Shown here in pieces: positions 1 to 31,019 of a stretch of 31,019 nt of DNA. Position 1 is the first letter of the stretch. The number at the start of each line of letters is the position of its first letter. The notes under the pieces were generated by a model, which was given only the letters and a program-made list of their open reading frames with translations, had not been told where the DNA came from and ran no database searches. Source of the DNA: a virus; IMG/VR virus record IMGVR_UViG_3300040801_001424, positions 1 through 31,019 of that record. One strand, given 5' to 3'. Position numbers and translations under genes: made by a program.

Positions 1-2
1 CT

Positions 3-107
3 CTGACGCCAACATTTACACCTACTCCGTCACTGACATTATCACCGACGCCTACTCCATCGTCAACACCAATACCTGAATTAGTATTATTTGTTAAATG
101 GGTTTAA
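3..107 (+). CDS. C-terminal end of a Pro-Thr-rich protein, probably fibre-related (partial)
   Basis: The reading frame enters from the left edge and ends with TAA, one base before the ATG of the next gene. The 34 visible residues are mostly Thr-Pro and Ser-Pro units (LTPTFTPTPS, then SPTPTPSSTP) followed by a short hydrophobic tail, ELVLFVKWV. The same Pro-Thr linker type occurs twice in the large fibre-like protein downstream, so this is probably the end of another member of the same adhesin cassette. The family cannot be named because the main part lies outside the window. The alternating CCN-ACN codons make the DNA itself repetitive. Confidence is high that the frame is coding, because of the shared composition and the tight junction with the next gene, and low for function. 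Confidence 0.7.
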   Translation: MTPTFTPTPSLTLSPTPTPSSTPIPELVLFVKWV

Positions 108-108
108 T

Positions 109-1437
109 ATGAAAACAAAAGTTTTAAATGAATTAGAAAATTTACAAAAAAAAGTTAAAAGTAATGGTATTTCCATTGGCAAAAAAGAAACCAATGGAAA
201 GAAAACATCTGAAGTAGCTGTTTGTTTTTATGTAGACGAAAAAAAGAAGATAAGCGAAATCCCACAAGATGAAGTAGTGCCAAATAGTGTAATAATTGAT
301 GGCAAAACTTATAATACTGATGTCAAAGTAAAACCGACAATAGATGCTCTTATTTGCTATAACCCTAGTAGTTCAGAAATTACTCGTTTGCAAGGTACTC
401 CAAATCTTTTAACTCCTATAATGGGAGGTCAAGAAATATCCGAGTTCCCAACAAATTGGTCGTTTGATGGCAGTAATTTTAATTTCTTCGTAGGGACATT
501 AGGCTTTTTAGCAGTTGATAATATTGACGATAAGGTAGTGGGAGTTACAAATACTCATGTGGCAGTAAACAATTTATATATTGCATCTTCACGTAATATA
601 GCTGATGCAGGTGAGCCGTATAACACTATCGAAGAACGAGAGTGGGATTTGCTTGACTTTGGATTTGCACAAAATGGCCAAAGCTATCCACCGGGTACAG
701 CTTGTAGAGATGGAAATAGCTTAGTTCATTCGGCTAGGTATTTAAAAAGGCATGCGCCTTTTAGACCATTAGGGCCTAATTTTGTTGACTGCTGTCTATT
801 GGTTATGGAGCCAAGTGTAATAAGCAATCAGTCATACATGATACATCAACCGACAACAGAGCCGCCTTACACTGCGCATTTACCATTTGCGTCAACTGCC
901 GAAATCGATGCACTTACTTTAGCTGGTGGTATACCTACCGCAGTGTATAGTACAGGTAGAACAACAGGTCCAAAAGGTTGGGGGGCTAGTCCCAGTTGCC
1001 AACTTGAAATCACGGCTGTTCCCGCTAATGTAAATGTGAACTTTAATGGCGATTTAGTTCCATTTACTGACGTTATTGAATATGAATTCGTAGATGGAAG
1101 TGCATTCCCAGCAGCACCGGGGGATTCTGGTTCTGCATTGATTGCGGAAATTGGTGGAGTTAGAAAGATTATAGGTGTTGTATTTGCGGGAGGTAGTAAC
1201 CCGCTTACCAATACAGGGACAGCATATGCCATTAGAATAGACAGAATTGCGAGTGAACTCAATATAAGAGAATGGGATTCCAATTACAATTTTGATGCAT
1301 CTGTTCCAACACCAACAGTTGTAAGTTTGCCGCTTTCCGATGCTAGGGCAGATAGTGTAAGTCTTACAGATAGTAATTTAGATACAGTTTATCAAGCTGG
1401 GCTATCGAATAGTACAGGTATTGATGAGTTTTCATAA
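109..1437 (+). CDS. Trypsin-fold serine protease (Nal1-like / S1-type) in the fibre cassette
   Basis: This is a predicted 442-residue serine endopeptidase. I chose the ATG at 109; an in-frame TTG at 91 lies inside the preceding gene. A lysine-rich, mostly helical N-terminus (1-75) is followed by a GTLGFLA segment. The likely catalytic His150 is in TNTHVAV, Asp227 in NFVDCCLL and Ser340 in PGDSGSALI. The order and spacing fit a chymotrypsin-fold double beta-barrel. The GTLG...N-H-V...VD...GDSGS layout resembles bacterial proteases related to plant NAL1. There is no signal peptide. It sits one base after a Pro-Thr-rich gene and about 10 bases before the kelch fibre gene, so it is probably co-expressed with fibre proteins. 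Possible roles are maturation of a neighbouring fibre, or attack on host surface protein as part of the virion. The fold is well supported; the substrate is unknown. Confidence 0.8.
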   Translation: MKTKVLNELENLQKKVKSNGISIGKKETNGKKTSEVAVCFYVDEKKKISEIPQDEVVPNSVIIDGKTYNTDVKVKPTIDALICYNPSSSEITRLQGTPNLLTPIMGGQEISEFPTNWSFDGSNFNFFVGTLGFLAVDNIDDKVVGVTNTHVAVNNLYIASSRNIADAGEPYNTIEEREWDLLDFGFAQNGQSYPPGTACRDGNSLVHSARYLKRHAPFRPLGPNFVDCCLLVMEPSVISNQSYMIHQPTTEPPYTAHLPFASTAEIDALTLAGGIPTAVYSTGRTTGPKGWGASPSCQLEITAVPANVNVNFNGDLVPFTDVIEYEFVDGSAFPAAPGDSGSALIAEIGGVRKIIGVVFAGGSNPLTNTGTAYAIRIDRIASELNIREWDSNYNFDASVPTPTVVSLPLSDARADSVSLTDSNLDTVYQAGLSNSTGIDEFS

Positions 1438-1446
1438 GGTTTAAAT

Positions 1447-4400
1447 ATGTTAATTAACTTTAGACAAGGTATTGTAGAAACGCAACCAACTCCCGCAGCT
1501 ATAGCTTTAGGAGGAGGGCAAGTTAATTTAAACACTAATATGGCACCTACAATATTATCATTTGCTGATGGAAGTTCTGATTACCTGTTTATTGAAAATA
1601 CTTCATCGGTTCCAGCTTGGGCAGGACCATTCACTTTAGGTACAGATTACTGGTTGTATTGGGACATTGATAAGACTACAGCTAATCGTACCTTTGGAAC
1701 AACGCTAGTAGAACCCACTTTTGGAACAACAAGGCCATCTAGCCCATTGAATGATCAGCATTTCTTTGACACGTCTATTAATAAAATGGTAGTGTGGAAT
1801 GGTCAGCGTTGGATTGAAAAACTGCGAATATTTGCAGCCAAACTTGAAAATGGCTCAACGCTTATAAGAGAAACTGTAGGAACTAGTCAAGTTGGCCTAG
1901 ATACCGAATCATATTCAGGTGAGATTGTATTAGCGCCAAATGGTCTACCAGTTGTCCGAGCTAATGGAGAATTTCTTACAACTCAAACACCAACTAATTC
2001 CCAAGACAATCCGTTAAATTCTTATAAAATAGAATCATTACAAATTCGTGCAAAAGCAGTAGAGCCGATTCCCATTTATCATTGCGTAGCATATAAAGGA
2101 CCAAACCAAACTGGACTTGCAACAAATCGTTCTCCAGATAGAGGAAGATGTATTGGAGTATCTGTTGAGAACACTCTTACAAATGAAATGCGAAAATATG
2201 TAACTTTTGGTTATGTAACAAATCCGGCTTGGAATTTCACTGAAAATCCCGGTACTTTAGTATTTGTAGGAAACAATGGACAAGTAACGACAGATGTACC
2301 TACTAAAATATCTTTACAGAGAATTGGTACTGTTGTCAGTTCTGATACAATTTTGGTGGATATTGGAATTTTATTTAGAATAGTTGACCCACTAATTCCA
2401 TCGCCAACACCATCGCCGTCTCCAAGTGCAAGTGTTACACCAACACCAACACGAACGCCTCCGGTCACGGCCACGCCGACACCAAGCGCAACACAGACGG
2501 CTGCGGTCACAGTTACGCCTACGCCTACGCTGACGGTTACACCGACGCTTACAGCCACCTTGACGCCTACGCCAACCCCATCTAGTACTACACTCCCACC
2601 GGGGGCGGACGGCTTCTTAGCTGGTGGATATGGACCAACTGCTGGTACAGTTGTGGGTTTCCCGTTTGCCGCGCCGTTCACTGGTAATATATCACTTGGG
2701 AGTTTAATACTTACATCTGAAGATATAGAATCATCTGGAACTTCATCGGAAACTGATGGTTATATTCATATTAATGGAAATAGTGCTACATTTTTCCAGC
2801 AAATACATAAGTTTCCCCTTTCACCAACATCAATAACTACTAGTGTAGCTGGTTCCTTTTTAGCGCCTCAAACATATGGAGGGTCTGGGCTTCAATCTCA
2901 GACTGATGGATATTTTTCCGAAGGCATACCTGCTCCATTCCCATCAGCAGCGCCTACGGCGACAACAGTAGGTAGATTCCCATTTAGCGCATCGTTTACT
3001 AATGCTACATCAGTCGGTGAATTAGGGGAAGGTCATGGTTTTGCAGCACCTGCATCTTCTGCTACTGATGGATATTTAATTGGAGGGCAAGAGTTTAGTC
3101 ATTCAACTAATCCAAGCGGCGGTGGCGCAACTGATGAAATAACTATTTTTCCATTTGCCGCACCTTTTGCATCGTATACTACGATAGGTAAATTGAACTC
3201 ACGAGAAACTGACTCTTTGGGGGTTGGAGCCAATAGTGCAGTTTATGATAATGAAAATGTTTTCTTTATCGAAGATGGTAATGTAAATATTGAAACTTTT
3301 CCATTTACAAATACATTTGCCACATCAACATTATTAAGTAATGTAGTAGGATCGCGTGAAGGTGGAACGGGAGTATTTTCAGAAACAGATGGATATATTG
3401 CAGGAGGCTATTATTTTACCGCATCAGGGACAACTAGGTTTCCATTTAGTGCGGCCTTTACGTCTACTACAGACGTAGGAACTCTTGGACCATCTCCTTC
3501 CAGAGCAACTGGCCATCAAAGAACAGCTATTAGATTGCCGCCGATCCCAACCCCAACACCGACTCCAACACCAGCAGCAATTGTACCGCAGACTGTTACC
3601 GATGCATATATTGCGTCAAATGTACTTGATACTGGTCTATTCGCTGAGCAGCGGAAAATTGATACTTTCCCATTCGCTGCACCATTTGGAACAACAGCTT
3701 CTAATTTTGGGCAATTAACAAATGAAGCAACAAATAAAGCGGGTAATAAGTCTACAACAGATGGATACGTATCAGGCGGTGGAAATACAGTATCATATCC
3801 ATTTGCTGCGCCATTTGTAGAAACAACAGAAGGTGTATTAACCATAGCTACCTTAGCTAGCATTGGAGTAAGTAGTATAACAGATGGTTACTTAGTTGGC
3901 GGAATAGACCCGTCTATCAGTCCGTTCCTAAAAGGAACATTGAGAGACGTTCAGAGCTTCCCATTTGCATCCTCATGGACAACTACAATAACAGGTAATT
4001 TTGTAGGTATTGAAGTAAACCGGGCAGCTACTGCTTCAATACCAACTTCTAAGGGTATAATTGCATCCGGTGCGACTGATCCATATGGGAATACTATACC
4101 TCAAGTAACTAAAGCTATACAATCTTTCCCATATAATGCACCTTTCGCAACCAGTGATATAATAGGCTCATTGACCGATGGCAGACAGACAAATGCAGGC
4201 ATGAACAGCGATATTGATGGATTTGCTGCGACAGGAATTAACCCAACAATATCTCCTAGCGTGACATTAAATGTTGAAAAATATGAATTGAATTCGCCAA
4301 CTTTAACTACGGGAGTAGACATAGGTACTTTAGCGTTTGGGCGCTATGACGCAATGGGTGCTTCGAGTCCAACGGACGGATATCTAATAGGCGGTAAAAG

Positions 4401-4542
4401 TCCATTCCCGCAATCTGGCTTGCCTGTTATAACTGGACCTGAAAATATTGAAAGGTTCCCATTTGCGTCGCCGTTTGCTAGTACAGTTGATGTAGGGGAT
4501 TTGCGATTTGCTCGTGATCGCGGTTCTGTTGTGGAAAACTAA
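1447..4542 (+). CDS. Large fibre/adhesin with two kelch-like six-repeat domains and Pro-Thr linkers
   Basis: This 1031-residue protein is probably a tail-fibre or surface adhesin. Residues 1-310 form a beta-rich N-terminus with a fibre-style segment (KMVVWNGQRWIEKL). A Thr-Pro/Ser-Pro linker occupies about 317-385. Repeats of 40-60 residues follow, each roughly TDGYLxGG ... FPFAAPF ... GxL. I count six (about 387-695), then a second linker (PTPTPTPTP, about 698-712), then six more to the C-terminus. The repeat resembles the kelch-like FPFASDANATDVGDL type known from marine T4-like phage structural proteins, so two beta-propellers are likely. Repeat 5 has lost the TDGY core and repeat 10 is divergent. 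Receptor or glycan binding is inferred. The Pro-Thr linkers could be flexible spacers or glycosylation sites. A weak AAGG ribosome-binding site precedes the ATG. Confidence 0.8.
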   Translation: MLINFRQGIVETQPTPAAIALGGGQVNLNTNMAPTILSFADGSSDYLFIENTSSVPAWAGPFTLGTDYWLYWDIDKTTANRTFGTTLVEPTFGTTRPSSPLNDQHFFDTSINKMVVWNGQRWIEKLRIFAAKLENGSTLIRETVGTSQVGLDTESYSGEIVLAPNGLPVVRANGEFLTTQTPTNSQDNPLNSYKIESLQIRAKAVEPIPIYHCVAYKGPNQTGLATNRSPDRGRCIGVSVENTLTNEMRKYVTFGYVTNPAWNFTENPGTLVFVGNNGQVTTDVPTKISLQRIGTVVSSDTILVDIGILFRIVDPLIPSPTPSPSPSASVTPTPTRTPPVTATPTPSATQTAAVTVTPTPTLTVTPTLTATLTPTPTPSSTTLPPGADGFLAGGYGPTAGTVVGFPFAAPFTGNISLGSLILTSEDIESSGTSSETDGYIHINGNSATFFQQIHKFPLSPTSITTSVAGSFLAPQTYGGSGLQSQTDGYFSEGIPAPFPSAAPTATTVGRFPFSASFTNATSVGELGEGHGFAAPASSATDGYLIGGQEFSHSTNPSGGGATDEITIFPFAAPFASYTTIGKLNSRETDSLGVGANSAVYDNENVFFIEDGNVNIETFPFTNTFATSTLLSNVVGSREGGTGVFSETDGYIAGGYYFTASGTTRFPFSAAFTSTTDVGTLGPSPSRATGHQRTAIRLPPIPTPTPTPTPAAIVPQTVTDAYIASNVLDTGLFAEQRKIDTFPFAAPFGTTASNFGQLTNEATNKAGNKSTTDGYVSGGGNTVSYPFAAPFVETTEGVLTIATLASIGVSSITDGYLVGGIDPSISPFLKGTLRDVQSFPFASSWTTTITGNFVGIEVNRAATASIPTSKGIIASGATDPYGNTIPQVTKAIQSFPYNAPFATSDIIGSLTDGRQTNAGMNSDIDGFAATGINPTISPSVTLNVEKYELNSPTLTTGVDIGTLAFGRYDAMGASSPTDGYLIGGKSPFPQSGLPVITGPENIERFPFASPFASTVDVGDLRFARDRGSVVEN
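2395..2600 (+). repeat. Pro-Thr linker-coding repeat (first linker of the kelch protein)
   Basis: This is a degenerate trinucleotide-pair repeat of CCN-ACN and related Ser/Ala codons. It encodes about 70 residues of TPTPTRTPP, SATQTAAVTVTP and TPTPTPSS type. The third codon positions vary freely, so selection appears to act on the protein composition rather than on the DNA repeat. It separates the N-terminal attachment region from the first propeller. Confidence 0.85.
3539..3590 (+). repeat. Pro-Thr linker-coding repeat (second linker of the kelch protein)
   Basis: A short PTPTPTPTP-coding run lies exactly between the sixth and seventh kelch-like units. This supports reading the protein as two separate six-unit domains rather than one continuous array. 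Confidence 0.8.
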
Positions 4543-4558
4543 GTCAACAATCATTGTT

Positions 4559-4566
4559 AATAAATA
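4559..4566 (+). promoter_or_regulatory. Candidate T4-type late promoter octamer (AATAAATA)
   Basis: AATAAATA differs from the T4 late consensus TATAAATA by one base. It lies about 17 bases before the ATG at 4583, between two plus-strand structural genes. The same family of octamers precedes several other structural genes in the window. Confidence 0.45.
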
Positions 4567-4582
4567 GTAAGAGGTCTTAAAA

Positions 4583-5389
4583 ATGAATGTATATGGCAAT
4601 CTTACTTTAGTTAGCGGCGAAATCATTAACTTTTATCCAGAAGAAGTTACTGCGGACCCTGCGTTCTTGGCAAGCGAAGAAGGCCGTGTCGTCTATAATT
4701 CTACAGATAATTCCTTGAAATTTAATAACGGAACTGCTTGGGTATCTGTTCAAACATCTGCTACATCAAGTAATTCTTTCTTAGAGACTTTAGGTACAAA
4801 TTGGATCAACCCTAACTTAACATTTAATCCAACAGATTTCAATGCTCTTGATAATGTTTCAGGATTGTCTACAAATGATAGTTTATTTGATGTAATTGAT
4901 CAACTAGATGATGCAATTACAAGTGCTTTAAACGTAGTAACTCTACGAGGAATTAACTTAAACTTTACATCAAGTACTATTGCCGCAAACAATATTTTAT
5001 ACTACGATGGTCTAGATTTTGTACCGGGGACTATCAACGATCTTGATACTATCGAATTAGATTTCGATGAATTGCAGAATGTAAACGTCCCTACCCCATC
5101 CGATAGAGACTTTATCATTTATGATTCAGACAACTCGGAATATATCAACAAGCAGGTTTTTTATAAGCAACAATTTCTTTCAGGCACTGTTAATGTTTTC
5201 ACAGTTAACCACAATTTGGGTGAACAATTCTGCCATGTTACTGTTATAGACAATAGTTTCTCCCCGCCGCGCAGATTAGCAGAAAGTGATTTGACTTCTA
5301 TTCAGTATAGTAATGCCAATACGTTGACTGTAACTACAACAACTAATAAGCCGGTTACTATAGTAGTTTCGTCCCTAGAAGGAATCTAA
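4583..5389 (+). CDS. Fibre-like virion structural protein
   Basis: This 268-residue protein starts with a motif typical of phage fibre proteins, GRVVYNSTDNSLKFNNGTAW (about residues 33-52), in which a beta-hairpin carries the W that often follows a N-G-T turn. The middle is rich in Asp/Asn/Leu (STNDSLFDVIDQLDDAI) and is probably a helical or coiled trimerising segment. The C-terminus (from about 190) is beta-rich: FTVNHNLGEQFCHVTVID resembles the small C-terminal domains of T4-like fibre proteins. It is the last gene of the plus-strand cassette. An AGAGG ribosome-binding site lies upstream. The 3' end overlaps the convergent small membrane-protein gene by 15 bases. It is probably a short fibre or a fibre connector. 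The exact position in the virion cannot be told. Confidence 0.7.
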   Translation: MNVYGNLTLVSGEIINFYPEEVTADPAFLASEEGRVVYNSTDNSLKFNNGTAWVSVQTSATSSNSFLETLGTNWINPNLTFNPTDFNALDNVSGLSTNDSLFDVIDQLDDAITSALNVVTLRGINLNFTSSTIAANNILYYDGLDFVPGTINDLDTIELDFDELQNVNVPTPSDRDFIIYDSDNSEYINKQVFYKQQFLSGTVNVFTVNHNLGEQFCHVTVIDNSFSPPRRLAESDLTSIQYSNANTLTVTTTTNKPVTIVVSSLEGI

Positions 5390-5620
5390 TATTCGTCCAT
5401 CTTTACATTTGACTTTTTTCAATTGTCCAATGTAATTAAAGTCAACCCTATCTACATTGTCAATGTTTCCACACAATGAGATAGGGTCTTCATATACATC
5501 CTTCTCAACACTTACCGGAATAAGTGCTAGCAACATTAGTCCTAGCAACAGACCAAGTAAAAAGCCTAGAATAAGAGCTTCATGCGACCGTACTACTTTA
5601 TTGAAAGGACTCTTCCACAT
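5375..5620 (-). CDS. Small single-pass membrane protein, unknown function
   Basis: This is an 81-residue protein with a short basic N-terminus (MWKSPFNKVVRSHE), one strongly hydrophobic segment (about 14-36, LILGFLLGLLLGLMLLALIP) and a polar C-terminal part with two cysteines. The positive-inside rule suggests the N-terminus is cytoplasmic and the C-terminus periplasmic. It starts five bases after the thyA stop, so it is probably co-transcribed with thyA, although the ribosome-binding site is weak. The 3' end overlaps the convergent fibre gene. No family is recognised. The Gly/Leu-rich helix could belong to an inner-membrane accessory protein or a lysis-related protein, but nothing here decides. 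Confidence 0.55.
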   Translation of the reverse strand: MWKSPFNKVVRSHEALILGFLLGLLLGLMLLALIPVSVEKDVYEDPISLCGNIDNVDRVDFNYIGQLKKVKCKDGRILDSF

Positions 5621-5625
5621 ATTAA

Positions 5626-6495
5626 TTACTCAGAGAATGCAAATTTCAAAGGACCGTGATGTTCATAGTCAATCAAATGGAAGTCATCTATTGTAACCCA
5701 AGTTTCAAGGTCTTCAAGACTTGATACTTCAGGATTAATAACCATCTTAGGCGGTGTTAAGGGTTCACGTTGAAGTTGTTCGTCTAATGCAGCACCAAGC
5801 TGGTCTTCATAGATATGAATATTGTGCATAAAGTGGGTAAATATACCCGGCACACGGCCCGTAATCTGCGCTACAAGCTGTAAAAGAAGTGCATAGCTAG
5901 CGATGTTCATCGGGATACCTAACGGCACATCACACGAGCGTTGATACATTGTGAGGTCAACATAATTACCACGAAGACCAAATTGATATAGAAGATGACA
6001 TGGCGGCAATGCCATTTGTTCAAGTTCACCGGGGTTCCAGTGCGTAACAATCAATCTGCGATCATCAATACCTTGTGACAGTTTATCCACGGCGTTTTTA
6101 AGCTGATCAATAGAATCACCAGCGGGGGACTGCCAATCTCTAGCTTGTACTCCGTAAATTCGCCCTAAATCATCTTCGCCTTTACGATTAGGGTTTTTCA
6201 ACCAATGTTTTGATTCATTAGCATTAGCGTTCCAAAAATTACATTTAAGATCGCGAAAGTCTTTGGCATTATCAACACCTCGAATAAAACCAAGAAGTTC
6301 ACCGATCATTGCCTTATAAGCCATTTTCTTAGTAGTAAGTAGTGGAAAATATCCACTTGAAAGATCAAACTTCATCATATCGCCGTGATAGAAACGGCAT
6401 ACTTTACCTGTGCGTTCATTGACCTGATCAGTTCCATATTCAAGGATGTAATTGATCAAGCCAAGATATTGTTCTTCCCATTCATGGTAGTGCAT
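5626..6495 (-). CDS. thyA: Thymidylate synthase ThyA
   Basis: This 289-residue enzyme makes dTMP from dUMP with 5,10-methylenetetrahydrofolate, supplying dTTP for phage replication in the cytoplasm. The catalytic Cys166 lies in ALPPCHLLYQF. The dUMP-binding segment MYQRSCDVPLGIPMNIASYA follows, and FPLLTTKKM near residues 50-58 and GRIYGVQARDW near 111-121 are the usual early ThyA blocks. HNIHIYEDQ, with the conserved late H-x-Y, is also present. At 289 residues it is slightly longer than the 264 of E. coli ThyA and is complete. AAGGGAGAG precedes the ATG. It sits between a nucleotidyltransferase gene, with a terminator hairpin separating them, and a small membrane-protein gene. No dihydrofolate reductase is visible beside it. 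Confidence 0.98.
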   Translation of the reverse strand: MHYHEWEEQYLGLINYILEYGTDQVNERTGKVCRFYHGDMMKFDLSSGYFPLLTTKKMAYKAMIGELLGFIRGVDNAKDFRDLKCNFWNANANESKHWLKNPNRKGEDDLGRIYGVQARDWQSPAGDSIDQLKNAVDKLSQGIDDRRLIVTHWNPGELEQMALPPCHLLYQFGLRGNYVDLTMYQRSCDVPLGIPMNIASYALLLQLVAQITGRVPGIFTHFMHNIHIYEDQLGAALDEQLQREPLTPPKMVINPEVSSLEDLETWVTIDDFHLIDYEHHGPLKFAFSE

Positions 6496-6547
6496 ATACT
6501 CTCCCTTATTATTGTAGTTATTGGGTGAATATATTGTACCAAAAAGA

Positions 6548-6567
6548 AAGGGGTATTACTACCCCTT
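6548..6567 (-). terminator. Rho-independent terminator after the nucleotidyltransferase gene
   Basis: On the minus strand AAGGGGTA pairs perfectly with TACCCCTT across a four-base loop and is followed by TTCTTTTT. The hairpin begins inside the TAA stop of the nucleotidyltransferase gene and separates it from thyA. Confidence 0.75.
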
Positions 6568-7468
6568 ACTTTCCGTTCACAATCTTGACAATTTGTTCAT
6601 ATTTCCGCATTACATCAGGATCAATAGACTGTGCTACTTCAAGACTACCAAACTTCATTTCAAGGCATTCAAGAAGCAATACCCGCAATCTATCAACATC
6701 AGGCTTTGCTGGCAATGAACTATTTGCAACCGTTGTGTCAAGTGCCTTCTCTTTATTGAAGAACCACTCTTCCAGTTCTTCTAGAGTCATAGAGCCTCTA
6801 CGAACCGCTTTAAGCTGTTCTCTCGCTACTTCTAGGTCTAGATCACCTTCAGTTAGAACCTGTTCAGCTTCGCGCATAAGGCGTACCACATGGTATGCAC
6901 TCTTAACGTCGTATCCAAACTGCTCAATAGCTTTGCGCCTCTTAGGTTTATAGTCGGCCAATGCTGCGCCTTCTTTACCAAAATCACGCTTTAGCTTTTT
7001 AAGCTCGCCAAATGCATATCCTCTGAGCTTAGTATACACATACTTAGACAGAAACAGTCTACGATGTGCCCGCATATGTTGACCGACTTCGCTTGCATGG
7101 ATTACACAACGATCAGGAACAAATAGTGAATCCAACATGTTTGGATTATTTTCCATACAAAGCTGAAAATACATTACAATACTATAAACAACCACATCAT
7201 ATTCGCGTTCTTCAAGCTGCATGTGATGTTTTTGCTGAGAAGTAAAGTTTTCCGGCTTTGGTCCAAAGTCGGGAACATGGCCTGCTAGGTGAGGAAACAC
7301 CATGCTTTTATGCGGAACGCACATCGCATAGATATCCATATCTGAAGTATCATTCGATACTCCGTAAGCTAGAGAACCCATGATAACTTCATAATCAGGC
7401 TCACCAACGAAAGAATATTTCGGGTGAAACAATTTATGTCTTACTAATTTTTGAACTACGGAAGACAT
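6566..7468 (-). CDS. Predicted nucleotidyltransferase of the RlaP type (RNA repair, COG3541-like)
   Basis: This 300-residue protein has a DNA-polymerase-beta-type nucleotidyltransferase signature. G31-S32 in MGSLAYGVSNDTSDMDIY is followed by D43 and D45, with a further acidic/hydrophobic strand (EREYDVVVYS) about 50 residues on. The rest is helical and charged. The layout resembles the RlaP family, which is linked to RNA repair and is found in many T4-like phages. I chose the ATG at 7468 because AAGGAG lies seven bases upstream. A longer frame to 7507 lacks such a site. It is probably cytoplasmic and its substrate is unknown. No RNA ligase is seen in the window. It is divergent from the structural gene at 7538, with a terminator at its 3' end. 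Confidence 0.75.
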   Translation of the reverse strand: MSSVVQKLVRHKLFHPKYSFVGEPDYEVIMGSLAYGVSNDTSDMDIYAMCVPHKSMVFPHLAGHVPDFGPKPENFTSQQKHHMQLEEREYDVVVYSIVMYFQLCMENNPNMLDSLFVPDRCVIHASEVGQHMRAHRRLFLSKYVYTKLRGYAFGELKKLKRDFGKEGAALADYKPKRRKAIEQFGYDVKSAYHVVRLMREAEQVLTEGDLDLEVAREQLKAVRRGSMTLEELEEWFFNKEKALDTTVANSSLPAKPDVDRLRVLLLECLEMKFGSLEVAQSIDPDVMRKYEQIVKIVNGK

Positions 7469-7508
7469 GGTTTCTCTCCTTTCCAACGCCTCTAAATAGT
7501 ACAGCACC

Positions 7509-7516
7509 GATAAATA
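7509..7516 (+). promoter_or_regulatory. Candidate T4-type late promoter (GATAAATA, context GATAAATACTGT)
   Basis: GATAAATACTGT lies 22-29 bases before the ATG at 7538. The identical 12-mer occurs before the plus-strand gene at 29693. CAGGAG seven bases before the ATG is the ribosome-binding site. Confidence 0.6.
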
Positions 7517-7537
7517 CTGTATATCAGGAGTTCACTT

Positions 7538-8794
7538 ATGTCAACAGCTACCGAGCACGCACACTTTGAAGTCAAGGGACACGTACTCATCACCGATGAA
7601 AAAACGGGCGATGTGATTCTAGATCAATATAATGCTATTCATCCACAGAACATGGCACGTATCATTGCTCGTGCCCTTGCAAATGAAGATAATGGTATCA
7701 TCTACCGCATGGCTTTTGGAAATGGTGGAACATTCATTGATGCCGCAGGCCGCATCGTTTTCCGTCGACCAAACGATGGTAACAATGGAGCCGGATGGGA
7801 GTCAAGGCTTTATAGAGAAACATATTCTGAAATCGTTGATGAAAATGATCCTAATTGGAAAACTGATCCGGGTTCTGCTGGTCCCGACAACATACGTCCG
7901 GGTGGTGGTGCGAGTCCGGCTGATGATCCAGCAGGCGGTGGTGTATCCTCTGTAGAAGTGAGCCGTAATTCAAATATTATCACAACTGTCGTTCTCAATG
8001 AAAATGAACCATCGGGACAGCTTGGTAGTCAATCACAACCGGCACCCGTTCTAGAAGAAGATGAAAATACCTTTATTTTTGATGAAATAGGATTGTACAG
8101 TCCGGGTCTACCGGCTGTCAATACATCTGGTATTTCAAATGTAAATATTGGAAATAATAAACGCTCCAGTAATACCGTTGTCCCAAATCTTACAGCCGGT
8201 GATTACGCAGTACGCGTGACTATTGATGGTGTTGATCGAGATGCAATCATCACAGTTTCTGGTACGCTAGATGGTAGTGGACCAAGCGGTGAGTATACCT
8301 ATGGCGATCTGTGCGAATTCTTGAACACCAATGGTACAGGAGGCCCGTCTAGCTGGTCTATTAGCGGTTTTGACTTCAGTGCCGCAAACGGAGCATTCTT
8401 CTTTGTAACTGACGATTCTGGCGGTACATATCCATCCATTGCTGGTTTGGAATCTTTTGGATATTTTGCAGTTCAAAGTAAAACAACTGGTAGCAGTTCA
8501 ACACTTGTATTGCCAACCGCTGCGACTATTCTTGGCGACCCTAACTTATTCTATTTCTTGGCTAGCAACGTAGCTGGTAATATCAACATTAATCAAGAAG
8601 CTGGAAGGGATGCGGGTGTTATCAATGACTCAGCTACACCAGCGAATGAAAGAGAACGTTTACTCTCGCATTTGATTTTCCAACCAATTCTAAAATCGGC
8701 TTCTAGTATTCTAAGAATTACCTATACAATCACAGTGTCGGTAGCAGCTACCGACGACTCTGATCAAGGCGCTACGGTTAGTTCGACAACTTAA
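7538..8794 (+). CDS. Virion structural protein, probably tail or baseplate appendage
   Basis: This 418-residue protein has an N-terminal region (HFEVKGHVLITDEKTGDVIL, then NAIHPQNMARIIARALAN and IYRMAFGNGG) of a type found in structural proteins of marine T4-like phages. A Gly/Pro/Asp-rich segment follows (about 110-145, PGGGASPADDPAGGG), and then a beta-rich remainder. Residues 240-330 carry an inserted Gly/Ser-rich domain (SGTLDGSGPSGEYTYGDL). It has a candidate late promoter and a good ribosome-binding site. It converges with the sulfotransferase gene, the two stop codons sharing the tetranucleotide TTAA. No enzyme motif is visible. It could be a baseplate-associated or fibre-attachment protein; the structural assignment is fairly sure and the position in the virion is not. 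Confidence 0.65.
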   Translation: MSTATEHAHFEVKGHVLITDEKTGDVILDQYNAIHPQNMARIIARALANEDNGIIYRMAFGNGGTFIDAAGRIVFRRPNDGNNGAGWESRLYRETYSEIVDENDPNWKTDPGSAGPDNIRPGGGASPADDPAGGGVSSVEVSRNSNIITTVVLNENEPSGQLGSQSQPAPVLEEDENTFIFDEIGLYSPGLPAVNTSGISNVNIGNNKRSSNTVVPNLTAGDYAVRVTIDGVDRDAIITVSGTLDGSGPSGEYTYGDLCEFLNTNGTGGPSSWSISGFDFSAANGAFFFVTDDSGGTYPSIAGLESFGYFAVQSKTTGSSSTLVLPTAATILGDPNLFYFLASNVAGNININQEAGRDAGVINDSATPANERERLLSHLIFQPILKSASSILRITYTITVSVAATDDSDQGATVSSTT

Positions 8795-9363
8795 CCCTCA
8801 GTTAGCTTGTCGAACATCGTGTTTTGGTTAAGGTGAGGAACTTCTTTCTCAGGAATTTCCTTACCTAAAAACTTACATAGTGGTTCCCAGCCTTGTGAAA
8901 ACTTGTACATTAGAAGTTGATCTTGTGGGATATTCATTTCAACTTCTTGTCTATGTTCTAGGAATGACAATACCCCACTAGTCATATCAAAGGTTTGTCC
9001 TTTAAGAACTTCTGCCATTGCATCTAGATCACAAATTTGAAATCTAGATAGCTTCTGACGCTCTGCTTGAAGATCGTTATTATAGGTGCTAACCAGTCCA
9101 ACTTTATCCATAGAGCGGAACCACGCCTCTTGTTCTTTCTCAATATAAATAAACTTCGCATTTGGGTAACGATTCAGCATTTCTTTTACAAGAGATGGTC
9201 TGTATACTGGAGTATCTGTAAAAGCATCGTAGCGATCTAAGTAGCCTCCCAAGAAAGCTGGTCCCGGTGCATGAGTTGTTTTATATCCCAAATCGATTAG
9301 CATCTGAGACATCGACATCGTGCCTGTACGCGGCAAGCTTACTACAAAAATTTTAGTGCTCAT
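8791..9363 (-). CDS. Small P-loop sulfotransferase-like protein (copy 1)
   Basis: This 190-residue protein begins MSTKIFVVSLPRTGTMSMSQ. The S-LPRTGT-S loop (residues 9-17) matches the 5'-phosphosulfate-binding loop of sulfotransferases that use PAPS. AKFIYIEKEQEAWFRSM (about 73-89) fits the 3'-phosphate-binding strand and the following arm. YKFSQGWEPLCKFLGKEIPE near the C-terminus is the usual closing block. I chose the ATG at 9363, which overlaps the stop of the upstream gene and has AAGGA before it; an ATG 24 bases earlier is less well placed. It is the last gene of the glycan island and a paralogue of the gene at 10975. The likely role is transfer of sulfate to a sugar or protein. An alternative is a P-loop relative with another donor. 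No PAPS-making gene is visible. Confidence 0.75.
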   Translation of the reverse strand: MSTKIFVVSLPRTGTMSMSQMLIDLGYKTTHAPGPAFLGGYLDRYDAFTDTPVYRPSLVKEMLNRYPNAKFIYIEKEQEAWFRSMDKVGLVSTYNNDLQAERQKLSRFQICDLDAMAEVLKGQTFDMTSGVLSFLEHRQEVEMNIPQDQLLMYKFSQGWEPLCKFLGKEIPEKEVPHLNQNTMFDKLTEG

Positions 9364-10978
9364 TCTCTTTCCTTGTGTCGCCTTCATAGTGATATTTTCT
9401 ATGATGAGTGATAATACTAGCTAACAGGCATCCGGGCTTGATATAGCCATCGCGAATCTTGTCCATGACATAACTCATCCATGTTTGCTCGTATTTGTAT
9501 GTCCATTCTGTTTCTAGAAAAACTTTTTTATTTCCGCTTTTACCAAATAGAATTGGCCAATTGCAATAATGATATTCGCCTACAGCATAAGGTATGCCAC
9601 GGTATGTTGCAGTATGATTGATTATTGTCGGATTTCGTTTTCGACCATCCTCATGTTCAGGGAAATGCAAATCCTTCTTTTCTTGTGGAACATTATAAAA
9701 TGCCCAGTTCTCATGGTTATCTCCAAAGAATTCACTAAACGATAGTTTCAAGTAGTCTAGTTCTTCTATTTCAAGAATGTCAATGCATTTATCAAATACT
9801 CGTTGGAAGAACGTTGTGAAACCACTTTTACATGTGCGAACGCTATCATTCAAAAGCATATCATCTTCGAAGAATACCATATATTTGTGACCACTTTTAT
9901 TAAAATGTTCAGCAGCAAATTGGCGTCCGCCGCAAATACCGATGTTATCAAACTTGAACTCGGTAAAATCATGTTCCGCGAAAATTTGTTGGTACTCTTC
10001 ATTTACAGAAGGATCAGTTGAATTATTGATAACATATTTTTTACAGTCTGCAAACTCCCCCGGCAAAGCATTCTTAAATGATTCTACCCACATTTTAAAT
10101 TGTTCAGGCAGATTAAAGGTTAATGCATAGATTGCTAATCTTTCATCATTCGATTCATCTTCATCACTATTAATGTTATTGAGAGCGGTAATGATAAGAC
10201 CATTATCTTGAATCCATTCGATATGACACATTTCAGGATGACGATAGGTCAATAGCGTAAAGATGCTTTCCTCTGTACCCATGTAGCCGGATTCAAGCGT
10301 TCCTTTTAATAGCTGGTAATACATATCGTTCATATCAGCTATGGCAGTACGGCTACCACCAAACATTCCACCCCGTGCAACCCGCGTAGTTTCTTGATGC
10401 GCTAGGTCGTTAAACTCTTTCTTGGGGAAGCCGTGTACTTCGACTTTTCCATCGTAAGGAAAGCAAATGTACATCATTTTGTGCATACGCTTTACAACTT
10501 TGCGTGCAAATTCTTCATGTATATTTGCCGCAGGATCGCCAATAGTATTAGCTATTCCCGCATCGATCCAGAGGAAGTATTTCGTATTGAAAAAGTTGAA
10601 AATTGCTGCATCATTTAACATGAACTGTTTAGACATGACTAGTGGGTTGTAAAGCTCTAGCTGTGATTGTGGACTATCGGGAATCCAGCCAGCTTGTCCA
10701 CGCCATTCTTCTTTTTGCCTAATCGTGTTGGTGATATCAAAGAATGGGAACTCATATAGGGTTTCGATTGGTCGTTTTACTACACGAGTGTTATCATGAC
10801 TTCTATGTTTCCAAACTATTTCTTCTACATCGTCATCACAAAACACTACTAGTGGCAGTTCAACTTTAAGAAGCCTTTCAAAGCATTCTATATAATGATC
10901 AAATGATCTACCAAAACCCTCTAGGTCACCACGACCAATATCATATAAAGCAGTTACAAGAGTTAAATTTGTATTCAT
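9353..10978 (-). CDS. Two-domain glycosyltransferase: HtrL/WlaTC-like domain fused to a GT-A-like domain
   Basis: This 541-residue protein has two parts. Residues 1-270 resemble the HtrL/YibB (WlaTC) family: a start of LTLVTALYDIGRGD, then LPLVVFCDDD, a core KYFLWIDAGI (about 133-142) and ARGGMFGGSR (about 201-210). Residues 280-541 form a second GT-A-like fold, with YALTFNLPEQFKMW at the start, a nucleotide-sugar metal motif FFEDDMLL (EDD at 371-373) and a Cys/His-rich C-terminal region. It is probably a bifunctional sugar transferase acting on a nucleotide sugar. It starts overlapping the stop of the upstream sulfotransferase gene (ATGA) and ends overlapping the next. The fusion is unusual. 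A frameshift cannot explain it because one frame is open throughout. Donor and acceptor are unknown. Confidence 0.75.
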   Translation of the reverse strand: MNTNLTLVTALYDIGRGDLEGFGRSFDHYIECFERLLKVELPLVVFCDDDVEEIVWKHRSHDNTRVVKRPIETLYEFPFFDITNTIRQKEEWRGQAGWIPDSPQSQLELYNPLVMSKQFMLNDAAIFNFFNTKYFLWIDAGIANTIGDPAANIHEEFARKVVKRMHKMMYICFPYDGKVEVHGFPKKEFNDLAHQETTRVARGGMFGGSRTAIADMNDMYYQLLKGTLESGYMGTEESIFTLLTYRHPEMCHIEWIQDNGLIITALNNINSDEDESNDERLAIYALTFNLPEQFKMWVESFKNALPGEFADCKKYVINNSTDPSVNEEYQQIFAEHDFTEFKFDNIGICGGRQFAAEHFNKSGHKYMVFFEDDMLLNDSVRTCKSGFTTFFQRVFDKCIDILEIEELDYLKLSFSEFFGDNHENWAFYNVPQEKKDLHFPEHEDGRKRNPTIINHTATYRGIPYAVGEYHYCNWPILFGKSGNKKVFLETEWTYKYEQTWMSYVMDKIRDGYIKPGCLLASIITHHRKYHYEGDTRKENEH

Positions 10979-11547
10979 TTACGGCTACCTATACTTTGTT
11001 TGTGCAGATGGGGTATGTCTCTATCTGGGATATTTACACCAAGAAATTCGCAAAGAGCAGGCCATCCATCCGAAAATTTATAAACTAATCCCAAATCCTT
11101 AACGCGGTCTCGATGATCATAAAAGCATTTTTCGATATGTTTTCTGACTATACCTTTATTATTGAAATCGAAATCTCCGAAAACTTCGTGATAATATCTT
11201 TTATCATCACGTTCGCCATCATTTTTAAGGGCATCGTCGGGAGTGTTGTTAAAACGATGATAAGTACGAAGTAGATTTGTGCTCTTGGTCATAGAATCAA
11301 ACCAGCTATCAAAATCTCTATCAACATATACAAACTTACAGTTAATCTCATTTTGATTTTTAAAATATTCTATTACTGAATATGCAAATGCTGGAGTGTC
11401 GGCAAAAGCAATTCCATGCTTTGCTAATTTAAATATGTTACGAAGTGGTGCATGATACCGCCTATATCCTAGTGTTTCCATCATTGCACAAATTGAAGTT
11501 GTACCTGTTCTTGGGAGACTCGTTACTATTACACAGTTATCAATCAT
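10975..11547 (-). CDS. Small P-loop sulfotransferase-like protein (copy 2)
   Basis: This is a 190-residue paralogue of the protein at 8791. CVIVTSLPRTGTTSICAMM carries the phosphosulfate-binding loop (residues 10-18). CKFVYVDRDFDSWFDSMTKS (about 70-89) corresponds to the second nucleotide-binding strand and helix, and VYKFSDGWPALCEFLGVNIP closes the fold. The two copies share the loop, the DTP motif near residue 50 and the C-terminal block, but their middle parts differ, so they may act on different positions or sugars. It overlaps both neighbours by four bases, which suggests translational coupling inside the island. A sulfotransferase role is inferred from the family signature only. Confidence 0.75.
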   Translation of the reverse strand: MIDNCVIVTSLPRTGTTSICAMMETLGYRRYHAPLRNIFKLAKHGIAFADTPAFAYSVIEYFKNQNEINCKFVYVDRDFDSWFDSMTKSTNLLRTYHRFNNTPDDALKNDGERDDKRYYHEVFGDFDFNNKGIVRKHIEKCFYDHRDRVKDLGLVYKFSDGWPALCEFLGVNIPDRDIPHLHKQSIGSRK

Positions 11548-12248
11548 CTTGCTATTACCGGCTGAAATTCTGTTCTATGTTCAGTTCTTAAACAATCGTT
11601 CTTTTTAAATGGAGAGCCGCATATATTATGCCACTCAACCTCGGGGGTATTATGTAAAGCTATGCCAATTTCTACAGCTTCAAAGCTAGGGTTTACATGA
11701 TTTATACTGGAAGTTTCACAAATCCATGCCCATAGATCAATAAATCTGGTTATTCTTTCATTACGTAGCATAACTATAATAGTTTCAGTAACATAGGGAA
11801 TACCGGGGAATTTTAAATCTATGCTTCCTTCCAAAAAATGGGCAAGTCTATGATACTTTCGACCACTAGCTGCTTTTTCGTGAATGGGATTAAACCAGCG
11901 TATTGTTGCATATAAATCTTTAAGAATCATATGTTCAAATAGCTTAGTTCGTCTCCAAAAAATAATATCGGCATCTAAAAAGATTATTCTTTCATATTCT
12001 GGGAATCTGTCATATGCATCCTTGACTACCATACCCTTTAGACTATAGTTAAACATGCCTGAAATTTTATATGGCACTTTAAACAAATCATTTATTTCAA
12101 TAGTCGTATCATGATTAATGGGCGTGGCTTTATCATGATAGATAACTGTATCAAATTCAGGATAAAATTCTTTGACACTCTCAGCTAATCGCTCTGCTTG
12201 ATACGCGCGCTTTTCACCAACGATTATAGTACATATTAAAGTCTTCAT
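11544..12248 (-). CDS. GT8-like glycosyltransferase
   Basis: This 234-residue protein has a Rossmann-like start (KTLICTIIVGEKRAYQAERL) and a metal/nucleotide-sugar motif in RIIFLDADIIFWRR, with D-A-D at about 92-94, as in retaining GT-A glycosyltransferases of the glycogenin/GT8 type. KGMVVKDAYDRFPEYE, just before, is the usual helix that positions the donor. The C-terminal part is enriched in His and Cys (EVEWHNICGSPF). It is shorter than typical GT8 enzymes (about 280-330 residues) but all the core strands seem present. It overlaps its neighbours on both sides by four bases. It probably adds one sugar in the island pathway; the sugar cannot be predicted. Confidence 0.65.
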   Translation of the reverse strand: MKTLICTIIVGEKRAYQAERLAESVKEFYPEFDTVIYHDKATPINHDTTIEINDLFKVPYKISGMFNYSLKGMVVKDAYDRFPEYERIIFLDADIIFWRRTKLFEHMILKDLYATIRWFNPIHEKAASGRKYHRLAHFLEGSIDLKFPGIPYVTETIIVMLRNERITRFIDLWAWICETSSINHVNPSFEAVEIGIALHNTPEVEWHNICGSPFKKNDCLRTEHRTEFQPVIAR

Positions 12249-13171
12249 GCATTAATGCCAATATCCTTAAATAGATCAGAGAATCCAATCTGTTCCGGCC
12301 TATAGCTTGGCCAGCCATCGTGATACCAAGTTTCGAAAGTGAATATCTTAGCTTTTTCATTCAAATATTCAGGATCGTTTGTACAGCGTCTAGTGAGAAT
12401 ATAAGTAAGAATGTCTTCCTCTTTTACTAAGGCATTGTGTTCTAGAATTTCTCTACAGCACTGCGCTCCCTCTGCGGCCAACTCATACATCATCTTAACT
12501 GGTCCCCCAAATAACCCTCCAATAACAGTGCCGCCAAATTTCTTCGGTATTTTAGGCAGAGGCATTGGATCGCTATGCTGAGGGCCGCGTGTCATAAGAT
12601 ATAACAGTTTTCCTTCACCCGTATAATTACGGAGCATATTTGGAAACGCCGGGTTAAAGATCAAATCATTAGCGTGAGTCATTTGATATTTTTTAGCTGC
12701 ATTGGGGAATTCGGCTGGATTAGACGAGTTATATCTTGGAGAGATAATACCGTCGTGTGATAATCCTGCATCAATCCAATACAAATATTCGTCGGTGTCT
12801 AATCCGACCTGTTCAGCAGCGTGCATTATGAAATCAAACTTACCCCACATAATTTCAAGGCAACGCTGACGCCAGCTAATTCCTTCGATGTATAGTTTTG
12901 GATCAGACTGACGAACTCGCTCAAAATCTTCATGGTAGGGCGAATCTTCTAAGTTAAAATTGAAAAATCGAGTTTTGCCTTTTCCATGGTAAAACATTGC
13001 TGGAGCAAATGTCAGGAAATTAGAATAGTCAGTGTAACAGTAGAACGGGACATCCATTTGCAACATCTGGCCAAGAGAGTAAGCATACTGCGTACCGCGA
13101 TTCAATCTACCTTGAAAACGAGTGTCAAACAGTCTGTCATAAAAACAAGAAACAAAACTCACATTACTCAT
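12245..13171 (-). CDS. HtrL/WlaTC-like glycosyltransferase
   Basis: This 308-residue protein starts with SNVSFVSCFYDRLFD and has the family core DEYLYWIDAGLSHDG (about 127-141) and VIGGLFGGPVKMMYELA (about 217-233), the same two landmarks as the first half of the fusion protein at 9353. DVPFYCYTDYSNF near residue 40-52 corresponds to the nucleotide-sugar-binding strand. Family members are found in surface-polysaccharide loci, where they are treated as sugar transferases; WlaTC-type proteins belong to lipooligosaccharide loci. It overlaps the carbamoyltransferase gene by eight bases and the GT8-like gene by four. No membrane segment is visible, so it is probably cytoplasmic or membrane-associated. 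Confidence 0.7.
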   Translation of the reverse strand: MSNVSFVSCFYDRLFDTRFQGRLNRGTQYAYSLGQMLQMDVPFYCYTDYSNFLTFAPAMFYHGKGKTRFFNFNLEDSPYHEDFERVRQSDPKLYIEGISWRQRCLEIMWGKFDFIMHAAEQVGLDTDEYLYWIDAGLSHDGIISPRYNSSNPAEFPNAAKKYQMTHANDLIFNPAFPNMLRNYTGEGKLLYLMTRGPQHSDPMPLPKIPKKFGGTVIGGLFGGPVKMMYELAAEGAQCCREILEHNALVKEEDILTYILTRRCTNDPEYLNEKAKIFTFETWYHDGWPSYRPEQIGFSDLFKDIGINA

Positions 13172-15410
13172 CTGCTATTACCTTAATCTTATCATTAAAT
13201 TTATTTTTTAGAATTCTCAGCATATCGTCAGGAGTTGCACCTGTCTTAGAATTCAACGCATGCAGCAGTTGTCCTTCAAACTGAACAGAAAGCCATTCTA
13301 TATCTTGCAATGAACCCCATACGACATCTTGTGATAGGGTATCACCATTTTCTAGCATGAAAATATTAGCACGATCTTCTTTGCTGAAGCTATTTATGGT
13401 ACGTGCCAAGCTTGCTGGACTGTCATATCCATCTAATGACAAGAACATATGATATCGTGTTCTGAAGTAATTTTTATGCATGATAGGTTTAATCCATAGC
13501 AATCTTACATATGGATCAAATGCTGAAATCTCATGCGGAACCTCATACACGCTTTCCATGAGTTCATGGTAATATAAATGCTTTTCTTCAATGAACCAGA
13601 AAGTTTCATCAGGAAATTCTAGCTCAAGTTCTCTCCCGCCATTCTCAGAGGTGATAATAACACATTTAGGGTCTTCCGACAACGCGCGGGTGATCATTTC
13701 CTTGTATTTCATAAAGTTTTCATTAGGATTCAACGCTAACAAATAATTAGTAGTTTCCTTTGCCAACGGAAGCACATTTTCACTTACGATACTTCTCGTA
13801 AATTTCTCTTCATCGAATTTTCGGAATATCAAACAATTATTGTAATATACCGCGTCCAGTTGAGTCTTGTTTAAGATTTCCAGTGCATCGGAAAGACGAC
13901 TTAGAATAGGTTTGCCATTAACGTTAAATGATGTATTAAGCATCACACCATGGCCAGCAAATTCTTCGAAATGAGAAATCAAGTTGTATAAAAACTCGTT
14001 CTGCTGCTTAGTAACAGTTTGTAGTCGGCCTGTACCGTCTTCATGAGTGATAGCCGGAAGCTTCTCACGCCATTCCTCGCGCACCTTAGCCACGTAAACC
14101 ATGTGGCGCGACTCTGCACCGTCTGGGAATTCAAAGTACTTAGATGCGTCCTGAAGACGTGTCACAGGTGCAAACGGGCGATACCATTCGCGATCTTTAA
14201 CTTTCTTGTTGAGGATATCCTTCATCTTACCGACAGGATTACATAAAATACTGCGGTTCCCCAATGCCCGAGGACCGTGTTCAGAATTACCGTTAATTAC
14301 TCCAACAATATTACCATTTGCAATGAATTCAGCAAGTCCGCGTTCATACACACCTTCAACCATTGTATATGCGCCGTTTTCGACGTAAGATGAGAGCATA
14401 TGCTGGTCAACTAGTGGAATACCTGCGTAAGTCAGGTCCACTTGTTGTGCGGGATTCTGATACTTTAAAAGACCTCCAACAGCAATACCACAGTCGTTAG
14501 TATTCGGGGGGACAAACACTTCACCGCGTACATCAAGAATACGCTTGTTCAATAGAACATTCAAGGCACATCCGCCAGCTAAGGTTACTGGCAAATCAGG
14601 GAATTCATCAAAAAATGGTTGTGCAAATTTGAAAAACTGTTCCTCGAACACATACTGAGAAGTAGCTGCCATATCCCACGCGAATTGGCCCTCAAAGCGC
14701 GTTCTAATATCAAACTCATCTACCCCAAGAGCAGTCATTAACTTAGGTAGAGCGTCGACCTTAGCCTCTGCGCCGCCAATGTATGAATTGCCTGTATAAT
14801 TAAAGGTTTCGTAGAATTCATGGAATGCAGGCACCCATTCCTGACGAACTGTACCATAAGAACAAAGTCCCATTATCTTACCAGCATAGACGAGGTTGCC
14901 AATGTTCAAAGAGTCCCTACGAATATCCTGAAGATGATCAGCAATGATCATGTATGGGAACCCAAGGTCTTGATTAAACTTCTTTATGAGTTGAATACCA
15001 TCATTACGGCTGGTACGATAGACGTTAAAGAAGCCCCCGTCGCCACCACCATCGAACGTGAAGGTGAGCGCATCTTGATAAGGAGACTGATAAAATGCTG
15101 TGGCGGCGTGGGCTTCATGATGATCAAAGTTAGCATGAATATTATAGCTATACTTTGGTTTTAGTCTTTTTAAATCACTATAGTTCGTGAGATATACATC
15201 AATATGACTTCTATCGGTTAAACCGAGAAGATAATCAAGAATCTCATCAAACACAACTTGCGGGTAGCCTGCCGGGAGATACGTAATCAACCCGGCATTC
15301 TTTTTGTTCAACCAACGCTCTACTTCGACCACATGATATTGGCCTTTGTAGTACATTGCTACTGAGGCATTATGAGAACCATAAGCCGAAATTAACAACT
15401 GATCGTTCAT
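13164..15410 (-). CDS. Carbamoyltransferase of the NodU/TobZ family with a C-terminal extension
   Basis: This 748-residue enzyme should use carbamoyl phosphate and ATP to carbamoylate a sugar hydroxyl. The Kae1-like domain begins ISAYGSHNASVAMYYKG. Metal-binding histidines lie in FDHHEAHAATAF (95-106), with FTFDGGGDGG (117-126), LAGGCALNVLLN (277-288) and PPNTNDCGIAVGG after it. The carbamoyl-transfer (YrdC-like) part carries SEHGPRALGNRSIL (376-389), REWYRPFAP (407-415) and MLNTSFNVNGKPI (490-502). All are family landmarks. Residues 545-748 form an extra domain that I do not recognise and that typical 550-600-residue members lack. GAGGTG precedes the ATG. It is the second gene of the island. 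TsaD/Kae1 is excluded because the second carbamoyl-transfer half is present. Its target is likely the glycan built by neighbouring transferases. Confidence 0.9.
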   Translation of the reverse strand: MNDQLLISAYGSHNASVAMYYKGQYHVVEVERWLNKKNAGLITYLPAGYPQVVFDEILDYLLGLTDRSHIDVYLTNYSDLKRLKPKYSYNIHANFDHHEAHAATAFYQSPYQDALTFTFDGGGDGGFFNVYRTSRNDGIQLIKKFNQDLGFPYMIIADHLQDIRRDSLNIGNLVYAGKIMGLCSYGTVRQEWVPAFHEFYETFNYTGNSYIGGAEAKVDALPKLMTALGVDEFDIRTRFEGQFAWDMAATSQYVFEEQFFKFAQPFFDEFPDLPVTLAGGCALNVLLNKRILDVRGEVFVPPNTNDCGIAVGGLLKYQNPAQQVDLTYAGIPLVDQHMLSSYVENGAYTMVEGVYERGLAEFIANGNIVGVINGNSEHGPRALGNRSILCNPVGKMKDILNKKVKDREWYRPFAPVTRLQDASKYFEFPDGAESRHMVYVAKVREEWREKLPAITHEDGTGRLQTVTKQQNEFLYNLISHFEEFAGHGVMLNTSFNVNGKPILSRLSDALEILNKTQLDAVYYNNCLIFRKFDEEKFTRSIVSENVLPLAKETTNYLLALNPNENFMKYKEMITRALSEDPKCVIITSENGGRELELEFPDETFWFIEEKHLYYHELMESVYEVPHEISAFDPYVRLLWIKPIMHKNYFRTRYHMFLSLDGYDSPASLARTINSFSKEDRANIFMLENGDTLSQDVVWGSLQDIEWLSVQFEGQLLHALNSKTGATPDDMLRILKNKFNDKIKVIADE

Positions 15411-15418
15411 AAATCACC

Positions 15419-16780
15419 TCAGTAATTAACAGGCTTGTCGATCTTTGTCAACCAACCTCTAGATTCGCTGTGTGCCCATACTGTCCATGTGACAGGTTTA
15501 TGCGCAGAAACAAAGATCAAACGGTAGTCAAAGAATCCATTCGGACTATTGATGTAATCATAGATTTGCTGTTTGTTAAGGTCTTTGCGTTCAATCTCGT
15601 TACCGTCTGCATCGTGACAACCAACATAGAAGAAATCGTAGTCATCAACAATCTCACCAAGCTCGCTATGGTGGAAACACACATGCACATCGTTAGAGCT
15701 AGCAAATGTAGCTTTCCACTCTTCTTCAGTTTCATATGGTTCAGCGTTTGGTGGTTCAACTCGATCAAGAGTTTTTTGTTGCACGCCGCGATATTGAAAG
15801 CTAATACCGGCATATTCTTCATATTGGCGAACAGTACGAACATTACCAAATCCAAACTCACCAAAATCAATTTGAGAAGGGTCTTCGCCATCCATACCAA
15901 AAAGAATACGATTGCGACGGTGGCAAATGTCATTACGCTCTACCCAATCTAGTTTGATATTACCGGCATCTTTGTTTGGTGTGGTATGATCATCCCATAC
16001 TTTGGTTCGACCTTCGCGAGTATACTCGTGCCATGCAACAACCTTGTGAGGGTGGAACAAATCATAGCCCCAAGTAAATGCACGCACTGCAATAGAAATC
16101 TCTTCCCCGTGGAAGAAATACTCCGGGTCGTGTGGAACTTCAGTTACAAAGCTACCATCTGCAAAGCAGAAGTGTGCGCTGTAGAATCGTGAGCGCATTG
16201 GCTTTGTGCGTTCTTGCCAATCATCAATCGTGCTAGGGCGGAAGAATACAGCACCTTCAGGAATGAATCTATCAAAATCCATCTTCCAAGGCGACTGGAC
16301 TCTAGCGGCTGGATCGTTCTGCGGGTTGAACGATGGAATATAAGCTGTTAGCACAGGCTTAGGCACCCCATCTTCTTCGCGGAGTTGTTCAAGCATTTCA
16401 ATGCATAGATCATCCCAGCCATCAACGAAACGGTGATGTGAATCAAGTTGTAGTGTATACTTCTCGCCGGTATATTGTTTCTGAATTTGATATCTTGCCC
16501 AACATGCACCTTGCGCATCAAAATAATTAACATCTAGAATAGTAAACTTAGTACCAAGATTGATGTGAGAGCCAACTAAAATACCTTCGAGTACAGCGTC
16601 GTCAAAATCAATACCTAAGTTTTCAAAATCTTCTACGGTTTCATCATCGCCGTGTTGCCAGCAAATGCAAATATGTAAATCTTCGGGGCGGGTTGCATGC
16701 TCTAGCATGTCTTGTAATGTGGGGATAAGTTGTGGATCGCGATAGGAAGCAATCTGCACGAAAATTGTGTTCTCACTCAT
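15419..16780 (-). CDS. GT60-like GlcNAc-transferase family glycosyltransferase
   Basis: This 453-residue protein starts TIFVQIASYRDPQLIPTLQD, the signature opening of the GlcNAc-transferase family related to Dictyostelium Skp1 GnT1 (GT60). It continues with CWARYQIQKQYTGEKYTLQL and the donor/metal motif DSHHRFVDGWD (D113-S-H115). FFHGEEISIAVRAFTWGYDLFHPH (about 232-255) and WHEYTR are family-typical later blocks. In eukaryotes such enzymes add GlcNAc to hydroxyproline; bacterial and phage members have unknown acceptors. Residues 340-453 form an additional C-terminal part (DVHVCFHHSELGE ... WTVWAHSES). It is the first gene of the island, with AAGGAG nine bases before the ATG and a late-type octamer CATAAATA upstream. 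Glycosyltransferase function is likely; the acceptor is open. Confidence 0.85.
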   Translation of the reverse strand: MSENTIFVQIASYRDPQLIPTLQDMLEHATRPEDLHICICWQHGDDETVEDFENLGIDFDDAVLEGILVGSHINLGTKFTILDVNYFDAQGACWARYQIQKQYTGEKYTLQLDSHHRFVDGWDDLCIEMLEQLREEDGVPKPVLTAYIPSFNPQNDPAARVQSPWKMDFDRFIPEGAVFFRPSTIDDWQERTKPMRSRFYSAHFCFADGSFVTEVPHDPEYFFHGEEISIAVRAFTWGYDLFHPHKVVAWHEYTREGRTKVWDDHTTPNKDAGNIKLDWVERNDICHRRNRILFGMDGEDPSQIDFGEFGFGNVRTVRQYEEYAGISFQYRGVQQKTLDRVEPPNAEPYETEEEWKATFASSNDVHVCFHHSELGEIVDDYDFFYVGCHDADGNEIERKDLNKQQIYDYINSPNGFFDYRLIFVSAHKPVTWTVWAHSESRGWLTKIDKPVNY

Positions 16781-16812
16781 ACTTCTAGTCTCCTTATGCC
16801 ATTGGGCAGATG

Positions 16813-16820
16813 TATTTATG
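16813..16820 (-). promoter_or_regulatory. Candidate late promoter for the glycan island (CATAAATA)
   Basis: CATAAATA reads toward the GT60-like gene and ends 33 bases before its ATG. It differs from TATAAATA by one base. A terminator immediately upstream insulates it, and all seven genes downstream overlap or nearly touch, so it is the only evident promoter of the island. Confidence 0.5.
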
Positions 16821-16848
16821 TTGAGTGTGGACCCGTGAGCACAGCATT

Positions 16849-16876
16849 AAAAAAGGGAGGTTGCCCTCCCTTTTTT
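16849..16876 (-). terminator. Strong terminator hairpin between the 141-residue protein gene and the glycan island
   Basis: AAAAAAGGGAGG pairs perfectly with CCTCCCTTTTTT across the loop TTGC or GCAA. On the minus strand the hairpin follows the TAA of the gene at 16876 and ends in a T run. The arms carry A and T tracts on both sides, so the hairpin could work in both directions. Confidence 0.85.
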
Positions 16877-17301
16877 TAGTAGCCTTGTGGCTGATTAGGT
16901 GGGCGTCCCGGCCCTCGGCGCGAAGCTTTCCTAGCCTCTGCTTCCTCATCAACTTTCAATGCCACACCTGCTGTACCAGATGATGGTGTCAAGAAGACAC
17001 CGCTAGGCGTCATGACTTTAACAAGCTGGTGGAAATACTCCAACGCGTTCATGCCATTGCCTAATGTGGTGTTACCAAGCAAGTCCCATAGTTCATATCG
17101 CGAAGCGTCTCGACGCTCCAAGATTTTTACAAGTCTATTTTGGTCAATAGGATCAAGCCTATCAGTTCTAATGAAGTAAAGATCACCGCTGTACTTATCA
17201 CGCTTTACAACGACAACCTCAACTGCAACACCATTGTCTTCCAAATCAACCCACTGTACGTGAGGTAGTCTTGGGTGATACCCTAGTGGTTGTACACTCA
17301 T
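16876..17301 (-). CDS. Conserved-looking phage protein with AT-hook-like tail, unknown function
   Basis: This 141-residue protein was placed at the ATG at 17301 because GAAGGAG lies directly upstream. A longer frame to 17355 would contain the late-type octamer TATAAATA inside its coding part and is unlikely. The N-terminal part (MSVQPLGYHPRLPHVQWVDL) leads into a beta-rich core with a VVVVKRDKYSGDLYFIRTDR hairpin, then a helical section (DQNRLVKILERRD, NALEYFHQLVKVM). The C-terminus RRGPGRPPNQPQGY contains a GRP core like an AT-hook, with basic residues before it, suggesting nucleic-acid contact. It is flanked by its own late-type promoter and terminator, so it is probably a single-gene late unit. 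I do not recognise the family. Confidence 0.6.
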   Translation of the reverse strand: MSVQPLGYHPRLPHVQWVDLEDNGVAVEVVVVKRDKYSGDLYFIRTDRLDPIDQNRLVKILERRDASRYELWDLLGNTTLGNGMNALEYFHQLVKVMTPSGVFLTPSSGTAGVALKVDEEAEARKASRRGPGRPPNQPQGY

Positions 17302-17333
17302 GTCATACTCCTTCGTAGAATCTAAAGTACAGT

Positions 17334-17341
17334 TATTTATA
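17334..17341 (-). promoter_or_regulatory. Late promoter octamer, exact TATAAATA
   Basis: TATAAATA matches the T4 late-promoter consensus exactly. It reads toward the gene at 17301-16876, with 32 bases between the octamer and the ATG, a distance like that of the other late octamers here. It overlaps the start of the divergent Nudix promoter region. Confidence 0.65.
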
Positions 17342-17343
17342 CC

Positions 17344-17372
17344 TTGAAATTTCATGTGAGCTAAGCTATACT
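17344..17372 (+). promoter_or_regulatory. Sigma70-type promoter for the Nudix gene (TTGAAA-17-TATACT)
   Basis: TTGAAA at 17344-17349 and TATACT at 17367-17372 are separated by exactly 17 bases and lie 25 bases before the ATG at 17398. This is a good match to the host housekeeping promoter. The divergent neighbour has a late octamer beside it, so the intergenic region seems to join early and late signals. Confidence 0.6.
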
Positions 17373-17397
17373 TCTGTCTACCTACGGAGTATTTACA

Positions 17398-17835
17398 ATG
17401 GCTAAAAAAGTACCCAGAGCAGGACTTATACCGTTTGTCATTGAAAACGGTGAACTCTTAATGCTAATGATGCAACCTTCGGATGCTGATTATGGTGGCG
17501 ATAAATTTCAAATTGCAAAAGGCAAAGTTGAAGAAGGTGAAACCTCAAATCAAGCTGCTGTTCGAGAAGCATCAGAAGAACTTGGATTAGTACCATCTAA
17601 TTTGCGAAACTTAGAATATCTCGGTAAATTCCTTGGATACACTGATATATTCTATGGCGAAATAGAAGATAAAAATAACTTTGGTGAAACCACTTATGAG
17701 ACAGGTGCTACTAAGTGGATGACCATTGAAGAATTTCTATCTTCGGGCAGAGGGCTTCATAAACCTATTATCAAAGCTTTTCAAAGAGCTATCAGTTACG
17801 AACCCTCTCTACGAACTCGCTTATCTGGAAAATAA
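17398..17835 (+). CDS. Nudix hydrolase
   Basis: This 145-residue protein has the Nudix box at residues 42-64. GKVEEGETSNQAAVREASEE and the following LGL match the pattern G-x5-E-x7-R-E-x2-E-E-x-G with all catalytic glutamates. Family members hydrolyse nucleoside diphosphates linked to another group, such as NTPs, nucleotide sugars, dinucleoside polyphosphates or capped RNA. The short length and start (AGLIPFVIENGELLMLMM) resemble the diadenosine-polyphosphate or NTP type. Its 3' end overlaps the convergent repeat-protein gene by 44 bases. The sigma70-like promoter suggests early or middle expression. A role in nucleotide clean-up or RNA 5'-end processing is possible. The nucleotide-sugar alternative is worth noting beside the glycan island, though the strands differ. 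Confidence 0.92.
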   Translation: MAKKVPRAGLIPFVIENGELLMLMMQPSDADYGGDKFQIAKGKVEEGETSNQAAVREASEELGLVPSNLRNLEYLGKFLGYTDIFYGEIEDKNNFGETTYETGATKWMTIEEFLSSGRGLHKPIIKAFQRAISYEPSLRTRLSGK

Positions 17836-18526
17836 ACTCATTAATGTTGTTTATTAGATACTCGTTATCTAAGCCAGATTCCCAATACACTCGACCATGA
17901 GCATCAGCAAAATATTCCCAATTGAATTCGATGCTAGAATAGAATAGTCCAACTATTCGGAACCCGCGTTTTTGCTCATGGTCGAGTATTGTTTGAATAC
18001 CCTGTGCAGTAATTCCCGTCTGAAAAACATTATGAGGTCTGCCGGGATTTTGTATGATAAAGAATATAGCGTCAGCTTTATCAATGTTTCTCTTAACACT
18101 TGCAATGTCGGCTCCAAGCCAATCTTTCCATGTGAACCACTCATCTCTGTAAATTAGATCAGGACGCGAAGGGATGTCTTCAGGCTTTTCATCTGTTTTA
18201 GCAAACGCTACCCAATCGGCTTTAGTTACAAGTCCTAAGCTATGAGCATACTTCTTAGCTTCATCAAATGATCTATAACTTTTCTTAATGAATGGATACT
18301 CGTTATGATGTCCAAGGAAGTCGCCCCATCCTTGCCACTCTTTTTTATAGGCTCTATCAGGACGTTTAGGTATTCTAGCAGGGGTATTAAGCATCCACCA
18401 CCTCTTATACTGCCCGATTGATTTAATACCTTCGCTTCTTACAAGCTCGCGAGCCTCATGAAATTCATAGCTTTTACGAGGTCTGCCACGAGGCTTACCC
18501 GGTCCTTCAACTTTTTTTCTTGGCAT
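17792..18526 (-). CDS. Protein with AT-hook and two phage-integrase-type repeats; possible homing-endonuclease-like element
   Basis: This 244-residue protein begins with an AT-hook-like stretch (GPGKPRGRPRK, residues 8-18). Two repeats of about 50 residues follow. Repeat 1 (about 23-71) contains ARIPKRPDRAYKKEWQGWGD and repeat 2 (about 87-138) contains DIPSRPDLIYRDEWFTWKDW, each ending in F/WLG. The pattern matches the phage-integrase repeat unit (Pfam PHINT_rpt), also abundant in algal and giant-virus proteins. Residues 140-244 contain NVFQTGIT and GFRIVGLFYSS, which faintly recall T5orf172/GIY-YIG nucleases. If that holds, the protein would be a DNA-binding repeat plus nuclease, like a free-standing homing endonuclease. 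The catalytic residues are not clear and this part is tentative. It starts near a bidirectional promoter region and overlaps the Nudix gene at its 3' end. Confidence 0.7.
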   Translation of the reverse strand: MPRKKVEGPGKPRGRPRKSYEFHEARELVRSEGIKSIGQYKRWWMLNTPARIPKRPDRAYKKEWQGWGDFLGHHNEYPFIKKSYRSFDEAKKYAHSLGLVTKADWVAFAKTDEKPEDIPSRPDLIYRDEWFTWKDWLGADIASVKRNIDKADAIFFIIQNPGRPHNVFQTGITAQGIQTILDHEQKRGFRIVGLFYSSIEFNWEYFADAHGRVYWESGLDNEYLINNINEFIFQISEFVERVRN

Positions 18527-18536
18527 ATTCTAATCC

Positions 18537-18544
18537 TATAAATA
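18537..18544 (+). promoter_or_regulatory. Late promoter octamer, exact TATAAATA
   Basis: TATAAATA lies about 20 bases before the ATG at 18565, followed by AACTAGGAGGC as the ribosome-binding site. On the opposite strand the same region reads TTATAATTATTTATA, including a possible sigma70 -10 (TATAAT) for the divergent repeat-protein gene. Confidence 0.6.
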
Positions 18545-18564
18545 ATTATAACTAGGAGGCACAA

Positions 18565-18936
18565 ATGTCAGAAGAAAACACGAAAACCGCCAAGGAGAAA
18601 TGGCTTGACATTGCAGAAGTAATCGATGCATATCGTGTAATCCCTCGAATCATTTTATTCGGAGTTATGGCTCTATGTGTATATACCATGGTTTGGTTCT
18701 TTGGTCTTACCGCTACAGCAGTTATAACTTGTGATCCAACATTGATGAAGATATTAATGGATAGTGGGGTAAGTTTGGAAGGAGCCAAGGCATTGGCATG
18801 TACAACGAGTAGTTACGTAGGAGGTCCAACCACACAGCATGTTACTTTTGCAACTGCAATTGTTGGCGGATTGGCGTCTGCTGTTTTTGGATTCTATGCT
18901 AATACTGGTAGGAAATGGAAGAAGCCGGGAGAATAA
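18565..18936 (+). CDS. Two-transmembrane-segment protein, holin-like candidate
   Basis: This 123-residue protein has a polar N-terminus (1-26), a first membrane helix at about 27-50 (VIPRIILFGVMALCVYTMVW ...), a loop with two cysteines (C56, C79) that would be extracytoplasmic, a second helix at about 93-112 and a short basic tail (GRKWKKPGE). The positive-inside rule places both ends in the cytoplasm. Size and topology fit a class II holin or a small envelope-modifying protein. No lysis partner such as an endolysin is visible in the window, so the lysis role is only a guess. It has a strong AGGAGG ribosome-binding site and an exact late octamer. The convergent nuclease gene begins at the next base. 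Confidence 0.65.
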   Translation: MSEENTKTAKEKWLDIAEVIDAYRVIPRIILFGVMALCVYTMVWFFGLTATAVITCDPTLMKILMDSGVSLEGAKALACTTSSYVGGPTTQHVTFATAIVGGLASAVFGFYANTGRKWKKPGE

Positions 18937-18952
18937 CTATTTCCCCGGCTTC
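18921..18952. terminator. Inverted repeat spanning the convergent stops (possible bidirectional terminator)
   Basis: GAAGCCGGG (18921-18929) and CCCGGCTTC (18944-18952) pair perfectly around both stop codons, which lie next to each other in the 14-base loop. No long T run follows on either strand, so termination is less sure than at the other hairpins. Confidence 0.5.
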
Positions 18953-19902
18953 ACTGCCATCATTGGTACAAACTGTTCTATAGTTTCACGTATCTTGTCT
19001 AGTTCGTTACGTTTACAATACCTAATAAAACTAAAATGATCGTATTTACCTCGATTTTTTATGGCTTCTTCGATAGTACGTACCATTCTAATCTTTATCT
19101 TTTTAGGTTGTTTTGTCAAATTCATTAGTAACTGGTTTTCTTCAAAGAGTTCTCGCGTAGTATACTCAACTTCTTCATAATCATCACCAACTGCTTCAAG
19201 CTGAGTGAATTTATGATTCATTACATTAGAACGCTCGTATTCATCATGAAATGACTTGAACATTCTATCTTTGCGTAATCGCGGGTAGCTTGATTGAATA
19301 TTGTCACCTTTCTTTCCTTCGCCGCGAATACATTTCTCATAAAGAAAAAGATCAGCATTGTTTTCATATTCTTCTAGTGTTCGCTCATTACCCGTAGCTG
19401 GATCGATAAGGGCCACGCCCTCATAGCGCAGAAGCTGCATCATATCCTTATCGCCACTAATAATTACATGGTCTTCATTACGATGCATCTGGATATAGCC
19501 AGCTATCAGATCATCACCTTCAAGATATTCGCCCCTCAACACGATGATGCGCGAATGTAATGTCAACATTTCGCAAAGATCATCAATATGATCGACAAGC
19601 ATGCGGCGCATTTCAAGCTGCTTAGGCGTCATATCGTCCGTGCGATGGCCTTTATACTTCTTGTTAGTTACACACTTTGATAGGTCTTTAGTGTATTCTT
19701 TACGCCATGAGTGAGAATCAAAGGTTATTACTATGTCATCAACTTTAAACTTGTTGAAATAGTAGTTCATTGTAGTTAACGCGGAGTGTACGCAGAGGCC
19801 AATGATTACATCGGCTGGTTCACCACTGCGGTTATTGGCGTGGAATGTACGGTGGATAATATTATTTCCGTCTATTATCAAATTCTTCTTCTTTGCTGTC
19901 AT
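18937..19902 (-). CDS. rnh: T4 RNase H-type 5'-3' exonuclease / flap endonuclease
   Basis: This 321-residue nuclease removes RNA primers and flaps during lagging-strand synthesis. Acidic metal-binding residues occur in LIIDGNNIIHRTF (D11), VITFDSHSWRKEY (D62), EYLEGDDLIAGY (E128, D130, D131) and IISGDKDMMQLL (D151, D153), and IRGEGKKGDNI carries the expected helix-hairpin-helix-side block. Length and order fit T4 RNase H (305 residues). The start overlaps the end of the upstream gene by 41 bases, but the N-terminal strand with D11 needs this ATG. It lies in the replication block after the polymerase and the likely clamp. The C-terminal end is basic and ends VKPGK. Confidence 0.88.
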   Translation of the reverse strand: MTAKKKNLIIDGNNIIHRTFHANNRSGEPADVIIGLCVHSALTTMNYYFNKFKVDDIVITFDSHSWRKEYTKDLSKCVTNKKYKGHRTDDMTPKQLEMRRMLVDHIDDLCEMLTLHSRIIVLRGEYLEGDDLIAGYIQMHRNEDHVIISGDKDMMQLLRYEGVALIDPATGNERTLEEYENNADLFLYEKCIRGEGKKGDNIQSSYPRLRKDRMFKSFHDEYERSNVMNHKFTQLEAVGDDYEEVEYTTRELFEENQLLMNLTKQPKKIKIRMVRTIEEAIKNRGKYDHFSFIRYCKRNELDKIRETIEQFVPMMAVKPGK

Positions 19903-20410
19903 ACTGTATCAACTCTTGCATGTTGCCTTCAAATTCGTCTTCCGGTGGAGTATCTGAATAGAGATAGTCTTCTGCAATCATTTGACGATCAATATCTTGA
20001 CTCAAATGTGCAAGCCACATTCTAACCACTTCTTCATCATTTTCACCGGGCACGCCTTGCGCACGCAGGTAACGGATGAATGAGTCATTCCATTCTAGAC
20101 TTACTTCAATACCTTTACTCGGATCAAGATGTGAACCGACAATGTACACCCATGGCTCTGGGCTGTCTTTCATTTTCTCTTTAAGAAGAGATAGGTCTTT
20201 TTCGGCTTTTTCAACATCTGCTTGATGCTGTTGCTTTCGTTCGCGTTCTTCGCGTTGACGTTTTTCTTTATCTTCGCGCAAAGCTTCGATAGCAGCTTGA
20301 CGTAGTTCTTCTTTATACTCAGGAGTATTCTTGTATTCCTCCAAAAGTAGTTCTTTGGATTCTATTTTTGTATCTGGCTTATTGAATCCAAATAGCCCCC
20401 ATATGCTCAT
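19862..20410 (-). CDS. Coiled-coil-rich protein of unknown function in the replication block
   Basis: This 182-residue protein has a short hydrophobic start (MSIWGLFGFNKP), then a long, highly charged helix (about 20-85, many Glu/Lys/Arg; EKRQREERERKQQHQADVEK) that probably forms a coiled coil. A more ordered section follows (about 86-145: EPWVYIVGSHLDPSKGIEVS, DSFIRYLRAQGVPGENDEEV) and then an acidic tail. Its ribosome-binding site GGAGG lies in the end of the likely clamp gene, and its 3' end overlaps the nuclease gene. It is therefore probably co-translated with replication proteins. No known replication factor is matched. A structural or scaffolding role at the replisome is possible but unsupported. 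Confidence 0.6.
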   Translation of the reverse strand: MSIWGLFGFNKPDTKIESKELLLEEYKNTPEYKEELRQAAIEALREDKEKRQREERERKQQHQADVEKAEKDLSLLKEKMKDSPEPWVYIVGSHLDPSKGIEVSLEWNDSFIRYLRAQGVPGENDEEVVRMWLAHLSQDIDRQMIAEDYLYSDTPPEDEFEGNMQELIQYDSKEEEFDNRRK

Positions 20411-20411
20411 A

Positions 20412-21143
20412 TTATACCTCCGACATAATACAGATGTCTATACCGTTAACCTTGATGTACACGATATTATTTCTAAGTATATTTACTACTACAGAACCTT
20501 CTTGAGCCGATGCCAAGTTGAGAATTTTGGCCATTTTTCGAGCCTCGATAACCATTTTCAGAGTGTCATCATCACCATGGACTGAAATCCCACTTTCAAT
20601 TTCATATTCCATTGTAGCTCCATCCTCATCAGAGAACGTAAACCACAAACGCTCATCTTCGCCCTTAACCAATACATTTCTGTTTGACATAGCATTGCTG
20701 CCAGTCTTCATCATCTGAAGATCATCAGAATTTAGCTCAAAACTAAATCTCGGCTTTAGGTTCATCTTCTTTTTAGGAATGTCTGTAATGCGTCGGGGAT
20801 CAGAGCATCTATGTTCATACTTGAGGCGATTACAGTTAATAGTTAGCTTAGTAACTAATTCGACTTCTTTCTCGTCAATGGTTTCGGTCTTGGTCTCTGC
20901 GCTCATAGAGATATCGCCACGATTTTTCATGACTTTGAGCTTTCGCCAAAGCGATTCCGTACCTGCTAGACCTAGCGCACCAAAGGGGAATCCATAATCA
21001 TTTAGGTCTACGATGAAGATAGCTTCATCATCTTCGTATGCATGGACTCCCCAATCATCGAAAATAAGACCATCTACTTGAAGCGTGGCTGCTAGTTCGA
21101 CTGCTCCAATGATCTTATCAACTACTGCACTGCTAAAATTCAT
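20412..21143 (-). CDS. 45: Likely sliding clamp (gp45-like)
   Basis: This 243-residue protein is close in length to T4 gp45 (228). The match is weak but ordered. FIVDLNDYGFPFGALGLAGT (about 43-62) corresponds to the clamp strand and helix around the gp45 DLN-FLG region. RFSFELNSDDLQMMKTGSNA (about 131-150) corresponds to the second-domain start where gp45 has ELKAEDLQQLL. The beta-rich end (SVVVNILRNNIVYIKVNG) fits the closing strands. The position between polymerase and RNase H, overlapping the polymerase by four bases (ATGA), supports it. The inferred role is to tether gp43 to DNA and help late transcription. An extra loop at about 80-115 is longer than in gp45. An alternative is another beta-rich replication protein. 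Confidence 0.65.
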   Translation of the reverse strand: MNFSSAVVDKIIGAVELAATLQVDGLIFDDWGVHAYEDDEAIFIVDLNDYGFPFGALGLAGTESLWRKLKVMKNRGDISMSAETKTETIDEKEVELVTKLTINCNRLKYEHRCSDPRRITDIPKKKMNLKPRFSFELNSDDLQMMKTGSNAMSNRNVLVKGEDERLWFTFSDEDGATMEYEIESGISVHGDDDTLKMVIEARKMAKILNLASAQEGSVVVNILRNNIVYIKVNGIDICIMSEV

Positions 21144-23740
21144 CCAAATAATCCTTCTTCAAATAAAAGTTTTTTCTTTGTTGGAACTTTTAGACCAGCA
21201 GCTTTGACCATGATTTTCATTGGCTTATCTACGAGTCTTTCAATCTGTGCATCTTTGTCAATGATAGGTACAAAGTGCTCTACAAACCATTCAGGCAATC
21301 GATCAACTTCTTTTGGAACTGCAATAGATTTAAATCTGCCATCAATTGTCTTTGTCAAGATGAACTTGAAAATCTTAGAACCGGATACAATTCTAGGACT
21401 TTCTGTGTCATTATACTTCTTCAGGCACGCATTCCATAATAAGCTGGCGGCGATATGTCCCGGCAAATGTGGCTTTTCGCCTGATCCAGCCTTGAACGCA
21501 TTATACTTGTCTGTGTACTCTTCTACTTTCTTAACGCCCGTAGGAAGCCCCAGAAGCAGCACGTCAACATCATATTTCAGTTTGTCCTTGTAATATACCA
21601 CATCAGGACCAACTATATCCCAAGATTCTCGTTTCAGTAGTCTTTCAATGAAAGAAGTAAGCTCAGACTTGATATGCTTCGGCAACGTAGTTTTCTTGAT
21701 AGGTACGCCCATAGACTTAACTTTGTCAATAGAGTTACCGTGGAAGTCGACTACTTTACCATCATCAGCCACAATATGCAACACATAGTATTTCTTAGAA
21801 ATAAAGATACCGCGATCAGAAATAATTTCTTGCTCAGCTTTCATAAGTTGAGAATGCGGTTCATCACAGAAGAACGCTTCACGCATAAATTGCGGATATG
21901 ATTCATTTACCTTGTTAGTAACATGATTTGCAGTATCAAGAGCATCTTCAAGATTGTCCTTGTATGTCTTGAAATACACAGAGTCCGTATCACCATATAC
22001 AACAGAATCATCTTCCATGTCGTAGTTACCAGTGATAGTCTCTGCTACCTTTCTGGCCATATGATATAGAATCTCGCGTCCAGACAATGTTGTAGATTCA
22101 GCAAGACGAACGTCATAGAATTTGAAGAATCGGTTACCGCATGCACCGTACATTGAGTTTAGTTGAATCTTTTTAATGTACTGTAGCTGATTATAATATG
22201 CTTCTTTTTCGGTATCGCCTTCTTCTTCAGCCGCATACATGGCTTTCTTATACTGTTTACGTTCAGCAAACCATGTTGTGAGAATAGATGGAATTACACC
22301 GTCCTTATCTTGACGAAATACTGTACCAAGTCCACTAATAGCCCAGTTATTATCAGACAAGATGGCTCTAAACTTGTAAGCAGATGCTCTAAACTGTTTA
22401 CCCGTTTTTTCATCTACGAAGGTTACCTTAGTCTTTTTAGATTCTCTGATAGCCATGTAAGCAGCGCCTTTCTCGGCAAACTGCCCGACAATAGTCTCAG
22501 GACTTATGTTCAGGGATCGCATTGTAGAGGGATATAGCGATGCTAAGTCGACAGAACCTACATAATCATGCATTCCTACTTGCGGATCGAATACTGTTGC
22601 CCCTGAATACTTATCTTTTGGTTTCTCGTGTTCCTTTGAATCAGGGACTCGAACATCAAATTCATAGTGACAATAGTTAACAATAGAGGTTTCTGCAACT
22701 TTAATGGTTCCAAGAACGTCTTCTGTAAGTGATGTAGCCATGTGGGACATTCGAATAGCTGTTTCGATGTAACCTTTCTTATCTTCCAAGCTACGTAGAA
22801 TAACAGTATCTCGAATGTTATATCTGATAAACTCTTCAAAATCATCTCGATACAAATGCCACAATGACTTCTCGTATGTGATCTTAGGCAAATGTGGAAG
22901 TTCTTCCTCAGCAATAGCCTCCAATGCAAAGCTAGGTTTCTCGGTTACTTCGAACTTTCTATAGACGCGAAGGTAGTCTAGTGTGACTCGCCCGTATATG
23001 ACAAGTCGCTCATCCATTTTACCAAAGCGTTCTACTTCCACATAATGCGGGTCGCGTGAACCCGGTAAGGATAATCTATTACCGGCACCGGGGAACAACA
23101 CCTGATTTAAGCGTTCGTAGACATATCCGTTATCAAAGAAATCGCTGTTCCACCCACTAATGACATCAGAATCTTCAAATTCTTTTAACAGAAGTTGTAG
23201 TAGTTCAGTTTCATCTTGACATATGAATATTTCACAAGATTCAAGAATGTCGTCGGGCATATCTGCCTTGGTGACACCTTGTCTATTATCTGGCGGAACA
23301 GCAAGAACAACAGTACGGTTCGTGTGCATGTGGTGAATTGCAACAGAATTAATAGGTGCGGCGTAGGCTGCAACATCCGCATATCCGAGGTCTTTATCAT
23401 AGTCGACCTCAATATCATAGAAAGTGACGTTCAGACTGCCTATAGGAGCCCCGTAGTAGTGTTCTGAGAGGATTTTATAGTGAGGACGTATGTCGGACTC
23501 AAACATATCTACCGCACGGTCACGCAGCAATTTACGGGCGTTATAGAACTCCCGTGAATCATCAAAGTCATAGCGTTCTAGCGGATTGCCGTTAATGTCT
23601 TTGTATTTGCCTTTTTTCGAGGCTACGTAAAAGTAATACGGGGCATCGTACACTTTCTTGGTACGAGCCCCGTCGTTACCCCTCTCCCACACTAAGACAT
23701 TTTTATGATCATCCGTTGTGATAGCGGATATGTAAGTCAT
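21140..23740 (-). CDS. 43: DNA polymerase, family B (gp43-like)
   Basis: This 866-residue replicative polymerase carries a 3'-5' exonuclease and polymerase domain, against 898 residues in T4 gp43. The exonuclease motifs are TFYDIEVDY (about 106-114), VISGWNSDFFDN, and YNIRDTVIL (Y-x3-D). The polymerase motifs are DLASLYPSTM (about 395-404), IQLNSMYGACGN, VVYGDTDSVYF (DTD at about 584-586) and FISKKYYVLHI. The C-terminus KKLLFEEGLFG ends in a short hydrophobic-aromatic tail like the clamp-binding end of gp43. It is complete, with no visible frameshift, intein or intron. It starts three bases after the DsbA stop and ends overlapping the likely clamp gene. Confidence 0.97.
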   Translation of the reverse strand: MTYISAITTDDHKNVLVWERGNDGARTKKVYDAPYYFYVASKKGKYKDINGNPLERYDFDDSREFYNARKLLRDRAVDMFESDIRPHYKILSEHYYGAPIGSLNVTFYDIEVDYDKDLGYADVAAYAAPINSVAIHHMHTNRTVVLAVPPDNRQGVTKADMPDDILESCEIFICQDETELLQLLLKEFEDSDVISGWNSDFFDNGYVYERLNQVLFPGAGNRLSLPGSRDPHYVEVERFGKMDERLVIYGRVTLDYLRVYRKFEVTEKPSFALEAIAEEELPHLPKITYEKSLWHLYRDDFEEFIRYNIRDTVILRSLEDKKGYIETAIRMSHMATSLTEDVLGTIKVAETSIVNYCHYEFDVRVPDSKEHEKPKDKYSGATVFDPQVGMHDYVGSVDLASLYPSTMRSLNISPETIVGQFAEKGAAYMAIRESKKTKVTFVDEKTGKQFRASAYKFRAILSDNNWAISGLGTVFRQDKDGVIPSILTTWFAERKQYKKAMYAAEEEGDTEKEAYYNQLQYIKKIQLNSMYGACGNRFFKFYDVRLAESTTLSGREILYHMARKVAETITGNYDMEDDSVVYGDTDSVYFKTYKDNLEDALDTANHVTNKVNESYPQFMREAFFCDEPHSQLMKAEQEIISDRGIFISKKYYVLHIVADDGKVVDFHGNSIDKVKSMGVPIKKTTLPKHIKSELTSFIERLLKRESWDIVGPDVVYYKDKLKYDVDVLLLGLPTGVKKVEEYTDKYNAFKAGSGEKPHLPGHIAASLLWNACLKKYNDTESPRIVSGSKIFKFILTKTIDGRFKSIAVPKEVDRLPEWFVEHFVPIIDKDAQIERLVDKPMKIMVKAAGLKVPTKKKLLFEEGLFG

Positions 23741-23743
23741 ATA

Positions 23744-24043
23744 TTACGCGGCTTCCTCATCATCAGATGACGTACCAACTTCAAAGAGTGTTTCGTACAC
23801 AGCTTCAAAGGTTGCGTTTTCCATGCTCATTTCAGCATACTCTTGCTTATGATAAGCTTTTACAAGCTGATTGAACATTTTGACTGGAAGGCCAAATTGG
23901 TCCTTCATCTCTTTAGCAGTTTCACGGGCGGCCTCATTTCTATCAGCTACCATTTGTTTATCTGCCGCTACGGTTTCGATTGCGTTCTTGAGTTTACGCA
24001 AATCGTTTGGGTCGGTTGGAATAGAAAATTCAGTTGATGCCAT
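23744..24043 (-). CDS. dsbA: DsbA-like double-stranded DNA-binding late-transcription protein
   Basis: This 99-residue protein resembles T4 DsbA (89 residues). The best block is DQFGLPVKMFNQLVKAYHKQ (about 49-68), matching T4 DELGVDGKMFNRLLALYHKD, followed by a conserved acidic end (FEAVYETLFEVG). A helical N-terminal half and a very acidic tail (SSDDEEAA) complete it. DsbA binds near T4 late promoters and helps late transcription, which fits the TATAAATA octamers in this window. AAGGAG precedes the ATG by nine bases. It lies immediately before the polymerase gene. Confidence 0.8.
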   Translation of the reverse strand: MASTEFSIPTDPNDLRKLKNAIETVAADKQMVADRNEAARETAKEMKDQFGLPVKMFNQLVKAYHKQEYAEMSMENATFEAVYETLFEVGTSSDDEEAA

Positions 24044-24073
24044 TTATATGGTCTCCTTCTTGTAGTTCTTTGG

Positions 24074-24102
24074 ATTATGCCACATATCAGGAGAGGCTGC
24101 AA
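24074..24102 (-). promoter_or_regulatory. Weak sigma70-like promoter before dsbA and the replication block
   Basis: On the minus strand TTGCAG (24102-24097) and CATAAT (24079-24074) are separated by 17 bases and read toward dsbA. The -10 matches five of six consensus bases and the -35 only three, so this is tentative. It is the only promoter-like site I see in this 67-base gap. Confidence 0.3.
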
Positions 24103-24110
24103 CTGTCATA

Positions 24111-24746
24111 TCATTGACCGGAGAACCACTCCATGTAACCACCCGGATAGTCTTCCGAGTTATATTCGTAATCATCTTTGGATATAATGTGAAAACGAAT
24201 CATGTTTAAGTCGCCCAATTGCACACCCCCAACAGCGTTTACAAAATTTGGGCGACATGGATAGATTACCATTGTACCACGAACTGGGTTAAATCCAAAA
24301 TCGTGATTCGGGAATTCAAATTTACCACCACGACATTCAAAACGCTCATCAAAGTTGCGATCCATGTTATGGTCGTTGAGGAAAACCGCTACTGTAAAAT
24401 CGTAGTCTTTCGTTCTTGTCCACGAAGCAGACTTACCCCGTTTGCTGCTATACTGGTACGCTTCGCATGAAGCTTTCTCGCCACCGTAGCCTGTTGGATA
24501 CCATTCAAAAACAAATGGTGTAGTGGTTTTGGTTTTAAAGCCGTAATAGTTTTCTACTTCTGGAAGGATTTCTTCAAATTTTGGCAATAGTCTAGATTCA
24601 TATAGTCTACTGCCTTTCATAGTTACCGTGGGATTGCCTCGTTGGTCAGTGTTAGGCAATGTGTTTTTAAGTGCGTCAACAACTTCTTCACATTTCAGTG
24701 GGGATAAGAAGTTTCTGACTATAAGAAACGGGGACTTATAGTTCAT
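24111..24746 (-). CDS. 2OG-Fe(II) oxygenase-like protein with apparently altered iron ligands
   Basis: This 211-residue protein has the shape of a prolyl-4-hydroxylase-type 2OG oxygenase. It starts PFLIVRNFLSPLKCEEVVDA, has the core strand DYDFTVAVFLND, then CRGGKFEFPNHDFGFNPVRG and GTMVIYPCRPNFVNAV. It ends with MIRFHIIS, where R would bind 2-oxoglutarate. Active members have H-x-D before the core strand and a second H in F-x-H-x-V. Here the first position reads WTRTKDYDF, with no histidine, and the second reads FVNAV, with Asn. The iron site therefore seems lost or rearranged, and a structural or binding role is possible. AGGAG precedes the ATG by five bases. It is adjacent to head-type genes. 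Confidence 0.7.
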   Translation of the reverse strand: MNYKSPFLIVRNFLSPLKCEEVVDALKNTLPNTDQRGNPTVTMKGSRLYESRLLPKFEEILPEVENYYGFKTKTTTPFVFEWYPTGYGGEKASCEAYQYSSKRGKSASWTRTKDYDFTVAVFLNDHNMDRNFDERFECRGGKFEFPNHDFGFNPVRGTMVIYPCRPNFVNAVGGVQLGDLNMIRFHIISKDDYEYNSEDYPGGYMEWFSGQ

Positions 24747-24784
24747 GGGTTCTCCTGTAATATCACAGTAGATATGTATTAGTT

Positions 24785-25270
24785 TTAACTGTTGGTGTCA
24801 TCCATAAAATAACTATTAGAAAGAACGACAGTTACTGGACCTGTTGTTTTTTCTAGAAGGAAAGTAACATTTCTGAAATGATGGTCTTCTACTTGAATGG
24901 ACATATCGATCTTGGCGTGTCCGTTCTCCTCACACATGTTGATAAAGAATTCTCTGTTTTCTAAAGTAATCTTACCAGTACCACATGCATTCGGCACCGC
25001 TTTATAATCACGAACTTTTAATACATTCAAATCCCCAAATTCAAGTGGATAAGAAGGTCTATCCGAAAGACCTTCAAGAATTGCAGATTTTGCATCTAGA
25101 ACAATTTTTGCTTTACTTGAAGCTGTAGGGACTTTTGATTCTACTACGGTTTCGCCGCCACCACAAGAACAAGATGACGCCGACTCTTCTTTTTTGAAAA
25201 CAAGCGTTGACTCTTCTAAGTCTAGTTTATTAAAGAACTCTAAAAGTTCTTGTGTTGATTTAAATTTCAT
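24785..25270 (-). CDS. Unknown protein in the head-gene block, with a Cys/Gly motif
   Basis: This 161-residue protein has a helical N-terminus (1-28), a Ser/Cys/Gly stretch SASSCSCGGGETVV (about 30-43) that may be a flexible, metal- or membrane-reactive linker, and a beta-rich C-terminal domain (about 85-161: EFGDLNVLKVRDY, NRTEFFINM-like strands, DHHFRNVTFLLEK). It overlaps the upstream basic protein gene by four bases (ATGA), so the two are translationally coupled. No family is recognised. A head decoration or assembly role is plausible from its neighbours only. Confidence 0.55.
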   Translation of the reverse strand: MKFKSTQELLEFFNKLDLEESTLVFKKEESASSCSCGGGETVVESKVPTASSKAKIVLDAKSAILEGLSDRPSYPLEFGDLNVLKVRDYKAVPNACGTGKITLENREFFINMCEENGHAKIDMSIQVEDHHFRNVTFLLEKTTGPVTVVLSNSYFMDDTNS

Positions 25271-25755
25271 GCGGCACCTTTTGCTACTTTATTAAGTCTA
25301 GTTACTCTTTTAGAGTTAGCTCTACTCTTCGTAATTGCTGTTTTTCTCTTACGTGAACCTTTCTTGATTCTTGCAGACTTTTTACCTTGACGTACCTTCA
25401 TAGGGTCTTTTCGCATTCCACACTTCTCGGGAGAAGCCACCAGACGGCCTTTCTTTGGTCCACTAGTACAACGGTACTGGCGAACAAACTTGTCACCATA
25501 TCGACGGAATTGGCGCTCTACGCGTTCGAGTAGTAGTTCATGGTCGTCATCTAGTGCCGCTTCTATAAGCGTGAATTCGTATTCTAATGCTTCACAAATA
25601 GCATCAAATTCATCAGCATAAAACTCCATGAATACCGGATCACTCATTGCTTCAACGCAATCTTGGATTCGCTGAAGACGTGCGTAGTTATCGAATGCCT
25701 CGGTAAGAATTTGATCTTGTGAAATTAGAGTCTCGTTAAGTGTTTCTAGTTTCAT
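25267..25755 (-). CDS. Basic-tailed helical protein, probably head or DNA associated
   Basis: This 162-residue protein was started at the ATG at 25755, two bases after the upstream stop and with GAGGG upstream. A longer frame to 25896 would lie inside the upstream gene. The N-terminal half is acidic and helical (about 1-85). The second half is strongly basic: RQFRRYGDKFVRQYRCTSGP, then KKGRLVASPEKC and a run of Lys/Arg to the end (KSARIKKGSRKRKTAITKSR). Two cysteines flank the GPKKGRLVASP part. Similar basic proteins occur near head genes in marine T4-like phages, perhaps prohead core or packaged DNA-binding proteins. I cannot name the family with confidence. Confidence 0.65.
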   Translation of the reverse strand: MKLETLNETLISQDQILTEAFDNYARLQRIQDCVEAMSDPVFMEFYADEFDAICEALEYEFTLIEAALDDDHELLLERVERQFRRYGDKFVRQYRCTSGPKKGRLVASPEKCGMRKDPMKVRQGKKSARIKKGSRKRKTAITKSRANSKRVTRLNKVAKGAA

Positions 25756-25756
25756 G

Positions 25757-27076
25757 TTATTGACCCTCTTTGTTTTGTTTACGTTCTCTGGATTTTTTAT
25801 ACTGATCCAATGAATTGGCTGCTTGTTGTTTTGCACGGGCCACTGCATCAATTGACCTATTTGTGGCATCGATATATTGCTTTGCTTTCTGATCATTCGG
25901 GTCTATATTTCTTCTACGAGCCATATTTGCCATTTTCTTTTTCTGAGCTTCTCTAGCAATGTCACGAGCATCTTCTTCCGAATCGATTACATCAGGGTTC
26001 TCTGGATCGTCGGCATCAGCAGTATCCTCTAGATTGCCCATGGCTTCTTTTAATAACTCATCAAAGATTGGCGTTGGGCTTTCCATCTTGAACTTCATAA
26101 CATCAAGCATGCGCTTAGCTTCTTTATCTTGCTTCTTTTCTTTTTCCATTTCAGCTTCTGCGGCAATCATTTCTTCAGCTTCAGATTGCTTGCGTTCCGC
26201 TCGCATATTAGCCAACTTCATTTGCTCAGCTTTTGCTTTCTCTTGTTCAGCTTTATACTGTTCAATCTCACGTTCATTGTTGGAGGTGATCATCTTTATA
26301 ATAGAGTCAAGCATAGCTTCCTTACTACTACCACCTGAATCAAAATCTTCACCCATATCATCATCCAGCGCATCAAGGTCCGGGCTTTCACCTTCTTCTC
26401 CAGCGCCTTCTGGATCGTCTGCGTCTGTAGATGCATCCATATTGTCAAGATCACCTAGCGGATCATCGCCGCCTTCATCGCCCGCGTCTTCTTCGTTATC
26501 ATCAACGCTACGCTGGTCATTATCATCCGGGTCTTCGTCAAGTTGGCTTGCCATGTAAATAGCATTCTTTGGAATTGTAGGGAAATCTGCATCTAGAATA
26601 GTAAATTGATCTTTTAGCTCATACAGTAACTCTGCCAAAGATCGATCATTACCTCGTCCAGTGCGCTTGAATTCTTGCACTTCAGCAAGTGACTGTGCCA
26701 CTTTTGTCTCAAATTCTTTTGCTTGGTTTGCTGGCACGGTAAGCTTCATAAAGTTACCGTCATCATCTTCAACGCCAAAAGAAATAGTATCGCGGTCGTC
26801 AAATTCGGACTTCATCTGGATGCCTTTAAGGCGTGATTGGGCATCGGTTAGCTGAAACGGATAATCCGATCCTTCGCTAAGTTGCTTGCATGCTTTAATA
26901 GAACTTTCGAAAGCAACCTGATGGAACTTTCCACGATTTTGGACCTTCTTGTAAAAATCTCCCAAGAAACGTCTAAAACTATGTTGATCGCCACCTAGAC
27001 GATTGCCATCGGTTCTGACGGCAATAGAATGGGCACTTGTTGTGCCAGCGGCAGCGTTTTCTCTAATCTTTTTCAT
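25757..27076 (-). CDS. Acidic, coiled-coil-rich protein, possible scaffold or prohead core component
   Basis: This 439-residue protein has four visible parts. The N-terminal domain (1-165) contains NRLGGDQHSFRRFLGDFYKK and a beta-hairpin (ISFGVEDDDGNFMKLTVP). A very acidic low-complexity section follows (about 169-247, rich in Asp, Glu and Gly, with few basic residues). Then comes a long coiled coil (about 250-330; EREIEQYKAEQEKAKAEQMK) and a C-terminal helical, basic end (NANMARRRNI-type, QQAANSLDQYKKSRERK). Acidic-plus-coiled layouts occur in phage scaffolds, but no sequence match can be claimed. It is followed two bases on by the basic protein gene, and the acidic/basic pairing is suggestive of partners. 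A weak AATAAATA octamer precedes it. Confidence 0.65.
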   Translation of the reverse strand: MKKIRENAAAGTTSAHSIAVRTDGNRLGGDQHSFRRFLGDFYKKVQNRGKFHQVAFESSIKACKQLSEGSDYPFQLTDAQSRLKGIQMKSEFDDRDTISFGVEDDDGNFMKLTVPANQAKEFETKVAQSLAEVQEFKRTGRGNDRSLAELLYELKDQFTILDADFPTIPKNAIYMASQLDEDPDDNDQRSVDDNEEDAGDEGGDDPLGDLDNMDASTDADDPEGAGEEGESPDLDALDDDMGEDFDSGGSSKEAMLDSIIKMITSNNEREIEQYKAEQEKAKAEQMKLANMRAERKQSEAEEMIAAEAEMEKEKKQDKEAKRMLDVMKFKMESPTPIFDELLKEAMGNLEDTADADDPENPDVIDSEEDARDIAREAQKKKMANMARRRNIDPNDQKAKQYIDATNRSIDAVARAKQQAANSLDQYKKSRERKQNKEGQ

Positions 27077-27107
27077 ATTAAGTCCCTGTTTTCACGATGA
27101 CTATGTA

Positions 27108-27115
27108 TATTTATT
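27108..27115 (-). promoter_or_regulatory. Candidate late promoter (AATAAATA)
   Basis: AATAAATA on the minus strand overlaps the end of the gp4-like gene and lies about 31 bases before the ATG at 27076. The spacing matches the other late octamers, and the sequence differs from consensus by one base. Confidence 0.4.
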
Positions 27116-27581
27116 TGAACTGGTCACCTTCGTGCAAAACTCGGAACCTTATTCCTCGGTGCTTACACCATTCTTCAGCGGCTTGCCATTTACACATATT
27201 CTTGTGATACTGTAAGTTTTCTTGCAGCTTGACACGCTGATTACGAGAACGAGACGGCTTTGTTTGGCGCTTTGGTTTTATTTCGATTATCTGCCTGTGG
27301 TGTTGTCCTGCTCGATCAACTAGCTCCATGTAAAGGTCTGGAAAATAGTTTAACTTTTTAACATTTCCATCCGGCGTAGGAAGTAAATATGGAATCTTTA
27401 TTTCTTCAGAAGACCATTTAAGGATGTTAGGGTTGTTATCGCAAAAACGAAATGCTTCAAGTTCCCATGAAGAACGAAATACGATATTGTCTAAATCACC
27501 CTGATACTTTTCTGGATGATTTGGTTTGAATTTGCCCTTGTACCATCTAGAGCTTTTATCTATTTCTAGTATATCGCTCAT
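27111..27581 (-). CDS. 4: Head completion protein gp4-like (nuclease fold)
   Basis: This 156-residue protein closely resembles T4 gp4 (150 residues). GKFKPNHPEKYQGD is followed by IVFRSSWELEAFRFCDNNPN and ILKWSSEEIKIPY, then NYFPDLYMEL and RQIIEIKPKRQT. The E-x-K strand IIEIKP and the upstream E/D residues fit the PD-(D/E)xK-like nuclease fold. gp4 acts when heads are finished and joined to tails. The start overlaps the upstream stop as TAATG, so translation is coupled to the tail gene before it. The C-terminal part (HKNMCKWQAAEEWCKHRGIR) is somewhat longer than in T4. Confidence 0.93.
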   Translation of the reverse strand: MSDILEIDKSSRWYKGKFKPNHPEKYQGDLDNIVFRSSWELEAFRFCDNNPNILKWSSEEIKIPYLLPTPDGNVKKLNYFPDLYMELVDRAGQHHRQIIEIKPKRQTKPSRSRNQRVKLQENLQYHKNMCKWQAAEEWCKHRGIRFRVLHEGDQFK

Positions 27582-28906
27582 TATAAATCAATATCAGGCA
27601 CGTCTGGTATGTTAGGTAGATCAGTTAGAACATCGCCAACAACCTCGGATACGTTTAATACGCCATCCACAAAGTCGCCTGCTCTTGAGAATATTGGCGG
27701 AAGATCACCAGTAATGGGTGGTATCAGCGAGTCTCCAACTTCTAAAATAGAAATGTCAGGTAAAGTATCCAATCTACGTATTCTAGCAATCTCACGTTGC
27801 ACATCAAGCACACGGGCTCTTACTCTATTGAAATCAAATGTTTCATAACGAGAGTTGCCTACATTGCCTCTAGTGTCTTCAATCCGCTCTTCATTAATAG
27901 CATCTATTGTCGCACGACGGGCAGCGCCAGCAAGTCGTGCGAATCTATATATTTCAGGATCGCGAGTATTTGTATCGTCTGCGGGCGCGGGCTCATCCGG
28001 CTGTTTGGTTCCGCGATCTATATAAACGTAGTCATAATTAAAATTTAGTGTTATCAAATTAACTTCAGTATCACTCATGTCTAATTCATCAAGAGTCATA
28101 TTTACAACTTTAGGGTTTACATAAACATAATCGATAAAGTCGATATCGCCTAGACCTTGTGTAATATAGTAATGGCGTATAGTAATTCTTTTTATAAAAC
28201 CTAATTTAGCGTCATCTGCTAAAGGACCAATAGAGCCAGAACCACCAAACGCTCTATGTCTATTTCCAAAATTAAAATTATTTAAGCCGCGACCAGCTTC
28301 GTCAAGAGCATCGTTTACGGGTGCGTCGGTAAAAGGATTTATATTAGATACTGGACTTACTTTATTTAAATATGAATCAAAAAAGAAGTGTGCGGTATTT
28401 TGTACATCATCATAGAAGGTTAACTGAAAGGTTCCATAATCAGTCTTTGTTGCAACTTTAGTTCTGTAATTATAGTAATTAACGTCTTCATATGTAAACG
28501 TAATGTTAGGTCTGGAGGCTTGTTTGATAGGAAAGATCATTTCTTTCATATCTAATGATTCGTCGTTAGGTGGGGCACCGCCTTCACTAAACCCTTCAAC
28601 TGGAATTACATCATCCCCAACAATATCATATTCTACGGCACCAGTGCCATCATCAGTTTGGAAAGAAGATACTACCGTGTCTCTCTTTTTAGGATCATCG
28701 CAAAAAGACTTAACTGCTCGTATACCATCATCTAGTCTGTATCCTTCAGATGGCCTAAAATGAATATGTACAGTAAAATTAAATTTAAACTTAGGGCGAC
28801 CATCACCGCCACCAAAATCATCATTTATATCTCTATTTGGACCGCTTAGTCTGCGAAATGATAGAGTTCTTGATTGACCATACGTACTTGGTATATTTTT
28901 ACTCAT
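27581..28906 (-). CDS. Large tail protein with a tube-like domain, probable tail or baseplate component
   Basis: This 441-residue protein is beta-rich. RPNITFTYEDVNYYNYRTKV and TDYGTFQLTFYDDVQNTAHF (about 130-180) resemble tail-tube strands: the gp19 gene immediately upstream has a comparable segment (DPITVTFEDDFNGG). A second part (about 225-300, GFIKRITIRHYYITQ, VVNMTLDELDMSDTEVNLIT) fits the other half of a tube-like fold, enlarged by inserts. The C-terminal 140 residues are Asp/Pro/Ile-rich (DILEVGDSLIPPITGDLPP-type, DLPNIPDVPDIDL). It follows the tail tube gene behind a double hairpin and its own TATAAATA. It could be a tube initiator or terminator, or a baseplate protein. The exact T4 counterpart is not identifiable. 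Confidence 0.65.
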   Translation of the reverse strand: MSKNIPSTYGQSRTLSFRRLSGPNRDINDDFGGGDGRPKFKFNFTVHIHFRPSEGYRLDDGIRAVKSFCDDPKKRDTVVSSFQTDDGTGAVEYDIVGDDVIPVEGFSEGGAPPNDESLDMKEMIFPIKQASRPNITFTYEDVNYYNYRTKVATKTDYGTFQLTFYDDVQNTAHFFFDSYLNKVSPVSNINPFTDAPVNDALDEAGRGLNNFNFGNRHRAFGGSGSIGPLADDAKLGFIKRITIRHYYITQGLGDIDFIDYVYVNPKVVNMTLDELDMSDTEVNLITLNFNYDYVYIDRGTKQPDEPAPADDTNTRDPEIYRFARLAGAARRATIDAINEERIEDTRGNVGNSRYETFDFNRVRARVLDVQREIARIRRLDTLPDISILEVGDSLIPPITGDLPPIFSRAGDFVDGVLNVSEVVGDVLTDLPNIPDVPDIDL

Positions 28907-28923
28907 GCGTTACCTCTTTTTGG

Positions 28924-28931
28924 TATTTATA
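28924..28931 (-). promoter_or_regulatory. Late promoter octamer, exact TATAAATA, fused to the tail-tube terminator
   Basis: TATAAATA reads toward the 441-residue tail gene and ends 17 bases before its ATG. Its first T belongs to the T run of the terminator hairpin at 28938-28962, so termination of one unit and initiation of the next share bases. Confidence 0.7.
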
Positions 28932-28937
28932 AAAAAA

Positions 28938-28962
28938 GAAAGCCCGCATAAAGCGGGCTTTC
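28938..28962 (-). terminator. Terminator hairpin after the tail tube gene
   Basis: GAAAGCCCGC and GCGGGCTTTC pair perfectly across a five-base loop. On the minus strand TTTTTTT follows the stem directly. This is a textbook rho-independent terminator for gp19. Confidence 0.92.
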
Positions 28963-28970
28963 CACCAACT

Positions 28971-28992
28971 GGCTAGGGCACCACCCCTAGCC
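28971..28992 (-). other. Second hairpin between gp19 stop and the terminator
   Basis: GGCTAGGG (28971-28978) pairs with CCCTAGCC (28985-28992) across a six-base loop, just 7 bases after the gp19 stop codon and before the true terminator. It has no T run and may protect the abundant tail-tube mRNA from 3' decay. Confidence 0.6.
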
Positions 28993-28998
28993 CACCAA

Positions 28999-29586
28999 TT
29001 AGATAACGAAGCCGCTTCCAACAGAGCCAGCACCACCAGTAGCTTTCTTGGAGCCACGGTTGATGTTCTGACGAGCATGATCAAAACGGAATGTAACAGT
29101 ACATTTGATTGTTTCTGATGCACTGTAGTCACCGCTGTCATAGTCAACATTTGTAATCATGCAGCCTTCCATCAAGAAGCTTTCAAGAACCTGAATGTTA
29201 CCGTCCAACAAGTCCATCTTGATAGCAAACTTGTAATCCTGACCCGCTGCCGCTGCTGGCAAACGAGGTGCAGAGTTCACGCCGATGATGTTCTGTTGTA
29301 GTTCAAGCTGTGCTTGAATTGCTGCTGTAACGCCACCATTGAAGTCATCTTCAAAAGTAACTGTAATAGGATCAAACTCATGCTTACCTAGAACGTATGC
29401 CTTAGAGTTATAACGATCCAATGGCACTTGCTGGAATTCTAGTTTCGGACGATCTACTGTAATTGCGTTAATTCGCAAATCGTCGCTGTCGCCAGCCATG
29501 TTCTGAAAGGTCAATGCCCATCTATTCTTTAGACGTGGTTGGCTAATTCCACCACCATCAACACCTAAATCACTTATCAACGCCAT
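28999..29586 (-). CDS. 19: Tail tube protein gp19-like
   Basis: This 195-residue protein forms the inner tail tube through which DNA passes. RLKNRWALTFQNM (about 18-30) leads to INAITVDRPKLEFQQVPLDR (about 39-58), GKHEFDPITVTFEDDFNG (about 67-84) and the late strand block MITNVDYDSGDYSASETIKC and TVTFRFDHARQNIN. The order matches T4 gp19 (163 residues), with some extra length in the middle and a Gly-rich tail (GGAGSVGSGFVI). An AAGGAG ribosome-binding site and an exact TATAAATA lie upstream. Its own terminator lies downstream, so it is a single-gene late unit that may be transcribed at high level. Confidence 0.88.
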   Translation of the reverse strand: MALISDLGVDGGGISQPRLKNRWALTFQNMAGDSDDLRINAITVDRPKLEFQQVPLDRYNSKAYVLGKHEFDPITVTFEDDFNGGVTAAIQAQLELQQNIIGVNSAPRLPAAAAGQDYKFAIKMDLLDGNIQVLESFLMEGCMITNVDYDSGDYSASETIKCTVTFRFDHARQNINRGSKKATGGAGSVGSGFVI

Positions 29587-29615
29587 TATAAATCTCCTTG
29601 AGAGGTTGTCTTATG

Positions 29616-29623
29616 TATTTATA
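29616..29623 (-). promoter_or_regulatory. Late promoter octamer for gp19, exact TATAAATA
   Basis: TATAAATA on the minus strand lies about 30 bases before the gp19 ATG at 29586, followed by AAGGAG. It fits a T4-type late promoter for a structural gene. Confidence 0.75.
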
Positions 29624-29662
29624 ATAGGTGACTATTTTTTCTTTCTATCTCAACGTCTACTA

Positions 29663-29670
29663 GATAAATA
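29663..29670 (+). promoter_or_regulatory. Candidate late promoter (GATAAATA, context GATAAATACTGT)
   Basis: This 12-base context is identical to that before the gene at 7538. It lies 23 bases before the ATG at 29693 and is divergent from the gp19 promoter, so the 103-base gap holds two opposed late promoters. Confidence 0.6.
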
Positions 29671-29692
29671 CTGTTAACTAACGGAGTTTATG

Positions 29693-30457
29693 ATGCCAAG
29701 CTTCAGAACATATTTAGAAGAAAGCTTTATCTCTGAGCGTGTAAGTAACAACGCCGAGCTTATATTTCAAAAAATAGTAGACCGCATAGATAACGGCCAC
29801 ATCGATATAGAAGACGACTGTGTGGAATTTCATATCGGTAGATTGATAAAGAACAGTCGAGTAGACCTATGCATGCACATTCGCTGTGCAGATAGTAACA
29901 ATGTACGCTTGGGTAAAAAGGGTGATCAATGCTATGTGGTCATTGACACTACCAAGAAGCTGCCTGAACGAACAACAATTGACACTTTTTTGACTAAAGA
30001 CTCTGATCTTGCCAATAAAGTCCGTGAGTGCATTGATGAGTTTATTTCTGATCACATGGATCATGATAATGATCCTGATGTGAAAACACAAGGGGAAGAT
30101 GAACACGAAACCAATACAAGCACTCATTTTGAAGAACGTTATCAATTGATGATGGAACGTCTTAAAGACAAGATTGAAAACTATCATCGTATGGTTGAAA
30201 AAATGAAAGAAGAAATGCATACTGAGAACAAAAGCAAAAAGGCAGTTCTTAGTAGGGCTATGAGTCTTCTAGCTGAAGAAGAATTTGGTGAAGATGTAGA
30301 AGGTTTTAAGAAAATAGCTCGTGGCTTAATGTCGCAGGATGACAGCGGTGTAAACCGTGGCTTTGCTAATAATCTAAGTCCAGAGAACAAAAAGAGACTT
30401 GATTCTCGCTTAGAAAGTTTATACGATCAAAAGATTAAACCACTTCTGAAGAAATAA
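29693..30457 (+). CDS. Unknown protein with a capsid-targeting-like N-terminus; possible packaged internal protein
   Basis: This 254-residue protein was started at the second of two ATGs (29693), which has GGAG six bases upstream; the first, at 29690, is too close. It begins MPSFRTYLEESFISERV, reminiscent of the T4 internal-protein targeting sequence (MKTYQEFIAEA) with an I-S-E that fits a gp21 prohead-protease cut site (I/L-x-E). The body has a beta-rich part (about 35-95), an acidic/His section (SDHMDHDNDPDV) and a long charged coiled coil (about 145-185: HRMVEKMKEEMHTEN). The C-terminus is helical and basic. It is an isolated plus-strand gene amid minus-strand tail genes, and it ends in a terminator. 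Packaging is inferred only from the N-terminus. Confidence 0.6.
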   Translation: MPSFRTYLEESFISERVSNNAELIFQKIVDRIDNGHIDIEDDCVEFHIGRLIKNSRVDLCMHIRCADSNNVRLGKKGDQCYVVIDTTKKLPERTTIDTFLTKDSDLANKVRECIDEFISDHMDHDNDPDVKTQGEDEHETNTSTHFEERYQLMMERLKDKIENYHRMVEKMKEEMHTENKSKKAVLSRAMSLLAEEEFGEDVEGFKKIARGLMSQDDSGVNRGFANNLSPENKKRLDSRLESLYDQKIKPLLKK

Positions 30458-30481
30458 GAAGGGGCCAACTGGCCCCTTCTT
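30456..30481. terminator. Bidirectional terminator between convergent genes
   Basis: AAGAAGGGGCC and GGCCCCTTCTT pair perfectly over 11 bases with a four-base loop, followed by TTAT on the plus strand. The arms touch the stop codons of both convergent genes. The A/T ends on each side suit both directions. Confidence 0.8.
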
Positions 30482-30711
30482 TATAACAGTGCTATTCCCC
30501 ATAGCACAGCGGGTATTATAACCCATTTTGCGAAGTAATACCAGAACACAATGTGTCCTAGCGTATATGGCATTCTACGAAATCCTTCCACAAGAAAATC
30601 TATAGGGAGTTTGAACAATCTTTGTATCCAAGTTCTGCGCTCCCAAGAATCTTTCATCTCGGAAGCGTAGTCTTTTATTTCATCAATAGATTTGTCAAAT
30701 TCCCAAGCCAT
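30481..30711 (-). CDS. Small membrane-anchored protein after the tail sheath gene
   Basis: This 76-residue protein has a charged helical N-terminus (MAWEFDKSIDEIKDYASEMK, 1-20), an amphipathic section (21-48) with Arg/Lys and a C-terminal hydrophobic segment (about 50-76, TLGHIVFWYYFAKWVIIPAV). It starts with a TAATG overlap to the sheath stop, so it is translationally coupled. It could sit in the inner membrane. No family is recognised, and its link with the sheath may be only positional. Confidence 0.6.
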   Translation of the reverse strand: MAWEFDKSIDEIKDYASEMKDSWERRTWIQRLFKLPIDFLVEGFRRMPYTLGHIVFWYYFAKWVIIPAVLWGIALL

Positions 30712-31019
30712 TATCGAATGACCGCATCCGTTCTAACGACTCGTAGATCAACCAAGATGAATTCAACCGCTTTGGTTGGCTTGATAGCGATATCAACAAC
30801 CAACTCGCTACGGTCAATTACATCAGGTGGATTGTTCTGCTCGCTTACCTCAGTAGCGAAGTCAAACAATCCGCGTCGACCTAGAATCTCGCCCAAGAAG
30901 CTATCAGTAGCTGCTTTAACGTTCTGGCGTGTCAGTGTATCATTTGGTTGAAACAAGAAGTCAAACAATCTTTGACGCAATTCTCTTCTAATATACGCAA
31001 CCAATCTATTAACGTTAAC
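30711..31019 (-). CDS. 18: Tail sheath protein gp18-like, C-terminal end (5' part outside the window)
   Basis: The frame runs open to the right edge, so the start lies outside. The visible 102 residues begin VNVNRLVAYIRRELRQRLFD and then FLFQPNDTLTRQNVKAATD, and continue with RGLFDFATEVSEQNNPPDVI and LVVDIAIKPTKAVEFILVDL. The F-x-P-N-D, P-D-V-I-D and I-K-P-x-x-x-x-x-F/Y-I blocks are typical of the C-terminal domain of contractile-tail sheath proteins such as T4 gp18. This part forms the sheath's inner contact with the tail tube, and the tube gene lies nearby. It ends with R-T-D-A-V-I-R and a TAATG overlap to the next gene. Confidence 0.88.
   Translation of the reverse strand, partial: VNVNRLVAYIRRELRQRLFDFLFQPNDTLTRQNVKAATDSFLGEILGRRGLFDFATEVSEQNNPPDVIDRSELVVDIAIKPTKAVEFILVDLRVVRTDAVIR

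Follow-up and report, generated by a model that had tools for sequence, protein, structure and literature searches.

Mucin-type O-glycosylation is generally presented as a trait of eukaryotes. Such glycans are started in Dictyostelium and Trypanosoma cruzi by polypeptide α-GlcNAc-transferases of family GT60 (PMC8724618, PMC3769586), which take mucin-like domains as acceptors (PMC8724618). The protist enzymes, among them Dictyostelium Gnt2, T. cruzi TcOGNT2 and the Skp1 hydroxyproline enzyme Gnt1, share Pfam family PF11397 with a gene in the window analyzed here (31,019 nucleotides from a large bacterial virus, IMGVR_UViG_3300040801_001424), and their fold is related to that of the GT27 polypeptide GalNAc-transferases. 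One protist form, the Skp1 enzyme (Gnt1), is soluble and cytoplasmic. As in the protist mucin systems, T/P-rich candidate acceptors are found in the window. Unlike the protist genes, however, its GT60 gene belongs to a viral operon in bacteria, without a Golgi, beside HtrL/TAGT, carbamoyltransferase and sulfotransferase genes, and its acceptor and sugar are predicted. Full-text literature searches on PF11397 in phages and on mucin-like glycosyltransferases of phages yielded no paper linking phage GT60 to protein glycosylation.

Mycobacteriophages resemble the reading proposed below in having their own glycosyltransferases that act on virion proteins; to our knowledge, no GT60, carbamoyl or sulfo genes are known in their glycosylation. 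The glycan acceptors named in one report are the C-termini of capsid and tail-tube proteins (PMC12619734). A phage 5hmC carbamoyltransferase (PMC8670742) is, like that of the window, a phage-encoded, two-domain member of the NodU/TobZ superfamily, but both the DNA-type signature residues and an Asp177 thymidylate synthase homologue are absent from the 31-kb window. The NodU/Nol clusters of cyanophages Bellamy, S-SCSM1 and P-SSM2 likewise contain a NodU homologue, with an HtrL homologue two genes off in Bellamy, whereas their identity to the window is 29 to 40%, GT60 and TP-rich genes are absent, and they lie amid sugar-nucleotide synthesis genes.

Phages XacN1 (Xanthomonas; ORF330-334, with GT60 as ORF334) and RAS14 and CM1 (Stenotrophomonas) share with the window an orthologous GT60 (58 to 61%), a NodU gene with the same C-terminal extension, and HtrL and HtrL/TAGT genes, and their islands also lie beside a phrog_11259 gene and tail genes. 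They differ in lacking sulfotransferases and in having shorter TP runs, and RAS14 also lacks the GT8-like gene. At least two glycoproteins were reported in XacN1 virions, left unnamed in the main text (PMC5852040).

Organization of the island

The island at 8791-16780 consists of seven packed minus-strand ORFs, numbered g1 to g7 from the left, with transcription that would run from g7 to g1. Its features are as follows.

16850-16877, minus strand: rho-independent-terminator-like hairpin, GGGAGG-GCAA-CCTCCC, with A/T runs on either side, seen directly in the sequence
16813-16820, minus strand: T4-late-type promoter motif CATAAATA, 40 nt upstream of the g7 start, putative function
15419-16780, minus strand: g7, GT60 polypeptide α-HexNAc-transferase homologue (PF11397), predicted O-glycan starter
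13164-15410, minus strand: g6, NodU/TobZ-type O-carbamoyltransferase with a C-terminal extension of ∼220 aa
12245-13171, minus strand: g5, HtrL_YibB-like glycosyltransferase, single domain, WIDAG motif
11544-12248, minus strand: g4, GT8-like glycosyltransferase, LDAD
10975-11547, minus strand: g3, Sulfotransfer_4 sulfotransferase homologue
9353-10978, minus strand: g2, two-domain GT-A glycosyltransferase, HtrL_YibB plus TAGT-like, core partner of GT60
8791-9387, minus strand: g1, Sulfotransfer_4 sulfotransferase homologue, probable true start at 9363

The first-pass annotation had described seven genes, including four glycosyltransferase genes with five domains, joined by ATGA-type overlaps. 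The gene content was borne out by Pfam and hhalign. Overlaps of 4 bases (ATGA) were present at three of the six junctions (12245-12248, 11544-11547 and 10975-10978). Of the other three, g6/g5 and g2/g1 overlap by 8 and 35 bases, and g7 and g6 are separated by 8 bases. The g2/g1 overlap would shrink to 11 bases if the true start of g1 is an internal ATG, at 9363; this ATG has the Shine-Dalgarno sequence AAGGAAAG and agrees with the starts of homologues.

A late-type promoter upstream of the island and the absence of a terminator within it had also been claimed, and both held on closer analysis. The motif CATAAATA is placed as in T4-type late promoters, where [T/C]ATAAATA stands a short distance before a start. 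The window has seven [CT]ATAAATA motifs, of which five lie 25 to 43 nt upstream of a same-strand start, against 4.9% of positions expected by chance (P ∼6e-6); the number of motifs itself was not enriched (7 versus 4.8 expected). The motif was identical and at about the same site in the related viral loci L005 and L013, with variants in L009 and L065. No credible terminator was detected inside the island, and terminator-like matches were fewer than in shuffles (3 versus 6.7). The hairpin at 16850-16877, which was read from the sequence and was absent from the output of the terminator scan, divides the island from gene 16876-17355, and similar hairpins precede the island in L005, L009, L010, L013 and L065. 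We infer that the island is expressed late and as one transcript.

The lead enzyme, g7

g7 matched PF11397 (GlcNAc) with an E value of 1.9e-78 and 264.9 bits, the Pfam gathering cut-off being 21, and phrog_24687 with 1.6e-178. A PDB sequence search with g7 gave no match, and the structure was therefore predicted. With the resulting model (pLDDT 92), the first 11 Foldseek matches and the first 29 VIA-align matches were polypeptide GalNAc-transferases, the latter with Z scores of 19.2 to 22.1 over 263 to 322 residues, followed by the next fold at Z 17.3; superposition on a polypeptide GalNAc-transferase covered 286 residues at 3.8 Å. The predicted fold is of the GT-A type, nearest to the GT27 polypeptide HexNAc-transferases. 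A lectin domain is not expected in GT60. The motifs DSH, HGEE and HEYTR were invariant in 40 viral homologues (DSH in 40/40), and DSH conforms to DxH, the metal/donor motif of GT27 enzymes. From sequence and model, g7 is predicted to be a polypeptide transferase of GT60.

More than 580 viral GT60 homologues were found, hundreds of them in metagenomes and three among 50,697 records of isolated phages. By a pattern search of bacterial genomes, a GT60 relative was present in only 14 of ∼85,000 species; some of these are likely phage contigs, and three have a TP-rich neighbour. Enzymes with the GT60-type fold can use non-protein acceptors.

Carbamoyl-, sulfo- and further glycosyltransferases

The claim that g6 is a NodU/TobZ carbamoyltransferase was supported by Pfam matches to PF02543 (1.5e-22) and PF16861 (8.6e-59) and by retention of the HHxxH and GPRALGNRS motifs, together with an N-terminal Kae1-like and a C-terminal YrdC-like domain. 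The structures matched were NovN, TobZ and GdmN. Against the NCBIfam NodU equivalog, g6 scored 160 bits, below the cut-off of 1000; judged by these profiles, it is a member of the NodU/TobZ superfamily but not NodU itself. Its C-terminal extension of ∼220 aa is common to XacN1, RAS14, L004, L005 and L006; identity of this extension as a second HtrL domain was not supported (hhalign probability, 8.7%).

The two sulfotransferase-like genes were likewise confirmed as such, with Sulfotransfer_4 matches of 3e-38 and 132.2 bits for g1 and 1.9e-24 and 87.2 bits for g3, above the Pfam gathering score of 22.8. LPRTGT, the 5'-phosphosulfate-binding P-loop, was invariant in five homologues, as was the Asp of the (A/S/T)DTP motif. 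This Asp falls within the TDLP region of Schistosoma enzymes and may be equivalent to the catalytic aspartate of Schistosoma SULT-OR. The closest solved relatives act on small molecules. g1 and g3 are sulfotransferase homologues, probably PAPS-dependent, with sugar sulfation as the predicted activity. A search for them among isolated phages gave no match. The window and L005 have two copies each, L006, L008, L009, L011 and L015 have one, and XacN1 and RAS14 have none; GT60 was nearby in seven of eight viral loci with this type of Sulfotransfer_4.

For g2, both a Pfam match to HtrL_YibB (PF09612, 1.1e-21) and a GT-A fold were found, together with a sub-threshold TAGT match. The N half of its model (pLDDT 92) resembled GT6, and the C half resembled B4GALNT1, POMGnT1 and GnT-I. 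g5 had no Pfam match and was assigned by profile-profile comparison alone: its profile aligned to the N-terminal HtrL half of g2 (hhalign probability, 98%; E=4e-14), and the count of four glycosyltransferase genes with five domains is therefore right. g4 showed a sub-threshold GT8 match (E=0.0064), an invariant DxD and a weak match to glycogenin.

Conservation in related loci

Gene order was compared with related phages in a set of 57 dereplicated viral GT60 loci, and the comparison supported the grouping. The HtrL/TAGT partner was present in 51/57, and the full order GT60-NodU-HtrL-GT8-(ST)-HtrL/TAGT-(ST) recurred in L005, L006 and L009, whose GT60 and HtrL/TAGT proteins were 57 to 72% identical. 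The core present in nearly every relative is GT60 plus HtrL/TAGT. The carbamoyltransferase often accompanies it, and the sulfotransferases form the variable part and occur less often. The mix of sulfate- and carbamoyl-transfer genes had been called unusual, but it is not a one-off.

Association with TP-rich proteins

Three further genes of the window are relevant to the acceptor.

1447-4542, plus strand: fibre-like protein of 1031 aa with a mucin-like TP-rich stretch, proposed acceptor from composition and homology
4583-5389, plus strand: virion structural protein homologue (phrog_16122, 2.6e-15), between the TP-rich gene and thyA
7538-8794, plus strand: conserved fibre-base-like protein (phrog_11259), convergent with the island

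The TP-rich stretch of the first covers residues ∼315 to 384, a 70-aa segment with 24 T, 19 P and 8 S; another run, TPTPTPTP, lies near residue 700. The N-terminal part is 43% identical to L092 18754-19698 and the C-terminal repeats are 31% identical to L005/L089; there was also a weak match to phrog_20787, a virion structural protein. XacN1, RAS14 and most jumbo relatives also have a phrog_11259 gene next to the island, and in L089 (12840-17930) and L065 (16374-21401) the phrog_11259 protein is fused to TP-rich stalks, together with beta-propellers. The XacN1 and RAS14 proteins that end in TP runs gave matches to a family of virion structural proteins. Given this match and the L089 and L065 fusions, the proposed acceptors look like virion parts.

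The main TP-rich stretch in the window is short (∼70 to 80 residues), and TP repeats can be mere linkers. A hydroxyproline route resembling that of Skp1 was considered for the 2OG-Fe(II)-oxygenase-like gene at 24111-24746 and set aside, as this gene had a weak phrog_61 match and no Pfam match, and its metal-ligand motifs looked replaced by eye.

Within the flanks examined, a mucin-like TP-rich ORF was found in 32/57 GT60 loci and was absent from 25/57; in 14 of the 57, it lay <400 nt upstream on the same strand. By Fisher tests, which are inflated by phage kinship despite dereplication, a TP-rich ORF was associated with GT60 among 80 viral NodU loci (12/29 with GT60 versus 0/51 without, p 8.6e-7; dereplicated, 12/27 versus 0/47, p 8e-7), the TPTxTPTP codon pattern was found across whole records in 30/50 with GT60 versus 1/50 with NodU but without GT60 at the locus (p 7e-11), and, in the reverse direction, PF11397 was found in 8/58 contigs whose mucin-like ORF contains (TP)5 versus 0/50 contigs with (AP)5 (p 0.007). 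For NodU loci of at least 15 kb, the numbers were 11/19 with GT60 versus 0/18 without, and for records of at least 100 kb, 11/12 versus 1/4, large control records being few. Neither gene is a strict marker of the other, because 25/57 loci lack the TP-rich ORF and 50/58 (TP)5 contigs lack PF11397. The TP-rich gene may be just upstream, convergent or flanking, and this variety of layouts argues against one inherited block.

Proposed pathway and alternatives

On balance, the island appears to be a late phage O-glycosylation cassette for its own virion, producing mucin-type glycans, optionally capped with carbamoyl and sulfate, on TP-rich fibre stalks, in a manner comparable to the decoration of mucins by animals and protozoa. 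The sequence evidence is strong, and we hold this reading with reasonable though limited confidence. Decoration of either the virion or the host envelope had been suggested in the first-pass annotation; the virion is favoured by the GT60 lead enzyme and by the TP-rich fibre genes beside relatives, and the envelope becomes a rival. The benefits suggested there, namely glycan mimicry, blocked recognition and superinfection exclusion, were neither supported nor contradicted, and the present reading does not require them. The analysis establishes the gene identities and motifs, the folds as predictions, the conservation of the neighbourhood and the statistical association with TP-rich genes; for the donor sugar, linkage, acceptor, step order, timing and benefit, we infer the following. 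g7 would start the chain by attaching an N-acetylhexosamine, taken from a host nucleotide sugar, to threonines, perhaps also serines, in the mucin-like TP-rich stretches of fibre proteins or baseplate-associated proteins, chiefly the protein of 1447-4542. The chain would be lengthened by g2 (HtrL/TAGT), g5 (HtrL) and g4 (GT8-like), and its sugar hydroxyls would receive carbamoyl from g6 and sulfate from g3 and g1 as late, lineage-variable caps. The stalk would then probably be extended, hydrated, charged and resistant to proteases, and would keep the adhesive tips off the particle.

It is also quite possible, though somewhat less likely than not, that a widespread class of tailed phages has a complete cytoplasmic mucin-type pathway (GT60 start, HtrL/TAGT extension, optional carbamoyl and sulfate caps) and makes its TP-rich fibre stalks into viral mucins, sulfated and carbamoylated O-glycoproteins produced in the bacterial cytoplasm with phage enzymes only. 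If so, mucin-type O-glycosylation would be a common phage trait, the long TPTP repeats in many environmental phages would have a reason and HtrL/YibB-type proteins a function, and soluble enzymes would be available to make mucin-like, carbamoylated or sulfated glycopeptides in bacteria.

Remodelling of host LPS, capsule or another surface glycan, for example for phage exclusion or altered progeny adsorption, is considered unlikely. It would fit the first naming of HtrL/YibB proteins in E. coli and the position of cyanophage NodU loci (Bellamy, S-SCSM1) amid nucleotide-sugar synthesis and LPS-like genes. This reading is common for phage clusters and was proposed for cyanophage glycosyltransferase clusters (PMC7824862). 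However, the g7 family acts on polypeptides and the g7 fold matches polypeptide transferases, while the island locus, unlike the cyanophage loci, is without nucleotide-sugar synthesis, flippase, polymerase and membrane genes. The late-type promoter also suits particle building better than early host takeover, and the TP-rich link is confined to NodU loci with GT60. That the glycans are carried by a different virion protein (the phrog_11259 protein, the capsid or the tail tube) and the TP-rich stretches are simple flexible linkers is distinctly improbable: GT60 predicts TP-rich genes strongly and repeatedly, and protist GT60 targets mucin-like domains (PMC8724618), although almost half of the GT60 loci have no TP-rich ORF nearby and capsid and tail-tube proteins are glycosylated in mycobacteriophages (PMC12619734).

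Carbamoylation and glycosylation of hydroxymethylated bases in DNA would be in keeping with the ability of phage NodU-like enzymes to make 5-carbamoyloxymethylcytosine (PMC8670742), with the sub-threshold resemblance of one half of g2 to TAGT (TET-associated glycosyltransferase) and with thyA in the window. Yet this thyA has Asn (GIPMNIASYA) at the E. coli Asn177 site, where modified-cytosine contigs mostly have Asp, and g6 keeps the equivalents of TobZ G421/R423 (GPRALGNRS), whereas the proven 5hmC enzyme has GPRALCNTT. NodU is also flanked by glycosyltransferases in unmodified contigs (PMC8670742), and none of the Pfam families shown for 104 proteins encoded next to GT60 (25 of 41 families) is a base-modification family. 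DNA modification was therefore rejected as the main explanation on the grounds of thyA Asn177, the g6 signature residues and the neighbour families, and is regarded as very improbable. A chance set of moron genes without a common product is scarcely credible; the sulfotransferases and GT8 are indeed gained and lost between relatives, but the island order is repeated in L005, L006 and L009 and the core pair in 51 of the 57 loci.

Gene content and putative promoter of the island

The 31,019-base IMG/VR sequence represents a fragment of a jumbo-myovirus-like phage, and the closest isolated phages at the island locus were Xanthomonas phage XacN1 and Stenotrophomonas phages RAS14 and CM1. The first-pass annotation had described seven packed genes at 8791-16780 with an upstream motif, and this layout was borne out: the ORFs were present on the minus strand, and a terminator-like hairpin and the motif CATAAATA preceded the island.

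Island genes (g1 to g7 from left to right), in order of transcription
15419-16780, minus: g7, GT60 enzyme (PF11397, 1.9e-78; phrog_24687, 1.6e-178), first in transcription order
13164-15410, minus: g6, two-domain O-carbamoyltransferase of the NodU/TobZ superfamily, C-terminal extension of ~220 residues
12245-13171, minus: g5, HtrL-like transferase
11544-12248, minus: g4, GT8-like transferase
10975-11547, minus: g3, Sulfotransfer_4 protein
9353-10978, minus: g2, HtrL_YibB and TAGT-like transferase
8791-9387, minus: g1, second Sulfotransfer_4 protein

The glycosyl-, carbamoyl- and sulfotransferase-type identities first proposed were supported by profile matches, and catalytic motifs were retained, namely HHxxH and GPRALGNRS in g6, LPRTGT in g1 and g3, DxD in g4, and WIDAG in g5 and g2. 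The claim of a late-type promoter was backed by motif placement, not by motif count: of seven [CT]ATAAATA occurrences in the window, five lay 25 to 43 nt upstream of a same-strand start (P about 6e-6). Besides the island, the starts so preceded included the following.

27581-28906, same strand as the motif
28999-29586, same strand as the motif
16876-17298, only if translated from an internal ATG, as in homologues

CATAAATA was also found ahead of the island in contigs L005 and L013, with variant forms in L009 and L065, and was absent from this position in L004, L006, XacN1 and RAS14.

Conservation of the island in relatives

The seven-gene order was identical in L005, while L006 and L009 kept it with one sulfotransferase each. 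XacN1 differed in lacking the sulfotransferases, and RAS14 lacked g4 as well. A profile scan of IMG/VR yielded at least 585 GT60 homologues. Across 57 dereplicated viral GT60 loci a conserved partnership was observed, with an HtrL/TAGT partner in 51; NodU was present in 10, GT8-like genes in 12, HtrL-like genes in 12 and sulfotransferase genes in 3. The remaining neighbors were mostly additional glycan genes (GT10, GT25, GT34, GT_PLOD, RXYLT1_C, pyruvyl transferase, UDP-galactopyranose mutase and methyltransferases). Conversely, GT60 was nearby in 7/8 viral loci with window-type sulfotransferases, and the two were directly adjacent in L090, L091, L093 and L094. Among the isolated phages searched, GT60 occurred in three records only and island-type sulfotransferases in none.

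Predicted folds of g7 and g2

GT60 enzymes, a family of polypeptide alpha-GlcNAc-transferases, attach the first sugar to Thr/Ser in the mucin-type O-glycosylation of Dictyostelium and T. cruzi; the family also begins the glycan on the hydroxyproline of Skp1 (PMC8724618, PMC3769586). g7 was modeled with AlphaFold2 from an alignment of 40 viral homologues, in all of which D-S-H, H-G-E-E and H-E-Y-T-R were invariant (mean pLDDT, 92). The top 11 PDB matches by Foldseek were polypeptide GalNAc-transferases from animals and Toxoplasma, as were the top 29 by VIA-align (Z, 19.2 to 22.1; next fold, 17.3). The shared fold points to a protein acceptor for g7, giving a direction that falls short of proof. 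The g2 model (pLDDT, 92) comprised two GT-A domains, the first nearest to GT6 blood-group transferases and the second to B4GALNT1, POMGnT1 and GnT-I; LH3, LARGE1 and chondroitin polymerase gave matches spanning both.

Association of GT60 with TP-rich proteins

In many GT60 loci, an adjoining gene encoded a long TPTPTP, TVTPT or TSTPT stretch, a mucin-domain composition (TP-rich). Such an ORF was found within the flanks examined in 32/57 dereplicated loci; in 14 of the 32 it shared the strand and lay less than 400 nt upstream. Control sets were picked independently of GT60. Among 80 viral NodU loci, a TP-rich ORF was present in 12/29 with GT60 versus 0/51 without (p 8.6e-7, and 8e-7 after dereplication, values inflated, as in all these tests, by phage relatedness); when only loci ≥15 kb were counted, the figures were 11/19 versus 0/18. 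Across whole records, TPTxTPTP occurred in 30/50 GT60 versus 1/50 NodU records lacking GT60 at the locus, and PF11397 was absent from that single control record. In the reverse test, PF11397 was detected in 8 of the 58 contigs whose mucin-like ORF contained (TP)5 versus 0/50 with (AP)5. The occurrence of several different layouts speaks against inheritance of the pair as one block.

The TP-rich protein of the window is the fiber-like product of 1447-4542 (plus strand), with 24 T, 19 P and 8 S in a 70-residue stretch, a second run, TPTPTPTP, and homologous parts in L092 and in L005/L089. The fiber-base-like protein at 7538-8794 (plus strand) is the convergent neighbor of the island. Its homologues in L089 and L065 are fusions that also include a TP-rich stalk and beta-propeller repeats; therefore, the stalk proteins and this neighbor are plausibly parts of one structure. 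In the fiber-like L065 protein (16374-21401; 1,676 aa), an N-terminal phrog_11259 domain is combined with the stalk, with DUF285 repeats (about 12) and with beta-propeller repeats resembling WD40. Proteins of XacN1 and RAS14 ending in TP runs matched a virion structural protein family. At least two glycoproteins have been reported in the XacN1 virion, as bands unnamed in the main text, with ORF328 and ORF334 suggested as their makers (PMC5852040). ORF334 is the GT60 orthologue, and these glycoproteins are the sole experimental support for the proposed fiber glycosylation.

Proposed pathway and alternatives

For timing, transfer, extension and capping on the stalks, we infer the following. The island would be transcribed late in infection from the CATAAATA promoter, and in the cytoplasm g7 would transfer an N-acetylhexosamine from a host UDP-sugar to threonines in the TP-rich stalks. 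Chains would be extended by g2, g5 and g4, carbamoylated by g6 using carbamoyl phosphate and ATP, and sulfated by g3 and g1 using PAPS, a capping role that fits the variable presence of sulfotransferases between relatives. Speculatively, the benefit may be stiff, protease-resistant, charged stalks and escape from recognition.

Another virion protein is a possible acceptor. Remodeling of the host envelope is likewise possible, but it fits cyanophage NodU clusters better than this island. DNA modification is disfavored because thyA of the window retains Asn177 and g6 retains non-DNA signature residues. Phage virion glycosylation and protist GT60 enzymes are already known, and the authors of the XacN1 study conjectured that its glycoproteins are phage-made; within an incomplete coverage of the literature, we know of no earlier description of a GT60-initiated phage cassette that is tied to TP-rich fibers and includes carbamoyl and sulfo genes.

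Other genes

Immediately upstream of 1447-4542, 91-1437 (plus strand; homologue, L064 13030-14367) has trypsin-like serine protease features (GDSGSALI and NTHVA; PF00089 subthreshold). The gene at 6566-7507 (minus strand) encodes an RlaP-type RNA-repair nucleotidyltransferase (PF10127, 4.4e-12). A 2OG-Fe(II)-oxygenase-like gene at 24111-24746 (minus strand), conserved across many related contigs, is possibly degenerate or repurposed, since the HxD and H residues that normally bind the metal are apparently substituted. L422, L423 and L431, bacterial or MAG contigs (possibly prophage or binned phage), carry GT60 and HtrL/TAGT beside TP-rich ORFs. Synechococcus phage Bellamy (L335, 8239-11566), a cyanophage without GT60, has a nucleotide-sugar cluster in which HtrL and NodU homologues lie two genes apart, possibly a host-surface version of the same enzymes. 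L005 encodes a Family B DNA polymerase (1-3243) whose YGDTDS catalytic motif is split by an intein-like insert.
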